A stretch of DNA of 64,000 nucleotides. It comes from Methylomonas sp. AM2-LC (GTDB taxonomy: Bacteria; Pseudomonadota; Gammaproteobacteria; Methylococcales; Methylomonadaceae). Numbering within the stretch: the first letter of the stretch is position 1; the number at the start of each line of letters is the position of its first letter. The stretch spans positions 1,240,001 through 1,304,000 of the forward strand of contig NZ_CP157005.1 of assembly GCF_039904985.1 (NCBI RefSeq), read 5' to 3'. Shown here one piece after another: positions 1 through 64,000 of this stretch. The notes below the pieces were generated by a model, which ran no database searches, was not told the origin of the DNA, and was given only the letters and a program-made list of their open reading frames with translations. The position numbers and the translations under genes are program-made.

Positions 1-2
1 TT

Positions 3-260
3 AGCGATTGGTTAAAGTTTGATATACATCTGATTGAAAATTTTGCGCTAACTGCATTTTTGGATATTGCTGATAAAACTCGTGTAAAACTGGCTGCTCT
101 GGAAATGGATGCCAAACAATATCATCCCTATCAAAGTGGAGATATTGCAAGTCCCGGTACTTTTTCCTGTGATCATTGCGAGAAACAAATATCGTTTAAA
201 TCCACCAGTGTGATCCCAGTCTGTCCGGTCTGTGGTACCAATAGTTTTAGTCGTTGTTGA
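3..260 (+). CDS. YbeL-like (DUF1451) zinc-ribbon protein, 5' end outside window
   Basis: This is the C-terminal part of a gene that enters from the left edge; the frame is open from base 3 with no stop. A TTG at 60 could be read as a start, but the homologous family is longer, so the gene is most likely cut by the window. The visible tail has two Cys-x2-Cys knuckles (CDHC and CPVC) separated by about 17 residues. The preceding YQSGD...GTFSC stretch matches the tail of E. coli YbeL-type proteins as I remember them. It is a soluble zinc-ribbon protein of unknown biochemical role. It shows no functional link to the T6SS downstream. Confidence 0.75.
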   Translation, partial: SDWLKFDIHLIENFALTAFLDIADKTRVKLAALEMDAKQYHPYQSGDIASPGTFSCDHCEKQISFKSTSVIPVCPVCGTNSFSRC

Positions 261-320
261 TATTGTAACTATTAACCTTATAATGGACGCTCTTAACTTT
301 TCAGTTTATCGAGGGCGATT

Positions 321-1094
321 ATGCGCAGGGTGATTTTTAATCAAAAAGGCGGCGTTGGTAAATCCACTATTACTTGTAATTTAGCCGCTATTAGTGCGGT
401 ACAAGGTAAAAAAACGCTAGTAATTGATCTTGATATTCAAGGTAATTCTACTCAGTATTTGCTGGGTGCCAAAGTTAGCGATGCGGATAAAACCATTGCG
501 CACTTTTTTAAAGATAATCTGGGTATAGGTCTATTTGGTGGTGGAAAGGAAGGATTGGAAAGTGCCATCCATGAAACACCTTTCCCCAATTTGTTTGTGA
601 TTCCTTCTCATCCAGAATTGGAAGCCTTGCAAAGCAGGCTTGAATCACGTTATAAAATTTTTAAGTTAAAAGAAGCTCTGGAAAAGTTAACTGGTTTTGA
701 TCAAATTTATATTGATACGCCACCCGTACTCAACTTCTACAGCCAATCAGCCCTAATTGCGGCTGAAAAATGTCTCATACCTTTTGATTGCGATACGTTT
801 GCACGTGAAGCACTATATACATTAATGCGCGCCATCGCTGAAGTCAAAGCAGATCATAATCAAAATCTTGAAATCGAAGGAATTGTCGTTAATCAGTATC
901 AAAAGCAGGCTAATCTGCCACGCCAGTTGGTTGAAGAATTAATTGCCGAAGGATTGCCGGTTTTGGAAGCAAAAATTTCTTCTTCAGTTAAAGTCAGAGA
1001 GTCTCATTCTGATTCTCAGCCATTAATTCACTATGCACCTACACACAAGTTGACTGAAGAATATTTGGCCCTGCATCTGGAAATTCATAGTTAA
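321..1094 (+). CDS. ParA/MinD-family ATPase (orphan)
   Basis: A 257-residue P-loop ATPase of the ParA/Soj class. It has a deviant Walker A, KGGVGKST, at residues 9-16 immediately after the first strand. The Walker A' region is IDLDIQGNST and the Walker B region is YIDTPP. Family members use ATP-dependent dimerisation on DNA or membranes to position plasmids, chromosomes or protein assemblies. No parB or DNA-binding partner lies next to it, so a chromosome-segregation role is not supported. It sits 154 bp upstream of the T6SS FHA gene on the same strand, so it could position the secretion machinery or be unrelated. Length is normal for the family. Confidence 0.85.
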   Translation: MRRVIFNQKGGVGKSTITCNLAAISAVQGKKTLVIDLDIQGNSTQYLLGAKVSDADKTIAHFFKDNLGIGLFGGGKEGLESAIHETPFPNLFVIPSHPELEALQSRLESRYKIFKLKEALEKLTGFDQIYIDTPPVLNFYSQSALIAAEKCLIPFDCDTFAREALYTLMRAIAEVKADHNQNLEIEGIVVNQYQKQANLPRQLVEELIAEGLPVLEAKISSSVKVRESHSDSQPLIHYAPTHKLTEEYLALHLEIHS

Positions 1095-1248
1095 GGTGTG
1101 AAAGTTTTAATTAAAATCTAAAATGATTACTAAGTCTCTTTTGGGTTGAACTAGCCAAAGTATAGGGTTCGAGGGTTTCTATTTATTGCTAAATCAATGC
1201 CTCTGTTTGTTAAGAGGGTAAAATTGAAATAACGCTAGGAATATTGTT

Positions 1249-2859
1249 ATGCGTCTGGTTTTGAAAGTGATTACATATAAAAGCTTGCCGGTATCAAAAG
1301 AAATAAGGGTTGAATATAGTCAGGATGGCGGCAGCATAGGACGTAAAGCTGATAGAACAATGGTTCTGGAAGATAACGATAAAATTGTTTCTGGACAGCA
1401 TGCCGATATATATTTTGCTAATGGCCATTTTTTTATTAAAGATACCAGCTCAAACGGCACCTATCTGGTTAAAGCGGGGTTAAGTTTGAGTAATGCCGAA
1501 GCGGTTTTGCAACCGAATGAAGTATTACGAATTGGTGAATATGAAATTCTGGTAGACATGCTTGCCGATGAACCAGCCCCTATAGATTTGAATAGTTTTT
1601 CAGGTGGACCTTTTGCAAATACACCCGCACCGTTTGCTGAGCGGCCCATGGCTTCTCCTCAATCTGACAGTGGGGATTTTGCTTCGTTCTTAACTGGGAT
1701 AGATACGCCATCCGCTTGGGGCGATGGCATGGAGTCTTCTGGGGATTTAGGCGTTTTTAGTCAACGTCCATTTTCAGATGATTTTGAAAGTGATTTAAAT
1801 GCAGTCAGTGGCTTAAGTGGTACAGGGCAAATGCATTCACCTTTTTCAACATCTGGCCCAGCGGGAAATGAAAATATTTCCAATTTTTTAGCCGGGATTG
1901 ATGCTATTCCTGCGTTTGGAGAAGCAAACTCGCAATTATTGAGTAATGAATCTTTATCTGGCGATCCTTTTGCAAGTTCAACACCGAGTCCAGTGTTTTC
2001 TTCAACAGAGCTGAATTCTGGTTCTGTGATGCATGATAACTTTACGCCGCCTGCTGTGTTTGAGACACCCTTAAGTCCGGCACCCGATATGGCGAATTTT
2101 TTTGCCGGTTTGGATGCTTCTGCTCCCAATATAGAACCAAAGACCGAACAGAGTCACTTTGAAACTGTCAGTCCTCCGCCCATAATTCCAGTCGCTACAC
2201 AGACTTTTTCTCAGCCAACAACGCCGCCTACACCAGCGTTTGTAGCACCTCCTGTGGTAAGTAGTCATGCTTCTAGTAGTGCTACGCCGCTAGATATTTC
2301 GCTTATGCAGCAATTTCTGACAGGCGCAGGTATTAGGGATGCTAATTTTTTACCCGCCGATAATTGTGCTGAGGCCATGAAAACTGCCGGTATTTTATTT
2401 CGATTGATGGTGGAAGGATTAATGGATGTGTTACGAGCCAGAGCAGAGATGAAAAGTGAATTTAGGGTTTCTGTTACCACGCTACGTTCCGTTGATAATA
2501 ACCCGCTTAAATTTAATCCTGATGTAGAAAGTGTTTTAAAATTATTGATGGGACCGCATAATTCAGCTTTTATTAAGTCAGAAGATGCGGTAAAGGGAGC
2601 GTTTAAAGATATTAAATACCATCAGTTGGCTATGACGGCTGGTATTCAGGCTTCCTTGGCAGAAATTCTGCATAAATTTGATCCTGATGGATTTGAAAAG
2701 GTGTATGCAGAAGGCTTAGTATTCCAGAAAAAGACTAAGTGCTGGGAGCTTTATTGCGAAAAGTACCCAGAATTCAAGTCGATGGCGATGGAAGAGTTTT
2801 TTGGGGAAGAGTTTGCAGACGCTTATGAAAAGCAAATGCAGTTATTTGCCAGATCATGA
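1249..2859 (+). CDS. tagH: TagH/Fha: T6SS FHA-domain phosphothreonine reader
   Basis: A 536-residue protein with an N-terminal FHA domain (about residues 25-105). The FHA signature is GRKADRTMVL, SGQHA and TSSNGTYL. A low-complexity Pro/Ser/Phe-rich linker (about 105-345) follows, then a C-terminal helical domain typical of T6SS TagH/ImpI proteins, beginning around residue 350 with QQFLTGAG. In the threonine-phosphorylation pathway the FHA domain binds a phosphorylated partner and licenses assembly of the T6SS. The matching kinase (11603) and phosphatase (9121) lie in the same cluster. The linker contains three copies of an NF(L/F)xG(I/L)D-type motif (see findings). It is the first gene of the first T6SS block. 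Confidence 0.9.
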   Translation: MRLVLKVITYKSLPVSKEIRVEYSQDGGSIGRKADRTMVLEDNDKIVSGQHADIYFANGHFFIKDTSSNGTYLVKAGLSLSNAEAVLQPNEVLRIGEYEILVDMLADEPAPIDLNSFSGGPFANTPAPFAERPMASPQSDSGDFASFLTGIDTPSAWGDGMESSGDLGVFSQRPFSDDFESDLNAVSGLSGTGQMHSPFSTSGPAGNENISNFLAGIDAIPAFGEANSQLLSNESLSGDPFASSTPSPVFSSTELNSGSVMHDNFTPPAVFETPLSPAPDMANFFAGLDASAPNIEPKTEQSHFETVSPPPIIPVATQTFSQPTTPPTPAFVAPPVVSSHASSSATPLDISLMQQFLTGAGIRDANFLPADNCAEAMKTAGILFRLMVEGLMDVLRARAEMKSEFRVSVTTLRSVDNNPLKFNPDVESVLKLLMGPHNSAFIKSEDAVKGAFKDIKYHQLAMTAGIQASLAEILHKFDPDGFEKVYAEGLVFQKKTKCWELYCEKYPEFKSMAMEEFFGEEFADAYEKQMQLFARS

Positions 2860-2931
2860 GCAATATTGGGTGTGAATATTTGCTTGTTCTGCAATATTTA
2901 TTCTTACATATCACGAGAGTCTAACTAAATT

Positions 2932-4272
2932 ATGTCAAGCAATAACAGAATTGTATGGTCAGAAGGAATGTTTCTCAGGCCGCAGCATTTTCAGCAACAT
3001 GATCGCTATATAGAAAGTCGTATTCATGGTCGCTGCCATGGGATCAGGTCATTTGATTGGGGGTTCTCGTTATTAAAACTAGATAGTCCGCAATTAGCTA
3101 TAGGTAAACTAGTATTGTTGGAAGCCAGAGGGATTTTTCAAGATGGTACGCCATTTTATTTACCTCATGAAGATGAGTTGCCTCTGCCACTAGATTTAAC
3201 GACTGGTATAGCGAATGAAATTGTTTATTTGGCATTTCCATTAAGCCGTCCAGAAGCTGCTGAAGTTGATAGCGAAACAAGTCCAGAAGGCTTGGCGCGA
3301 TATAGAATTGCTCACAGAGATGTAAAAGATAACAATGCGGGGTTTGATGGCTCTTATCCAGTGCAAGTAGGGCATATTCGTCCCAAATTAATGTTGCACA
3401 GTCAAGAACGCTCTGGGTATTTGTGTTTGGGTATTGCCAATGTTATTGAGGTAAGGGCGGATAAAACTGTAGTTCTCGATGAAAAATATATTCCCGTGGT
3501 TTTACAATCTGTAACCAGTCCTATATTGAGTGGGTTTTTGCGTGAATTACACGGCTTGCTTCACACCAGAGGAGAGGCGTTAGCGTCGCGCGTTGCTGGT
3601 GCTTCTCAGGGGGCAGGAGTTGCAGAAGTTGCTGATTTTATGTTGTTACAGACTATCAATCGATATGAACCTGAATTGGAGCATTTTGCTAAACATGCCT
3701 ACTTACATCCAGAAAGCTTGTTTTCGCTGTGTTTACAATTAATGGGCGATTTATCGACGTTTTATCGACCAAGTAAACGCCCTGCGCAAATACCGGGCTA
3801 TCAGCATGATGATTTGCGTAGTTGTTTTATACCCTTGATTGAAGAATTAAGGCGCTTGTTGAGTATGGTACTCGAACAAAATGCAATCCAGTTACCACTC
3901 AACAAACATAATCAAAATGTTTATTGGTCGGCCAGACCAGAGAGCGGTTTGTTAGATAATGCAATTTTTATTCTTGCTGTAGGCGCGCAAGTATCTTCCG
4001 AAATGTTAAGAACACATTTTCCTCCACAGGTAAAAATAGGTCCGGTAGAAGAAATAGCACAATTGGTGTCTTCTGCTTTACCTGGTATTCCTATACAGGC
4101 TTTGCCAGTCGCGCCTCGACAGATACCTTACCACGCCGGATTGTCTTATTTTGAATTAGATAAGCAAAGTCCTTATTGGAAGAAAATGGCAGCTGCAGGT
4201 GGATTTGCTTTTCATATTGGTGGCAACTTTCCGGGGTTAGAACTGGAATTCTGGGCAATTAAAAAAGGGTGA
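2932..4272 (+). CDS. tssK: TssK: T6SS baseplate protein
   Basis: A 446-residue member of the ImpJ/VasE (TssK) family, recognised by the N-terminal block RIVWSEGMFLRPQHFQQHDRY and by length. TssK forms trimers that connect the baseplate wedge (TssE/F/G) to the membrane complex (TssL/M). It is followed after 6 bp by tssL, which fits translational coupling in an operon. There is no signal peptide and no obvious truncation. Confidence 0.96.
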   Translation: MSSNNRIVWSEGMFLRPQHFQQHDRYIESRIHGRCHGIRSFDWGFSLLKLDSPQLAIGKLVLLEARGIFQDGTPFYLPHEDELPLPLDLTTGIANEIVYLAFPLSRPEAAEVDSETSPEGLARYRIAHRDVKDNNAGFDGSYPVQVGHIRPKLMLHSQERSGYLCLGIANVIEVRADKTVVLDEKYIPVVLQSVTSPILSGFLRELHGLLHTRGEALASRVAGASQGAGVAEVADFMLLQTINRYEPELEHFAKHAYLHPESLFSLCLQLMGDLSTFYRPSKRPAQIPGYQHDDLRSCFIPLIEELRRLLSMVLEQNAIQLPLNKHNQNVYWSARPESGLLDNAIFILAVGAQVSSEMLRTHFPPQVKIGPVEEIAQLVSSALPGIPIQALPVAPRQIPYHAGLSYFELDKQSPYWKKMAAAGGFAFHIGGNFPGLELEFWAIKKG

Positions 4273-4278
4273 TGAGTG

Positions 4279-5580
4279 ATGGCACAAGAAGGTCCTTTCA
4301 ATAACGACGATAAAACCGTACTCCGCCCAACACCGGGAGGCCGTATTTCTGCGCAGCAAGCTGCACCCCGCAATCCAGCGCCACCACCCCAAGCTGTTAG
4401 TGATGTACTTATTGCAGAGTCTTTAAGCGGGGATAAGTCGGGATCTTTTCTGGCTTTGTCGGCAGGAATTTTGTCTTTGGCGGCCAGATTGCGTGTCACT
4501 GCAAGTTATGATGCTGTTAACGAATTGAAGCAAAAGCTGGCCAAGGAAGTCAGCGAATTTGAGCGGCAGTCGCTAGCGAAAGGCATTCAGCAAGAAAAAG
4601 TGCGTATGGCCAGTTATGCCTTGTGTACTTTTCTGGATGAAGTTATTCAAAATACGCCGTGGGGAGCACAAAGTAATTGGGGGCATCAAAGCTTACTGAT
4701 CTTGTTTCATAAAGAGGCGTTTGGTGGTGAACGGTTTTTTCAAATTATTGATAATGTGGTTAAACAACCTGCACAAAATTTACAGATTATCGAATTTTTT
4801 TATGTATTACTGAGTTTTGGCTTTGAAGGCAAATATCGATTGATCGCCAATGGTATGAATAGCCTGGAAAAACAAAGACAGGAACTGTATCAATTAATTC
4901 AAAGAGTCAGTGGTGATTATGTTGCTGAATTATCACCTCGGTGGCAAGGACAAAATACAAATCAGAGTTCATTAATCAGCCATTTGCCATTGTGGGTGTT
5001 TGCCAGTGTTGCGGCTGGTTTGTTATTACTTTGTTATCTTGGGTTTTCGTATGCTGTTAATACTGCGTCTGATCCGGTTTATACAGAAATATTAAAATTA
5101 GCCAGAGATCCTGCGCTTGCTTTATCTGCGCAGCCAAGCATGCCGGTCAGCCAGCCAGTATCCACCCGGCCAAAATTAGAGCGCTTTAAGCCGTTGTTGC
5201 AGAATGAAATTGCCAATAATATGGTGGAAGTGGTTGATGATAGTATTTTGCGTATTCGCAATTCCTTTCCTTCAGGTAGCGATCAGGTTAAGCCGGAGTT
5301 TATCCCCATGCTGAATAAAATAGCCAAGGAGCTTGAAAGTCAGCAGGATTCAGTGCTAATTACTGGACATACCGACGATAAACGCATTGTTTCAGCAAAA
5401 TTTCCTTCAAACTGGCATTTGTCGCTGGCGCGTGCCAAGAATGTGCTAACAGTTTTGCAAGAAACTGCACATTTAACCGCTGCGCGGGCTGAGGGGCGGG
5501 CAGATGCCGAGCCTCTTGCTGCTAATGACAGTGCCGAAAATCGCGCCTTGAATCGGCGTGTCGACATCTTGGTAAAGTGA
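4279..5580 (+). CDS. tssL: TssL (DotU/IcmH) with C-terminal OmpA domain
   Basis: A 433-residue inner-membrane protein. Order: a short N-terminal tail with DDKTVL (Thr13); a DotU/TssL cytoplasmic domain (about 45-215); one membrane span (about 235-262, LPLWVFASVAAGLLLL); and a periplasmic OmpA-type peptidoglycan-binding domain (about 310-433, with LITGHTDD and the closing NRRVDILV). The extended architecture lets TssL anchor to peptidoglycan without a separate TagL. I chose the ATG at 4279; a GTG one codon earlier is the alternative. The N-terminal Thr is a plausible PpkA phosphosite read by TagH, as described for Agrobacterium TssL. It forms the membrane complex with TssM. Confidence 0.95.
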   Translation: MAQEGPFNNDDKTVLRPTPGGRISAQQAAPRNPAPPPQAVSDVLIAESLSGDKSGSFLALSAGILSLAARLRVTASYDAVNELKQKLAKEVSEFERQSLAKGIQQEKVRMASYALCTFLDEVIQNTPWGAQSNWGHQSLLILFHKEAFGGERFFQIIDNVVKQPAQNLQIIEFFYVLLSFGFEGKYRLIANGMNSLEKQRQELYQLIQRVSGDYVAELSPRWQGQNTNQSSLISHLPLWVFASVAAGLLLLCYLGFSYAVNTASDPVYTEILKLARDPALALSAQPSMPVSQPVSTRPKLERFKPLLQNEIANNMVEVVDDSILRIRNSFPSGSDQVKPEFIPMLNKIAKELESQQDSVLITGHTDDKRIVSAKFPSNWHLSLARAKNVLTVLQETAHLTAARAEGRADAEPLAANDSAENRALNRRVDILVK

Positions 5581-5590
5581 GAAATCCCCA

Positions 5591-8500
5591 ATGAATCAGA
5601 TTATCAGCTTTTTTAAAAAGTCTTGGGTTATTGAATTAATCGGTATTTTAGTTTTATCGGTTTTAATTTGGTTTGTCGGCCCTTTGATAGCCATTGCTGG
5701 CAGTGTTCCCTTAGAATCAGTTTTAAGTCGTCTAATCTTTATTCTGATCATAGTTGCATTATGGATACTTTATAGGGTTATTAAACATCTGCAATCTGCA
5801 AAACGTGATAAACAGTTAATGGAGGACTTATCTGGGGGTGGAGCCGGTGAGAACGATCCAGCGTCACTTTCAGTGGCTGAACTGGATGTCTTGAACCGTG
5901 GTTTTCTGGAAGCCTTAAATCTATTAAAGTCAACGCGTAATAAAAAAGGCGGTAAACAGTTTCTGTACGAACTGCCCTGGTATGCGATTGTTGGAGCGCC
6001 TGGTTCGGGTAAAACCACAGCATTGATCAATTCTGGTTTACATTTTCCATTAACTGAGCGGCTGGGTAAACACACCGTAAAAGGTGGCGGTGGCACACGT
6101 GATTGTGATTGGTGGTTTTCAGATGAAGCGATTCTGTTAGATACTGCTGGTCGTTACACCACTCAGGACAGTCATCAACAAGTAGATGCAAGTGCTTGGC
6201 ACGGTTTTTTACAATTACTTAAAAAATATCGCCCACGACGTCCATTGAACGGTGTGTTTTTGGCGGTAAGTATTAGTGATTTGTTGCAACAAAGCGAAGA
6301 AGAATCAATGCGCCATGCAACTGCTGTCAGAAAGCGGATAGCTGAATTAAATGGCCAACTGGGTGTTAAATTACCTGTGTATGTATTGTTTACAAAAGCA
6401 GACTTATTGGCCGGATTTACTGATTTTTTTGCAAATTTAACCGAGGCTGAACGTAATCAGGTTTGGGGCGAGACGTTTGTATCGGCGCAAAATAATGACG
6501 ATTTAGCTGTCGTTTTACAGCAATTTGAATTTAGCTTTGATGAATTAATTCAACGTTTGTTGCAGCGTAGAATCAAACGATTGCAGGACGAGCGTGATGT
6601 TCAGCGTCGAACGGCTATTTTTGATTTTCCGCAACAGATGATTTTGCTTAAACCCGCTGTCACAAGATTTTTGGATGCGGTGTTTTCTGCAAATCGTTAT
6701 GAAGAGCCGTTTCACTTACGGGGTGTTTATCTCACTAGTGGTACTCAGGAAGGTACGCCCATTGATCGGATTATGTCGTCTTTGGCGGCAAGTTTTAGAT
6801 TAGATAGACAGTTACAACCCCTGATGAGCGGGCGTGGGAAAAGCTTTTTCCTGCAGACTTTACTTAAGCAAGTGGTATTTCCTGAAGCAGAGTTGGTGGG
6901 TGTTGATCAAAATATCGAACGTCGTTATCGGTTATTAAGCTATGCCGCTTATGCGGGTACTTTTGCTGTACTGGCAATTGCTTTGATTTTTTGGGTAGTC
7001 AGTTTTACCTCTAATAAAGCCGCGCTTGCAGAGGTTGAAAAGCAGGTTGAAATTTATCGAAGCACTAATCTGGTTGCCAGTGATACACGCTCAGGTTTTG
7101 CCGCGCTGCTGCCTAAATTAAATGCACTGCAGACGGCGAAAGAGGTGTATCCACAAACGGGCTGGAGTAGCGGTTTTGGTCTTTATCAGGGCGATAAAAT
7201 AAATTCAGGTATAGAAGTAGCTTACGAACATTTGTTAAGAGAAAGTTTTGTACCCTTGATTACTCAGCGTTTGAAAGAGCGCATGCAAAGCAGTGAGGGG
7301 GGTAATCTGGATGTTCTTTACCAATTGCTCAGTGTGTACTTGATGTTTACAGATCCTAGCCATATGGATGCCAAATTGGCACAACCATGGATTAAACTGG
7401 ATTGGGAAAGTTTGTTTGCGAATGATGTTACAGCACAAGCCAGTTTACAAAAGCATTTGGATAATTTGTTGGCTTTAAAGTTGGATCCTGTGACTGCCGA
7501 TAGCAGTTTTGTTGACGCGGTCAGAAATAAATTGACACAAATACCTTTGGTTAATCAGGTATATAGTCGTTTTAAAAGTGAATCGTTGTTAGATCATGAT
7601 CATGATGTAAATGTTGGTGCGCAATTATTACCGAATGGCAGTCGGGTATATATGGCTGCTTCTGCTAAGGAACTGGATAGTGTTGTGGTCCCCGGTTTGT
7701 TTAGTAATTATGGCTATGTCGAACAGTTCTTGAAAAAAGGCATGGATTATGTAAAGGAAGCTAACGATCAGAATTGGGTGTTGGGTGTTAAAGCTCAGGA
7801 TAATCAGTTAGAAGTTGATCGTCTTTATGGCGATTTGAAACGTTTATATCTGGCGGAATATCAAAAAACCTGGGATGGTGTGATCAGTAATGTTAAATTC
7901 AGGCCGCAGCCTACTAATAACCAATTGGTTGAAACCTTGGATTTATTGTCGCGTCCAGATTCGCCACTGAAAATGTTGTTGGTATTGGTTGAAAAAAATA
8001 CCGCATTAAGCAAATTGTCGGCAGAATTAAGTAATACTTTGGCTAAATCTGCCGGTGCGGCCTTGGCTGTACCCGATTCGGCACAAAAGCTGTTGTCTAT
8101 GGCAAAACAAAATAGTAATGTTGGGGTTGATCCGGTTAAAACCCTGGAGGCTTATTTTGAGCCGTTTAATATGCAAGTTAGAGGCGGGGCAGATAAACCC
8201 ATGCCCATCGATTCAACCTTGGCAACCCTTAAAAATTTGCACGACTATCTGTTGCAAGTGGGTTCTGCACCCAATAGTATTTCTAGCGAAGCGGCAAAAT
8301 TTGCCGGTGGGGGTATAAACCCTATTCAGGCTGCTAAGCAGGATTTTGCGCGGTTACCTGGCCCTGTTGCGGCTTCTTTGTCTTCCTTAACGAGTACCGG
8401 CGGCGAACAAATTAAGAATGGTGCAAAAGGCCAGTTGAACGAGTTGCTCAAGACAGCCGTTTCCATACCTTGTAAAACTGCATTGGCTGGTCGATATCCA

Positions 8501-9124
8501 TTTACTGCAAATGCTCCACAAGATGTGTTGATGGCTGATTTTGTTAAAACCTTTGCCAGCAATGGGGTGTTAGATCAATTTTTTAATACTAACCTGAAAG
8601 CATTTGTTGATACCACTGCTGCAGAATGGAAAGAAATGGATTCTGATAAGTCTTTGGGCTTGTCGCCTGTTAGTATTAAGCAGTTTCAGATGGCTGCAAA
8701 AATTCGCGATGCATTTTTTGCTTCAGGGGGTGCGGCCCCTTCTGTTTCATTTGAACTTAAACCTTTGGATCTGGATAGCCGTATAGGTACGTTTAGACTC
8801 ACTATAGACGGGCAAGAATTAGTTTATCGACATGGCCCTGAACAATTAACCAAGTTTCAATGGCCGGGAGCCACCAGCTCAGGGGTAAGAGTCGTATTTG
8901 AAACACTGGATGGAAAGCAATTTAGTCGCTCTAAAGAGGGGGCCTGGGCATTATTCAGAATGCTATCAGAATTTAATATTGAGCGAACTGCCTTGCCTGA
9001 TAAATTTAATTTAACCGTACAGGTTGAAGGCTATAGTGCGCATTTTGAATTGCGAGCGGCTAGTGTGAATAATCCATTTGGTATAGCGAATTATCAATCA
9101 TTTCACTGTCCGGAGGACCTATGA
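5591..9124 (+). CDS. tssM: TssM (IcmF): T6SS membrane-complex ATPase-like protein
   Basis: A 1177-residue IcmF/VasK protein. Two N-terminal membrane spans (about 14-30 and 43-62) precede a cytoplasmic GTPase-like domain with a Walker A, GAPGSGKTT, at about 135-143, and a LDTAGRY motif. A third span lies near 450-470 (FAVLAIALIFWVV), followed by a large periplasmic region that would normally contact TssJ. Length and order are those of a full TssM, with the Walker A intact. It begins 10 bp after tssL and overlaps the next gene by 4 bp (ATGA). No tssJ is found anywhere in the window, so its usual outer-membrane partner is missing here. Confidence 0.96.
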   Translation: MNQIISFFKKSWVIELIGILVLSVLIWFVGPLIAIAGSVPLESVLSRLIFILIIVALWILYRVIKHLQSAKRDKQLMEDLSGGGAGENDPASLSVAELDVLNRGFLEALNLLKSTRNKKGGKQFLYELPWYAIVGAPGSGKTTALINSGLHFPLTERLGKHTVKGGGGTRDCDWWFSDEAILLDTAGRYTTQDSHQQVDASAWHGFLQLLKKYRPRRPLNGVFLAVSISDLLQQSEEESMRHATAVRKRIAELNGQLGVKLPVYVLFTKADLLAGFTDFFANLTEAERNQVWGETFVSAQNNDDLAVVLQQFEFSFDELIQRLLQRRIKRLQDERDVQRRTAIFDFPQQMILLKPAVTRFLDAVFSANRYEEPFHLRGVYLTSGTQEGTPIDRIMSSLAASFRLDRQLQPLMSGRGKSFFLQTLLKQVVFPEAELVGVDQNIERRYRLLSYAAYAGTFAVLAIALIFWVVSFTSNKAALAEVEKQVEIYRSTNLVASDTRSGFAALLPKLNALQTAKEVYPQTGWSSGFGLYQGDKINSGIEVAYEHLLRESFVPLITQRLKERMQSSEGGNLDVLYQLLSVYLMFTDPSHMDAKLAQPWIKLDWESLFANDVTAQASLQKHLDNLLALKLDPVTADSSFVDAVRNKLTQIPLVNQVYSRFKSESLLDHDHDVNVGAQLLPNGSRVYMAASAKELDSVVVPGLFSNYGYVEQFLKKGMDYVKEANDQNWVLGVKAQDNQLEVDRLYGDLKRLYLAEYQKTWDGVISNVKFRPQPTNNQLVETLDLLSRPDSPLKMLLVLVEKNTALSKLSAELSNTLAKSAGAALAVPDSAQKLLSMAKQNSNVGVDPVKTLEAYFEPFNMQVRGGADKPMPIDSTLATLKNLHDYLLQVGSAPNSISSEAAKFAGGGINPIQAAKQDFARLPGPVAASLSSLTSTGGEQIKNGAKGQLNELLKTAVSIPCKTALAGRYPFTANAPQDVLMADFVKTFASNGVLDQFFNTNLKAFVDTTAAEWKEMDSDKSLGLSPVSIKQFQMAAKIRDAFFASGGAAPSVSFELKPLDLDSRIGTFRLTIDGQELVYRHGPEQLTKFQWPGATSSGVRVVFETLDGKQFSRSKEGAWALFRMLSEFNIERTALPDKFNLTVQVEGYSAHFELRAASVNNPFGIANYQSFHCPEDL

Positions 9125-10665
9125 GCAAAGCTGAGAATGCCAGCCTCGGGTTTTATGGAAAAATACCGGCATTAGGTGACTTTGTTAGTCGGAGATTATC
9201 AAGAGCTTTTATAGATACTTGGGATCAATGGTTACAATCAGCAATGCGCTCTAGTCAGCAAACACTAGGTGATGATTGGTTATCGATTTATTTAGTGAGT
9301 CCCATTTGGCGCTTTGCACTGAGTCCTGGTATTTGTGGAGCAACGGCATGGGCTGGTGTGGTTATGCCCAGTGTGGACAGAGTCGGTCGATATTATCCGT
9401 TAACACTGGTACAGAGTATTGATGCTCAAGCTATGTCATCTCTTTTTTTGCCCGAGTCTGATTGGTTTGATCAGTTAGAGGATCTGGCTCTTTCAGTTTT
9501 AGATGAAGAATTTGATTTTGATAACTTTGATCAGTTAGTCGCTGGGTTGTCACTCGAAAATCATTTACACCCTTTATCGTTTGAAACGCCGATAACTGAA
9601 AGTTTTGACCTAACACTGGGGAAGCAAGCATTTCGCTACGATATGGATAATCTTAATCAGATTTCAGGCGTTTTTTCAAATCTTAGTCTGAATTTGCTGG
9701 GAAAATTATTTCCGAGTTATAGTTTTTGGGCAAGTACCGATGGACAACTAAAAAAGTCCAGATTTTTATGTTGCGAGAGTTTGCCTCCCATTGATGCCTA
9801 TGCCAGTTTTTTAAATGGATTGCCTCAGCATCCGATTTGGAAAATGCAGACACACCAGCATAAGCCACATCAGCAATTAATTCCGGTTGTAGATCTACCT
9901 TCAGTATTGTCAGCGCCACCCATGGAAATGAATAGGTCTGTTGCTGTTACGTCAGGTTGGGTTTCATTTGGCATGACAGTGGTAGGTAATCATCGAAAAC
10001 ATAACGAGGATGCCATGCTTGATAGTCCCAAAACTGGATTGTGGGTAGTGGCAGATGGTATGGGTGGACATCATGCAGGCGATGTTGCTAGTCGTTCGAT
10101 TGTAGACGCGCTTGCCATACTTGAACCCTTTACGAATATTGAGCTACAGTCTAATAAAGTTTGTGAGAGTCTTAAGCAAATTAATACTGATTTATGTAAA
10201 TATGCTGCAAGTATTAATCAAAACTGTGTTGTAGGTTCAACAGTAGTGATTTTATTGGCTCAAGGTAATCAATGTAAAGTGGTGTGGGCCGGGGATAGTC
10301 GTTTATATCAATTTCGGCAGGGCAGATTAAAACAAATTAGCCGTGATCATTCCATGGTCGATGAAATGATGATAGTGCATAATATTAGTCGAGAACAAGC
10401 TTCCCTTCAGGTTGGCGCAAATGTGATTACTCGTGCTATTGGTGGTCATGCGGAGCTTGAGTTAGAAGAAATTCCATTTTTGGCTGAAGCGGGTGATCGT
10501 TATCTGCTTTGTAGTGATGGTTTAGATAAAGAATTGTCTGAGGCCGAAATTTCTGTGCTAATGATGAGCGGAAATTGTCAGGAAACAGTGGAGAATCTTA
10601 TTAATCTGGCCTTGGCTAAAAATGGACGTGATAACATTACCGCAATTGTAGCTGATTTTTTGTAA
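9121..10665 (+). CDS. tagF-pppA: TagF-PppA fusion: T6SS post-translational repressor plus PP2C phosphatase
   Basis: A 514-residue fusion. The N-terminal ~230 residues are a TagF/ImpM domain (GFYGKIPALGDFVSRRL near the start, then a GVVMPSVDRVGRYYPLTLV block). Residues about 275-514 are a PP2C-type Ser/Thr phosphatase with NHRKHNEDA, VADGMGGHHAG, AGDSRLYQ, SDGLD and GRDNIT, which supply the metal-binding Asp residues. PppA reverses PpkA phosphorylation, and TagF represses assembly independently of phosphorylation in other species. Fusing the two makes one off-switch polypeptide. Agrobacterium is described as having the same fusion. The start codon overlaps the tssM stop (ATGA), so the two are translationally coupled. 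Confidence 0.94.
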   Translation: MSKAENASLGFYGKIPALGDFVSRRLSRAFIDTWDQWLQSAMRSSQQTLGDDWLSIYLVSPIWRFALSPGICGATAWAGVVMPSVDRVGRYYPLTLVQSIDAQAMSSLFLPESDWFDQLEDLALSVLDEEFDFDNFDQLVAGLSLENHLHPLSFETPITESFDLTLGKQAFRYDMDNLNQISGVFSNLSLNLLGKLFPSYSFWASTDGQLKKSRFLCCESLPPIDAYASFLNGLPQHPIWKMQTHQHKPHQQLIPVVDLPSVLSAPPMEMNRSVAVTSGWVSFGMTVVGNHRKHNEDAMLDSPKTGLWVVADGMGGHHAGDVASRSIVDALAILEPFTNIELQSNKVCESLKQINTDLCKYAASINQNCVVGSTVVILLAQGNQCKVVWAGDSRLYQFRQGRLKQISRDHSMVDEMMIVHNISREQASLQVGANVITRAIGGHAELELEEIPFLAEAGDRYLLCSDGLDKELSEAEISVLMMSGNCQETVENLINLALAKNGRDNITAIVADFL

Positions 10666-10812
10666 TAAATTGTTTTATAAGTGTATTTTTTTATTGGCTT
10701 TGTGGGGAGTTTATAAGGCCATATTAAATATTTAATATCAAGTACAGACATTGAATTGGATTATAAATAATGTTAGCATCTGGGTTATTAATTAAGTTCA
10801 TGGGGAGGATGT

Positions 10813-11481
10813 ATGAAAACTAAATTAAATACCTTGTACTTGAGTATCGCGGCTTTGTTGGTATTTCCTTGTGCAAACGCTGAAGAGTTGAATATTGGAA
10901 AATCAACTGCAACCAGTACAGAGATTATTTCTCACTTTACTACTCCTAGTGCTAATAGTACTGATAGTGCAGCGCCTGCTGCTACAGATTCTGTTGATGA
11001 TGCTGATGATATTTCCGGTCAGATTTCCAGTAATAAAAGCCGTAGTTTGGTTATTAAATCAACTGAGCAAAAAAACAATAAGTCTGTAAAGCCGGGTAGA
11101 CCCGCTATTATTGATGTGGCAAAAACACAATCAGATGAAGTCGCCGTTTCCATGCAAGTTTTGTTTGATTACAATTCTTATTATCTGAGCGAAAAGGCAA
11201 AAGAACAGTTAGTTCCTATTGCCCAAGCTTTGTTATCACCTGAAATGAAAGGAATGCGCTTTCGTATTGAAGGTCATACGGATGCTGTAGGAAGTGATGA
11301 TTTCAATAATAATTTATCACTACGCAGAGCGGAAGCCGTAAAGGAGTTTTTGACACATGCCTATGGCATTAGTTCAGATACGATTGAAGTGGAAGGTAGA
11401 GGGAAAGCGGGTCTTGCAGATCCTACTGCGCCTACCAGTGAAACTAATCGGCGTGTCAGGCTGGTTAAAGTGGGGGGGTAA
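10813..11481 (+). CDS. Exported OmpA-family peptidoglycan-binding protein, T6SS-linked
   Basis: A 222-residue exported protein. A Sec signal peptide ends near residue 23 (ANA/EE); the Cys just before it (VFPC) does not form a proper lipobox. A Ser/Thr/Asp-rich linker (about 30-100) follows. The C-terminal OmpA domain (about 115-222) has the peptidoglycan-binding GHTDAVGSDDFNNNLSLRRA signature and ends with NRRVRLVK. A strong GGGGAGGA ribosome-binding site sits just before the ATG. Its place between tagF-pppA and the kinase suggests a role in anchoring the apparatus to the cell wall. It is additional to the OmpA domain already in TssL. Confidence 0.85.
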   Translation: MKTKLNTLYLSIAALLVFPCANAEELNIGKSTATSTEIISHFTTPSANSTDSAAPAATDSVDDADDISGQISSNKSRSLVIKSTEQKNNKSVKPGRPAIIDVAKTQSDEVAVSMQVLFDYNSYYLSEKAKEQLVPIAQALLSPEMKGMRFRIEGHTDAVGSDDFNNNLSLRRAEAVKEFLTHAYGISSDTIEVEGRGKAGLADPTAPTSETNRRVRLVKVGG

Positions 11482-11602
11482 ACAGTTTATAGGTTGGTTG
11501 ATGTTTAATATCAATCCAGCCTGCTTTACGCAACCGATTGCAGTTATGCAAAACTAGCTGGCTCAAATTGGTTAGAAATGTCCATCATATAATAGATTTC
11601 TA

Positions 11603-13756
11603 ATGTCCAGCATAGATGAAGATAAAACCTTACTAGTTTCGGATGTGGGGCGATTGCAAAAAGTTGATTCGCAAAATGCAGAAAACATTTTAAAAACTGA
11701 GCTGCCAGCGCAGAGTGTAATATCGCCCGATTTAGTAAGTAATAACCAACCTGAGTTAGGCATTGGTGTGCATGCAGAAGAGTTTACTGCCATTGAATCG
11801 ATGGAAGTTAATCAAACTGAAGCCATCGTTTTGGCGTCTGATATTCAAAATAGGGTTGTTTCTTTTGAAAATGAGGCTACCCAATTAGAAAGTAATTTTT
11901 CGTCGAATACCAGTTTAACATCTGCTGTTAAAGTGAGTATTGCCGATGATAAAACAGAGCTGAGTCAAGTTTCTACGCCACCTAATCAACCTTCTGCCAT
12001 GGCCGATACCCAGTATCAAACTATAGAAAATCAAGGTTCTGAATTGCAATCAGTACAGTTGGCAATTGGCGATGTGCTCAATAAACGCTTCGAGTTGGTA
12101 GAAAGTTTGGGCAAAGGTGGTATGGGGATGGTTTTTAAAGCTCTGGATTTGCGCAGAGTGGAGACTAAAGCCCGTAATCCGTATGTTGCTATCAAGGTGC
12201 TGAGTCCTGAATTAGCCAGTAATCATTTGTTGGTCGCTGCACTGCAAAGAGAATGTGAAAAAACGCAAGCATTGGCGCATCCAAATATAATCAGTGTTTA
12301 TGACTTTGATAAGGATGGCGAGTATGTGTTTATGTCCATGGAATTTCTATCTGGACAAATACTGAGTGATATTATCAAGGAATCGGCTTTGGCTGGCGGC
12401 GTAAAATTGGCGCGGGCTTGGCCTATGATACGAAAAATGGGCGAAGCCTTGGCTTATGCTCATAAAAAGAACATAGTGCATCGCGATTTTAAACCCGCCA
12501 ATGTGTTTGTGACCGAAGAGGGCGATATCAAGGTACTAGATTTTGGTATATCCACTAAAATTGAAACCTCAGAAGCAGAAGCTGTTGATATGTCAGGCGA
12601 GATTGATACACCTACACGCTTGGTCAGTACCGGTTTAACACCGACTTATGCCAGTCTGGAAATGATACGCGGCGAATTGCCAGATGCGCGAGATGATATT
12701 TATTCCTTTGGTTTAGTGGTTTACGAATTACTCACGGGCCAACATCCGTATGCCAGGCGCTCCGCCGATCAAGTATTTTATGATCAGCAGATCAAGACGG
12801 GTAAGAATAGCTTGCAACCCGTTAAAAAACTAAGTCGTCGGCAATGGTTGGCTTTGAAATCAGCTTTAGAGTTAATACAAGCCAAGCGTCCGAGAAATCT
12901 GGATGAATGGTTAAAAGAATTTGATCCTGCGGCAAAATGGTCGCTGACCATCTTGGGCGTTATTGGGTTGAGTAGTTTTTTAATCATTGGTTTTGGTGTA
13001 AATTGGTGGATGTCAAAAAATCCCCCTGTTACCGAAACTGTTCAGGCCCCTGTTACTTTTAAAATACCCTTGGCGAAACCGTGTTGCGAACAACAAGCTC
13101 AGGTGGGTGGGGAAGTATCATTGGATGGTACAGCTTCACAGTCTGGGGATGGTGATGCAATAAGTTACTCCTGGCGCTTGGCGCAATTACCAGAAGGCAG
13201 TAAAGCTATTTTGCAAAATGCTAATTCTGCAACACCGAAATTTTTGCCTGATAAACCCGGTTTGTATCAAGCGGAGTTATTTGTCTGGGATAAGCATAAT
13301 TCCTCGTTACCAGCCAATGTTGCAATTACGGTAACCGGGGTTGCAGCTATCCAGCCGCCTGTTGACCTTACTACGGTTGAAGGCGTGGTGTTTTTATCTG
13401 TTGGAAAGCCCAGTTATAAAGTTGGTGATGAGCTTAAGCTGCTTATTCATATGACAAAAACAGGTTATTTGCGTGTTGCTTATCTGAGTTCTTCTGGCGA
13501 GATTAGTGAGATTTTGCCTAATCCGTATCAGACGGGCCGCGTTAAAGCAGACACTGATTATCAGGTACCACCAAAATCGGGGAAATTTAAGTTGGAAGTT
13601 GGTGGCCCGGTGGGCGTGGATAGGATAGTGGCTGTGTTTAGTGAATCGCCATTGCCTACAGTTGAGAATGTGATAGATGCCAATGGTGTGGTGGTTGCCG
13701 AATTGCAGAACCAAAACATAGTTTCTAAAATGATTCAATATAATGTGGTGAGATAA
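11603..13756 (+). CDS. ppkA: PpkA-type Ser/Thr kinase with Ig-like and DUF4384 periplasmic domains
   Basis: A 717-residue membrane kinase. Residues 1-155 are an acidic unstructured tail with EDKTLL (Thr9) and DDKTEL (Thr118). The kinase domain (about 160-450) has the glycine loop GKGGMGMVF, VAIKVL, the catalytic loop HRDFKPAN and the DFG segment DFGIST. One membrane span follows (about 452-476). Outside are an Ig/PKD-like domain (SLDGTASQSGDGDAISYSW) and a C-terminal DUF4384 domain (KVGDELKLLIHM...GYLRVAYL). This is a sensor layout: external domains may detect contact or envelope damage and turn on phosphorylation of T6SS partners. It pairs with the PP2C domain at 9121 and the FHA protein at 1249. 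Confidence 0.92.
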   Translation: MSSIDEDKTLLVSDVGRLQKVDSQNAENILKTELPAQSVISPDLVSNNQPELGIGVHAEEFTAIESMEVNQTEAIVLASDIQNRVVSFENEATQLESNFSSNTSLTSAVKVSIADDKTELSQVSTPPNQPSAMADTQYQTIENQGSELQSVQLAIGDVLNKRFELVESLGKGGMGMVFKALDLRRVETKARNPYVAIKVLSPELASNHLLVAALQRECEKTQALAHPNIISVYDFDKDGEYVFMSMEFLSGQILSDIIKESALAGGVKLARAWPMIRKMGEALAYAHKKNIVHRDFKPANVFVTEEGDIKVLDFGISTKIETSEAEAVDMSGEIDTPTRLVSTGLTPTYASLEMIRGELPDARDDIYSFGLVVYELLTGQHPYARRSADQVFYDQQIKTGKNSLQPVKKLSRRQWLALKSALELIQAKRPRNLDEWLKEFDPAAKWSLTILGVIGLSSFLIIGFGVNWWMSKNPPVTETVQAPVTFKIPLAKPCCEQQAQVGGEVSLDGTASQSGDGDAISYSWRLAQLPEGSKAILQNANSATPKFLPDKPGLYQAELFVWDKHNSSLPANVAITVTGVAAIQPPVDLTTVEGVVFLSVGKPSYKVGDELKLLIHMTKTGYLRVAYLSSSGEISEILPNPYQTGRVKADTDYQVPPKSGKFKLEVGGPVGVDRIVAVFSESPLPTVENVIDANGVVVAELQNQNIVSKMIQYNVVR

Positions 13757-13994
13757 TTTGACTATGGCATCACAATAATTTAGTGTTAATTGTCACTTTT
13801 TTTTAGACGTATACTGTTGTAAGCTAGATGCTAGTAGCCAGGTTTGAGAAATAGTTCACATAATTTTATACTTGGCGAAGTATTTATAGTTAAGGATGTT
13901 TTTGATACATGATTAAAATTCCTTACTGATACCCAGTTAGTTTACTGATAAAAAGTTAACTAATTGCATAGTGTTGGCCAAAACAGAGTGTACT

Positions 13995-16900
13995 ATGGAA
14001 TTTAAATTAAAAGAAAAGTCGCTGCTTAAATTCGCCATCAGTGCGGTATTAGCCAGCTATACCTTGGAAACCCAGAGCAATCCAAATACCAATATACAGG
14101 CTGAAAATGGTTTTGGAACAACAGTTACGGGTGGTCATCAGAATTCTGCAACTATAGATGCGGGTAGTCAACATGCCGGCGGAAATGCTTTTTATGGTTT
14201 ATCCGCATTTCAGTTAGGTAGCGGTGATACGGGTACATTTACCTGTACTAACTGTGCCGCAAATAGTGTCAATAATGTTCTCGTTCGCGACAGTGGATTG
14301 AATGATAACGCCATTGCCAGTGCACTGGTCAGTAAAGGTGAATCTTATATTGATGGAGCTATAGCGTTTAGTGGTGCAGGTATCAGTAGTCATGCCAATT
14401 TTTGGCTTTTCAACGCTAACGGGGTGGTGTTCGGTCATAATGTAACCATTGATGTACCCGGCGCATTTCATGTCAGTAATGCGAATGAAATTAATGGGTC
14501 TGGCAAGACTGTTTTTGGTCCAGCGGTTATTTCAACAAATAATTCAGGCAGTACTTTGTCGGCAACTGACCCCAGTTCATTTGGTTTTTCGGGTACAGGC
14601 GGCGAGCAAACGCCAGGTACAACGTATGGCGTTACTTTGGATGCTAGTTCGATAACGGCAGGCGTGACTGTGTCGGCAAGCACCGTTACCGCTAGTGGTG
14701 GTTCTGCTACCATTGACATCGAAGGTACGACAATCAATATCGTCTCTTCTACAACTACGGGTAATACTACAACCACCTTAACTGGCTCAGACGTTACGGT
14801 AGCTGCGCGAATCAATGCAACTGCAGTCGATGCTAATGGTGTGCCGATTAGTAATAATGGTGATCTTATTATTAATAATAACGGTTCACTAACCTTGGCT
14901 GGTCAGGGCAGTTTGACTACGGCATCGCAGGTGATTGCAGAGAATAATTTGGTTCTTAGTGGTAACGGTACTACTAGCGGTGTCATTACTGATCAGCAAT
15001 CTACCGGGGTGACAAATATCAATGCAGCTAAAAAACTGGAGATTGGTGTTATTGCTGATGGTTCTCAAGGAGGTATTTATCATAGCGATGTCAGTAGTAC
15101 CTCGCCCAGTAGCGGTACTCTTAATGTAGGTAATGCATCATCGGGTAATAGCACTCTTACCATGACTGCACACTCTGCTATTAAAGACACCAGTACCGGT
15201 GGCGGTGCTTTGAATGTATCTGTACAGTCAGGTGGATTGTCGTTAGCAGGTAATGATCTGATCAGCAAAACCGATAAAAATGGTGCTTTATCAGTTAATG
15301 TGGTCGGACAATTGAATGTTACCAGCACTGATGTTATCAGTGCTGGAGGGAATAGCAATGATCAGATTTCAGCCGATACTATTAATAATTCAGGCGCTCT
15401 CACAGCCAATAACGTAACAGCAACCCAGAATTTAGTTAACTTGAATACTATCGCCGGTAATGCCCGGGCTGGTGGGGTGTTGTATAACGGCTGGGATGGA
15501 GCGACAACAGGTGCGACCAAGGCGGATTACAATACCGCGGCTAGCATTAGTGGAAACGCAACTTCGGGTTATGTAAGCGGTACGGGTTTAAGTGCCAACG
15601 CCAACACCAATTTGTATAATGTGGCCAGTATAACGGGCAATGCCCAAGCCAATGCCTCCAGTAGCGCAGCGAAAGCAGCAAACGGCAATTTGTATAATGG
15701 TTGGGATGGTACAACTATTTATAGCGGCGCCCAAATTAAAGGCGGTGCCACGGCGGGCAATAGTTTAAGTACGACAGGTAGCAATCTGCTTAATGATGGT
15801 GCCATCGGTACAGCTGGCGCAGGCAACACAGTGAATGTCTACGGAAGTGATCCTAGCGGCAGTTATGCCTTGATCAATAACGGTTCTATCATAGCCACCG
15901 TCAATGCTAATAATGGATCGGTGTTAAATAGCGCGAATAGTAGTGGTATTACGGGTAATGTGACCGCCGGCCAGAATGTAACCAACCTGAATACCATAAA
16001 GGGTACGGCTACAGCCAGTAACGGCTTTTTATATAACGGTTGGGATGGTGCCAGCAATTATCAAAGTACAGCCAGCATTAGTGGAAATGCGAGTGCCGGT
16101 AAGAGTTTATATAACTTAGCCAGTGTTGGCGGTGCTAGCAGCACGACAGGCAATGTCTATAATGGCTGGGATGGTACCGGTAAATCCAGCACAGATTACA
16201 ATAGTAATGCCAAAATCTCAGGCACAGCCAATGCCAATGGAAATTTATACAATCTGGCTAACATAACTGGGAATGCTCAGGCAGGTGGGGTGTTGTATAA
16301 CGGTTGGGATGGAACTGCGACAGGTGCTACCAGCAGTGACTACAATACCGCAGCCAGTATTGGTGGAAACGCAACTTCGGGTTATGTAAGCGGTACGGGT
16401 TTAAGTGCCAACGCCAACACCAATTTGTACAATGTGGCCAGTATAACGGGCAATGCCCAAGCTAATGCCTCCAGTAGCGCAGCGAAAGCAGCAAACGGCA
16501 ATTTGTATAATGGTTGGGATGGTACAACTATTTATAGCGGCGCCCAAATTAAAGGCGGTGCCACGGCGGGCAATAGTTTAAGTACGACAGGTAGCAATCT
16601 GCTTAATGATGGTGCCATCGGTACAGCTGGTGCAGGCAACACGGTGAATGTCTACGGAAGTGATCCTAGCGGTAGTTATGCGTTGATCAATAACGGTTCT
16701 ATCATAGCCTCCGTCAATGCTAATAATGGATCGGTGTTAAATAGCGCGAATAGTAGTGGTATTACGGGTAATGTGACCGCCAGCCAGAATGTAACCAACC
16801 TGAATACCATAAAGGGTACAGCTACAGCCAGTAACGGCTTTTTATATAACGGTTGGGATGGTGCCAGCAATTATCAAAGTACAGCCAGCATTAGTGGAAA

Positions 16901-19900
16901 TGCGAGTGCCGGTAAGAGTTTATATAACTTAGCCAGTGTTGGCGGTGCTAGCAGCACGACAGGCAATGTCTATAATGGCTGGGATGGTACCGGTAAATCC
17001 AGCACAGATTACAATAGTAATGCCAAAATCTCAGGCACAGCCAATGCCAATGGAAATTTATACAATCTGGCTAACATAACTGGGAATGCTCAGGCAGGTG
17101 GGGTGTTGTATAACGGTTGGGATGGAACTGCGACAGGTGCTACCAGCAGTGACTACAATACCGCAGCCAGTATTGGTGGAAACGCAACTTCGGGTTATGT
17201 AAGCGGTACGGGTTTAAGTGCCAACGCCAACACCAATTTGTACAATGTGGCCAGTATAACGGGCAATGCCCAAGCTAATGCCTCCAGTAGCGCAGCGAAA
17301 GCAGCAAACGGCAATTTGTATAATGGTTGGGATGGTACAACTATTTATAGCGGCGCCCAAATTAAAGGCGGTGCCACGGCGGGCAATAGTTTAAGTACGA
17401 CAGGTAGCAATCTGCTTAATGATGGTGCCATCGGTACAGCTGGCGCAGGCAACACAGTGAATGTCTACGGAAGTGATCCTAGCGGTAGTTATGCCTTGAT
17501 CAATAACGGTTCTATCATAGCCACCGTCAATGCTAATAATGGATCGGTGTTAAATAGCGCGAATAGTAGTGGTATTACGGGTAATGTGATCGCCGGCCAG
17601 AATGTAACCAACCTGAATACCATAAAGGGTACGGCTACAGCCAGTAACGGCTTTTTATATAACGGTTGGGATGGTGCCAGCAATTATCAAAGTACAGCCA
17701 GTATTAGTGGAAATGCGAGTGCCGGTAAGAGTTTATATAACTTAGCCAGTGTTGGCGGTGCTAGCAGCACGACAGGCAATGTCTATAATGGTTGGGATGG
17801 TACCGGTAAATCCAGCACAGATTACAATAGTAATGCCAAAATCTCAGGCACAGCCAATGCCAATGAAAATTTATACAATCTGGCCAACATAACTGGGAAT
17901 GCTCAGGCAGGTGGGGTGTTGTATAACGGTTGGGATGGAACTGCGACAGGTGCTACCAGCAGTGACTACAATACCGCAGCCAGTATTGGTGGAAACGCAA
18001 CTTCGGGTTATGTAAGCGGTACGGGTTTAAGTGCCAACGCCAACACCAATTTGTATAATGTGGCCAGTATAACGGGCAATGCCCAAGCCAATGCCTCCAG
18101 TAGCGCAGCGAAAGCAGCAAACGGCAATTTGTATAATGGTTGGGATGGTACAACTATTTATAGCAGCGCCCAAATTAAAGGCGGTGCCACGGCGGGTAAT
18201 AGTTTAAGTACGACAGGTAGCAATCTGCTTAATGATGGTGCCATCGGTACAGCTGGCGCAGGCAACACAGTGAATGTCTACGGAAGTGATCCTAGCGGTA
18301 GTTATGCGTTGATCAATAACGGTTCTATCATAGCCTCCGTCAATGCTAATAATGGATCGGTGTTAAATAGCGCGAATAGTAGTGGTATTACGGGTAATGT
18401 GACAGCCAGCCAGAATGTAACCAACCTGAATACCATAAAGGGTACAGCTACAGCCAGTAATGGCTTTTTATATAATGGTTGGGACGGTGCCAGCAATTAT
18501 CAAAGTACAGCCAGCATTAGTGGAAATGCGAGTGCCGGTAAGAGTTTATATAACTTAGCCAGTGTTGGCGGTGCTAGCAGCACGACAGGCAATGTCTATA
18601 ATGGCTGGGATGGTACCGGTAAATCCAGCACAGATTACAATAGTAATGCCAAAATCTCAGGCACAGCCAATGCCAATGGAAATTTATACAATCTGGCCAA
18701 CATAACTGGGAATGCTCAGGCAGGTGGGGTGTTGTATAACGGTTGGGATGGAACTGCGACAGGTGCGACCAGCAGTGACTACAATACCGCAGCCAGTATT
18801 GGTGGAAACGCAACTTCGGGTTATGTAAGCGGTACGGGTTTAAGTGCCAACGCCAACACCAATTTGTATAATGTGGCCAGTATAACGGGCAATGCCCAAA
18901 CCAATGCCTCCAGTAGCGCAGCGAAAGCAGCAAACGGCAATTTGTATAATGGTTGGGATGGTACAACTATTTATAGCGGCGCCCAAATTAAAGGCGGTGC
19001 CACGGCGGGCAATAGTTTAAGTACGACAGGTAGCAATCTGCTTAATGATGGTGCCATCGGTACAGCTGGCGCAGGCAACACAGTGAATGTCTACGGAAGT
19101 GATCCTAGCGGTAGTTATGCGTTGATCAATAACGGTTCTATCATAGCCACCGTCAATGCTAATAATGGATCGGTGTTAAATAGCGCGAATAGTAGTGGTA
19201 TTACGGGTAATGTGACCGCCAGCCAGAATGTAACCAACCTGAATACCATAAAGGGTACAGCTACAGCCAGTAATGGCTTTTTATATAATGGTTGGGACGG
19301 TGCCAGCAATTATCAAAGTACAGCCAGCATTAGTGGAAATGCGAGTGCCGGTAAGAGTTTATATAACTTGGCGAGTGTCGGCAGTGCTACAAGCCTGACA
19401 GGCAACATCTATAACGGATGGGATGGTAATACGGCTAAATACGGTACGGCGGCAGATTATAATGCTTCTGCGAATATTACCAGTTTTGCAAATGCAGGTA
19501 ACGGTATTTTGTATAATTTAGCCAGCATTGGTACTAATGCTAAAGCGGTAACAATCTATAACGGTTGGGATGGCAATGCTGCTACCGAAACAGCTGCAGA
19601 TTATAACCATTCTGCACAAATAACCACTGATGCTACCGTGAGTGGGAATTTATATAACTTAGCCAGTGTTGGCGGTAACGCTACTGGCACAGCGGGTAAT
19701 ATCTATAATGGTTGGGATGGCAATACAGCTAAATACGGTACAGCCGCTAATTATAACGCTTCAGCAAATATTGTTGGTTTTGCGAATGCAGGTAGTGGTG
19801 CTTTGTATAACTTAGCAAATATCGGCACATATGCCAAAGCTGGAAGAATTTATAACGGCTGGGATGGCAATACTTCTACCGAAACAGCTGCAGATTATAA

Positions 19901-22025
19901 CCATTCTGCACAAATAACCACTGATGCTACCGTGAGTGGGAGTTTGTATAATTTAGCCAGGGTTGGCGGCAGCGCTACCAGTACAGTGGGTAATATCTAT
20001 AATGGTTGGGATGGCAATACAGCTAAATACGGTACAGTCGCTAATTATAACACTTCTGCAAATATAGTTGGTTTTGCGAATGCAGGTAGTGGTGCTTTGT
20101 ATAACTTAGCAAATATCGGTACTTATGCAAAGGCGGGAAGAATTTATAACGGTTGGGATGGCAATACCTCAACCGAAACGACTGCTGATTACAACTATAC
20201 TGCATTTATTGTTAGTGATGTTACAGCGAGTGGCAACCTATATAACTTAGCCAGTGTGGGAGGCAGCGCTACTAGCATGGCAGGTAATATCTATAATGGT
20301 TGGGATGGTAATACGGCTAAATATGGTACAGCTGCAGATTATAATGCTTCGGCGGACATCGTTGGTTTTGCACATGCTAATAGTGGTGTTTTGTATAACC
20401 TGGCGGGTATCGGTAGTGATGCCAAGGCTGTGACAATTTATAACGGTTGGGATGGTAATACCACTACCGAAACGGCTGCTGATTATAACCATTCCTCATT
20501 CATAATGACTGATGCTACGGTAAGTGGAAACCTATATAACTTAGCCAGCATTGGAGGCAGCGCTACTAGCACCGCTGGTAATATCTATAATGGTTGGGAT
20601 GGTAATACGGCTAAATATGGTACAGCTGCAGATTATAATGCTTCGGCGAACATCATCGGTTTTGCTAATGCGACTAGCGGAGCTTTGTATAATTTAGCGG
20701 GTATCGGTAGTTATGCAAAGGCGGGAACCATTTATAATGGCTGGGACGGTAACTCTTCTGCTTCTGTTGCCAACAACTCTGCGGCTACCATTACCGGAAA
20801 CGTAATTGCTGGAGCCGATATAAATAATTACGGGCAAATAATTCTCAATGCTGCAGGATCAGAAATTGTTCAGGCGGGCAGTGCTGGTATTGTTGGTAAT
20901 TTAGTTAACAAGGGCACAATCAATGCCGAAAATGCTAGCGCCGATGTTGTTATTAAGGCGTATGGCGATATGACAATAGACGGCGGTGCCATTATCTTAT
21001 CAAACGATATTACTCATAAGGCTGAAGTGGATTCTGTTGATAATATGACTATCAAGAATCATGGGTCTATCAGAGATAATGGTTTAGGGTTATTAACGAT
21101 TGATCCCGAGAAAGCCGGCAGTAAACTGAATATAAATACAGGAAGCAGCATATCAACTGCTGGTGATTTGTCGATTATTGTCGGCGATCAAATCTCCAGT
21201 TCACCCGCGAGTCAGTTAATATTGGATAATGGTACATTAAATAGCATTGGGAATATGTCTATTGTTGTGGCTAGTCAAGCCCTTAGTGCTATTCCTGATA
21301 ATATTCGTGTTGTAAACCATTCCTTAATCCAAAGTGGTGGTTCTATCAAGATAGATTCTGATTCACTTTTATTGCCGAAACTCACCGCAATTAATAATTC
21401 GATTGGTTTGTTAATGCAAGATAGTTCGTTTATTTCGGCGGGATCGGTTGGCTTGGGTACTGCAGCAGCAGTCTCTACAAATCCTTTAATTCCAGCGAAT
21501 CCTACAAACTTAAAAGTTGTCTTGGATGTAAATGGTGGAAATTATTTTTCTGCTGCAGGACAGTTTGGGGGGCGCTCATCCAATTATGGAGTGACTATCG
21601 GTAATGCTAATAATAATGTTTTGAAAGGAAATTTAGGTTATTTACAGCAGGTATTGGCTAGTCAGCAACAAGATATTTTGTATTTACCCCCTGGCTCTTC
21701 AACTAATGGCTTAGAGAATTACACTGTTTTTGTTGGTTTTGGTTTTTTAACGCCACTTTCAACGACAGTTGTTGCCGGAGTATTGCCAGTAGTTAATCAT
21801 CCAGAAGAATATCCAGCGCTACCCACAGATCCTTGTTCAGCTGGCAGTGGTAGTAGCTTGGAAATGAAGAATAGTTATGGTGTGTTACCCGTATTTGCGG
21901 AAATATTACCTTTCTCAGTAGTACCTGGGCAGAATTTACAGAATACAAGTCCGATGCTTTCGCAGATTATCAGTCATAATTTGGCTAATAATACTTACAC
22001 AAAAATTTCTTGTGGAAAGGCGTGA
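13995..22025 (+). CDS. Giant two-partner-secretion exoprotein (TpsA) with YNGWDG repeats
   Basis: About 2676 residues from the ATG at 13995 (a GTG at 13971 is the alternative). An extended signal region is followed by a TPS/haemagglutination-activity domain (about 35-210) with a CTNC pair and LFNANGVVFG, a variant of the usual NPNG motif. Then comes an Asn/Gly/Ser/Ala-rich beta-helix-like region, five 271-residue repeats (the last partial), nine 49-residue modules, and a non-repeated C-terminal ~420 residues with two Cys 59 residues apart. YNGWDG occurs 29 times. It should be secreted by the TpsB encoded next and act as an adhesin or matrix fibre. No toxin domain is recognisable at the C-terminus. 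Confidence 0.93.
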   Translation: MEFKLKEKSLLKFAISAVLASYTLETQSNPNTNIQAENGFGTTVTGGHQNSATIDAGSQHAGGNAFYGLSAFQLGSGDTGTFTCTNCAANSVNNVLVRDSGLNDNAIASALVSKGESYIDGAIAFSGAGISSHANFWLFNANGVVFGHNVTIDVPGAFHVSNANEINGSGKTVFGPAVISTNNSGSTLSATDPSSFGFSGTGGEQTPGTTYGVTLDASSITAGVTVSASTVTASGGSATIDIEGTTINIVSSTTTGNTTTTLTGSDVTVAARINATAVDANGVPISNNGDLIINNNGSLTLAGQGSLTTASQVIAENNLVLSGNGTTSGVITDQQSTGVTNINAAKKLEIGVIADGSQGGIYHSDVSSTSPSSGTLNVGNASSGNSTLTMTAHSAIKDTSTGGGALNVSVQSGGLSLAGNDLISKTDKNGALSVNVVGQLNVTSTDVISAGGNSNDQISADTINNSGALTANNVTATQNLVNLNTIAGNARAGGVLYNGWDGATTGATKADYNTAASISGNATSGYVSGTGLSANANTNLYNVASITGNAQANASSSAAKAANGNLYNGWDGTTIYSGAQIKGGATAGNSLSTTGSNLLNDGAIGTAGAGNTVNVYGSDPSGSYALINNGSIIATVNANNGSVLNSANSSGITGNVTAGQNVTNLNTIKGTATASNGFLYNGWDGASNYQSTASISGNASAGKSLYNLASVGGASSTTGNVYNGWDGTGKSSTDYNSNAKISGTANANGNLYNLANITGNAQAGGVLYNGWDGTATGATSSDYNTAASIGGNATSGYVSGTGLSANANTNLYNVASITGNAQANASSSAAKAANGNLYNGWDGTTIYSGAQIKGGATAGNSLSTTGSNLLNDGAIGTAGAGNTVNVYGSDPSGSYALINNGSIIASVNANNGSVLNSANSSGITGNVTASQNVTNLNTIKGTATASNGFLYNGWDGASNYQSTASISGNASAGKSLYNLASVGGASSTTGNVYNGWDGTGKSSTDYNSNAKISGTANANGNLYNLANITGNAQAGGVLYNGWDGTATGATSSDYNTAASIGGNATSGYVSGTGLSANANTNLYNVASITGNAQANASSSAAKAANGNLYNGWDGTTIYSGAQIKGGATAGNSLSTTGSNLLNDGAIGTAGAGNTVNVYGSDPSGSYALINNGSIIATVNANNGSVLNSANSSGITGNVIAGQNVTNLNTIKGTATASNGFLYNGWDGASNYQSTASISGNASAGKSLYNLASVGGASSTTGNVYNGWDGTGKSSTDYNSNAKISGTANANENLYNLANITGNAQAGGVLYNGWDGTATGATSSDYNTAASIGGNATSGYVSGTGLSANANTNLYNVASITGNAQANASSSAAKAANGNLYNGWDGTTIYSSAQIKGGATAGNSLSTTGSNLLNDGAIGTAGAGNTVNVYGSDPSGSYALINNGSIIASVNANNGSVLNSANSSGITGNVTASQNVTNLNTIKGTATASNGFLYNGWDGASNYQSTASISGNASAGKSLYNLASVGGASSTTGNVYNGWDGTGKSSTDYNSNAKISGTANANGNLYNLANITGNAQAGGVLYNGWDGTATGATSSDYNTAASIGGNATSGYVSGTGLSANANTNLYNVASITGNAQTNASSSAAKAANGNLYNGWDGTTIYSGAQIKGGATAGNSLSTTGSNLLNDGAIGTAGAGNTVNVYGSDPSGSYALINNGSIIATVNANNGSVLNSANSSGITGNVTASQNVTNLNTIKGTATASNGFLYNGWDGASNYQSTASISGNASAGKSLYNLASVGSATSLTGNIYNGWDGNTAKYGTAADYNASANITSFANAGNGILYNLASIGTNAKAVTIYNGWDGNAATETAADYNHSAQITTDATVSGNLYNLASVGGNATGTAGNIYNGWDGNTAKYGTAANYNASANIVGFANAGSGALYNLANIGTYAKAGRIYNGWDGNTSTETAADYNHSAQITTDATVSGSLYNLARVGGSATSTVGNIYNGWDGNTAKYGTVANYNTSANIVGFANAGSGALYNLANIGTYAKAGRIYNGWDGNTSTETTADYNYTAFIVSDVTASGNLYNLASVGGSATSMAGNIYNGWDGNTAKYGTAADYNASADIVGFAHANSGVLYNLAGIGSDAKAVTIYNGWDGNTTTETAADYNHSSFIMTDATVSGNLYNLASIGGSATSTAGNIYNGWDGNTAKYGTAADYNASANIIGFANATSGALYNLAGIGSYAKAGTIYNGWDGNSSASVANNSAATITGNVIAGADINNYGQIILNAAGSEIVQAGSAGIVGNLVNKGTINAENASADVVIKAYGDMTIDGGAIILSNDITHKAEVDSVDNMTIKNHGSIRDNGLGLLTIDPEKAGSKLNINTGSSISTAGDLSIIVGDQISSSPASQLILDNGTLNSIGNMSIVVASQALSAIPDNIRVVNHSLIQSGGSIKIDSDSLLLPKLTAINNSIGLLMQDSSFISAGSVGLGTAAAVSTNPLIPANPTNLKVVLDVNGGNYFSAAGQFGGRSSNYGVTIGNANNNVLKGNLGYLQQVLASQQQDILYLPPGSSTNGLENYTVFVGFGFLTPLSTTVVAGVLPVVNHPEEYPALPTDPCSAGSGSSLEMKNSYGVLPVFAEILPFSVVPGQNLQNTSPMLSQIISHNLANNTYTKISCGKA
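15471..19370 (+). repeat. Tandem array of 813-bp in-frame repeats (4 full copies plus a partial fifth)
   Basis: Copies begin at 15471, 16284, 17097, 17910 and 18723, exactly 813 bp (271 codons) apart. They differ by only scattered single-base changes (for example ATVNANN versus ASVNANN). The fifth copy stays near-identical until about 19370 and then diverges. Each full copy carries four YNGWDG motifs. Such near-identity over nearly 4 kb implies recent duplication or gene conversion, and makes copy-number change by slippage or recombination likely. Confidence 0.97.
19413..20750 (+). repeat. Tandem array of 147-bp modules (nine full copies plus a tenth start)
   Basis: NGWDG codons recur at 19413, 19560, 19707, 19854, 20001, 20148, 20295, 20442, 20589 and 20736, a strict 147-bp (49-residue) period. 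Two module types alternate: NGWDGNTAKYGTAADYN... and NGWDGN(A/T)(S/A/T)TETAADYN..., giving a 294-bp superperiod. Copies are more diverged than in the 813-bp array, so this is an older expansion in the same gene. Confidence 0.96.
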
Positions 22026-22065
22026 TTTAGCGGATTATAAAACGTCTCTTTATAGTTTATAAAAA

Positions 22066-23850
22066 ATGAAAATGAAACATAAGTCAGGTGATTGCAAAGT
22101 TGGTAGGACTGTTTATTTTCAAATGGATAGAAATGCTAATTACGCACTTATCTGTTTATTTGGTTTCTCTGTCATGTTTCCAGAATTACTTGTGGCGCAA
22201 GACAGTATGCCTGCCATTAGTAATGATCCTACTAAAACCCAACAAGCTATACCCGATTTACTGCCTTTGCCTGAAAAGAAAGGTAAAGGGTTTGAATTGC
22301 CCGCCTTGCCCAAGCATGTCGATCAGGAAAAAGGCGCTAAAACCATTCAGCTTAAACAGGTAGTGTTTACTGGGAATACGGTGTTCACTAATGAGGAGTT
22401 ACAGGATTTACTAGTTTCCTACTTAAATAGACCCTTATCTGCCGTCGATTTAGAAAGTATGCGCAGCAAAGCGACGCAATACTATATTGATCATGGTTAT
22501 ATTAATTCGGGCGCATTGTTAACTACCCAGTCAGTTGCAGAAGGAGTGCTGAGCCTAACTGTGGTTGAAGGTAAATTGACAGAAGTTCGACAATCGGGGC
22601 AGGAGCGTTTACGGGAAGGCTATATTCGTGACCGTCTGCTGGAAGGGAGTGGTGATCCTTTAAATGTTCAGAATCTACAAAACAGCTATCGACAATTATT
22701 GTCCGATCCTTTGATTCAGCAATTAAATGGTAGTTTATTGCCAGGTGTACACCCCGGTGAAGCAGTTTTGGATGTTAAAGTTACGCGTAACAGACCTTAT
22801 CAGGCCTATGCAGGTGCAGATGATTATTCAACCCCCGCAGTGGGTTCTTATGCTGGACGCATGGGTGGCTGGGTGGATAATTTGATGACGCTGGGTGAGC
22901 GTATTGATGGTCAATTTATCGTTAATGGTACTGCGCTGGGTTATAACATGGGCATTACTATGCCGATAACTGCCCAGGATACACGCGTAAGCTTTCGTTA
23001 TAGCGATACACATAGTAGTTTAACAGAACGTGCGAGTAATCCTTTGAATCTACAGAGCCAGATTACGGGGTTTGATGGTGGAATTTTACATCCCATTTAC
23101 AGAACCTTGAATGATAATCTAAAGTTAGGTTTGAATTTTGCTGTTCGTCAGAGCCAAACCTTGCTTGCAGGTCGTTGTGATTCAGGTGCGCTTTTTACGG
23201 GTGTTGATGGAGATCATTCCTGTAACACACAAGTAACAGTGTTAAGAGTCTCCCAACGGTATACGCATAGGGTCGAATCAACGGGTTTTGCTTTTTATTC
23301 AACTTTCAACGTTGGAATTAATGCTTTAGGTGCAACTACCTATCAGCCCTTAGGTGGTCAGGGTGGGGAGTTTTTTAGTTGGTTAGCTCAGTCCATGTTT
23401 AATCAACGTATTTTGGACAATGGTACGCAATTGGTGCTAAGAGGAGCAGTGCAAATAGCAAATTCACCTTTGTTACCTTTAGAGCGATTTTCAGTGGGTG
23501 GCGTAAACACCGCGCGCGGCTATCAAGAAAATTCATATATTCGCGATAATGGATTTAATACGACTGCGGAAATTAAATATCCGCTATATGGTGGTACCAG
23601 TAGCGACAAAAATAATTTATTTTTGGTGCCATTTATCGATTATGCAGGTGGTTGGAATGTTGCTTATGCAGGTAATTCCCCTCCTGTTGATTACCTGTTT
23701 TCCAGCGGGCTTGGCTTTAATTGGCAATACAAGCAAGTCTCTACCGATTTTTATTGGGGGCATGCTTTTAATTCGGTAGTACCCAAGCCGAGTACTAAAA
23801 GCATACAGGACGAAGGTATTCACTTCCGTGTTAATGTTAACGCTTTTTAA
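22066..23850 (+). CDS. TpsB outer-membrane transporter (ShlB/FhaC/HecB family)
   Basis: A 594-residue protein with an N-terminal export signal (the hydrophobic run lies near residues 25-45). If translation starts at the in-frame ATG at 22123, the signal peptide becomes conventional in length. POTRA domains follow (from about residue 95, IQLKQVVFTGNTVFTNEEL), then a 16-stranded barrel of the ShlB/FhaC type ending in a C-terminal Phe. The loop-6 motif, normally VRGY, is ARGY (Arg484) within GGVNTARGYQEN. It translocates the TpsA protein encoded 40 bp upstream across the outer membrane. The gene order tpsA-tpsB and same-strand spacing fit one operon. Confidence 0.94.
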   Translation: MKMKHKSGDCKVGRTVYFQMDRNANYALICLFGFSVMFPELLVAQDSMPAISNDPTKTQQAIPDLLPLPEKKGKGFELPALPKHVDQEKGAKTIQLKQVVFTGNTVFTNEELQDLLVSYLNRPLSAVDLESMRSKATQYYIDHGYINSGALLTTQSVAEGVLSLTVVEGKLTEVRQSGQERLREGYIRDRLLEGSGDPLNVQNLQNSYRQLLSDPLIQQLNGSLLPGVHPGEAVLDVKVTRNRPYQAYAGADDYSTPAVGSYAGRMGGWVDNLMTLGERIDGQFIVNGTALGYNMGITMPITAQDTRVSFRYSDTHSSLTERASNPLNLQSQITGFDGGILHPIYRTLNDNLKLGLNFAVRQSQTLLAGRCDSGALFTGVDGDHSCNTQVTVLRVSQRYTHRVESTGFAFYSTFNVGINALGATTYQPLGGQGGEFFSWLAQSMFNQRILDNGTQLVLRGAVQIANSPLLPLERFSVGGVNTARGYQENSYIRDNGFNTTAEIKYPLYGGTSSDKNNLFLVPFIDYAGGWNVAYAGNSPPVDYLFSSGLGFNWQYKQVSTDFYWGHAFNSVVPKPSTKSIQDEGIHFRVNVNAF

Positions 23851-23860
23851 GGAATTGAAT

Positions 23861-26200
23861 ATGTGTCAATCATTGTTTAAATCGGAGCTGAAAAAATTGA
23901 AGTTGCTAAATTTGGCTTTAATGAGTGTTTTGTTTTTAGGCAATGTGACACAGAGTTATGCTGCTCTGGAGTCTGAAACAGAAAATTTGTCTGTAAACGA
24001 TTATAAAACTTTGTTAGCTGAAGGGGAAAGTCTTAGAAGTACCGGTAATTTACTCGATGCACAGAAAAAATTTGATTTGGCTAAGCAATTGGCTGATAAA
24101 AGCCCATCATTAGAGTCGGCGGTTTTAGCGGCAATAGAAACAGCTTCAGGATATAACTTATTTTTATTAAATCGAAAGGAAGCTGCAGAAAAACAATTAT
24201 TGGATGCCTATCAAAAAACAGCAGAGGGCTTGCCTTATCTGCATGCATTGGCGGGTGAGTATTTAGGGAATATGGCGCAGTCTGATGGTGATGTTGCAGA
24301 AGCTGCAGGTTATTATTCAGAAGCGCTTAAAGCCGCAAAAGTAACCAATGATCAGGCTTTACAAATAAGTTTGGAATTGCTGAATATTAACTTATCTGAT
24401 CAATCAAATGAGATTAAAGCGCATTCTCTATTGAGCATTGCTAAGCGTTTTCAGCCGTTAGCCGATGATTTTGTTAAGGCCAAATTACAATTAGCCTTTA
24501 GTCAGGATGCGCTAGGGTTGGATAAGAATTCATTGCAATCAGAAACTTGGGCCTTGTTGAATGGCGCTGTTTACGAAACGCTGAATTCTTTATTGGCCTA
24601 TACCCTTAACCAGGGGCAGGAGAGATTCAGAGCAGAATCTTATGCCAGTATGGCGCATTTATACCGAATAAATGCCAAAAATGCAGATGCTTTGATTCTG
24701 ACGGATAAAGCGATTGAGCTAGCTACGCAGAGTAAAGCTAAAGAGTTATTGGCCCAGTTATATGCGCAAAAAGGCGATTTACTGCGCTTGCAAGGCGATA
24801 ATGTGAATGCCTTAGCGGCTTATGAATTAGCGGTACATGAATTGTTTGATATTCGTGCAGATTTACCTTTAACCATGCCAGATGGTCGGTCTTCTATTAA
24901 TGTAATGATAGACCCCATTCATCGTGGTTATGCAGATCTTCTGTTAAAAAGTGCAGATGGGAAGGATGAGGAGACAGTTCGCACTATACTCTACAAGGTA
25001 GTTGGTAACATGGAAGTGATTAAAGAAGCCGATATGCAAGATTTTTTTCTAGGGAAATGCGCCATTAATGCCATTAAGCCTTTAGATTGGAAGACGACGC
25101 CATTACAGGACGCTGCCATCTTCTATCCCATTCTGTTACCGGATAGAGTTGAGGTGGTGATTAAAACTGATCAGGAAATTTTTCGACGTACCATCAATGT
25201 TCCTGCTGGTGAAGTTAAAGAACAGATACAGTTATTTGGTCAAGCTTTACAGAACGGAAAGCCCTTTCGTAAATCTGCCGAAAAGCTTTATGAATGGCTG
25301 CTTAAGCCTGTGCTTAGTCAATTAGAAAATGATCAGGTCAAAACTTTGGTGTATGTGCCTGATCGAGATATGCGTGCTATACCCTTTGCGGCTTTTAATG
25401 ATGGTAAGCACTTTGTGGTTGAAGAATTTGGTGTGGTGACTATGCCTAGTTTGGCGTTCCAAAATTTACAGCATTTGCGGGAAGTGAGTGCTGCAAGTCA
25501 GGAGTTATTTGCCGGTCTTAGTGTGGCGGATGGTCCATCAATAGATAAATTACCTAAAAAAGTGGTGGCTGAAATTACAAATTCGGAGTCGCCCAGCAAA
25601 AATAGATCTGTCATTGCGAGTCGCCCTCAGCGAGGCATATTGGCAGAAAACTTAAGTTTACCCAGTGTTGAAAAAGAAATTGATGTTTTGTCTGCCCAAC
25701 AATCCAGCAAAATTCTGATGAATAGTCAATTTACAAGCTCTTCATTTAAGTCGTATCTCGAATCCGGAGATTTTGAGAAAGTTCATATAGCTTCGCATGG
25801 TTTTTTTGGAAATAATGCTAAAGATAGTTTTATACTGGCTTACGATGAAATATTGTCGTTGGAAGATTTACAAACCAGTTTAAGTGTAAATAAATTGCAA
25901 GATAGTCCTATTAGTTTGTTAACTTTAAGCGCTTGTGAAACGGCACAAGGTAATGACAGAATGTTGCTTGGCTTTAGTGGTATGGCAATTAAAAGCAATG
26001 TTCAGAGTGCTTTGGGTAGTTTATGGCCAATAGATGATGAAGGCGCTATGGAGTTTATGACTTTATTTTATCAGGGCGTTAATAAATCTATGGCAAAAGC
26101 ACAAGCATTACAGCAAGCACAAGTAGCAATGATTAAATCGCCTAAATTTAAACATCCCTATTATTGGTCACCCTTTATTCTGACTGGAAATTGGCGTTAA
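23861..26200 (+). CDS. Exported TPR-CHAT domain (caspase-like) protein
   Basis: 779 residues from the ATG at 23861, which has AAGGA seven bases upstream; an upstream in-frame start at 23828 overlaps tpsB and is less likely. Residues 1-40 form a signal peptide (LALMSVLFLGNVTQSYAA). Residues about 45-330 are helical tetratricopeptide-like repeats. The C-terminal ~350 residues are a CHAT domain with the catalytic pair His646 (HIASHGFF) and Cys692 (TLSACETAQG). CHAT proteins are caspase/separase-related peptidases. Location after tpsAB and the export signal suggest it acts on, or is displayed with, the secreted repeat protein. Tandem TPS-CHAT loci occur in cyanobacteria, as I recall. Confidence 0.9.
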   Translation: MCQSLFKSELKKLKLLNLALMSVLFLGNVTQSYAALESETENLSVNDYKTLLAEGESLRSTGNLLDAQKKFDLAKQLADKSPSLESAVLAAIETASGYNLFLLNRKEAAEKQLLDAYQKTAEGLPYLHALAGEYLGNMAQSDGDVAEAAGYYSEALKAAKVTNDQALQISLELLNINLSDQSNEIKAHSLLSIAKRFQPLADDFVKAKLQLAFSQDALGLDKNSLQSETWALLNGAVYETLNSLLAYTLNQGQERFRAESYASMAHLYRINAKNADALILTDKAIELATQSKAKELLAQLYAQKGDLLRLQGDNVNALAAYELAVHELFDIRADLPLTMPDGRSSINVMIDPIHRGYADLLLKSADGKDEETVRTILYKVVGNMEVIKEADMQDFFLGKCAINAIKPLDWKTTPLQDAAIFYPILLPDRVEVVIKTDQEIFRRTINVPAGEVKEQIQLFGQALQNGKPFRKSAEKLYEWLLKPVLSQLENDQVKTLVYVPDRDMRAIPFAAFNDGKHFVVEEFGVVTMPSLAFQNLQHLREVSAASQELFAGLSVADGPSIDKLPKKVVAEITNSESPSKNRSVIASRPQRGILAENLSLPSVEKEIDVLSAQQSSKILMNSQFTSSSFKSYLESGDFEKVHIASHGFFGNNAKDSFILAYDEILSLEDLQTSLSVNKLQDSPISLLTLSACETAQGNDRMLLGFSGMAIKSNVQSALGSLWPIDDEGAMEFMTLFYQGVNKSMAKAQALQQAQVAMIKSPKFKHPYYWSPFILTGNWR

Positions 26201-26652
26201 CTTTTAATGTGTGGCTAATTAGTCGGTTGGTTTGGGTTAATCATATTTTCTGCTCAGGTTGTATGGATTAGTTGTGTTGTTAATATCGCTGATAACCCAT
26301 ATTTTTAATCGAGCAAAGGTTGGTTTCTGGGGGGATACTCTCTATGTGGAAAGATTTATAATACTCAAGCTATCTGTTTTAGAACGGCAAATGTTGTAAG
26401 TATCAGGTTAGGCAAAAGGTTTTGCTTTATAGCGAAAATCAGATACTAGCTTTTGCTAGCAAAAGCTAGACAAAAATCCTGTTTTTATGGTATTAATACC
26501 TATGTATTTTAGTATGAAGAAATGATGATCGACTGAGTGTTTTAATACTCAAAGGCTATTCCCAGCAACAAAAACGTTAGTGCTTTCCGGCCTATTCCAA
26601 GCGCAGGAAATTTGACAAAAATTAAGACTGGATAAAAATAAGAAGAAACATC
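26201..26652. other. Intergenic region between CHAT gene and tssA
   Basis: 452 bp, AT-rich, with no convincing gene. It contains the 24-bp perfect palindrome at 26446-26469 and a TTGACA hexamer at 26612-26617 that could be a -35 box for tssA, though a good -10 at the right spacing is not seen. The second T6SS block must be transcribed from here or read through from the TPS cassette. Confidence 0.6.
26446..26469. repeat. 24-bp perfect palindrome
   Basis: The left half CTAGCTTTTGCT is followed by its exact reverse complement, with no spacer and an NheI-like GCTAGC at the centre. It is not followed by a T-tract, so a simple intrinsic terminator is unlikely. It could be an operator for a dimeric regulator, a stable cruciform, or a remnant of an inserted element. 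Confidence 0.7.
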
Positions 26653-27690
26653 ATGGCAGATATATCCGAATTAACCAGTGAAATTAGCTCCGACTTACCT
26701 TGTGGCTCTGACCTGGAGTACGATAGTGGTCGTTTGGCACTCAATACAGCTATTCAGGGTACGCCTGAAGATCAGTTTTCAGGGCAAAAATTTGAGCCAC
26801 CTAATTGGCGAGAAATTCAAAAACAATCCGTTACCCTGTTAAAAAAATCTAAAGACTTACAAGTTATTCTATATTTAATCAGAGCCTTAATTCCTTTGGA
26901 AGGTGTCTGCGGGTTGCGCGATGGGCTTAATTTACTGGAACAAACTTTAAAAGCTTATTGGCCAGTTGTTTACCCTTTGTTGGATCCGGATGATAATGAT
27001 CCCACTCAAAGACTTAATATTATTGAAGAACTGTGTAGTTGGGAATATATTCTCAATCCTTTGTCGGTGTGTATATTAGTTGAATCGAAGTCGATTGGAC
27101 GTGTTTCATTACGTGATATACAGTATGCCAATGAAAAATTGCCTGTCCCTGCCGGTATTACCAAGCCTGAAGTTAATGTAATTAAAGCAGTTTTCGATGA
27201 TAATGATCCTGAACAGTTACAAATTCTTTATCAGGCTATTCTTGACTCAGAACAATTAGTCAAACAGATTGAAAGTATTGTTGCTGATAATGTTACTGGC
27301 ATTGGCAATGGTGTTAATTTAGAGGCTTTAAAATCCTTACTTAAGGAAATGCATTTCAGCTTTGATCAATTTGTGGAAGCAAGTTCTGCTGATGACAATA
27401 ACACTAAAGAGCAGGACGAAGTTGGTGATGATTCATCAACAACACAAAGCCGAGGAAAAACTGCAAACAAGGGTATTGGTGACATTAGCTCAAGAAGCGA
27501 TGTCATAAAAACTCTCGACTTAATTTGTAAATATTATGCAGAAAATGAACCGTCTAGCCCGGTGCCTATTTTGTTGGAACGGGCAAAAAAGCTTGCTGTA
27601 GCCAATTTTATGGAAATAATTATGAATTTAGCGCCAGATGCGTTAAACCAAATTGAAAATATCAAAGGACCTGAGTCAGAATCCAATTAG
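26653..27690 (+). CDS. tssA: TssA: T6SS sheath-assembly cap protein
   Basis: A 345-residue ImpA-family protein. The N-terminal ImpA domain carries the SDLPCGSDLEYD signature and LLKKSKDLQVILYLIRALI. A charged linker (about 255-285) leads to a short C-terminal domain. TssA binds the baseplate and the distal sheath end and guides TssB/TssC polymerisation. It opens the second T6SS block (tssA-B-C-hcp-tagJ-E-F-G-clpV). Confidence 0.94.
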   Translation: MADISELTSEISSDLPCGSDLEYDSGRLALNTAIQGTPEDQFSGQKFEPPNWREIQKQSVTLLKKSKDLQVILYLIRALIPLEGVCGLRDGLNLLEQTLKAYWPVVYPLLDPDDNDPTQRLNIIEELCSWEYILNPLSVCILVESKSIGRVSLRDIQYANEKLPVPAGITKPEVNVIKAVFDDNDPEQLQILYQAILDSEQLVKQIESIVADNVTGIGNGVNLEALKSLLKEMHFSFDQFVEASSADDNNTKEQDEVGDDSSTTQSRGKTANKGIGDISSRSDVIKTLDLICKYYAENEPSSPVPILLERAKKLAVANFMEIIMNLAPDALNQIENIKGPESESN

Positions 27691-27734
27691 TGTTGTTGGT
27701 TTTTTTTATCAAATTATAAGTACAGGAGAATAGT

Positions 27735-28253
27735 ATGGCTGATAGTAGTCAGAAGTTTATTCAGCGAAATAGGGCGCCTCGCGTTCAAATCGAATATGAT
27801 GTTGAAGTCTATGGTTCTGCAAAAAAAGTACAGTTACCTTTTGTGATGGGGGTATTGTCTGATTTATCTGGTAAGCCAAGTGAAGCCCTTCCTCCTGTTG
27901 CGGATCGTAAATTATTGGAAATTGATGTGGATAACTTCAATGACCGACTAAAATCCATGAAGCCTAGAGTTGCATTTCAAGTAGAGAATACATTAACAGG
28001 TGAGGGTAACCTAAATGTTGATATTACTTTTGAAAGCATGGATGATTTTTCACCTGCTGCTGTGGCTAAAAAAGTAGCTGGTTTGGATAAAATTCTGGAA
28101 GCCAGAACTCAGTTAAATAATCTGATTACCTATATGGATGGTAAAACAGGCGCAGAAGAACTGATTGCCAGACTGGTGAATGATCCCGCTTTATTACAAA
28201 CCCTAGCGGCTTCGGCAAAACCAGCTGATGCTGCAGACTCGGCAGGAGAATAA
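27735..28253 (+). CDS. tssB: TssB (VipA): contractile sheath small subunit
   Basis: A 172-residue TssB/VipA protein, with RAPRVQIEYDVE at the N-terminus and the LPFVMGVLSDLSG motif. A clear AGGAGA ribosome-binding site precedes the ATG. With TssC it forms the contractile sheath around the Hcp tube. The next gene starts directly at its stop codon, so the two subunits are translationally coupled. Confidence 0.97.
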   Translation: MADSSQKFIQRNRAPRVQIEYDVEVYGSAKKVQLPFVMGVLSDLSGKPSEALPPVADRKLLEIDVDNFNDRLKSMKPRVAFQVENTLTGEGNLNVDITFESMDDFSPAAVAKKVAGLDKILEARTQLNNLITYMDGKTGAEELIARLVNDPALLQTLAASAKPADAADSAGE

Positions 28254-29744
28254 ATGATGGCCGAATTAGATAGCCAAAGCAGCCAAGGCGCAACACAAAC
28301 TCTTGAATATGATGATTTTTCTGCATTGTTATCCAAGGAGTTTAAGCCAGGTACAGAAGCAGCCAATCAGGTTACCTCCGCCGTATCTACGCTGGCTCAA
28401 TATGCTTTACAAGATGTTTCCAAAGTTTCTGACGATGCTATTAAGACTATACAAGCGATTATTGCCGGTTTAGATCAAAAAATTACCGAACAATTGAATC
28501 TGATTTTGCATAACCCGGATTTCCAAAAGCTGGAAGGCGCTTGGCGAGGATTGCATTATCTGGTTAACAATACCGAAACTGATGAAATGTTAAAAATTCG
28601 GGTCTTGAATATTTCTAAATCCGAATTAGGCAAAACCCTGAAAAAATTTAAAGGTACTGCTTGGGATCAAAGCCCACTCTTCAAAAAATTGTATGAAGAA
28701 GAATTTGGTACCTTTGGTGGCGAACCTTATGGTTGTTTGGTTGGTGATTATCATTTTGATCATAGTCCGCCAGATGTGGAATTATTGACTGAAATGTCTA
28801 AAATTAGTGCAGCATCGCATACGCCTTTCATTACCGGTGTAGCACCTACCGTTCTGCAAATGGAAAGCTGGTCAGAGTTAGCTAATCCGCGCGATTTGAC
28901 CAAAATATTCCAGACACCGGAATATGCTTCTTGGAAATCGTTACGCGAATCAGAAGACTCTCGTTATCTCGGTTTGGCTATGCCGCGTTTCTTAAGTCGC
29001 TTACCCTATGGAGCCAAAACTGATCCGGTAGAAGAGTTTGATTTTGAAGAAGACACTTCTGGCGCTAGCAGCAGTAACTATACTTGGTCTAACGCTGCTT
29101 ACGCTATGGCCGTCAATATCAATCGTTCATTTAAGATGTATGGTTGGTGTTCACGCATACGCGGTATTGAGTCGGGTGGTGCAGTGGAAGGTTTGCCAGT
29201 TCATAGCTTCCCAACCGATGACGGTGGGGTGGACATGAAATGTCCAACTGAAATTGCCATTACCGACAGGCGTGAAGCTGAATTGGCAAAAAGTGGTTTT
29301 ATGCCATTGATACATAAGAAAAATACTGATTTTGCAGCGTTTATTGGTGCTCAGTCATTACAAAAGCCTGCTGAATATGAAGATCCAGATGCGACCGCTA
29401 ACGCCAATTTAGCCGCGCGTTTACCGTATTTATTTGCTACCTGTCGTTTCGCGCATTATTTAAAATGTATGGTTCGCGATAAAATAGGTTCATTTAAAGA
29501 AAGAGATGATATGGAAGTCTGGCTTAATAGCTGGATCAGTCAATATGTGTTGCAAAATCCCGCAGTTGCTTCAGAGCAAGATAAAGCTATTCGCCCATTG
29601 GCGGGTGCTGAAGTCGTCGTGGAAGAAGTAGAAGGCAACCCCGGCTATTATCAATCCAAATTTTTTCTGAGACCGCATTATCAGCTGGAAGGGTTGACCG
29701 TTTCTTTGCGATTGACATCTAAGTTACCGTCTCAGAAAGGATAG
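28254..29744 (+). CDS. tssC: TssC (VipB): contractile sheath large subunit
   Basis: A 496-residue TssC/VipB protein with the family blocks LEGAWRGLHYLV, GEPYGCLVGDYHFDH and the C-terminal FLRPHYQLEGLTVSLRL. Two consecutive ATG codons lie at 28254 and 28257, immediately after the tssB stop. Length is standard and there is only one TssC, unlike Agrobacterium, which carries two. Confidence 0.97.
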   Translation: MMAELDSQSSQGATQTLEYDDFSALLSKEFKPGTEAANQVTSAVSTLAQYALQDVSKVSDDAIKTIQAIIAGLDQKITEQLNLILHNPDFQKLEGAWRGLHYLVNNTETDEMLKIRVLNISKSELGKTLKKFKGTAWDQSPLFKKLYEEEFGTFGGEPYGCLVGDYHFDHSPPDVELLTEMSKISAASHTPFITGVAPTVLQMESWSELANPRDLTKIFQTPEYASWKSLRESEDSRYLGLAMPRFLSRLPYGAKTDPVEEFDFEEDTSGASSSNYTWSNAAYAMAVNINRSFKMYGWCSRIRGIESGGAVEGLPVHSFPTDDGGVDMKCPTEIAITDRREAELAKSGFMPLIHKKNTDFAAFIGAQSLQKPAEYEDPDATANANLAARLPYLFATCRFAHYLKCMVRDKIGSFKERDDMEVWLNSWISQYVLQNPAVASEQDKAIRPLAGAEVVVEEVEGNPGYYQSKFFLRPHYQLEGLTVSLRLTSKLPSQKG

Positions 29745-29830
29745 CAATAAACTGTGTTTTTATGTAAATTGTAGTAAGCATTTGAATATTCACCTTAAGT
29801 TATTTTTGCTAGGTGACTATATATTTTGAA

Positions 29831-29846
29831 GCCCGGCTTGCCGGGC
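29831..29846 (+). promoter_or_regulatory. GC-rich hairpin upstream of hcp
   Basis: A 7-bp perfect stem, GCCCGGC/GCCGGGC, with a 2-base loop (or 6 bp with a 4-base loop) in the AT-rich tssC-hcp spacer. It lacks a T-tract, so it is more likely a partial attenuator or an RNA-stabilising structure at the 5' end of a processed hcp message than a full terminator. Confidence 0.5.
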
Positions 29847-29908
29847 AGGTGAATTATCAGGCTAATGTGCCTGTTTATTTTGAAATCAACTATTGATAAG
29901 GAAACATT

Positions 29909-30403
29909 ATGATTTTATTAAGTTTTGCAACAGAAATTAAAGGCGATTCCACTGTTGATGCTCACACTGACTGGATTACTGTTGACTCTCTGCAATGGGG
30001 CGTAGGTCGAGCCATTTCTGCTAGTGGTCAAGGTAAAGACCGTGACCCAAGTAATCCGTCTTTTTCAGAAGTAACCCTCACGAAATCAATGGACGTAGCA
30101 TCTGTCGATTTGTTTTCGCAGGCAACTTGTGGAAAAAGTTTAGGCACTGGCAAAATTCATTTTATACAAACGGGTGGTTCAGATGCTAAATCACAGGTTT
30201 ATTTAGAAATTGAGCTTGCTGAGTGTATTGTTAGTTCCTATTCGCAGTCTTCTGGTGGTGATAGGCCTCAAGAAAGTGTTTCTATCAATTTTAACCAATT
30301 AGTTATGAAATACAGTACTTTCAAAGATGGCAAAACCGTCGTAGCGGGTGCTTTCAAAGGATATGATTTGAAAACAAACGCCTATACTACGGCAATTAAA
30401 TAG
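29909..30403 (+). CDS. hcp: Hcp: T6SS inner-tube protein
   Basis: A 164-residue Hcp1-family protein, with the central GVGRAISASG and the SEVTLTKSMDVAS strand typical of tube-forming Hcp. Hexamers stack into the secreted tube and can carry small effectors in the lumen. It has a GATAAGGA ribosome-binding site and is bracketed by two hairpins (29831 and 30421), consistent with an independent, abundant transcript. There is no C-terminal effector extension. Confidence 0.97.
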   Translation: MILLSFATEIKGDSTVDAHTDWITVDSLQWGVGRAISASGQGKDRDPSNPSFSEVTLTKSMDVASVDLFSQATCGKSLGTGKIHFIQTGGSDAKSQVYLEIELAECIVSSYSQSSGGDRPQESVSINFNQLVMKYSTFKDGKTVVAGAFKGYDLKTNAYTTAIK

Positions 30404-30420
30404 TAAGTGATGATGTAAAC

Positions 30421-30448
30421 CTGACAGGCTTTCTTCTAAGCCTGTCAG
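30421..30448 (+). terminator. Hairpin after hcp
   Basis: An 11-bp perfect stem (CTGACAGGCTT/AAGCCTGTCAG) with a 6-base loop, 17 bp after the hcp stop. The following bases are TTCAATTA, only a weak T-tract. It probably terminates part of the transcripts and/or protects the hcp 3' end while allowing read-through to tagJ. Confidence 0.7.
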
Positions 30449-30479
30449 TTCAATTACTCCTAATTAAGGAGCCCATACT

Positions 30480-31286
30480 ATGCAGGACGTATTGCAGCTA
30501 ATCACTGATGGAAATCTGGATAGCGCATTGCAAAACACGCAGCAAAACATCCGGAAAAATCCGGCCGACCCCAAGTTGCGAATTTTATTATTTCAGTTGC
30601 TCTGTGTGCTGGGGCAATGGGATAAAGCCCTAAATCAGTTAAACGTGTTACGTGATTTAGATGCGTTGAGTTTGCTAATGGTGCAAACTTACGAGCAGGT
30701 ATTATTGTGTGAGGCTTTACGTAAACAAGTATTTTTAGCTAAACAAACCCCTTTAATTTTTGGGGAGCCGCAGGAATGGATTGCACTCATGTTGGAAGCT
30801 TTAGCTCTGGAAAGTAGAGGCGAGTTATTGCAGTCAGAGTCTTTACGGCAAAAAGCTTTAGAGCAAGTGCCAGCCAGTGCTGGTCAAATTGATGGTGTGC
30901 CTTTCGCATGGATTGCCGATGCGGATAGTCGCTTGGGACCTATGCTGGAAGCGATGATTAATGGGCGTTATTATTGGATTCCTTTTCAGCAAATAAGCCA
31001 AATTGTCATTGAAAAGCCAGTGGATTTACGTGATATGGTCTGGATACCTGCTAATTTTACATGGGTTAACGAAGGCGAAGCCAGTGGCTTTATCCCTTGT
31101 CGCTATCCTGGTTCAGAACTGGCTGATGATGCCCGCATTAAGTTATCACGTCTGACAGATTGGCTTGATAGTGGTGAAGGTATTTCCCGAGGCTATGGGC
31201 AACGTTTGTTTGCAACTGATGTTGATGATTACGCTTTACTTGATGTGCGTAAAATTGAGTTTATGACCGTACCAGAGATCGAGTAA
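30480..31286 (+). CDS. tagJ: TagJ (ImpE): T6SS accessory sheath-binding protein
   Basis: A 268-residue ImpE/SciE-family protein: helical N-terminal half (LITDGNLDSALQNTQQNIRKNP, TPR-like) and a C-terminal ImpE domain with GRYYWIPFQQISQI and the AEFTWVNEGEASGFIPCRYPGSE-like block. In Pseudomonas TagJ binds the TssB sheath N-terminus and is thought to modulate ClpV recycling. The last base of its stop codon is the first base of the next ATG. Confidence 0.92.
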   Translation: MQDVLQLITDGNLDSALQNTQQNIRKNPADPKLRILLFQLLCVLGQWDKALNQLNVLRDLDALSLLMVQTYEQVLLCEALRKQVFLAKQTPLIFGEPQEWIALMLEALALESRGELLQSESLRQKALEQVPASAGQIDGVPFAWIADADSRLGPMLEAMINGRYYWIPFQQISQIVIEKPVDLRDMVWIPANFTWVNEGEASGFIPCRYPGSELADDARIKLSRLTDWLDSGEGISRGYGQRLFATDVDDYALLDVRKIEFMTVPEIE

Positions 31287-31789
31287 TGGCAGAACTTTTG
31301 CAGTCGGAGCGTTTACAGCCTTCTTTGCTTGATCGGCTTACTGATGAAGACCCTCTCGCACATAATGAATCCCGTGAGCAACGCGTTTTGTCATCGCGTC
31401 AGCTGAGACAAAGTGTGTTACGCGATCTACGCTGGCTATTAAATACCACTGGTATTGACAATATAATTGATTTAACCGACTACCCTTTTGTAGCTAATTC
31501 AGTCGTCAATTATGGTTCACCGCTGATATCGGGTGTCACTCTTTCCGGTATTGATGTGTCTAAAATCGTCAGAAAAGTTAGACAGGCCATTATCGATTTT
31601 GAACCAAGAATCATAGCAAATACTCTGAAAGTTGATTTGGTTGTTGACGATAAAAAGATGAGTGATAATGCTCTGTCATTTCAAATTGAAGGCGATTTAT
31701 GGGCGCAACCCTTGCCATTGCATTTATATATTCGTTCAGATATTGATCTGGAAACAGGTGAATTTACAGTTAAAGATTTAGGGTTTTAG
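31286..31789 (+). CDS. tssE: TssE: gp25-like baseplate protein
   Basis: A 167-residue gp25-like lysozyme-fold protein (the family is not enzymatic). It has the typical SVLRDLRWLLNTTGI motif and the IVRKVRQAIIDFEPRI helix. It joins TssF/TssG in the baseplate wedge and starts sheath polymerisation. It overlaps tagJ by one base and precedes tssF by 2 bp, so this is a tight operon. Confidence 0.96.
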   Translation: MAELLQSERLQPSLLDRLTDEDPLAHNESREQRVLSSRQLRQSVLRDLRWLLNTTGIDNIIDLTDYPFVANSVVNYGSPLISGVTLSGIDVSKIVRKVRQAIIDFEPRIIANTLKVDLVVDDKKMSDNALSFQIEGDLWAQPLPLHLYIRSDIDLETGEFTVKDLGF

Positions 31790-31791
31790 TT

Positions 31792-33678
31792 ATGGATCCG
31801 AGACTGCTGAAATACTATAACCGAGAATTGCAGCATGTCCGTGAAGTAGGGATGGAGTTTGCTGCTGAGTTTCCTAAGATCGCGGCCAGATTAGGCTTGG
31901 ATGCTTTTGATTGTTCTGACCCTTATGTTGAAAGGCTGTTGGAGGGTTTTGCGTTTATGGCTGCGCGTGTGCAGCTGAAAATCGATTCGGAGTTTTCTGA
32001 TTTTACTCAACAGTTACTGCAGATTATCTATCCACATTACCTAGCGGCAACGCCTTCTATGACCATTGTTGAGTTCAAGCCGGACTTGACAGATGCAGGG
32101 TTGGCGAAAGGCTTTATGGTTCCGAAAGATACCAGTCTGCGCAGTCAGATAAGTAAAGGGCAGCAAACCGCTTGCGAATATCGTACAGGTCATCCCGTAC
32201 AAATATTTCCCTTGCAAATTTCTCAAGTTGAATATTTGCCTACCTTGGCAGCTATTTCTAATTGTGGGTTGGCTTCTGCTAAACATTTGCAGCATAGTAA
32301 AGCCGCTATTCGCATTGTGCTAAAAACCACCACCGGAATCAGCTTTCAGCAATTGCCGTTGGAAAAATTAGCCATATTTCTAAGGGGAGGTGGCGGTGTT
32401 CCTTATCGTTTATATGAACAATTTTTGGCAAATACGCATGCATTAGCCGCTAAGTTTGGTGAAGGTAATGCCAGCCAAGTTCACTATGCTGACGGGCGTT
32501 TAATACGAAGTATGGGCTTTGATCCAGAAGAAGCCTTGTTAAAACACACGCCGCGTTCATTTCATGGCTATCGGATTTTACAGGAATATTTCTCTTTTCC
32601 TGAACGTTACTTGTTTGTTGAACTGAATGGCTTGGCTGAATTAATAGCGGAATGTGATAGCGATGAAATCGAATTGTTTGTATTGCTGAATCGTAGTGAC
32701 GCACAATTGATTAATGCGCTCGATAAATCTAATTTTGCTTTATTTTGCACGCCCGCAATTAATCTGTTCCCTAAAAGATCAGATCGTATTCACGTAGATC
32801 ATCGTCAATCAGAATATCATATTGTGGTAGATCGTACGCGGCCTATGGACTATGAAGTGTTCAGTGTTAATGATGTGGCTGCCTATGGTGTAAGTCAAAA
32901 CAGTGAACAGCCTGTTTTACCCTTTTATGGATCTAAAACTGCTTATCAAAATCTCGGTGAAACTGCTTTTTTCACCTTGCATAGACAGAAACGTATCTTA
33001 TCTGCAAAGCAACGCCGGGAAGGTGTGCGTTCTAGTTTTATCGGCAGTGAATTATTTATTTCGCTGGTTGATTCTGCCCAAGCCCCTTATGCGAGTTCAA
33101 TTACGCAACTTGGATTGGAAACATTATGCAGTAATCGTGATTTGCCCTTAGTGATGCCTGTCGGTGTAGGCGAAACCGATTTTAATTTACAGATTAGTTC
33201 TCCTGTTAAGTCTATTCGTTGTATTGCGGGTCCAACCAGACCGATTCCAGCTGCTTATGAAGGCGAAACTATCTGGAAATTGATCAACCATCTTTCCTTA
33301 AATTACCTGTCTTTACTGGATACCGACGCCAAGACCGGTGCTGCATCGTTGCGCGAATTGTTAAGATTGTACGCTGACAATATGGAGCCCTCAGTTAAAA
33401 AGCAGATTGAAGGGGTAATTTCAGTGAGTGCAAAAAATGTGGTTCGACGCATTGATTCCAAAGGCCCGTTGGTGTTTGGTCGGGGACTCGAAGTTTCTGT
33501 ACTTTTGGATGAATCCGCGTTTGAAGGTGGTGGCTATTTTCTATTAGGAACCGTATTGGAGCAGTTTTTTGTCCAATACGTCTCGATTAATTCTTTTATT
33601 GAAACAGTGATATGCACAACTGATCGTGGTGAAGTAGCGCGCTGGCCTGTGAGAATCGGATGTCGACAAACTTTCTAA
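31792..33678 (+). CDS. tssF: TssF: T6SS baseplate protein
   Basis: A 628-residue TssF/VasA protein. The start MDPRLLKYYNRELQHVREVG and the AAEFPKIAARLGL and DPYVERLLEGFAFMAARVQ blocks are canonical. TssF pairs with TssG in the wedge. The C-terminus overlaps tssG by 19 bp. Confidence 0.97.
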   Translation: MDPRLLKYYNRELQHVREVGMEFAAEFPKIAARLGLDAFDCSDPYVERLLEGFAFMAARVQLKIDSEFSDFTQQLLQIIYPHYLAATPSMTIVEFKPDLTDAGLAKGFMVPKDTSLRSQISKGQQTACEYRTGHPVQIFPLQISQVEYLPTLAAISNCGLASAKHLQHSKAAIRIVLKTTTGISFQQLPLEKLAIFLRGGGGVPYRLYEQFLANTHALAAKFGEGNASQVHYADGRLIRSMGFDPEEALLKHTPRSFHGYRILQEYFSFPERYLFVELNGLAELIAECDSDEIELFVLLNRSDAQLINALDKSNFALFCTPAINLFPKRSDRIHVDHRQSEYHIVVDRTRPMDYEVFSVNDVAAYGVSQNSEQPVLPFYGSKTAYQNLGETAFFTLHRQKRILSAKQRREGVRSSFIGSELFISLVDSAQAPYASSITQLGLETLCSNRDLPLVMPVGVGETDFNLQISSPVKSIRCIAGPTRPIPAAYEGETIWKLINHLSLNYLSLLDTDAKTGAASLRELLRLYADNMEPSVKKQIEGVISVSAKNVVRRIDSKGPLVFGRGLEVSVLLDESAFEGGGYFLLGTVLEQFFVQYVSINSFIETVICTTDRGEVARWPVRIGCRQTF

Positions 33679-34712
33679 TTAGTCAACTTGAAGAAGATGC
33701 TACCCGCTTCGATTTTTTCGAAGCGTTGCGCTTGATCGAGTGCCTAAATGCAGACAAGCCGCGCTTGGGCACCAGTCTTAAAGTCAGTGATGATCCCGTG
33801 CGCTTAACTCAATTTCCTGAGCTGGAATTTCCTGCTTCAACATTGAATAGCTACACCTCTGCTGATCATTCATCAGGTACACCGCATTTAGCGGTCAATT
33901 TTATGGGGTTGTTCGGTCCAAATGGACCTTTGCCCTTGCATATAACAGAATATGTGCGTGAAAGATTAAGACATAACCACGATCCGACTTTTTCACGCTT
34001 TGCAGATATTTTTCATCATCGTATGATTAGTCTGTTTTATCGAGCCTGGGCTAATACGCAGCCAACTGTGCAATATGATAGACCTGAATCTGATCGGTTC
34101 AAGTTTTATATTGGTAGCTTTTTGGGAATAGCTAACGCAGCTAATCAAGATCGTGACGCTCTGAATGATCGTGCAAAGCTTTTTTATAGCGGACATTTTT
34201 CTGCTAAGACTAAACATGCGGCTGGATTGCTAGCTATTGTTGCCGATGCGCTTAGGTTGCGTGTACGTATTGAGGAGTTTGTGGGGGAATGGATGGCCAT
34301 TATGCGAGCCGATCAAACCCGCTTGGGAATGAGTGCTGACATTGCCAGTTTAGGACAATCGGCCTTAATTGGGGCATCTGTTTGGGGATGTCAGCATAAA
34401 TTCAGATTGGTGCTTGGGCCTTTAAAGCTGACAACATATCTGGCTTTGTTACCTGGAGAGCAGTTATTAACAAAGCTGATTGCTATTGTGAGTAATTACA
34501 TAGGCAACGAACTCGTTTGGGATACACAGCTCATATTGGAAAGCTGCGAAGTACCTAGGGAATTAGCATTGGGCAAACCGATAGTTTCAGAAAATCTGAA
34601 CATTAATACTGAAGCCCAGTTGGGTTGGAGTATGTGGTTGGGGCCAAGATCCAGTCAGTCGGATGCAGATGATTTGATGCTAAACCCTTTTTTTTGCGTT
34701 AATACTTCTTAG
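33660..34712 (+). CDS. tssG: TssG: T6SS baseplate protein
   Basis: A 350-residue TssG/VasB protein with the FFEALRLIEC N-terminal motif and the NFMGLFGPNGPLPLHITEYVRER block. It starts inside the end of tssF (19-bp overlap), typical of T6SS operons. With TssF it forms the wedge core contacting TssK. Confidence 0.97.
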   Translation: MSTNFLISQLEEDATRFDFFEALRLIECLNADKPRLGTSLKVSDDPVRLTQFPELEFPASTLNSYTSADHSSGTPHLAVNFMGLFGPNGPLPLHITEYVRERLRHNHDPTFSRFADIFHHRMISLFYRAWANTQPTVQYDRPESDRFKFYIGSFLGIANAANQDRDALNDRAKLFYSGHFSAKTKHAAGLLAIVADALRLRVRIEEFVGEWMAIMRADQTRLGMSADIASLGQSALIGASVWGCQHKFRLVLGPLKLTTYLALLPGEQLLTKLIAIVSNYIGNELVWDTQLILESCEVPRELALGKPIVSENLNINTEAQLGWSMWLGPRSSQSDADDLMLNPFFCVNTS

Positions 34713-34862
34713 ATAGATGTTACAAAAGTCACAATTTTACTTCGGTTTAATTCGGATCGAAGATGATTGCCTGACTTATGCATAGCTAGCTCGTTGCGGC
34801 TAGGGCTTAATTATTAAACTGATCGCTGAACAAAAAATTGATACCAAATAGGAATATACACA

Positions 34863-37559
34863 ATGGCAGATATTAGTAGAGTCAAATTGTTTGGAAAATT
34901 AAACCGTTTAGGTTACAAAGCTATCGAAGGGGCAACGGTATTTTGTAAGTTGAGAGGTAATCCTTATGTGGAGTTAGTTCACTGGTTGAATCAGATTGTA
35001 CAACTACCCGATTCAGATCTGCATAGAGTGATCAAACATTACGGTTTGGATACTTCGCGTATTGCCAAAGAAATTACTGAATCACTGGATCGTTTGCCAC
35101 GCGGATCTACCTCGATCTCTGATTTTTCGCAGCATATTGAAGACAGTGTTGAACGGGGTTGGGTTTATGGCACTTTGATGTTTGGTGAAGGTCAAGTGCG
35201 GACCGGACATCTATTGGTTGGTATGTTGAAAACCAAGGCATTACGTAACGAATTGGTGAGTATTTCTAAAGAATTCGAAAAAATCAAGCCAGATTTGCTG
35301 ACCGATGAGTTGGCGGGTATCACCGCGGGTTCACCGGAAGACGGATTGGCTGCTTCGGATGGTTTTCAATCTGGCGCAACGCCAGGCGAAGCGAGTGGAG
35401 CTATTGCTCCTGCTGCAATGGGTAAACAAGAAGCGCTTAAACAATTTACCGTTGATCTGACAGAGCAGGCGCGTAATGGAAAAATCGATCCCATTGTAGG
35501 TCGGGAAGAGGAAATTAGGCAGGTAATTGATATCCTGATGCGTCGTCGCCAAAATAATCCAATTTTGACTGGTGAGGCAGGGGTTGGTAAAACGGCGGTC
35601 GTGGAAGGTTTTGCATTAAAAATTGTGGCTGGTGATGTGCCTCCTGCCTTGCGTGACGTTAGCTTACGTACTTTGGATGTCGGACTGCTACAAGCGGGTG
35701 CCAGCATGAAGGGCGAGTTTGAAAACCGTTTGCGACAAGTTATTGAAGAAGTACAATCTTCGCCAAAACCCATCATTTTATTTATAGATGAGGCGCATAC
35801 GCTGGTAGGTGCTGGCGGTGCTGCCGGAACAGGTGATGCGGCTAATTTGTTAAAACCGGCTTTAGCGCGTGGCGCTTTGCGTACGGTTGCAGCGACAACG
35901 TGGGCCGAATATAAAAAGCATATCGAAAAAGATCCAGCGTTAACGCGTCGTTTCCAAGTTGTACAAGTGCATGAGCCTAGTGAGGAAAAAGCTATACGCA
36001 TGATGCGTGGCGTAGTTTCTGTACAGGAAAAACATCATCAAGTATTAATTTTGGATGAGGCCCTGGAAGCTGCCGTTAAATTATCTCATCGTTATATTCC
36101 TGCCAGACAACTTCCCGATAAAGCTGTTAGCTTGCTAGATACAGCCTGTGCTAGAGTGGGAATAAGTCAATTTGCTGTTCCGGCTGAAGTGGATGATTCT
36201 CGTAAGCGCATAGAGGCTTTGGAAACTGAGTTACAAATTATTGGGCGGGAAAAAGCGGTAGGTATCGATGTTGTTGTTAGAGAACAATTGGCTAGTGAAA
36301 AATTGGATGCAGAGAAGCTGATTTTAGCTGAGCTTGAAACGCGTTGGAATGCTGAAAAAGAATTGGTTGGCAAAATTTTAGATTTGCGTAGCAAACTTAG
36401 AGCTGCAGGGCACGCTGTAGATAGTGCTTCGACAGTAGAGGCAGCAGAATCACAAGCTTTAGAGCCAGAACAACGCGAAGCATTACTTGCGGAATTAAAA
36501 GATTTACAAGACCAGTTACACGCCCAGCAAGGTGAATCGCCTTTAATACTGCCCACTGTTGATCAGCACGCAGTCGGCTCGGTAGTTCAAGATTGGACGG
36601 GTATTCCTGTTGGTCGTATGGTGAAAAATGAAATCGAAACGGTGTTAAAACTGGCTGATTTATTAGAGCAGCGTATTATTGGGCAGCGTCATGCTTTGGA
36701 TATGATAGCCAAACGCATTCAGACTTCAAGAGCCGGATTGGATAACCCCAATAAACCGATAGGTGTGTTTATGCTGGCTGGTACGTCTGGTGTGGGTAAA
36801 ACCGAGACCGCTTTGGCTCTGGCAGAAATTCTATATGGTGGTGAGCAGAATGTTATTACCATTAATATGAGTGAGTATCAGGAAGCGCATACCGTATCTA
36901 CGCTGAAAGGGGCTCCTCCTGGATATGTGGGTTATGGTGAAGGTGGGGTTTTAACCGAAGCGGTAAGACGTCGTCCCTACAGTGTGGTATTACTGGATGA
37001 GGTGGAAAAGGCACATCCAGATGTACATGAAGTATTTTTTCAAGTATTTGATAAAGGCTGGATGGAAGACGGCGAAGGACGTGTCATTGATTTTAAGAAT
37101 ACCTTAATTTTACTGACTACCAATGCAGGTACCGAACTCATCAGCAATTTGTGTAAAGATCCTGATCTAATGCCAGAACCTGAAGGTATTGCTAAAGCTT
37201 TACGTGAACCTTTGTTAAAAGTGTTCCCACCGGCTTTATTAGGTCGTTTAGTGGTGATTCCTTATTATCCATTGAATGATGAAATGATAGGTTCAATTAC
37301 TAAGCTACAATTGCGCCGCATCGAAAAACGCATTGTGGAGCATCATAAAATTCCATTCAGTTATAGTGATGATGTCATAAAGCTGATTGCCAGCCGTTGT
37401 ACGGAATTGGAAAGTGGTGGGCGTATGATAGATGCCATCCTGACCAATACTATGCTGCCGAGCATTAGTTCTGAATTCTTAACGCGTATGATGGAAGGTA
37501 ATGCTGTTGAGAAAGTGCATGTCGGCGTTGTGGATGGGGAATTTGTTTACGAGTTTTAA
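34863..37559 (+). CDS. clpV: ClpV/TssH: T6SS sheath-recycling AAA+ ATPase
   Basis: 898 residues with the T6SS-specific ClpV layout: an N-terminal Clp-N domain beginning MADISRVKLFGKLN, two AAA+ modules (Walker A GEAGVGKT near 237-244 and GTSGVGKT near 640-647), and a coiled-coil M-domain in between (about 410-545). It disassembles contracted TssB/C sheath. It lies 150 bp after tssG in the same direction; no strong terminator is seen between them. Confidence 0.97.
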   Translation: MADISRVKLFGKLNRLGYKAIEGATVFCKLRGNPYVELVHWLNQIVQLPDSDLHRVIKHYGLDTSRIAKEITESLDRLPRGSTSISDFSQHIEDSVERGWVYGTLMFGEGQVRTGHLLVGMLKTKALRNELVSISKEFEKIKPDLLTDELAGITAGSPEDGLAASDGFQSGATPGEASGAIAPAAMGKQEALKQFTVDLTEQARNGKIDPIVGREEEIRQVIDILMRRRQNNPILTGEAGVGKTAVVEGFALKIVAGDVPPALRDVSLRTLDVGLLQAGASMKGEFENRLRQVIEEVQSSPKPIILFIDEAHTLVGAGGAAGTGDAANLLKPALARGALRTVAATTWAEYKKHIEKDPALTRRFQVVQVHEPSEEKAIRMMRGVVSVQEKHHQVLILDEALEAAVKLSHRYIPARQLPDKAVSLLDTACARVGISQFAVPAEVDDSRKRIEALETELQIIGREKAVGIDVVVREQLASEKLDAEKLILAELETRWNAEKELVGKILDLRSKLRAAGHAVDSASTVEAAESQALEPEQREALLAELKDLQDQLHAQQGESPLILPTVDQHAVGSVVQDWTGIPVGRMVKNEIETVLKLADLLEQRIIGQRHALDMIAKRIQTSRAGLDNPNKPIGVFMLAGTSGVGKTETALALAEILYGGEQNVITINMSEYQEAHTVSTLKGAPPGYVGYGEGGVLTEAVRRRPYSVVLLDEVEKAHPDVHEVFFQVFDKGWMEDGEGRVIDFKNTLILLTTNAGTELISNLCKDPDLMPEPEGIAKALREPLLKVFPPALLGRLVVIPYYPLNDEMIGSITKLQLRRIEKRIVEHHKIPFSYSDDVIKLIASRCTELESGGRMIDAILTNTMLPSISSEFLTRMMEGNAVEKVHVGVVDGEFVYEF

Positions 37560-37990
37560 GTCGAACTAATTAATTGGGGCTTAACCTTATTTGTTTGGTT
37601 TTCGCTATACAAATTGAGATGCTCGGTACAAACGTGAACTAAAATGACTGTTTGTGCTGAGCCTATCAGCGTAATTCTTTCTAAGGATTTAAGCTTTAGT
37701 TCTGGGTTGTGCGTGTTGAGTATGCATGTGCAATTCTCTATACTTTCCGGGCAAATATCTATTCAGGCTTCTTGGTTCTAATCGTCAAAGTAATTAGCTA
37801 AGTATCTGTTTTTTGATAAACTAGCTGAATAGTGGTTTATCTGCGCGATAAACAAAGATTGTTAGCTGTGGATAGACTATGAAGAATGCACTGAGTTTAG
37901 GGTTTGATTTTGACATTGCATTACAAAAAACATTTGCTAGATAATAAAAATTTATTGTTATAAAAAGCGATAGGGTATTAGGGGATTTAT
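37560..37990. other. Intergenic region after clpV
   Basis: 431 bp with no gene I can support. A 13-bp imperfect stem (37621-37633 with 37650-37662, two G-U pairs, 16-base loop) could be a weak terminator or RNA structure, but no T-tract follows. The last ~60 bp should hold the promoter and ribosome-binding site (AGGGGAT at 37978-37984) of the next gene. Confidence 0.5.
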
Positions 37991-38584
37991 ATGGCAGTCG
38001 CGACATCATTAAAAAAAATTTTAATTCCTCAGGCACAAACCATTTGTAAAGATATTGATGTGGGTCCTGAGGCAAAAAAATGTCTGGAAGCTGAGCCCGA
38101 TCCTGTTACTTATTTAAATGCATTGATAGAGCAGAATCTATATGTAGATGCGGTACGTTTTTTGGCTCGTGCCTTACCTAAACGGGAAGCTACTTGGTGG
38201 GCTTGTTTAAGTGCCCGTAGTTCGCTAAATGAGCAATCCCCGCCAGAATTGTTAGCTGCATTGACTGCGGCAGAGGCTTGGGTGTTTAGCCCGACAGAGC
38301 CCAATCGTCGCAAATCGCATACAGCTGCACAAGCCGCTAACTTTGATAATGCCATGTCGTGGGCGGCAATGGCGGCTTTTTGGAGTGAGGGTAATATGGC
38401 TCCTGAAGATGTTCCTGCTGTAGTGCCGCCACCTGATAATTTAAGTTGTAAAGCGGTCGCAGGTGCAGTGATGTTGGCAGCGGTGCAAACACAGCCGGAT
38501 AAAGCAGATGAAAAATATGTGTTTTTTATTGAGCAAGCTATTGATATAGCAAATGGTGGCAATGGCAAAGTTTGGCAAGTTTAA
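37991..38584 (+). CDS. DUF6931-like T6SS-associated protein
   Basis: A 197-residue soluble, helical, Ala-rich protein without signal peptide or membrane span. The block VRFLARALPKREATWWACL and the later AAMAAFWSEGN resemble the DUF6931 family, which I recall next to T6SS genes; that assignment is from memory. It precedes the PAAR gene by 19 bp, so it is probably co-expressed with the spike. A role as spike or cargo chaperone is possible but unproven. Confidence 0.7.
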   Translation: MAVATSLKKILIPQAQTICKDIDVGPEAKKCLEAEPDPVTYLNALIEQNLYVDAVRFLARALPKREATWWACLSARSSLNEQSPPELLAALTAAEAWVFSPTEPNRRKSHTAAQAANFDNAMSWAAMAAFWSEGNMAPEDVPAVVPPPDNLSCKAVAGAVMLAAVQTQPDKADEKYVFFIEQAIDIANGGNGKVWQV

Positions 38585-38603
38585 TAAAATAGGGGAATAA
38601 TTT

Positions 38604-38897
38604 ATGGGACAGCCCGCTGCTCGAATCACTGATATGCATGTTTGTCCAATGTTCACTGCGCTAGTGCCTCATGTGGGTGGCCCTATATTGCCGCCAGGGG
38701 CGCCAACGGTGTTAATTGGTAAATTACCCGCTGCTCGCGCTACCGATTTGATTACTTGTGTGGGACCTCCAGATTTAATTGCAAAGGGTTCGGCTACCGT
38801 ATTTATTGGGAAAATGCCTGCTGCACGAATGGGCGACTCTGCAGGTCATGGCGGAACCATTGTTTTAGGATTGCCAACAGTTTTGATCGGTGGTTAA
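38604..38897 (+). CDS. PAAR-domain spike-tip protein
   Basis: A 97-residue single-domain PAAR protein. PAAR-type motifs recur along the chain (GQPAARITDMH, KLPAARATDLIT, KMPAARMGDSAGHG). It folds into a zinc-bound cone that caps VgrG. It has no N- or C-terminal extension, so it is a plain tip that may bind an effector encoded elsewhere. It sits between the DUF6931-like gene and vgrG. Confidence 0.95.
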   Translation: MGQPAARITDMHVCPMFTALVPHVGGPILPPGAPTVLIGKLPAARATDLITCVGPPDLIAKGSATVFIGKMPAARMGDSAGHGGTIVLGLPTVLIGG

Positions 38898-38945
38898 CTG
38901 GAGTGATTGTGATGTTAAATCATAGCTGCATAGTAGGATAGAATC

Positions 38946-40934
38946 ATGGCTTATACACAAGATAATCGGATGGCTTCAGTCACTTTTACTGGAATATCCG
39001 ACACTTTATTACTTTACCGGATCACGGGCAGTGAGCAGTTTAGTCGCTTATTTGAATATGAGCTGGAGTTGCTCAGTGAAAATGGAAGTGTTGATCTAAA
39101 AAGCATGCTTGGCAAAAGTGCCACGATCAAGTTATATCTGGCCGAAGGTGGTGAGCGTGATTTTAATGGTATTGTTACCCAGGTAAATCAATACGGTATG
39201 CTCGGTAATCTTTATTATTACCGGGCGGTGGTGCATCCCAAGCTATGGTTGTTGACGCGTACGAGTAACTGTAAGGTACAGTCGCCTCAAATTGTTGAAG
39301 GAGCTGTGAAAACTTTTACGGTGCCGGATTTAGTCAAAAACGTACTTTCTGCTTATGGTTATACGGATATAACTACCCAATTCACCACGACTTACCAGCC
39401 TCGCGAGTTCTGTGTGCAATATCGGGAAACTGATTTCAATTTTATCAGTCGTCTTTTGGAAGAAGAGGGGATTTATTATTATTTTACCCATACAGATAGT
39501 ACACATACCCTGGTTTTATGTGACAACATGGACGCGCATCAAGATACGTCAGGTAATGCGACTATTAAGTATTATCCTATGGATAATCAACAGCGTCGCG
39601 ATGAAGAACATATCTATGACTGGAGTTTAAGTCAGCAAATTCAATCGGGTAAATATACTTTAAATGATTTTGATTTTGAAAACCCTGGTTCTGATTTAAA
39701 GGGTGATTCTGTTACTGCGCTAACCTATACCGATAATGATAAAGAGGTTTACGATTATCCTGGTGAATATAAAGCGGTTGCAGATGGTAAAAGTTATGCC
39801 AAAATTCGTATGGAAGAACAGGACGTTGGGTTTCAACAGGTTACTGCTCGGGGTAATATCCGACGTTTGGCAACTGGCAGCAAGTTTACTCTGACAGAGT
39901 TTCCACGTGAGGATCAGAATAGCAAATATTTAGTGGTTTCTACCCATTTTCAATTTCAGAATAATTCTTACAGTACGTATGGTACTCAAGATAGTGGTGA
40001 AGATTATCAATGCAGTTACACTGTAATAAGTGCCAGTTCAGTTTATCGGCCGCCACGTATTAGTCCGGTACCTGTAGTCCAAGGTGTGCAGACGGCTACT
40101 GTGGTTGGTGCAAAAGGAACAACCGTTGTTGGTGGTGATGATATAACAACCGATAAGTATGGTCGTGTCAAAATTAAGTTTCACTGGGATCGGCTTGGAA
40201 CAAACGATCAAGATACCTACTGTTGGGTGCGGGTTGCGCAAATATGGGCTGGTAAAAACTGGGGAGGTGTCTTTATTCCCCGTATTGGTCAGGAAGTGAT
40301 TGTGGATTTTTTGGAAGGCAATCCAGATTGTCCAATTATTACGGGTAGCGTTTACAATAATGAGCAAATGCCGCCCTATGGTTTAGATGCCAATAAAACC
40401 CAAAGTGGTATTAAAACGCAAAGTACGCCGAATGGCTCGACAGATAATTATAATGAAATCCGTTTTGAAGATAAAAAAGATTCAGAAGAGATTTTTATTC
40501 AAGCCGAAAAAGACTTTAATTGTGTTATAGAAAATAACGAAACGCGAAAAGTGGGCTTTATTAAAAAATCCGCTGGCGATCAGACAGTTGAAATCTATAA
40601 TAACCGTACCGTCTCTCTTGAACAGGGCAATGATTCCCTTACGGTAAAAAAAGGTGATCGGACTGTTGATGTCAGTGCCGGAAAAATTTCTGAAACAGCT
40701 GCAAAATCTATTAATTTGAAAGTGGGACAAAATACCATTGTGATGGATACCTCTTCAATTACTTTAACGGTGGGTCAAAGCAGTATTAAGATGGATGCTT
40801 CAAGTGTCACTATAAAATCCATGCAAGTCTCCATTAAAGGGCAAGTGTCTGCAGAGCTAAAAGGTACTATGACTAATGTTGGCGATTCTGAGACTACTAC
40901 TAATGTTAAAGGTGCCATGGTAATGGTTAATTAG
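38946..40934 (+). CDS. vgrG: VgrG/TssI: T6SS spike protein
   Basis: A 662-residue VgrG. The gp27-like part occupies about 1-380 (FSRLFEYELELLSE, REFCVQYRETDFNFISRLLEEEGIYY split in family order). The gp5-OB region (KYGRVKIKFHWDR, CWVRVAQIWAGKNWGG) is followed by a beta-helical gp5 tail made of short repeats (SAGKISETAAKSI...). It ends with MVMVN and has no effector extension. No effector-immunity pair follows it; the next gene is dapA. Cargo must therefore be encoded elsewhere, perhaps the genes at 59.7-64 kb. Confidence 0.96.
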   Translation: MAYTQDNRMASVTFTGISDTLLLYRITGSEQFSRLFEYELELLSENGSVDLKSMLGKSATIKLYLAEGGERDFNGIVTQVNQYGMLGNLYYYRAVVHPKLWLLTRTSNCKVQSPQIVEGAVKTFTVPDLVKNVLSAYGYTDITTQFTTTYQPREFCVQYRETDFNFISRLLEEEGIYYYFTHTDSTHTLVLCDNMDAHQDTSGNATIKYYPMDNQQRRDEEHIYDWSLSQQIQSGKYTLNDFDFENPGSDLKGDSVTALTYTDNDKEVYDYPGEYKAVADGKSYAKIRMEEQDVGFQQVTARGNIRRLATGSKFTLTEFPREDQNSKYLVVSTHFQFQNNSYSTYGTQDSGEDYQCSYTVISASSVYRPPRISPVPVVQGVQTATVVGAKGTTVVGGDDITTDKYGRVKIKFHWDRLGTNDQDTYCWVRVAQIWAGKNWGGVFIPRIGQEVIVDFLEGNPDCPIITGSVYNNEQMPPYGLDANKTQSGIKTQSTPNGSTDNYNEIRFEDKKDSEEIFIQAEKDFNCVIENNETRKVGFIKKSAGDQTVEIYNNRTVSLEQGNDSLTVKKGDRTVDVSAGKISETAAKSINLKVGQNTIVMDTSSITLTVGQSSIKMDASSVTIKSMQVSIKGQVSAELKGTMTNVGDSETTTNVKGAMVMVN

Positions 40935-41169
40935 TTGCTAAAAATTATCATCAAATTATCTCTTAGTTGTTTTTCTAAAACACGAGTAAGGTTCTGTTTT
41001 GTATGTGTAGTTGGCTAAGTTAGGGAGCTTGAAAAACAGAGCTACTAGGCTGCTATCTAAGCTAATTTGGTTACAAATAGGCTAGTCATGTCCAGCTGTT
41101 TAAGCGCATTAATTTGCTCGGTGTGCTTATAGAAAAATTTAACAAGCTGAGTTTTTGGCTTGTGCTTGG

Positions 41170-41175
41170 TATAAT
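41170..41175 (+). promoter_or_regulatory. Likely -10 box of dapA
   Basis: TATAAT preceded by TGG (extended -10 style), 33 bp before the dapA ATG. No good -35 hexamer stands 16-18 bp upstream, which fits an extended -10 promoter. Confidence 0.55.
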
Positions 41176-41208
41176 ATAAAGTTTAGCATTTCCAAGAAGA
41201 GAGATTTC

Positions 41209-42090
41209 ATGATTCAAGGTAGTATCGTTGCACTGGTAACTCCTATGACCGAAAATGGTGCAGTGGATGAACTCAGTCTTAAAAAGCTGATTGAGTTTCA
41301 TATTGAGCAAGGTACCGATGCTTTGGTAGCCGTAGGTACTACTGGTGAATCAGCAACTTTAGATGAAGATGAGCATTGTGCTCTGATTAAATTGATGGTT
41401 GACTGTGTTGCCGGACGCATTCCAGTGATTGCAGGCACGGGTGCTAATTGTACTCGTGAAGCCATTTCACTGACAAAAAAGGCCAAACTGGCTGGGGCAG
41501 ATGCTTGTTTACTGGTAACGCCTTATTACAATAAGCCGACTCAAGAAGGCTTGTTTCTGCATTATCAGGCCATTGCGGCGGCGGTGGATATTCCACAAAT
41601 TCTATATAATGTCCCTGGGCGTACGGCTTGTGATTTACTGCCAGAAACTGTTGCTCGTCTGGCAAAAGTTCCAAACATAGTCGGCGTTAAGGAAGCCACA
41701 GGCATATTGGAACGTGTCAAACTAATCCGAGATTTAACCAGTGATGATTTTGCTATCTATACAGGTGATGATGCCAGCAGTATGGAGTTTTGTTTGTTGG
41801 GTGGAAATGGCAGCATTACTGTTACTGGAAATGTCGCACCCAAGCAGGTACATGACATGTTATTTGCCGCAATGCGGGGTGATAGAGAGCTAGCAGAAGC
41901 TATTGATGCTCCGCTGAGAGGATTGCACAGCAATTTGTTCATCCAGTCGAATCCCATTCCAGTAAAATGGGCTGTGGCAGAAATGGGATTAATCAACAAA
42001 GGTATTCGTTTGCCATTAACCTGGTTAACAGAAGATTGTCACGATGCGGTGCGTAATGCCATGCGTCAGGCTGGTGTGTCTTTATCATGA
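41209..42090 (+). CDS. dapA: 4-hydroxy-tetrahydrodipicolinate synthase
   Basis: A 293-residue cytosolic enzyme of lysine/diaminopimelate synthesis. It condenses pyruvate with aspartate semialdehyde. The start at 41209 ([13 protein letters not shown]) is at the conserved N-terminus; an in-frame earlier start is not needed. GTTGESATL binds pyruvate, [10 protein letters not shown] contributes the active-site Tyr, and Lys161 (GVKEATG) is the Schiff-base lysine. It overlaps bamC by 4 bp (ATGA), the usual dapA-bamC pairing. Confidence 0.97.
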
Positions 42091-42824
42091 GGTCTGCTAA
42101 ATGTTGGCGTTGCTTGCTGATACTGGTTATCCTGCAAGCTTTGTCGGGATGCTCGTACATTAGGGGGTTGTTTCCAGATAAAGAGCGTGATTATCAATTC
42201 AGAACGGAAGTTCCTGATTTGCTTATTCCCGATGATCTTAAACCACAAGCCACAGCCAACAGTAGAATGACTGGACTCATGCCAGTTAATCCTCCTAAAG
42301 CCCCGGATTCGCCCGCTATTCCAGTACAAACTGCTACAGTTGTTAAAGAATCTATCCCTGCAAAACCCAAACAAACTGCTTCTACTACTGCCGTCGAGAC
42401 TAGTGAGCCAGTTCAGGTTGAGGTGACTAGCGCTGCAGTTAGCAGCTTGCAAATAGATCAGGCTAAAATTCCAGCTTGGCGTTTGGTTGCCAGAGCCCTC
42501 AGTCGGCAACGGATAGAAATTGTGGAACGTAATCTGGATAATGCTTATTTCTATGTCAAATATGATCCTGATGCCATAAAACCCGAAGACAATAGTTTTT
42601 GGGATGAAATGGCTTTCTTGTTTGGGGAGGATCCCAGCCATGAACAGCAGTATCGAATAAGTTTGCTGGAAATTACGCCGCAATCTACTGAAGTAACCGT
42701 ACAGAATAGTGAAGGTAAAACAGTTTCCAATTCACCAGCTACCCGCTTACTTAAATTAATTGCTGATGGTATTAATCTTGATACGCCAGCAGGTTCAGAG
42801 GCAACGGAAAAGGCTGTTCCATAA
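42087..42824 (+). CDS. bamC: BamC outer-membrane assembly lipoprotein
   Basis: A 245-residue lipoprotein with a lipobox LSGC, lipidated Cys22, after a hydrophobic leader. The start of the mature part ([14 protein letters not shown]) and its position directly after dapA match BamC/NlpB. It belongs to the BAM complex that inserts outer-membrane beta-barrels, including the TpsB seen above. A Pro/Ala/Thr-rich linker precedes the C-terminal helix-grip domain. Confidence 0.92.
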
Positions 42825-42961
42825 ATACTAGGTATAGGCAGGAGTTGTTAAATTTAACGTCAAAAAAGCGCGTTTATCTGACATTTAATGCATAACCACC
42901 GCTACAACTCTACTCATCCCGTTTTTTGTAACCTGATTTAGCAATCGATTATATAACTATC

Positions 42962-45900
42962 ATGTTGATTATTCCTGGCACTGCTGCACTTTCCCCGTTT
43001 CGTCTTAAAAAGTTATTAAGCGAATTGCAAATTATAGAGACAAGTATTGATGAACTAAGCACAAGTTTTCAGCATTTTGTGCAAGTTGATGCAGAGTTGC
43101 AGGTTGAGCAATTTACCATGTTGCAACGTTTGTTAGACTATGGATTTAGTGATTCGGTAACTAAAATTCAGTCCAAACAGGTCTTATCATTTTGGGTTGT
43201 ACCAAGAGTGGGTAGTATTTCGCCATGGTCCAGTAAAGCCACAGAAATTGTAGAACGTTGTGGTTTGTCTGCCGTGCGCCGAGTTGAACGGGGTATCGAA
43301 TATCGATTAGGGAGTTCTTCAGTACTTAGTCAAGCGGCTCAGCAACAAATTGCCGCAGTACTGCACGATCGTATGACGCAGCAAGTGCTTAATGACTTGA
43401 GTGAAATTGAGTTGTTTGCAGAGCATCAGCCTCAGGCTTTGGACAGCGTTGCTATTATAGGCTTAGGTCGAGAGCAGGGGCGTGCCGCCTTGCTGAAAGC
43501 AAATGCTGATTTGGGTTTAGCGTTATCTGCAGACGAGATTGATTACCTCACCGATAGCTTTATACAACTTGGACGTAATCCTACCGATGTTGAGTTAATG
43601 ATGTTTGCGCAGGCCAACTCTGAGCATTGTAGACACAAAATTTTTAATGCCAGTTGGACCATAGATGGCGAGACGCAAGCCAAATCCTTATTTGCCATGA
43701 TTCGCAATACCCATAGCCAACATCCGCAAAATATTTTATCGGCATACAGTGATAATGCTTCAGTTGTGGCAGGTGGTGTTAGCCAAGTATTTATTCGTGA
43801 TGCCATTACCCAGCGTTATGGGTACGTCGAAGAAGCGGCGCATTTGTTGATGAAAGTTGAAACTCACAATCACCCAACCGCTATTTCACCGCATCCAGGT
43901 GCGGCTACCGGTTCTGGTGGAGAGATTAGGGATGAAGGCGCTACAGGGCGGGGGTCGGCCACCAAAGCGGGTTTAACAGGTTTTAGCGTTTCACATCTGA
44001 AAATTCCGGGTTATGCACAGCCTTGGGAAATTGAAAATGGAAAGCCGGAACGTATTGCTTCGGCTTTAGACATTATGCTGGCTGGCCCGATTGGTGGTGC
44101 TGCTTTCAATAATGAGTTTGGTCGGCCTAATATCGCTGGCTATTTTCGCAGCTTCGAACAAGCATCGGAAACAGGTGCTATTCAGCAATTTCGCGGCTAT
44201 CACAAACCGATAATGATCGCTGGCGGTATGGGCAATATACGGCCTATGTTGGTTGATAAGCATCCAATTCCTGCTGGATCATTGATTGTTGTGTTAGGCG
44301 GGCCAGCCATGCTGATTGGTTTAGGGGGTGGCGCAGCGTCCTCGCAAACATCCGGTCAAAGTTCTGCGGAACTGGATTTTGCTTCAGTACAACGTGAAAA
44401 CCCAGAAATGGAGCGTCGTTGTCAGGAAGTGATTAATCACTGTAATTCTTTAGGTGATAACACCCCGATAATTTCTATTCATGATGTGGGCGCAGGCGGC
44501 TTATCGAATGCCGTACCGGAAATTATTCATGATTGCAATCGCGGCGGCCAATTTGAATTACGCAAGGTGCATAATGCCGATAAAGGCATGTCACCCATGC
44601 AAATCTGGTGCAATGAGGCCCAGGAGCGTTATGTATTGGCCATTAAGCCTGATGCTTTGGAGTTGTTTAAATCGTTTTGCGAGCGTGAACATTGTTTATA
44701 TGCCGTCATCGGCCATGCTACCGATGCAGAGCATTTAAGTTTGAGTGACGCTTGGTTGGGTGGTAAACCCGTTGATTTACCTATGTCGGTGCTATTTGGT
44801 AAACCACCGAAAATGCATCGTGATGTAAAGCGCTTAGCCAAAAAACTGCCTGATTTGCAACTGACAGACATTGATTTGGAAACTGCCATTAAACGCGTAT
44901 TGGCTTTTCCTGCCGTTGCTGATAAGAGTTTCTTAATCCACATTGGTGATCGTTCGGTTACCGGATTGGTAGCTAGAGATCAGATGGTGGGGCCTTGGCA
45001 AGTACCTGTGGCTGATGTTGCAGTGACAGCAGCCGGCTATTATGCGCATATTGGTGAGGCAATGGCCATGGGTGAGCGTACCCCTTTAGCACTGATTGAT
45101 GGTCCTGCCTCGGGTCGTATGGCAATAGGCGAAGCCCTGACTAATCTGGCAGCTGCGCGGATAGACAAAATCAATGATATTAAACTCTCTGCTAATTGGA
45201 TGGCGGCGGCCGGCAGTCCAGGTGAAGACGCTGTGTTATTTGACACGGTGCGAGCAGTAGGCATGGAATTATGCCCAGAACTGGAAATTGCTATTCCGGT
45301 TGGTAAAGATTCATTGTCCATGAAAACCGTTTGGCAAGAAGCTGATGCAGAAAAAGTGATGACCTCACCAGTCTCTCTGATTATTACTGCCTTTGCTCCG
45401 GTAGCGGATATTCGCAAAACGCTTACTCCGCAATTACAAAATACAGAGAGTGTTTTATTGTTAATTGATCTTGGACAGGGTAAAAACCGGCTTGGCGGGT
45501 CGGTATTGGCGCAAGTTTATAATCAGTTAGGCAATCAAGCGCCCGATTTAGATGATGCCGGGTTATTTAAAAGCTTTTTTAATGCTATTCAAGCGCTGAA
45601 TGAAAAAGGCTTGTTGCTTGCATATCATGACCGTTCAGATGGTGGATTATTAGCTAGCGTAGCAGAAATGCTGTTTGCCGGTCGAAAAGGGGTTGATTTG
45701 CAATTGGATGCCTTAGGCTCGGATAACTTAGCGGCTTTATTTAATGAGGAACTGGGCGCGGTACTGCAAATTAACACAACCGAAGTGAATAGGGTGTTAA
45801 CTGATCTAGCGCAAGCAGGATTAGCAAAATGCAGTCATATTATTGGTAAAGTGGTCGATGGCCAGCAGTTAAGTATTTATCGTGATCATCACTTGCTGTA

Positions 45901-46846
45901 TCGCGCGAGTCGTGCCGAATTACAACAAACCTGGTCTGAAGTCAGTTATCGTATGCAAGCCTTGCGCGATAATCCTGTGTGTGCCCTGCAGCAATTTGAG
46001 CAAATATGCGACGATCAAGATCCGGGTTTGTCTGCACAGTTAAGCTTTGATATCAATGACAACATTGTCGCCTGCTTTGCAAACGCAACTCGGCCTAAAG
46101 TGGCTATTTTGCGTGAACAGGGTGTTAACGGACATGTGGAAATGGCTGCTGCCTTTCATAGAGCCGGGTTTGATGCTATTGATGTGCATATGACTGATAT
46201 TATTGCTGGTCGCGTTACGCTGGCAGATTTTACTGGTCTGGTGGCGTGCGGTGGTTTTTCCTATGGTGATGTACTGGGTGCTGGTGGTGGCTGGGCCAAA
46301 TCTATCCTGTTTAATCCACAGGCGCGTGCCGATTTTGCTGCTTTCTTTGCCAGACCTGATACCTTTGGTTTGGGTGTGTGTAATGGTTGTCAGATGATGT
46401 CGGGTCTAAAGGATATTATTCCCGGCGCAGAACATTGGCCGCAGTTTAAACGTAACACTTCTGAACAGTTTGAAGCACGGGTTGCTATGGTTAAAGTGCA
46501 AGAATCAGCGTCTATCTTTTTCACAGGTATGGCGGGTTCGGTATTGCCGGTTGTGGTCGCGCATGGCGAAGGACGGGCTGAATTTACTGGCGAACCGGAT
46601 CTATCTTTGCTGGCTCTCAGTTATGTGGATAATTACGGTCAATCCAGTATGGCTTTTCCGGCAAACCCGAATGGCTCGCCTTTAGGTATAACCGGATTAA
46701 CCAATGCGGATGGTCGCTTCACAATTATGATGCCACACCCTGAGCGCTGCTTTAGAACCCTGCAAAACTCCTGGCATCCCACCGATTGGCCAGAAGAAGG
46801 TGCTTGGTTACGAATGTTCAGAAATGCTAGAGTATGGGTAGGATAA
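42962..46846 (+). CDS. purL: Phosphoribosylformylglycinamidine synthase (long-form PurL)
   Basis: A 1294-residue single-chain FGAM synthase of purine synthesis, which converts FGAR, glutamine and ATP to FGAM. N-terminal PurS-like, AIRS-like and C-terminal glutaminase domains are all present. The glutaminase nucleophile is Cys1140 in GVCNGCQ, with PHPERCFR near the end. [14 protein letters not shown] and the [13 protein letters not shown] loop are canonical. This large single-polypeptide form is typical of Gammaproteobacteria. A strong hairpin follows the gene. Confidence 0.98.
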
Positions 46847-46920
46847 AGCCAAGATTGTCCGCAATTTAGCATTTTTGAAAATTGGGTGAGTAGTGGCTTT
46901 TGTTTTATGTTGACTTTAAT

Positions 46921-46964
46921 AGTAACGGTTTTTTCTGGCAAGAATGCCCGAAAAAACCGTTACT
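46921..46964. terminator. Bidirectional terminator between purL and GH17 gene
   Basis: A perfect 15-bp inverted repeat (AGTAACGGTTTTTTC and its complement) encloses a loop of 14 bases that can itself pair (GGCA/TGCC). The stem's A/T runs provide a T-tract in either direction. It lies between the ends of two convergent genes, 4 bp from the GH17 stop. Confidence 0.9.
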
Positions 46965-46968
46965 AGCA

Positions 46969-48681
46969 TTAGTTGACCGTATTGCTAATCGTAGGTTGCC
47001 GTTGATTGCTCCAAACTGGAAGAGCTAACACCAGCAAAAATAATAACCAGACTAGCAACTGTTGATTACTGACAGTATATAACACAGCATAGTGTAGACT
47101 TTCAGAAACACCTGGATGCGCTAATAGAAGATCGCTGCCGTTCATGAATGCCCATATTTCACCCAGTAACATAGCGGGTAGAGCCAAATAAGCAAGATAA
47201 GATAAACCACGATAAACATAAGCGGGTATCTGTAAGTTGAGTAAATCTGTCATGGCTATATTTAGCAGATTGTGTTTTCCTAGCTTTAGACTGTGGCAAA
47301 TCATCAAGCCGATAATACCCCAAACTGGAATGGTGAATTGTTCGATAGGGAAGCTCAAATAGCGACCGTTATTAGCCAGTGCGAAAGTTTTAACAATGGC
47401 TAGCAGCAAAAATAATAAATAAAGATTACCTAGCCAAGTGACTAAGGTTTTAGAACTGTGTTTTTCTTGTAAAATGGCGCTATAGCGTGCCAGGATAATA
47501 AGGCCAAATACCGAATTTGCCAGCACCATGCACGCAGTATAAGCGCGTTCCCAACTGGTATAGCTGGTGTACCAGAGAAAACCAGCCAAGTCGATCAAGC
47601 TAATGCACAGAATCTGGGTGATACCGAGAAATACCAGTTTCCTGGTTAGCGAGATAAACTGAAGTTTCTTGAAATAACAGGCAATTATTCCCAGCCAAAC
47701 TAGTGTGCTTAGTACAAAATCACTTTGCCATTTTGGATTTTCATACACCCGTCCAGTTAACGGAAATACTGGTTTGCGGTCTACCGAAAACAGCCCCCAG
47801 TTAGCGCCTACCACACCTTCCATATGGCTTTTCCAGGATTGATTAAAGGCTTCGACAATGTTGTAATCAAAACCATGCCGATTGGCGACCTGTATCATGG
47901 CGCGAATAAATTTAGCTTCATTCACAACGCTGGGAATGGCGGCGCCTCGTTGCCTGCCTGCACCTGGCCAGCCAGTTTCGCCGATTAAAATAGGCTTGCC
48001 CGGAGCTATTTCTTGGGCTTTATCTTCAATTTGTTTAACAATTTTTTCTAAATGTTCGTCGGCTTCATCTACCGCAACAGGTTCATCTTCCCAATACGGT
48101 AAAACATGAATGGTAATAAAATCCACTTCTTTCATTAATTGCGGATATTTCATATACATCGACCAAACATCCGCATAGGATACGGGTTGTTTAACAGCGC
48201 GTTTAACCGTGCGGATGTAGTCAATTAATTGGTCGACGGACAGATCACGTCTTAGTAAAACTTCATTACCCACCATAACACGCGTAACCACATCCGGATT
48301 TTGGTTGGCGGAATTGATTAACGCTTCTATTTCGATTTGATTATCTTTAGGATTGTCACCCAGCCAAGCACCCTGTAGCATGGTAAGTTGATGTTTACGT
48401 GCCAGTTTCGGTGTCGGTTGCATGCCGCCCAGGCTGGAATAGGTGCGAGTGTTATACACCTTATCGGCTAGTAGGCTTAAATCATTGTCAATATGTTCGG
48501 GTAATGGATATTTTTTGGTCAGCGGGCTGTATCCTTCATGGTAGGGTGCAAAGGACAAGCTGATAAGTTTTCCTGAGGGCACATCTGGACCAACGTATTG
48601 TGCCTGGTTATTGAACCAGTCGTAAGCACCATGGGCAAAGAAGACAAAAATGACACACAATAATAGACGGACAGTTTGCAT
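46969..48681 (-). CDS. Membrane GH17-family beta-glucan hydrolase/transglycosylase
   Basis: 570 residues from the ATG at 48681 (a GTG at 48729 would add 16 residues). An N-terminal hydrophobic segment is followed by a GH17 catalytic domain (about 35-300). Likely acid/base Glu140 lies in VGNEVLLRR and nucleophile Glu235 in IGETGWPGAG. About eight C-terminal membrane spans follow (from about 310). This layout resembles proteobacterial NdvC-like or GH17 glucan-modifying proteins that act on beta-1,3/1,6 glucans or cyclic periplasmic glucans. It stands alone, divergent from the TatD-like gene by 84 bp. Substrate is inferred from the family only. Confidence 0.82.
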   Translation of the reverse strand: MQTVRLLLCVIFVFFAHGAYDWFNNQAQYVGPDVPSGKLISLSFAPYHEGYSPLTKKYPLPEHIDNDLSLLADKVYNTRTYSSLGGMQPTPKLARKHQLTMLQGAWLGDNPKDNQIEIEALINSANQNPDVVTRVMVGNEVLLRRDLSVDQLIDYIRTVKRAVKQPVSYADVWSMYMKYPQLMKEVDFITIHVLPYWEDEPVAVDEADEHLEKIVKQIEDKAQEIAPGKPILIGETGWPGAGRQRGAAIPSVVNEAKFIRAMIQVANRHGFDYNIVEAFNQSWKSHMEGVVGANWGLFSVDRKPVFPLTGRVYENPKWQSDFVLSTLVWLGIIACYFKKLQFISLTRKLVFLGITQILCISLIDLAGFLWYTSYTSWERAYTACMVLANSVFGLIILARYSAILQEKHSSKTLVTWLGNLYLLFLLLAIVKTFALANNGRYLSFPIEQFTIPVWGIIGLMICHSLKLGKHNLLNIAMTDLLNLQIPAYVYRGLSYLAYLALPAMLLGEIWAFMNGSDLLLAHPGVSESLHYAVLYTVSNQQLLVWLLFLLVLALPVWSNQRQPTISNTVN

Positions 48682-48765
48682 TTTTAAGATATTTAAATTT
48701 AATTGAGAACAACACGCCCACAATATCACTCATGAGACAGTTTTACTGCTATTTTATCGATAATT

Positions 48766-49479
48766 ATGCCTGTCAGTAACTTTATAAATTTTGCGGATGC
48801 AGACACGCTAATACAGCTAAATAATGGCTATATTGATATTCACTGTCATCGCAAAACCATTGGCAAGCATATTGATATTCTCAGTGTTGATATACATGAA
48901 TATTCTCCTGATATGGTCAATCGACACTGGATTACCTTGGGTTTGCATCCCTGGTATATTGGTAGGCAAGATGTGCATGCGGCTTTGTTAGAGTTGGAAA
49001 AAAATGCGGAGCATCCGCAGGTGCTGGGAATTGGTGAGTGTGGTTTAGATAAAGCCATTAATAGACCCTTGCCCGAACAGCTAGCCGTTTTTAGCCAGCA
49101 GATGCAATTAGCGGCTCGTCTCAATAAACCCATCATCATTCATTGTGTACGCGCTTTTAGTGAGTTAATGCAAATTAAAAAGCGCAGTCATGCACCAGAA
49201 TATTGGATTATACATGGCTTTAATGCTAAGCCAGTTGTCGCCCAACAATTATTAAAACTTGGTTTTTATTTTTCTTTTGGTAAAGCCTTATTACAAACGA
49301 ATAGTAATGCCAATCAAGTATTATCCATACTTCCTTTGAATCGATTCTTTTTAGAAACAGACGCCAGTGATGTGGATATAAGCCAAATTTATGCAGCCGC
49401 TGGCTATCGTTTAGACATGGATGTTTCGAGCTTGCAAAACCAGTTGGCAGAGAATTTTCGCAATGTGTTTATGCCATAA
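48766..49479 (+). CDS. TatD-family metal-dependent hydrolase
   Basis: A 237-residue TatD-type amidohydrolase-fold enzyme, predicted to be a nuclease or deoxyribonuclease. Metal ligands are visible: HxH in YIDIHCH, Glu in GIGECGLD, His in IIHCVRA, His in IIHGF and Asp in ETDAS. The family is linked to DNA repair and oxidative damage. The N-terminus carries about 20 extra residues before the HxH. It is 179 bp upstream of recA, with no evidence of shared transcription. Confidence 0.9.
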   Translation: MPVSNFINFADADTLIQLNNGYIDIHCHRKTIGKHIDILSVDIHEYSPDMVNRHWITLGLHPWYIGRQDVHAALLELEKNAEHPQVLGIGECGLDKAINRPLPEQLAVFSQQMQLAARLNKPIIIHCVRAFSELMQIKKRSHAPEYWIIHGFNAKPVVAQQLLKLGFYFSFGKALLQTNSNANQVLSILPLNRFFLETDASDVDISQIYAAAGYRLDMDVSSLQNQLAENFRNVFMP

Positions 49480-49658
49480 TTTGCGCTACTCATTGATGTC
49501 TGTTTAAGCAGAATAGCATGTGTTGATAGACCAATTAGAAGGAAAGTCAATATTAACCAGTCTTTTCCCCTCAAAAATCCCAGATAAAAACTGTTTCCAA
49601 GCTTGTGACTATGTGATAATGATAGGGTTTACATCATCATCTTAGGGCAGGCAGAAAA

Positions 49659-50711
49659 ATGGACGACAACAAGAAAAAGGCGCTAGGCGCCGCTTTGATG
49701 CAGATTGAAAAGCAGTTTGGCAAGGGTTCCGTTATGCGTATGGGTGATGCAGCCGCCATGCGTGATATCGATGTAGTGTCCACGGGTTCTTTAGGGCTTG
49801 ATATCGCTCTGGGTTGTGGTGGTTTACCGCGTGGGCGAGTTGTTGAAATTTTCGGACCAGAGTCTTCTGGTAAAACCACGTTGACTTTACAAACCATTGC
49901 CCAAATGCAAAAGCTGGGTGGTACGGCAGCATTTGTCGATGCTGAACATGCCCTGGATCCAGAATATGCCCAAAAAATCGGTGTTAATATTGGTGATTTA
50001 TTAGTCTCGCAACCCGATACGGGGGAGCAGGCTTTAGAAATTACTGACATGCTGGTGCGCTCCGGCGCTGTAGATATCGTAGTTATCGATTCAGTAGCTG
50101 CTTTAACCCCAAAAGCTGAGATCGAAGGTGACATGGGCGATTCGCACATGGGGCTGCAAGCCCGGTTAATGTCGCAGGCTTTGCGTAAATTAACAGCGAA
50201 TATCAAACGTTCCAATACGCTGGTGATTTTTATCAACCAATTACGTATGAAAATTGGAGTCATGTTTGGTAATCCAGAAACAACGACGGGTGGTAATGCC
50301 TTAAAATTTTATGCATCGGTACGACTAGATATTCGTCGTATTGGATCGATTAAGAAAGGTGATGAAGTTATTGGTAACGAGACTCGGGTTAAAGTTGTCA
50401 AAAACAAAGTTGCACCACCGTTTAAACAGGCCGATTTTGAGATTCTGTATGGAGAAGGCGTGTCTTTCTTGGGAGAATTGGTCGATTTAGGTGTTGAGCA
50501 TGGTTTTGTGCAAAAATCTGGTTCCTGGTATAGCTACAATAATGAGAAAATTGGCCAGGGTAAAGATAATGCCAAACAGTTTTTACGGGATAACCCAGAC
50601 AAAGCTATCGTTTTGGAAAAAGCTATTCGGGAAAAAGCCTTTGCTTCTCGACATACAGCACCGTTGGCAATAATCGAAGATGATGACAGCGAGTTTGCAG
50701 ACGGCGATTGA
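49659..50711 (+). CDS. recA: RecA recombinase
   Basis: A 350-residue RecA. Walker A is GPESSGKT at residues 66-73. [34 protein letters not shown] is in family order (shown by [15 protein letters not shown]). The acidic C-terminal tail ([11 protein letters not shown]) is typical. It carries out strand exchange and SOS LexA cleavage. I looked for a CTGT-N8-ACAG LexA box in the 179 bp upstream and did not see a good one. recX begins inside its last codons. Confidence 0.99.
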
Positions 50712-51168
50712 ACGTAATCAGAAAATAACCCAGATTTGTATGCGCTTGTTGGCCAGGCGCGAACATAGTCAGCGCGAATTATTGGACAAACTGGCTTTGC
50801 GCGGCTTTAAGCGCCAGGAAGTCGAGCCAATTTTAAAGGAAATGATCGCACAAAACTGGCAGAACGATAGCCGGTTTGTTGAGTGTTATGTTCGGCAGCG
50901 TATTGCAGATGGCTATGGCCCGTTGCGTATTCGTTATGAGTTACAGCAACGAGGTATTGATGATGTCGATCTGGATACACTGGCAGATGAATATGTCGAT
51001 GGCTGGCAAAATCAATTATTGAGCGTTTATGAGCGCAAATATGATCAGGTAAAGGTTTTGTCAGCGGCTGAATGGTTGAAACGTAATCGATTTTTGTATC
51101 AGCGTGGATTTAATGCTGAAATGATTAAAACCTTGTTTGCTACGTTAAAACTTAAATTAAGTCAGTAA
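50680..51168 (+). CDS. recX: RecX, regulator of RecA
   Basis: A 162-residue RecX, a three-repeat helical protein ([21 protein letters not shown] is the first repeat). It overlaps recA by 32 bp, the usual recA-recX coupling. It binds RecA filaments and limits their extension. Two adjacent ATG codons (50680, 50683) could start it. Confidence 0.95.
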
Positions 51169-51268
51169 GTGGATGAGGATATTTTTCTGGTTCCTTTATT
51201 TAATTGCATATATATAATTGCCGTTTTACTAAAATTTGTTTGAAAGTCAAAAATTTACCGAATATAGC

Positions 51269-53881
51269 ATGATGAAAAAAATGACAAGTGCCGAATTACG
51301 AACCGCCTTTCTGGAGTTTTTTCGCCAACGCGGACACGCTGTACAGCCATCCAGTTCCTTGGTGCCGGGAAATGATCCCACTTTGTTGTTTACCAACGCA
51401 GGTATGGTGCAATTTAAAGATGTGTTTTTGGGGCGTGAAAAACTGGATTTTAGTCGCGCCACCACCAGCCAGCGTTGCGTGCGTGCCGGTGGTAAACATA
51501 ATGACCTGGAGAATGTAGGGTATACAGCCCGTCATCATACCTTTTTCGAAATGTTGGGTAATTTCAGTTTTGGCGATTATTTCAAGCACGATGCTATTCA
51601 TTTTGCCTGGGATTTCTTGACCAAGGAATTGGGCATACCTGCTGAAAAACTATGGGTTACTGTGTTTGATGAAGACTCTGAAGCCGAAGCTATTTGGTTG
51701 GAAGATGTCAAAATTGATCCTTTACGATTTTCCCGTATTGGCGCAAAAGATAATTTCTGGTCTATGGGCGATGTCGGTCCCTGTGGTCCTTGTACAGAGA
51801 TATTCTACGATCACGGAGCTCATGTTCCTGGTGGTCCTCCCGGAAGTGCAGACGAAGATGGTGATCGCTACATTGAAATCTGGAATCTGGTTTTTATGCA
51901 ATATGATCGCGACAAAGACGGAAATCTGACGCCTTTGCCTGCCCCATCTGTAGATACAGGTATGGGATTGGAGCGAATTTCTGCCGTATTGCAAGGTGTG
52001 CATAGTAATTACGAAATCGATCTGTTTCAGCCTTTGTTAAAAGTCGCCGCGCAGTTGGCGGGGACGCAAGATTTAAATAATAGCTCCTTACGCGTAGTGG
52101 CAGATCATATTCGTTCTTGTGCTTTCTTGGTTGCTGATGGGGTATTACCCTCCAACGAAGGACGCGGTTATGTCTTACGCCGTATTATTCGTCGTGCTAT
52201 TCGGCATGGTTACCGCTTGGGTATCCATGAGACTTTTTTCTACCAATTGGTTGCGCCATTGGTTGCCGAAATGGGTGCGGCCTACCCAGAGCTGACTAAA
52301 GCTCAGGAGCAGGTAGAGCGAGTATTGAAAAAAGAAGAAGAACGCTTTGCGGAAACCCTGGAACAGGGAATGAAAATTTTGGAAGGATGTGTGTCCAAAT
52401 TGGATAGTCATGTTATTCCTGGGGATGTGGTGTTTTTACTCTACGATACCTATGGGTTTCCCGTTGATTTAACTGCCGATTTTGCCCGTGAACACAATCT
52501 GAGCGTCGATCACGCTGGTTTTGAAGTGGAAATGACTGCCCAGCGCGAACGTGCCAGAGCCGGTGGTAGTTTTGCTGCCGATTACGATCAGGATATTAAG
52601 CACGATAGTTGCACCGAGTTTACCGGTTATTTTCATCTGGAAGGTTCGGTACAGGTTATTGGGCTGTTTAAACAAGGTCAAGCCGTAGAAAGCTTGGATG
52701 CTGGCGAAGATGGGGTAGTAATTCTGGATCAAACTCCTTTTTATGCTGAATCCGGTGGTCAGGTTGGCGATACCGGTCGTATCGTTTGTGGCGATGCAGT
52801 TTTTGCTGTAGAAGATACACATAAGCAAGGCGGTACATTGTTCTTGCATAAAGGTAAGGTATTGCAAGGAACACTCAACTTAGGTCAAGCTTGTGAAGTG
52901 AGTGTTAATGCTGACATTCGCAAAGCGACTGAGCGCAATCACTCGGCTACGCATTTATTACATGCTGCTTTACGCCAAACTTTGGGTGAACATGTCGCGC
53001 AGAAAGGTTCGCAAGTTAATAGTGAGCGTTTACGTTTCGATTTTTCTCATTTCGAGCCGATGACCGCAGCAGAATTATCCAGCGTAGAACATTTGGTTAA
53101 TGCGCAGATTCGCTTGAATAAACCAGTGGCTGCCGAAATTATGGATAAGGAGCAAGCCGTTAAAGCGGGTGCCATGGCGCTATTTGGCGAAAAATACGGT
53201 GATGAAGTGCGGGTATTAAGGATTGGTGAATTTTCCACCGAGCTTTGCGGTGGTACCCATGTAGATAGAGCTGGTGATATTGGTGTATTTAAAATTATTA
53301 GTGAAACTGGGGTAGCCGCTGGAGTACGACGTATTGAGGCTGTTACGGGTCAAGGTGCTTTGGATTGGTTGGATGAACGGGAAACAGTGTTGCACGCCAT
53401 TGCCGGGTTGTTGAAAAGTGCGCCAGACAAAGCGGCGGACAAGGTTCAGCAATTGTTGGAAAAACATCGCAGCCTAGAAAAAGAACTGGAAAAACTTAAA
53501 TCTAAACTGGCAAGCTCGGCGGGCGATGAACTATCCAATCAAGCTGTTGATGTGAATGGTGTTAAAGTCTTGGCTGTCAAATTAGACGATATTGATCCAA
53601 AAGCATTACGGGATTTGGCTGATCAACTTAAAAATAAACTTGGCAATGCTGCATTGGTGTTGGCCACCGTTAGCGGCGATAAAGTCAGTTTAATTGCCAG
53701 CGTTTCCAAAGAAACGATGAACAAAGTTAAAGCGGGCGATTTAGTTAATTTTGTTGCAATGCAAGTGGGTGGAAAAGGTGGCGGTCGGCCAGATATGGCT
53801 CAAGCAGGTGGTAATGATCCATCTGGTTTGGCGGCAGCTTTACAACAGGTACCTGAGTGGGTAAAAGCAAAGCTTGATTGA
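51269..53881 (+). CDS. alaS: Alanyl-tRNA synthetase
   Basis: About 870 residues from the ATG at 51269; in-frame TTG/ATG alternatives are at 51236, 51272 and 51281 (MTSAEL is the conserved start). Catalytic domain motifs [16 protein letters not shown] and [14 protein letters not shown], an editing domain with [12 protein letters not shown] and CGGTHV, and a C-terminal [15 protein letters not shown] are all present. It charges tRNA-Ala. It lies in the conserved recA-recX-alaS-lysC run. Confidence 0.98.
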
Positions 53882-53909
53882 GTTTTTTCGTCAGCCCAAT
53901 AAAATAACC

Positions 53910-53923
53910 GTCGCTTGTGCGAC
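53910..53923 (+). terminator. Small hairpin between alaS and lysC
   Basis: A 5-bp perfect stem GTCGC/GCGAC with a TTGT tetraloop, 28 bp after the alaS stop. It is short and followed by ATCTT, so termination would be weak at most. Confidence 0.4.
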
Positions 53924-53962
53924 ATCTTAAACCAGCCTAAAAGCCAAAAGGTCAAAATAGAT

Positions 53963-55180
53963 ATGGCATTGTACGTTTATAAATTTGGTGGCACTTCGGT
54001 GGGCACGCCCGAGCGCATTAAAGCCGTTGCAGAGCGCGTCAAACAAGCCCGTGATGCGGGTGATCAAATTGTGGTAGTGGTTTCTGCCATGAGTGGTGAG
54101 ACTAACCGTCTGGTGGGTCTGGCAAAACAGATGCAGGAACAGCCAACCGATCGGGAAATGGATGTGTTATTGTCCACGGGCGAGCAAGTGACTATCTCAC
54201 TGTTAACAATGGCTTTGCACAGTATCGATTGTGATGCCTGTTCTTATACAGGATCACAAGTTAAAATCCTAACCGATAGCAGTCACACCAAAGCACGTAT
54301 TCGCGATATAGATGTCAGTAAAATGCATGACGATCTGCAGGCTGGTAAAGTAGTCGTAGTGGCGGGTTTTCAGGGTGTGGATGAAAATGGCAATATTACT
54401 ACGTTAGGACGTGGCGGATCAGATACCACCGCAGTGGCTTTGGCCGCAGCATTGAAAGCAGATGAATGCCTTATTTATACTGATGTGGATGGTGTCTACA
54501 CCACCGATCCTCGCGTGGTACCCAAAGCACGTCGATTGGATAAGATTACTTTTGAAGAAATGCTGGAAATGGCCAGTTTAGGTTCAAAAGTACTACAGAT
54601 ACGCTCGGTTGAGTTCGCCGGAAAATATAATGTTGCATTACGGGTATTGTCTTCCTTTTCCGAAGGCAAGGGTACTCTTATTACCTATGAGGAATCAGAA
54701 ATGGAAAGAGCTTTAATTTCAGGCATTGCATTTAACCGGGACGAAGCGAAACTGACGCTGACCGGTGTGCCTGATTTGCCAGGCGTGGCATCGAAAATTC
54801 TTGGCCCCATTGCCGCCGATAATATTGAAGTGGATATGATTGTGCAAAATGTGGGTGAAAATGGCACCACCGATTTTACTTTTACCGTTAACCGTAATGA
54901 TTATCTGCGTGCCAGAGCTTTATTAGATACTTTATGTGTTGATTTAGGCGGAAAACAGGTTAGTGGCGATAATAGTATTGTTAAAGTGTCTATCGTGGGG
55001 GTTGGTATGCGCTCTCATGCCGGTATTGCCAGTACCATGTTTAAAGTATTGGCCGATGAAAGCATCAATATTCAGATGATATCCACATCAGAAATTAAAA
55101 TTTCTGTGGTAATTGATGAGAAATATTTAGAACTGGCTGTACGTTCTTTACACCACGCTTTTGGCTTGGATAAAGAATAA
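53963..55180 (+). CDS. lysC: Aspartate kinase
   Basis: 405 residues from the ATG at 53963, where the conserved [14 protein letters not shown] begins; upstream in-frame starts would add 16 unconserved residues. It phosphorylates aspartate, the first step to lysine, threonine, methionine and diaminopimelate, feeding DapA encoded at 41.2 kb. Two C-terminal ACT domains ([18 protein letters not shown] and [19 protein letters not shown]) give allosteric lysine/threonine control. The usual csrA neighbour does not follow. Confidence 0.97.
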
Positions 55181-55190
55181 AATCAACATT

Positions 55191-55212
55191 GGCGGATGCT
55201 TAAACATCCGCC
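55191..55212. terminator. Hairpin between lysC and carbonic anhydrase gene
   Basis: An 8-bp perfect stem GGCGGATG/CATCCGCC with loop CTTAAA, between two convergent genes. No strong T-tract follows on either strand. Its position favours shared termination. Confidence 0.65.
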
Positions 55213-55226
55213 GTCTAGCTGCTTAA

Positions 55227-55805
55227 TTAGTTTGCTTGGCCAATTGCGGTGGCTTCTGGAACTTCGATTAAACGTCCTGATTTAACATCATAAATATAAC
55301 CATATACAGGTATTTCTTTTGGTACCAGAGGGTGGGATTTGATGCGGGTGACATCTTCCACTACACTTTCCACCTGATTACTAATGGTTAGCCAATCTAC
55401 GTATTTTGCTTCTGCAGAACCTGGGCCTTCGCCATGGTCATGCCATCCAGTAGCATCAACACTTGCTGTTTTTAAACTGCTGCCTAGCAATCTGCGCATA
55501 ATTTCGTCTGTAAAAGTTTCCATCCCACAATCGGTATGATGGATGACAAACCATTCTTTAGTGCCGAGTAATTTATAAGAAATAACCAGGGAACGTATTG
55601 CGTCATCACTGGCGCGACCACCCGCGTTGCGAATTACATGCGCATCGCCTTCGGATAAGCCAGCATATTTAGCAGGGTCAAGTCGGGCATCCATACAGGT
55701 AAGAATGGCAAACTGACGAGCAGGCGGCATAGCCAGATCGCCTTTATCAAAATTGGCAACGTATTCCCGATTGGCTAAAAGTACTTCATTGTGAATTTTG
55801 CTCAT
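55227..55805 (-). CDS. Beta-class carbonic anhydrase
   Basis: A 192-residue beta-CA that interconverts CO2 and bicarbonate. Zinc ligands are Cys37 and Asp39 with Arg41 (CMDAR) and His90-Cys93 (HHTDC). The short size and layout resemble the small single-domain beta-CAs (Rv1284-like) that tend to be compact. It supplies bicarbonate for carboxylation or pH control. It points toward lysC and is not part of that operon. Confidence 0.94.
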
Positions 55806-56118
55806 AAATAACCGTTAGTGTGTTGAAAAAACGTCTGACCTAAACAAAACTCAAGCCAGACGATAAGGACTATCTCCGCTAAGTATTATACCGTGCATTT
55901 TTAAGGTTTAAAGATGCGGCTCAGTTTATGGAATATAAACTATATGTTTATAATACAATTGGCGTATATCGTTTCGTTTAAAGACGAACAGCGCTTAAAT
56001 CTGGCAACGGTCGTTAGGTAGGTAATAATGATTGCAAAAGTCTGATTGTTGCTATCTTAGCGCATAAAAGAGATAAATCTATTCTAAACAGATTTTATGT
56101 GTTTGTCAGAACACACAA
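55806..56118. other. Intergenic region upstream of carbonic anhydrase gene
   Basis: 313 bp between two minus-strand genes. It should contain the anhydrase promoter. The only notable structure is a small dyad at 55934-55950, ATAAAC/GTTTAT with a TATAT centre, possibly a regulator site. I see no gene. Confidence 0.5.
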
Positions 56119-56319
56119 TTAATCTTTGTTGGAATTTGTTTCGCTTTCAAGTTCCTCAGTGCGATCATCGGTTTTTACAATGATCTTTCGTGGTTTTTTT
56201 AAAGCGCTATCGGGTCTAAGTAGATTAAGTCGTTTTAGCTGAGCAATAAAATACGAGTCGTAATGCCAGTTTGGTTTTGCTGCAATGGGTTCTGGTTTAG
56301 TGTCTGTAATGGGAGTCAT
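56119..56319 (-). CDS. Small hypothetical protein
   Basis: 66 residues from the ATG at 56319, or 82 from a TTG at 56367; neither has a clear ribosome-binding site. The sequence is charged, with a basic centre (RPDSALKKPRKIIVKTDD) and an acidic tail (ELESETNSNKD). No signal peptide, membrane span or known domain is visible. It is a weak candidate and may not be expressed. Confidence 0.35.
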   Translation of the reverse strand: MTPITDTKPEPIAAKPNWHYDSYFIAQLKRLNLLRPDSALKKPRKIIVKTDDRTEELESETNSNKD

Positions 56320-56587
56320 TAATTTTTGATTATTTTTTTCGTTAATAGCGATTAAGGCTTGCAACAAAATTTGCAGCAGTTGGAGTGGTTATCTCAGTTA
56401 AAGTATATAACTTTTGATACAAGTAATCTTGAGAAAATTATACAGGCCGAAAATCTTTATACACTGTATCTCTCAGTACCATCGGTGTTTAACTAAATCG
56501 AAGCCAAGTATAGAACATAATTATTTTATATGTTTGCCATGCACTTAGCATTATGGCAGGATACAGTTATGCATAAAGGGAGATTAT

Positions 56588-57052
56588 ATGCTTGATAACC
56601 CACAATTAACCCAAACTGTCGAACAGCTTACTGCTGTTATTCGTTTAACTGTCCCTGTTTCGGAAATTAGTCATGTGATGGGGCCAGCCATTGCAGAAAT
56701 AATGGCTGCAATTGCTAATCAGGGAGTAGATATTATTGGACCTTGTTTTTCTTATCACTATAAAAGACCGTCTGAAATTTTTGATTTTGAGGTGGGCTTT
56801 CCAATTAGTAGAGCTATCACTTCGATTGGTCGGGTTAAGAATAGCAACTTACCTGTTGTAAAAGTCGCCCGCACTATCTACCACGGTGGATATGACGGAC
56901 TGGCTAAGGCTTGGGGTGAATTTTGTGCTTGGATTGAAACTAAAAGCCTAAATCCGCAAGAAAGCTTATGGGAATGCTATTTAGTGGGGCCTGAGTCTGG
57001 CCCAGATGCGAGTAAATGGCAAACCGAGTTGAATAGGCCGCTAAATGACTAG
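56588..57052 (+). CDS. GyrI-like small-molecule-binding domain protein
   Basis: A 154-residue protein resembling the GyrI/AraC effector-binding fold (FDFEVGFPIS, VARTIYHGGYDGLAKAWGEF and the C-terminal YLVGPESGPDASKWQTEL are the family's landmarks). It lacks a DNA-binding domain. Such stand-alone proteins bind small toxic molecules or gyrase. It has an AGGGAG ribosome-binding site. It is flanked by orphan sequence. Confidence 0.85.
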   Translation: MLDNPQLTQTVEQLTAVIRLTVPVSEISHVMGPAIAEIMAAIANQGVDIIGPCFSYHYKRPSEIFDFEVGFPISRAITSIGRVKNSNLPVVKVARTIYHGGYDGLAKAWGEFCAWIETKSLNPQESLWECYLVGPESGPDASKWQTELNRPLND

Positions 57053-57669
57053 TGGTTTTGAAAGTAGCTTTATATTGGATGGTTTATAAACGATATATGT
57101 ACAAGTTTTTATAAAGTTGTAAAAGTTAACAGTCTAGATTCAATCGCTAAATTCGAGAAAATGGTTTCGAATTGATGCGGCTCTGACAGAGAAATATCGG
57201 CCAAAACCGGCCATTGAGGATGCTGGCGAAATTTTCCATGCCTAGGTTCAGCGTATGTCAGTAGCAAAATAGAAAGCTGTCGTTCATCGTTTACAAGAGT
57301 GGTTCGACATTATGAGCGAAGCGAACGCCTCGATGAAATAGTTAGTTACCACATAGCTGTAAAAAGTGCCATCTTCTTCTGATTGGTGTATTAATTATAT
57401 ATAATCAATAGCTTAAGAATTTTACAGATTTTAACCAGTATTTTATCATTAAGCCACAAAATACCTAAAATCACTCTCAATAGGATATTTTTCGACTTAT
57501 GATAGACTGCATTTTGGATGCTTTTGGTTAAGTTTAACCAAGATGGCGGTTTTTACAGCTATGTGGTAACTACCCCTGATGTGTGGGATTTGCATAGTAT
57601 GATAAATTGAAGATACCGTAATGTATTGAAAGACAGCTAGTTTAACCTTATTACAGATTAGGTATAATT
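57053..57669. other. Gene-free region carrying a MITE-like element
   Basis: 617 bp. The right two-thirds holds the 226-bp inverted-repeat element described separately. To its left is a short non-coding stretch (57150-57340) with a CGGCCAAAACCGGCC dyad, which may be other repetitive debris. The last ~100 bp would carry the promoter of the exported protein at 57670. Confidence 0.6.
57345..57570. mobile_element. Putative MITE, 226 bp, TA-flanked
   Basis: Terminal inverted repeats of 31 bp (57345-57375 and 57540-57570), identical except for two bases, begin GTTACCACATAGC and end GCTATGTGGTAAC. The element is flanked by TA on both sides (57343-57344 and 57571-57572), the target duplication of IS630/Tc1-mariner elements. 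The interior is AT-rich and has no transposase gene, so it would move only with a related transposase. Confidence 0.85.
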
Positions 57670-58317
57670 ATGAATAAATTTATTTTGTTGGGCAGTTTGT
57701 CACTGCTATTGAATATATGTTTTTTGTCGTTAACCCCAGTTGAAACGTTTGCCGCAGGGAAATCCGAAATTTCGGCTGTTGCCCAACAACGTTTTGCGGT
57801 AATTGACGGACTGGATGTGCAAAATCATTGGTCTGCTGGAATCCATGTCAATTGGGAAACCGGCGACCCCGATGGCAAACCCGTCAGTAGTGAGGGTAAG
57901 CATACCCATTGTAGCGCTTTCGCCGCGGCTGCCGCCAAATCAGTGGGGGTTTACTTGCTTCGTCCGCCCGAGCACGGTCAAATCATGCTGGCGAACGCGC
58001 AACAGGAATGGCTGTTGGACGACAGCAAGGGACATGGCTGGAAAAAGCTGGCAAACGGTATAGAGGCTCAAGCTGCTGCCAATCAAGGACAATTGGTACT
58101 AGCCAGCTATGAAAACCCTAACGAAGACAAGCCTGGTCATATAGCCATAGTTCGACCATCAGACAAACCGGTTAGCCTAATTGAGACGGAGGGTCCGCAA
58201 ATTACCCAGGCCGGATTAGAAAATTATCAAAGTACCAGTATCCTAGTCGGCTTTGCTGGTCATCCAAAGGCTTTTGCGGAAAATCAGATTTTGTATTTTA
58301 CTCATGACGTACCTTGA
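57670..58317 (+). CDS. Exported CHAP/NlpC-P60-like Cys-His protein
   Basis: A 215-residue protein with a Sec signal peptide (about 1-29, cleavage near TFAA/GK). A Cys in HTHCSAFAAAAAK (Cys81) and a later His in PGHIAIVRP (His157) fit the Cys-His order of CHAP/NlpC-P60 papain-like amidases. These cleave peptidoglycan peptides or amide bonds in the periplasm. It could be a cell-wall hydrolase, a T6SS-type amidase, or a host-factor. Family assignment is from motif order only. It starts just after the MITE-like element. Confidence 0.6.
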   Translation: MNKFILLGSLSLLLNICFLSLTPVETFAAGKSEISAVAQQRFAVIDGLDVQNHWSAGIHVNWETGDPDGKPVSSEGKHTHCSAFAAAAAKSVGVYLLRPPEHGQIMLANAQQEWLLDDSKGHGWKKLANGIEAQAAANQGQLVLASYENPNEDKPGHIAIVRPSDKPVSLIETEGPQITQAGLENYQSTSILVGFAGHPKAFAENQILYFTHDVP

Positions 58318-58565
58318 ATTTCATAACAGCATGAACTCCCAACCATAATACTGATTGTAAACTTATTTTTAATCATTCAGCGAAGGTAACTACTAACCTC
58401 CAGTTTTCAAACCCTTAAATTGTTGATAATCATCGTTTTTGGTGCCGGGCTTGATGCCAACAGGGATGCTGGCATCAAACTACATGTATTCACGGCGTCC
58501 TCTGTCAGCACCCCGACATTATAAGCCTGGCCGCTGACCAACTCTGTACCCGCTTAAACTTAAAC

Positions 58566-59270
58566 TTAATCTCCACCACCACTACAACTACTGCCACCGC
58601 AGTCAAAATCCAGACCGTCTTCCCCTAATCTATGGTGCCTTTCCGCTTCTGGAAAACCATCTGTGGTACCGTCATACTGAGTGCTGGAGAAATCTTCACC
58701 GCAATGAATGGTGGTTAATTCCAGACCTGAACGATGCTGTGTTAATGCCTGGCATTCCGCAGTATAGTAAAAACCGTTGGGAATCTTAAATTTATTATCA
58801 ACCGCAAATAATAACGGCAACCGGAAGGGATAACGTGGATTGATGTTTTCCTCTTTGCAGGCAAACCACCAGATGCAGCGCAGACCACTATTATCCTTGC
58901 GATTTTCTCCCAGCATGATCGCCGGTGTATGGTGCAGAAAACAGCCAAAAGCCTGCTGACAAAACAATTTATAATGCCGGGTATATAAGATGAACTCATG
59001 CCATAAATCATCCACCACCTGAGATGGCATGGCCACAAACTTGCAATCACCGTGAAGATAAGCCAAAAAAAACTGGCGTAACGCCTGACCTACCAGTTGG
59101 CAGTCTTTGGGCGTTAAATGAGGATGATGTTGACGCAGTTTTTTATACAAGCCTGGAGGGAAACTTGCCTTGCGAATAAACTCCGCTCTGCGAATTTGAA
59201 TATTTTGCTTAATGATGACATACAGCACTAAGCTAAAAACCACAATCACAACAAAAAGGGCAAGTTGCAT
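58566..59270 (-). CDS. Glycine-rich-domain (GRDP-like) membrane-anchored protein
   Basis: A 234-residue protein with an N-terminal membrane anchor (1-20). The block VVDDLWHEFILYTRHYKLFC...FGCFLHHTP resembles the glycine-rich domain family (GRDP/DUF1399-like), rich in conserved His and Trp. The C-terminus is a Cys/Gly/Ser tail (DCGGSSCSGGGD). Function is unknown in bacteria. It is convergent with nothing obvious and stands alone. Confidence 0.7.
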   Translation of the reverse strand: MQLALFVVIVVFSLVLYVIIKQNIQIRRAEFIRKASFPPGLYKKLRQHHPHLTPKDCQLVGQALRQFFLAYLHGDCKFVAMPSQVVDDLWHEFILYTRHYKLFCQQAFGCFLHHTPAIMLGENRKDNSGLRCIWWFACKEENINPRYPFRLPLLFAVDNKFKIPNGFYYTAECQALTQHRSGLELTTIHCGEDFSSTQYDGTTDGFPEAERHHRLGEDGLDFDCGGSSCSGGGD

Positions 59271-59695
59271 CTCAAGATCTCGTCAGCCTTTCAATCACAA
59301 AAAAATCATTTCGGTCAAGCCCTAATGATTACCTAACCGGATGCGGACTGCACCCAACTTTAGCGTAAAAACACACAGATAGTGGTTGCTAAGTAGAGTT
59401 TCGTCGAAACTTACTTTAGCCAAATCCTTGGTATAAACATTTTTGCCATATCCCGCGGTCGGCTTAAGGCGGGATGGTTCGCGTAATTCAGGTTATTGTA
59501 GAAATTGGATCAATCTGACAAAAAATAGTCAGGTAACGATGTCGACATCAATACTATCCATTAATATTAGGTTCTGATTATAATGATAACAGTATTTTGA
59601 TCCGAACGTGTGTGCTTCAGTTGATCGGATTGACTGCTTATTCAAGTTATGGTAATTTAAATTTGTAGGTTAATTAACATACCAAAAAAATATCA
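59271..59695. other. Intergenic region before the putative T6SS cargo genes
   Basis: 425 bp, no gene. Two small dyads: a 15-bp near-palindrome (59397-59411, GTTTCG-T-CGAAAC core) and a 7-bp stem ATCCCGC/GCGGGAT (59450-59475). Neither has a T-tract. One may be the promoter-side operator of the divergent genes. Confidence 0.45.
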
Positions 59696-60553
59696 ATGAA
59701 ACGCGTAACCCTAGCATTTGGTTCAATAAGCATAGGGCTTAAGCGAGATTGCGAACAGCGCCATCTAATTAGACCATCACTTACAGCTACCGAGCAGCTG
59801 GCACTGCAAGATGCCATAAAGAATGCTGTGCTGATGCTGGATCTGCGTGGTTTGCTGCACATGCTAATCCGCGACCCTGCCTTGGCGAGATATGACAATC
59901 ATCAAGTCGTAAATCATCTAGAGCAAATGGTGCGGCTAGGTAAACTGTGCCTCTGCAATAGCCAGGTCTTTGACCAGGTACATGGTGGCGATCCAGTGTA
60001 TAAAATACTACGCAAACTGGCTTCCAAAACAGAAAAGTTCCGGTTTGAAAGCCAAACATTCCGACTGGTTGACGTATCGCAATGGCGAAAAATTCGCATC
60101 GATAGCCAATATCAAGTAATGCAACAGGATCAGGCCAGACAAATTCTTTCTAAATTGGCCGTATCTCCCATGGTGTTGGTTACCGAAAAAAAACCGCTCT
60201 TGGACGCTATGGAACTACTTGCAGATGTACGGCAATCCTTGCCGGAAACAGGCATACTGCTTTTACGGTTCATACCCATGGTTCGCGCCAAAACAACCGC
60301 CGCCAGCGAGATTGTATCTCCATCGCAACTGGCTAAAATGGTGGTAAAATCAGAAAAACATTGGATCGAAATTAAATTGGTAGACACTTATAATAACCCG
60401 GTTCCGAACGCAAAATACCGCGTTCAATTACCGGATGCTTCCTATGTGGATGGATTGCTTGATGAAAATGGTTTGGCATGGATAGGTGATTTGGCCTCTG
60501 GCGGCAGTTGTAAAATAAGTTTTCCTGAAATTGATGCCCAGGAATGGAATTAA
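59696..60553 (+). CDS. Putative T6SS cargo-accessory protein with C-terminal Ig-like domain
   Basis: A 285-residue protein with no signal peptide. The N-terminal ~190 residues are helical and not recognised. The C-terminal ~75 residues (WIEIKLVDTYNNPVPNAKY, GLLDENGLAWIGDLASGG) are a small beta-domain often found in T6SS VgrG-/cargo-associated proteins. It lies 24 bp before the LysM gene on the same strand, so both are probably co-transcribed. Export by T6SS is inferred from the domain only; it could be an adaptor. Confidence 0.6.
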   Translation: MKRVTLAFGSISIGLKRDCEQRHLIRPSLTATEQLALQDAIKNAVLMLDLRGLLHMLIRDPALARYDNHQVVNHLEQMVRLGKLCLCNSQVFDQVHGGDPVYKILRKLASKTEKFRFESQTFRLVDVSQWRKIRIDSQYQVMQQDQARQILSKLAVSPMVLVTEKKPLLDAMELLADVRQSLPETGILLLRFIPMVRAKTTAASEIVSPSQLAKMVVKSEKHWIEIKLVDTYNNPVPNAKYRVQLPDASYVDGLLDENGLAWIGDLASGGSCKISFPEIDAQEWN

Positions 60554-60577
60554 AATTCGAAGTGAGAAAGGCGTTCA

Positions 60578-61240
60578 ATGAGTAAAGTGCACGAGGTAAA
60601 GCAAGGCGAACATATGTCGTCCATCGCATCTCAATATGGTTTTTACGATTTTAAAACCATTTGGGATGATCCCAATAATGCGGATATAAAAAAATTGCGA
60701 GACAATCCCAATGTATTGTACCCTGGGGATCAGATTTACATCAGGGACAAAAAAAATAAAGAAATTCCCCGTCCTACTGATCAAAGCCATGTATTTAAAG
60801 TAAAGCCCCCTAAATTAAAACTGCATTTAATGGTGGAGAACATTTACCATCAGCCCGTTGCCAGCGCGGAATGTAGCTTACAGATTGATGGCAAAACTAT
60901 TAAAATAATGACTGACAGTCAGGGCTACATCAAGCAAGACCTGCCCTTATCCGCGACTCAAGCGGTTTTACACATTAAAAATCCCGAGACGCCATTTAAT
61001 GATACACAGCTAACCATAAATATCGGCCATTTGGATCCGGTTGATCAAGTATCCGGACAAACCGCTAGGCTAAACAATTTAGGTTATTACGCAGGTCCCG
61101 ATCAAAACGCTACCAACGAAGCTAATCAGGCCATGTTCCAGTCAGCCATGGAAGAGTTTCAGTGCGACCAAGAGCTACTTGTAGATGGGATTTGTGGCCC
61201 AAAAACCCAAGATCAACTGAAAAAAGTACATGGTTGCTAA
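60578..61240 (+). CDS. LysM/Ig-like/peptidoglycan-binding protein, probable T6SS-linked
   Basis: A 220-residue protein. An N-terminal LysM-like domain (about 4-56, EVKQGEHMSSIASQYG and NPNVLYPGDQIYI), a middle beta domain (about 80-135) resembling T6SS-cargo Ig-like domains, and a C-terminal PG_binding_1-type domain (about 165-217, VDGICGPKTQDQLKKV) are visible. No signal peptide. In T6SS islands such proteins often accompany lipase or amidase effectors and may ride with the spike. It converges with the lipase-like gene, 103 bp away. Confidence 0.75.
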   Translation: MSKVHEVKQGEHMSSIASQYGFYDFKTIWDDPNNADIKKLRDNPNVLYPGDQIYIRDKKNKEIPRPTDQSHVFKVKPPKLKLHLMVENIYHQPVASAECSLQIDGKTIKIMTDSQGYIKQDLPLSATQAVLHIKNPETPFNDTQLTINIGHLDPVDQVSGQTARLNNLGYYAGPDQNATNEANQAMFQSAMEEFQCDQELLVDGICGPKTQDQLKKVHGC

Positions 61241-61343
61241 TAATTATGAACGCAAAACCAAACGATTTTGGTTGCGGAAGCTGGGTTGTTGCTTTTTAAT
61301 CCGATCGACTCATGCCGCTCATTGAGCCATTTGCTCTGCCGGG

Positions 61344-62879
61344 CTATAAGTCCGGAAACTGACTGCGCCGCAAGGCATCTGTCAGCGCGCTTTGGCAGAG
61401 CAGGCGATGAGCATCACCATCACCGCCAGTGTATCCTTGCTGGTAACGGGATTTAAATTCCGGGTCCAAGGCTGCTGCCGCTCTGGAAAATGCCCCTGCC
61501 GATATCGATACCATGGTATGACCATCCGGGTTTTCCATTGCAAACGGTGCATGGGGCCAGGGCTGATGGGGTGAGTTAAAGTGTTTTAGTTTGTCGTGAA
61601 AAGGCAGTTGCGTGTAGATTCTAAATTTCTTATCGGCTATGCCGCGGTTTTTCCAACTTTCCGCCGCATCTACAATCTGATCCAGGACGTGAGTTAAATC
61701 CGGGGGGTCTATGGAATACAATTCGGTGATGAGGTTGTTGCAAAAATGATCACCCGCATTGTGATTTAAGAAATCCGCCAGAATGCCGTTTCCGCTGGAA
61801 AATCCGGAAATAGCGCAAGGGCCAATATTGTCAGGGTCAAAATAATATTCCTGGGCACGCATTTCCCAGGCGTAAAAATCATGCAGCAAACTGTGGGCGA
61901 ACTGGCCGCTCAAAAAATTGCCTATGGAGTTACCGTAATTCATGGGCATGACTACGGCCATTTTTTTACCGGCGGCAGCGGCTTGGTGAGGCAGGCCCAT
62001 GTCTTCCCTGGAAGAGTCCAGCTTGGTGTGATTGCTGCCCGTACCGTTGGCGTAGCGGGAGATAATCGGGTTAAAGCTTTGAAAACCCATGTATTTAAGG
62101 CCCACGTCCCATAAATGCTTAAGTCCGGTGGGATATCGATCGTTGTTGTAATAAGGCCCCAAAAACGGATGTATCATGATTAGGTAAGACAAGCCGGGAG
62201 TACTTTCGTCAAATATTTTGACCGGAATATCTTTAGGCATGCTGACAAATACGACACCCGGTACGCTGGCAAAGGGTTTGCTGAGACGAAAACAGCGGAC
62301 ATTAGCTGCCGGGTCTACCGTGCGTCGTTCGTAATCAGGGGCTCGCGCTGTCTGGTCTATGGGCTGCGGTTTGAGAAAGTATATGTCTTCAGGCTCCTCC
62401 AAGGTTTCAAACACGTCATCCAGTGACGGATATACGTCATGGATGATGTTTTTAACTTGCTCGTTGACTAGCCGGAATGGCGTCACAAATCCTCTAAACA
62501 GGTTGAGTATGAAACGCGGCGCACCGGAGCCCAGCAAATCTATACCTTCCGGCATGGCGAACATGGCGCACTGATCTTGACGGCTGTACTTTATATTACG
62601 GTCGAAGCGGCCTTGGCCTTTGTAGACGAAGTTACCTTCAATGTTGTACAAACTTCTATCTTTGGGATCAATATAAATGTCCACAAAATCATCGGGATTG
62701 GCCATAAAAGAATACAAAGCGGCATTGCCCCAGGTGCCTATGGTCAGGGCCGGTATTTCCGTATCGTTTAATTTAACGATGATATTCACCTGACTTTCCG
62801 TCACGTAACCACAGTTTTCGTGATGATGGCTGTGTTGTAATTTAAAAGCTTGTACCTGGATAAAGACTTCTTCGCTCAT
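61344..62879 (-). CDS. Putative alpha/beta-hydrolase (lipase-like), candidate T6SS effector
   Basis: A 511-residue protein with a nucleophile-elbow motif G-F-S-S-G (359-363, Ser361 the likely nucleophile) in AISGFSSGNGILADFL. Candidate acid Asp391 (SIDPPD) and base His454 (DGHTMVS) follow in the expected order. The first ~200 residues are not recognised. No signal peptide is seen, which fits delivery by T6SS as a phospholipase or esterase. It lies 12 bp downstream of an OmpA-like gene on the same strand. The GC content is higher than in the neighbours. Enzymatic activity is inferred from motifs only. Confidence 0.55.
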   Translation of the reverse strand: MSEEVFIQVQAFKLQHSHHHENCGYVTESQVNIIVKLNDTEIPALTIGTWGNAALYSFMANPDDFVDIYIDPKDRSLYNIEGNFVYKGQGRFDRNIKYSRQDQCAMFAMPEGIDLLGSGAPRFILNLFRGFVTPFRLVNEQVKNIIHDVYPSLDDVFETLEEPEDIYFLKPQPIDQTARAPDYERRTVDPAANVRCFRLSKPFASVPGVVFVSMPKDIPVKIFDESTPGLSYLIMIHPFLGPYYNNDRYPTGLKHLWDVGLKYMGFQSFNPIISRYANGTGSNHTKLDSSREDMGLPHQAAAAGKKMAVVMPMNYGNSIGNFLSGQFAHSLLHDFYAWEMRAQEYYFDPDNIGPCAISGFSSGNGILADFLNHNAGDHFCNNLITELYSIDPPDLTHVLDQIVDAAESWKNRGIADKKFRIYTQLPFHDKLKHFNSPHQPWPHAPFAMENPDGHTMVSISAGAFSRAAAALDPEFKSRYQQGYTGGDGDAHRLLCQSALTDALRRSQFPDL

Positions 62880-62891
62880 AGCTTAGTTGGC

Positions 62892-64000
62892 TTAGGATTG
62901 AGTAGGAGATTGCCCGCCGGTAAATGCGGTCATATTTTGGATGGCGGAGGCGTCGCGGTTGGCTGCAAAACCATGTAATACCGATAAGTCGGTAGTCATG
63001 ACTGCCAAAATGCATTTTTTACCGGCCATACATTGCAGCCGGTAGCTTTTACTCGCATCCAATCTGCTCAAGTCAAATACGCAATTGTTCTGAGCATCCT
63101 GCGCAGCCGCGCTGGCAGGTAATTCCATAATCTGCTGACCGTCCTCGCCCGTAACCAACAGCCTTGCCTTGTTGCGTAAGGTTTCCGGCAAATAAATAAA
63201 GTATTTGCGGGCATATTGGTCATTGCCGTGTTCACAAGGCGAGTCCTGCACCAGACGGTCGTAAAACCGGCAGGCAAAAGTGTCTCTGGATTTTTGAAAC
63301 AATCGCCTTTCGTTGTCCAGTTGGGTATGCAGCCGCCGGTCAGCATCCGACCAGAAGCGTTTTTTGCAAGCGGCGGCGGATTCCTCTACGCTGGGGCAGG
63401 GCCATTTATCCGGCTCAACGCGTGTGCCTTTTCTAAAAATTAAAATCATTACTCGGCGGTTGGGGGCATTCCTGATATTACGTTCTGTATGGTCGGAATG
63501 GTTGTTGTACTGCTGTTGCTCGTGTTTGGAAAAAATCAGCAACGGGTTGAACTTACCGCATCCCTGGTAATCGCCTTTGCCATGGGCATGGCTGCCGCCG
63601 GCCAGAAAATCCCGAGCCTGCAAATGCAAATCTGCACCACATAGTTTGTCCATATAATCTTTAAATAAAGCTTGGCGTTCCGTGGCGTTTTGCGAGATGG
63701 CGTGCAACGCGGTTTGCCCGCGGCCAAGGCTGGCCAGCATCACTTGTAGACTATGCTTACCCCAGTTGTCATTACCTAAAGGCGTGGCGTACAGCTTCTC
63801 CCAGAGCGCCGTATTGCGGGTCAGCAGCGCATAGATTGCGGTGGCGCGACGGCCACTTAGGGATTTGTTGAAAGCCTCATCACCCACCGGATCAGCATGT
63901 CCGAATATCGCCAAAGAACAACCTACACCGTCTTCAGCCTTGCTCCATGTGGTATGCGTGGTTGTTAATTCCTTAAGTTCGGCCAGTTCCTCCAGCATGT
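62892..64000 (-). CDS. OmpA-like domain protein, 5' end beyond window
   Basis: Visible 368-plus residues. The first visible part carries an OmpA-type peptidoglycan-binding fragment (IFGHADPVGDEAFNKSLSGRRA). A Cys- and charge-rich middle (SVEESAAACKKRFW, DTFACRFYDRLVQDSPC) and a C-terminal beta-rich portion follow. The frame is still open at base 64000, so the start and any signal peptide are outside. It is immediately upstream of the lipase-like gene (12-bp gap), which suggests one operon. OmpA-like proteins of this kind often accompany T6SS phospholipase effectors. Confidence 0.7.
   Translation of the reverse strand, partial: MLEELAELKELTTTHTTWSKAEDGVGCSLAIFGHADPVGDEAFNKSLSGRRATAIYALLTRNTALWEKLYATPLGNDNWGKHSLQVMLASLGRGQTALHAISQNATERQALFKDYMDKLCGADLHLQARDFLAGGSHAHGKGDYQGCGKFNPLLIFSKHEQQQYNNHSDHTERNIRNAPNRRVMILIFRKGTRVEPDKWPCPSVEESAAACKKRFWSDADRRLHTQLDNERRLFQKSRDTFACRFYDRLVQDSPCEHGNDQYARKYFIYLPETLRNKARLLVTGEDGQQIMELPASAAAQDAQNNCVFDLSRLDASKSYRLQCMAGKKCILAVMTTDLSVLHGFAANRDASAIQNMTAFTGGQSPTQS

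Follow-up and report, generated by a model that had tools for sequence, protein, structure and literature searches.

A two-partner secretion operon with an exported caspase-like CHAT protein inside a type VI secretion locus of Methylomonas and its relatives in other bacteria

A recurrent two-partner secretion (TPS) operon seems to carry, besides the exoprotein TpsA and its transporter TpsB, an enzyme of caspase/separase fold (the TPR-CHAT protein) together with a candidate target motif for it. Our reading is that the operon supplies a periplasmic caspase-like protease of its own, which acts on the anchored tail of TpsA, and that in the locus described here this system is probably wired to type VI secretion (T6SS) via a membrane kinase; we give this reading a probability of about one half. 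The window is a stretch of 64,000 nucleotides from Methylomonas sp. AM2-LC (contig NZ_CP157005.1, positions 1,240,001 to 1,304,000 of the forward strand). In one clade of its family the operon is part of a T6SS locus and adjoins a membrane kinase, which would make a contact trigger of T6SS firing testable.

Locus and inserted module

The triple of TpsA, TpsB and CHAT genes claimed by the sequence-only reading is borne out by the open reading frames (13995-22025, 22066-23850 and 23828-26200, all on the + strand) and by the Pfam domains of all three products. Both flanks of this cassette are T6SS according to Pfam, the first block being located upstream and the second downstream. The features are (positions within the window):

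1249..10665, + strand, T6SS block: Fha, TssK, TssL, TssM and TagF fused to a PP2C phosphatase (Pfam)
10813..11481, + strand, peptidoglycan-binding protein of the OmpA family with a signal peptide, at the start of the module (PF00691, 1.3e-19)
11603..13756, + strand, Ser/Thr kinase with PKD-like and DUF4384 domains (PF00069, 3.4e-40; PF22352; PF14326, 1.4e-18)
13995 (ATG)..22025, or from GTG 13971, + strand, TpsA (2676 aa; 2684 aa from GTG)
14130..14888, + strand, TPS secretion domain of TpsA (PF05860, E 1.4e-9, 38.7 bits, cut-off 33.5)
15483..19547, + strand, five 813-bp (271-aa) repeats with YNGWDG units, the fifth copy diverged
19410..20732, + strand, 49-aa YNGWDG repeats of TpsA (147/294-bp periods)
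21834..22022, + strand, C-terminal Cys-pair domain of TpsA (Cys2614, Cys2673) bearing the tail motif, putative anchor and target of CHAT
22066..23850, + strand, TpsB transporter (POTRA_2, PF08479, 7.5e-19; ShlB, PF03865, 7.5e-18)
23828 (GTG) or 23861 (ATG)..26200, + strand, exported TPR-CHAT protein (Pfam CHAT, 3.4e-55)
25796..25798, + strand, codon of the predicted catalytic His657 (His in 140/140 distinct rows)
25934..25936, + strand, codon of the predicted catalytic Cys703 (Cys in 140/140 distinct rows)
26653..37559, + strand, T6SS block: TssA, TssB, TssC, Hcp, TagJ (ImpE), TssE, TssF and TssG (Pfam), and a ClpV-like AAA+ protein

The module comprises five genes, namely those of the OmpA-like protein, the DUF4384 membrane kinase, TpsA, TpsB and the TPR-CHAT protein, and all five are missing from 14 of 14 contiguous T6SS loci of the same genus that lack the cassette. 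Since the kinase is present or absent together with the cassette in this genus, the inserted unit spans 10813-26200. The kinase had been counted as part of the T6SS block; these 14 loci correct that assignment and rule it out as a core T6SS gene. The T6SS cluster of this relative of methane-eaters houses a giant fibre, an export pore and an exported caspase-like protein, a combination that recurs in other bacteria.

The fibre protein and its transporter

With an N-terminal TPS domain on TpsA and a neighbouring TpsB that has POTRA and ShlB-type barrel domains in Pfam, the pair belongs to two-partner secretion (type Vb), and passage of TpsA through the adjoining TpsB is predicted. The PF05860 match was obtained by scanning the N-terminal piece of TpsA alone; in a Pfam scan of the full 2684-aa protein this family was unmatched at 0.001. 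The body of TpsA contains 29 YNGWDG units, and copies 1-4 of its 813-bp repeats share 96.6-98.6% identity, with 84-86% for copy 5.

TpsA could alternatively be a toxin-delivering exoprotein resembling those of CDI, with CHAT as its maturation or immunity factor. TPS and T6SS in one locus would then make a weapons island, and the accessible part of a study of Bacteroides fragilis BOB25 describes CHAT genes in a variable T6SS region, adjoining effectors, as likely immunity proteins (PMC11854122). That arrangement resembles the window in having CHAT genes within a T6SS locus, but in BOB25 they are described as likely immunity proteins, and hemagglutinin is absent from the text of PMC11854122. CdiA proteins are defined by a C-terminal toxin domain and an immunity gene, whereas Pfam matched no toxin domain in TpsA, which ends in a short and conserved Cys-pair domain instead of a variable toxin, and the next open reading frame is TpsB. 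We consider this alternative very improbable.

The TPR-CHAT protein

Pfam finds CHAT and TPR in the third protein and nothing else, the TPR part being long. Its N-terminus is signal-peptide-like, and in this respect it looks exported, as the sequence-only reading had it. By fold comparison it resembles Csx29 and separase; a sequence search of solved structures returned TPR and other matches, none of them a CHAT protein. His657 and Cys703, numbered from the GTG start (His646 and Cys692 in the earlier numbering), are invariant in the 140 distinct rows that cover both columns, gapped rows being set aside. With a CHAT profile, a caspase/separase fold and the catalytic His and Cys, it can be considered as a putative caspase/separase-like cysteine protease.

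The same fold might instead bind without cutting, so that the protein would be a scaffold or chaperone holding TpsA at the outer membrane. The long TPR part agrees with such a role and docking would fit a TpsA tail of disulfide type, but the invariance of both His and Cys argues for catalysis, and we regard a pure scaffold as distinctly unlikely.

A tail motif of TpsA proteins encoded beside CHAT

TpsA tails next to CHAT have in common the C-terminal motif C...SS[LF]...G[RK]GGLP. Its GRGGLP portion is altered in the T6SS clade (see below), and both tail cysteines are aligned in 10 of 10 tails of the T6SS-clade type. A motif HMM matched 61 of 71 held-out CHAT-linked tails plus the window's own (E 0.0029 at a database size of 1000), compared with 0/4 TpsA-protease fusions and 0/12 TPS controls, the latter a small set (17 TPS ORFs were recognised in the 20 loci retrieved, and 12 of these are complete, of which one has Ns near its end and two come from the window's own genome). 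In the T6SS clade it misses L125, L130, L178 (two tails), L179, L182 and the window-like L219; in a second run L177 was borderline and L181 was missed. The held-out HMM replaced a first regular expression that found 46/75 linked tails but also 172/1500 shuffled ones. In a first control attempt 20 TpsB places yielded one recognisable TPS partner (L267). Because the ‘unlinked’ row L228 merely repeats the linked L181 tail in truncated form, the trio of ‘unlinked’ tails was not used as a control.

Proteolytic maturation of TpsA, proposed from the gene order before, is favoured by this shared motif, and the CHAT protease probably trims or releases the surface fibre. CHAT-linked TpsAs may form one TPS lineage, in which case motif and CHAT could be co-inherited without contact. 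In the literature searched, with most subscription journals lying outside its scope, we found neither a CHAT domain paired with hemagglutinin or two-partner secretion, nor the motif string GRGGLPP, nor type VI together with two-partner secretion in Methylomonas; within that scope the TPS-CHAT system appears to be undescribed.

Linkage with type VI secretion

One CHAT clade (n=16) is linked with T6SS in 13 of its 15 testable loci, in contrast with 0/58 of the remaining CHAT rows in its tree. Within the T6SS locus its CHAT occupies two different positions, and a TssC match is present in 15/16 genomes placed in the clade versus 107/285 others. Although the T6SS tree requires at least six gains or losses, the linkage has been kept. 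In two genomes (G173 and G227) the CHAT of this clade lies away from T6SS.

TPS-CHAT without T6SS is the commoner state: among 80 named loci 51 have TPS and none has a T6SS component, which rules out a general T6SS partnership. VipB occurs in 8/31 other CHAT-bearing genomes of a class sample, never within 20 kb of CHAT, most pairs being on different draft contigs; the nearest on one contig is 29 kb away (G438). In a broader profile search the TssL matches of L038 and L069 come from an OmpA-like protein alone. A match to the TagF profile lies 7 kb from CHAT in L209, a locus outside the clade; since Pfam gives only PP2C for this ORF, the locus was not counted as T6SS.

A common TPS-CHAT cassette could simply have landed in a T6SS locus without functional tie. 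That TPS-CHAT usually lives without T6SS and that the cassette is missing from many T6SS loci of this type both agree with such hitch-hiking; the two positions with 13/15 linked loci, the TssC counts and the persistence of linkage through repeated gain or loss speak against it, and we hold it for rather doubtful. The T6SS sandwich, from which a functional link such as adhesion drawing target cells into reach of the T6SS had been suspected, is thus no accident of the window (13/15 versus 0/58, two sites) but no general rule either (0/80). Wide occurrence without T6SS and without a conserved neighbourhood had been named as what would speak against the earlier reading; the first is observed, and the T6SS link is therefore not general, whereas the neighbourhood is conserved, with TpsA, TpsB and often a membrane sensor next to CHAT. 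The association of TPS with CHAT is strong at the level of adjacency, not of the genome (class sample: TPS in 15/32 CHAT genomes versus 62/197 others, p 0.11), and TPS is missing near some CHATs (L292).

The kinase

The kinase has a single transmembrane helix at about residues 447-465 (hydrophobic peak), followed by the PKD-like and DUF4384 domains, which are presumably periplasmic. Two genomes (G168 and G268) have the kinase-OmpA pair adjoining T6SS without TPS-CHAT, and near-full-length kinase relatives are among the matches listed for G009, G030 and G212, where this clade's CHAT was not found. This weakens the kinase as a strict TPS-CHAT partner; it may have been added independently of CHAT. 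DUF4384 and CHAT both occur in the available part of PMC8283722.

The combination of a membrane Ser/Thr kinase, Fha and a PP2C phosphatase within a single T6SS locus corresponds to the PpkA-PppA-Fha1 threonine phosphorylation pathway of the H1-T6SS, as far as covered by the accessible text of PMC12133291. The kinase of the window differs by its PKD-DUF4384 part after the transmembrane helix and by its TPS-CHAT neighbours; it may phosphorylate Fha.

CHAT could also be a sensor protease that is activated by contact or retraction of TpsA and cleaves the kinase in its periplasmic DUF4384 part (or CHASE2 proteins elsewhere), thereby starting signalling. The kind of sensor varies from lineage to lineage, in contrast to the shared tail motif of TpsA, and CHASE2 was not seen in 50/80 loci within the sequence examined; we regard the sensor as an unlikely substrate.

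Proposed mechanism

In the preferred reading, with TpsA as target, the exoprotein would leave via Sec and then be threaded outward through TpsB, its C-terminal Cys-pair domain staying in the periplasm as an anchor with the repeat fibre tethered outside. The TPR part of the exported CHAT protein would dock the tail motif (altered in the T6SS clade) and the CHAT part would cut the tail, leading to maturation or release of the fibre. The state of the surface complex would be reported by a membrane protein whose sensor domain is extracytoplasmic; in the T6SS clade this protein is the DUF4384 kinase. Since this kinase lies in one block with a T6SS bearing Fha and PP2C phosphatase, its signal would likely serve to control T6SS firing.

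A complete contact relay, in which the fibre touches a neighbour, CHAT cuts the tail, the kinase reads the cut and Fha phosphorylation fires the T6SS, is speculative and on the whole improbable. If true, bacteria would possess a caspase-like switch outside the cytoplasm that couples touch to attack, and in other lineages CHASE2 sensors would receive the signal of this surface switch.

Comparison with known systems

The following comparisons refer to the accessible parts of the cited papers. One close likeness is with CdrA/CdrB of Pseudomonas aeruginosa, where the TPS adhesin stays at the surface through a C-terminal tail in the periplasm, which is cut by periplasmic LapG (PMC5422565); the same three elements are proposed here from the genes. 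LapG is controlled by the c-di-GMP level, whereas the candidate here is a TPR-CHAT protein encoded in the TPS operon, in which Pfam finds no LapG-type peptidase domain. In Bordetella FhaB/FhaC the C-terminal prodomain of TpsA undergoes regulated proteolysis by periplasmic and surface proteases (DegP, CtpA, SphB1; PMC8263021), similar to the proteolysis suggested here, but no CHAT enzyme takes part and the SphB1 gene is outside the fhaB-fhaC locus (PMC5422565). HMW1 and HxuA have a C-terminal disulfide anchor whose Cys pair is expected to lock TpsA in TpsB (PMC5422565). The tail of the window's TpsA has such a pair too, but it spans about 60 residues, and a CHAT partner is unmentioned in the text available of that paper. 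Unlike in Craspase (type III-E CRISPR), Pfam finds no Cas family among the scanned proteins of the window (small and overlapping ORFs excluded). The TPR-CHAT protein Csx29 of Craspase partners Cas7-11 (PMC10028731) and separase partners cohesin; in contrast, the CHAT protein of the window appears to be exported and is encoded beside TPS.

Phylogeny and T6SS linkage of the CHAT proteins

Among 301 genomes searched in the order, 70 contain P0003-like CHAT proteins. Here, we present a tree of 74 CHAT sequences, a chosen subset of 127 from which truncated rows were excluded. All 13 sequences linked with a type VI secretion system (T6SS) fall in one group of 16 (SH-aLRT 99); two pairs among them are near-copies so that about 11 of the 13 are independent. 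The group further contains G173 and G227, with no T6SS linkage within the DNA examined, and G280, whose locus stops at a contig edge. Linkage was found for none of the 58 rows outside this group. Among the 61 rows without scored linkage, 39 have at least 4 kb of flanking DNA on both sides. The linkage of the TpsA–TpsB–CHAT triple with T6SS, raised by the sequence-only reading, is real and limited to this one clade. Linkage concerns the TssA side in G034 and G019 and Fha alone in G245.

The clade comprises two sub-groups that differ in their site. The window type lies between TagF and TssA, the second directly before Fha-TssK (G145, G150, G215, G185, G238, G224, G180, G245). TssC is matched in 15 of the 16 clade genomes vs 107 of 285 others (Fisher p 8e-6, kinship ignored). 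A tree of TssK+TssM from 42 loci requires at least 6 changes for the cassette carriers, which means that loss or gain was repeated.

Extent of the inserted unit

In 14 cassette-free loci of the same genus with contiguous Fha-TssK-L-M-TagF-TssA-B-C, TssA follows TagF within 1 kb. In the window, G018 and G005, where the carrier locus is contiguous, this space is filled by OmpA, a DUF4384 kinase, TpsA, TpsB and CHAT; in G034 and G019, the latter with two OmpA-like genes, the order is the same but interrupted by contig ends. The inserted unit is larger than the triple and includes also OmpA and the kinase, which consists of a kinase domain and one transmembrane helix, followed by PKD-like and DUF4384 domains. 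An OmpA–kinase pair without TPS-CHAT precedes Fha in G168 and G268, so the pair is able to live with T6SS alone.

Locus L147 (G011:C1:700000-716000) has a TpsA-CHAT-TpsB cassette with no T6SS linkage, and near it again a DUF4384 kinase and an OmpA-like gene. In another genus (L231, G120) TssA is adjoined by a large ORF (6859-10374, minus strand) that matches the profile of the DUF4384 region, without TPS or CHAT.

Cassettes outside T6SS loci

TPS-CHAT cassettes without T6SS are widespread. Among 80 named loci, the best 80 of 550, TpsA was found in 43, TpsB in 29, both in 21 and either in 51, and a T6SS component in none within the DNA examined; CHASE2 domains occur in 30 and DUF928 in 33. These 80 loci belong to Cyanobacteria, Betaproteobacteria, Methylococcales, Desulfobacter, Nitrospira and Myxococcales; Methylococcaceae are as a rule methanotrophs. 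Three annotated cyanobacterial plasmid regions were inspected: L291 has ShlB, a CHASE2-histidine kinase, filamentous haemagglutinin, CHAT and DUF928 adjacent, L293 contains TpsA, CHAT, DUF928 and CHAT-CHASE2, and L292 has CHAT and no TPS. A TagF profile match in L209 was rejected as T6SS sign, Pfam assigning it to PP2C.

TpsA tail motif and single-chain fusions

CHAT-linked TpsA tails share the motif C-x(n)-S-S-[LF]-x3-G-[RK]-G-G-[LI]-P. A profile trained on 12 tails matches, at E < 0.1 with the database size set to 1000, 61 of 71 tails from loci kept out of training, whereas none of 91 shuffled tails is matched. The tail of the window, also absent from the training set, scores E 0.0029. The ten misses include seven tails of the T6SS clade or of window-like type, with the Cys pair kept and GRGGLP altered. 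Twenty loci without CHAT nearby yielded 17 recognised TPS ORFs, 5 of them cut; none of the 12 complete tails matched. Neither did any of four TpsA-CHAT or TpsA-caspase fusions over their entire length. Single-chain proteins of these kinds occur in the following loci:

L090, 2-3361: single ORF with a TPS and a CHAT domain, each above its Pfam cut-off
L091, 7532-11509: single ORF with a TPS and a CHAT domain, each above its Pfam cut-off
L068, 12940-15831: single ORF with a TPS and a CHAT domain, each above its Pfam cut-off
L224 (G238:C74:14000-28500), 6686-13132, minus strand: TpsA-caspase fusion of 2149 aa

Since the fusions carry the protease on the same chain, absence of the motif there fits a putative role as docking or cleavage signal. 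The L224 protein is a second way to join TPS with a caspase fold. It shows ESPR, TPS, MBG, GLUG, propeller-like repeats and a C-terminal caspase (Peptidase_C14), and adjoins TpsB and a DUF4384 kinase.

Proposed mechanism

Gene content, linkage, motif and fold are observed; the export location, anchoring, cleavage and signalling are proposed. According to a TPS review, TpsA tails are anchored by disulfide and retained in the periplasm, and LapG cuts the tail of CdrA (PMC5422565); DegP, CtpA and SphB1 are described as processing the C-terminal prodomain of FhaB (PMC8263021). Because of these precedents the CHAT protein would be a periplasmic protease dedicated to cutting the anchor of TpsA. PpkA-PppA-Fha1 controls T6SS firing (PMC12133291), and this analogy suggests that in the T6SS clade the DUF4384 kinase might relay the envelope state to Fha. 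In the window TagF and PP2C are parts of one fusion protein. An earlier mention of CHAT-domain genes within a T6SS locus concerns Bacteroides fragilis, where they were supposed to encode immunity proteins (PMC11854122).

Further features of the window and its genome

Pfam supports TssM, TssF and TssG in the T6SS blocks of the window. Its TssA (26653-27690) shares about 49-57% identity with same-genus T6SS counterparts vs 85-92% for TssC, and a DUF6931 gene (37991-38584) lies between a ClpV-like gene and VgrG. The genome contains four further strong TPS domains (G000:C1:2249763, 1995510, 1535494 and 873457); no CHAT match was found in the two of these stretches that were examined (L282, L283). 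Four 813-bp repeats at 15483-18734 are 97-99% identical, so that the length of the TpsA fibre may still be in flux through recombination.
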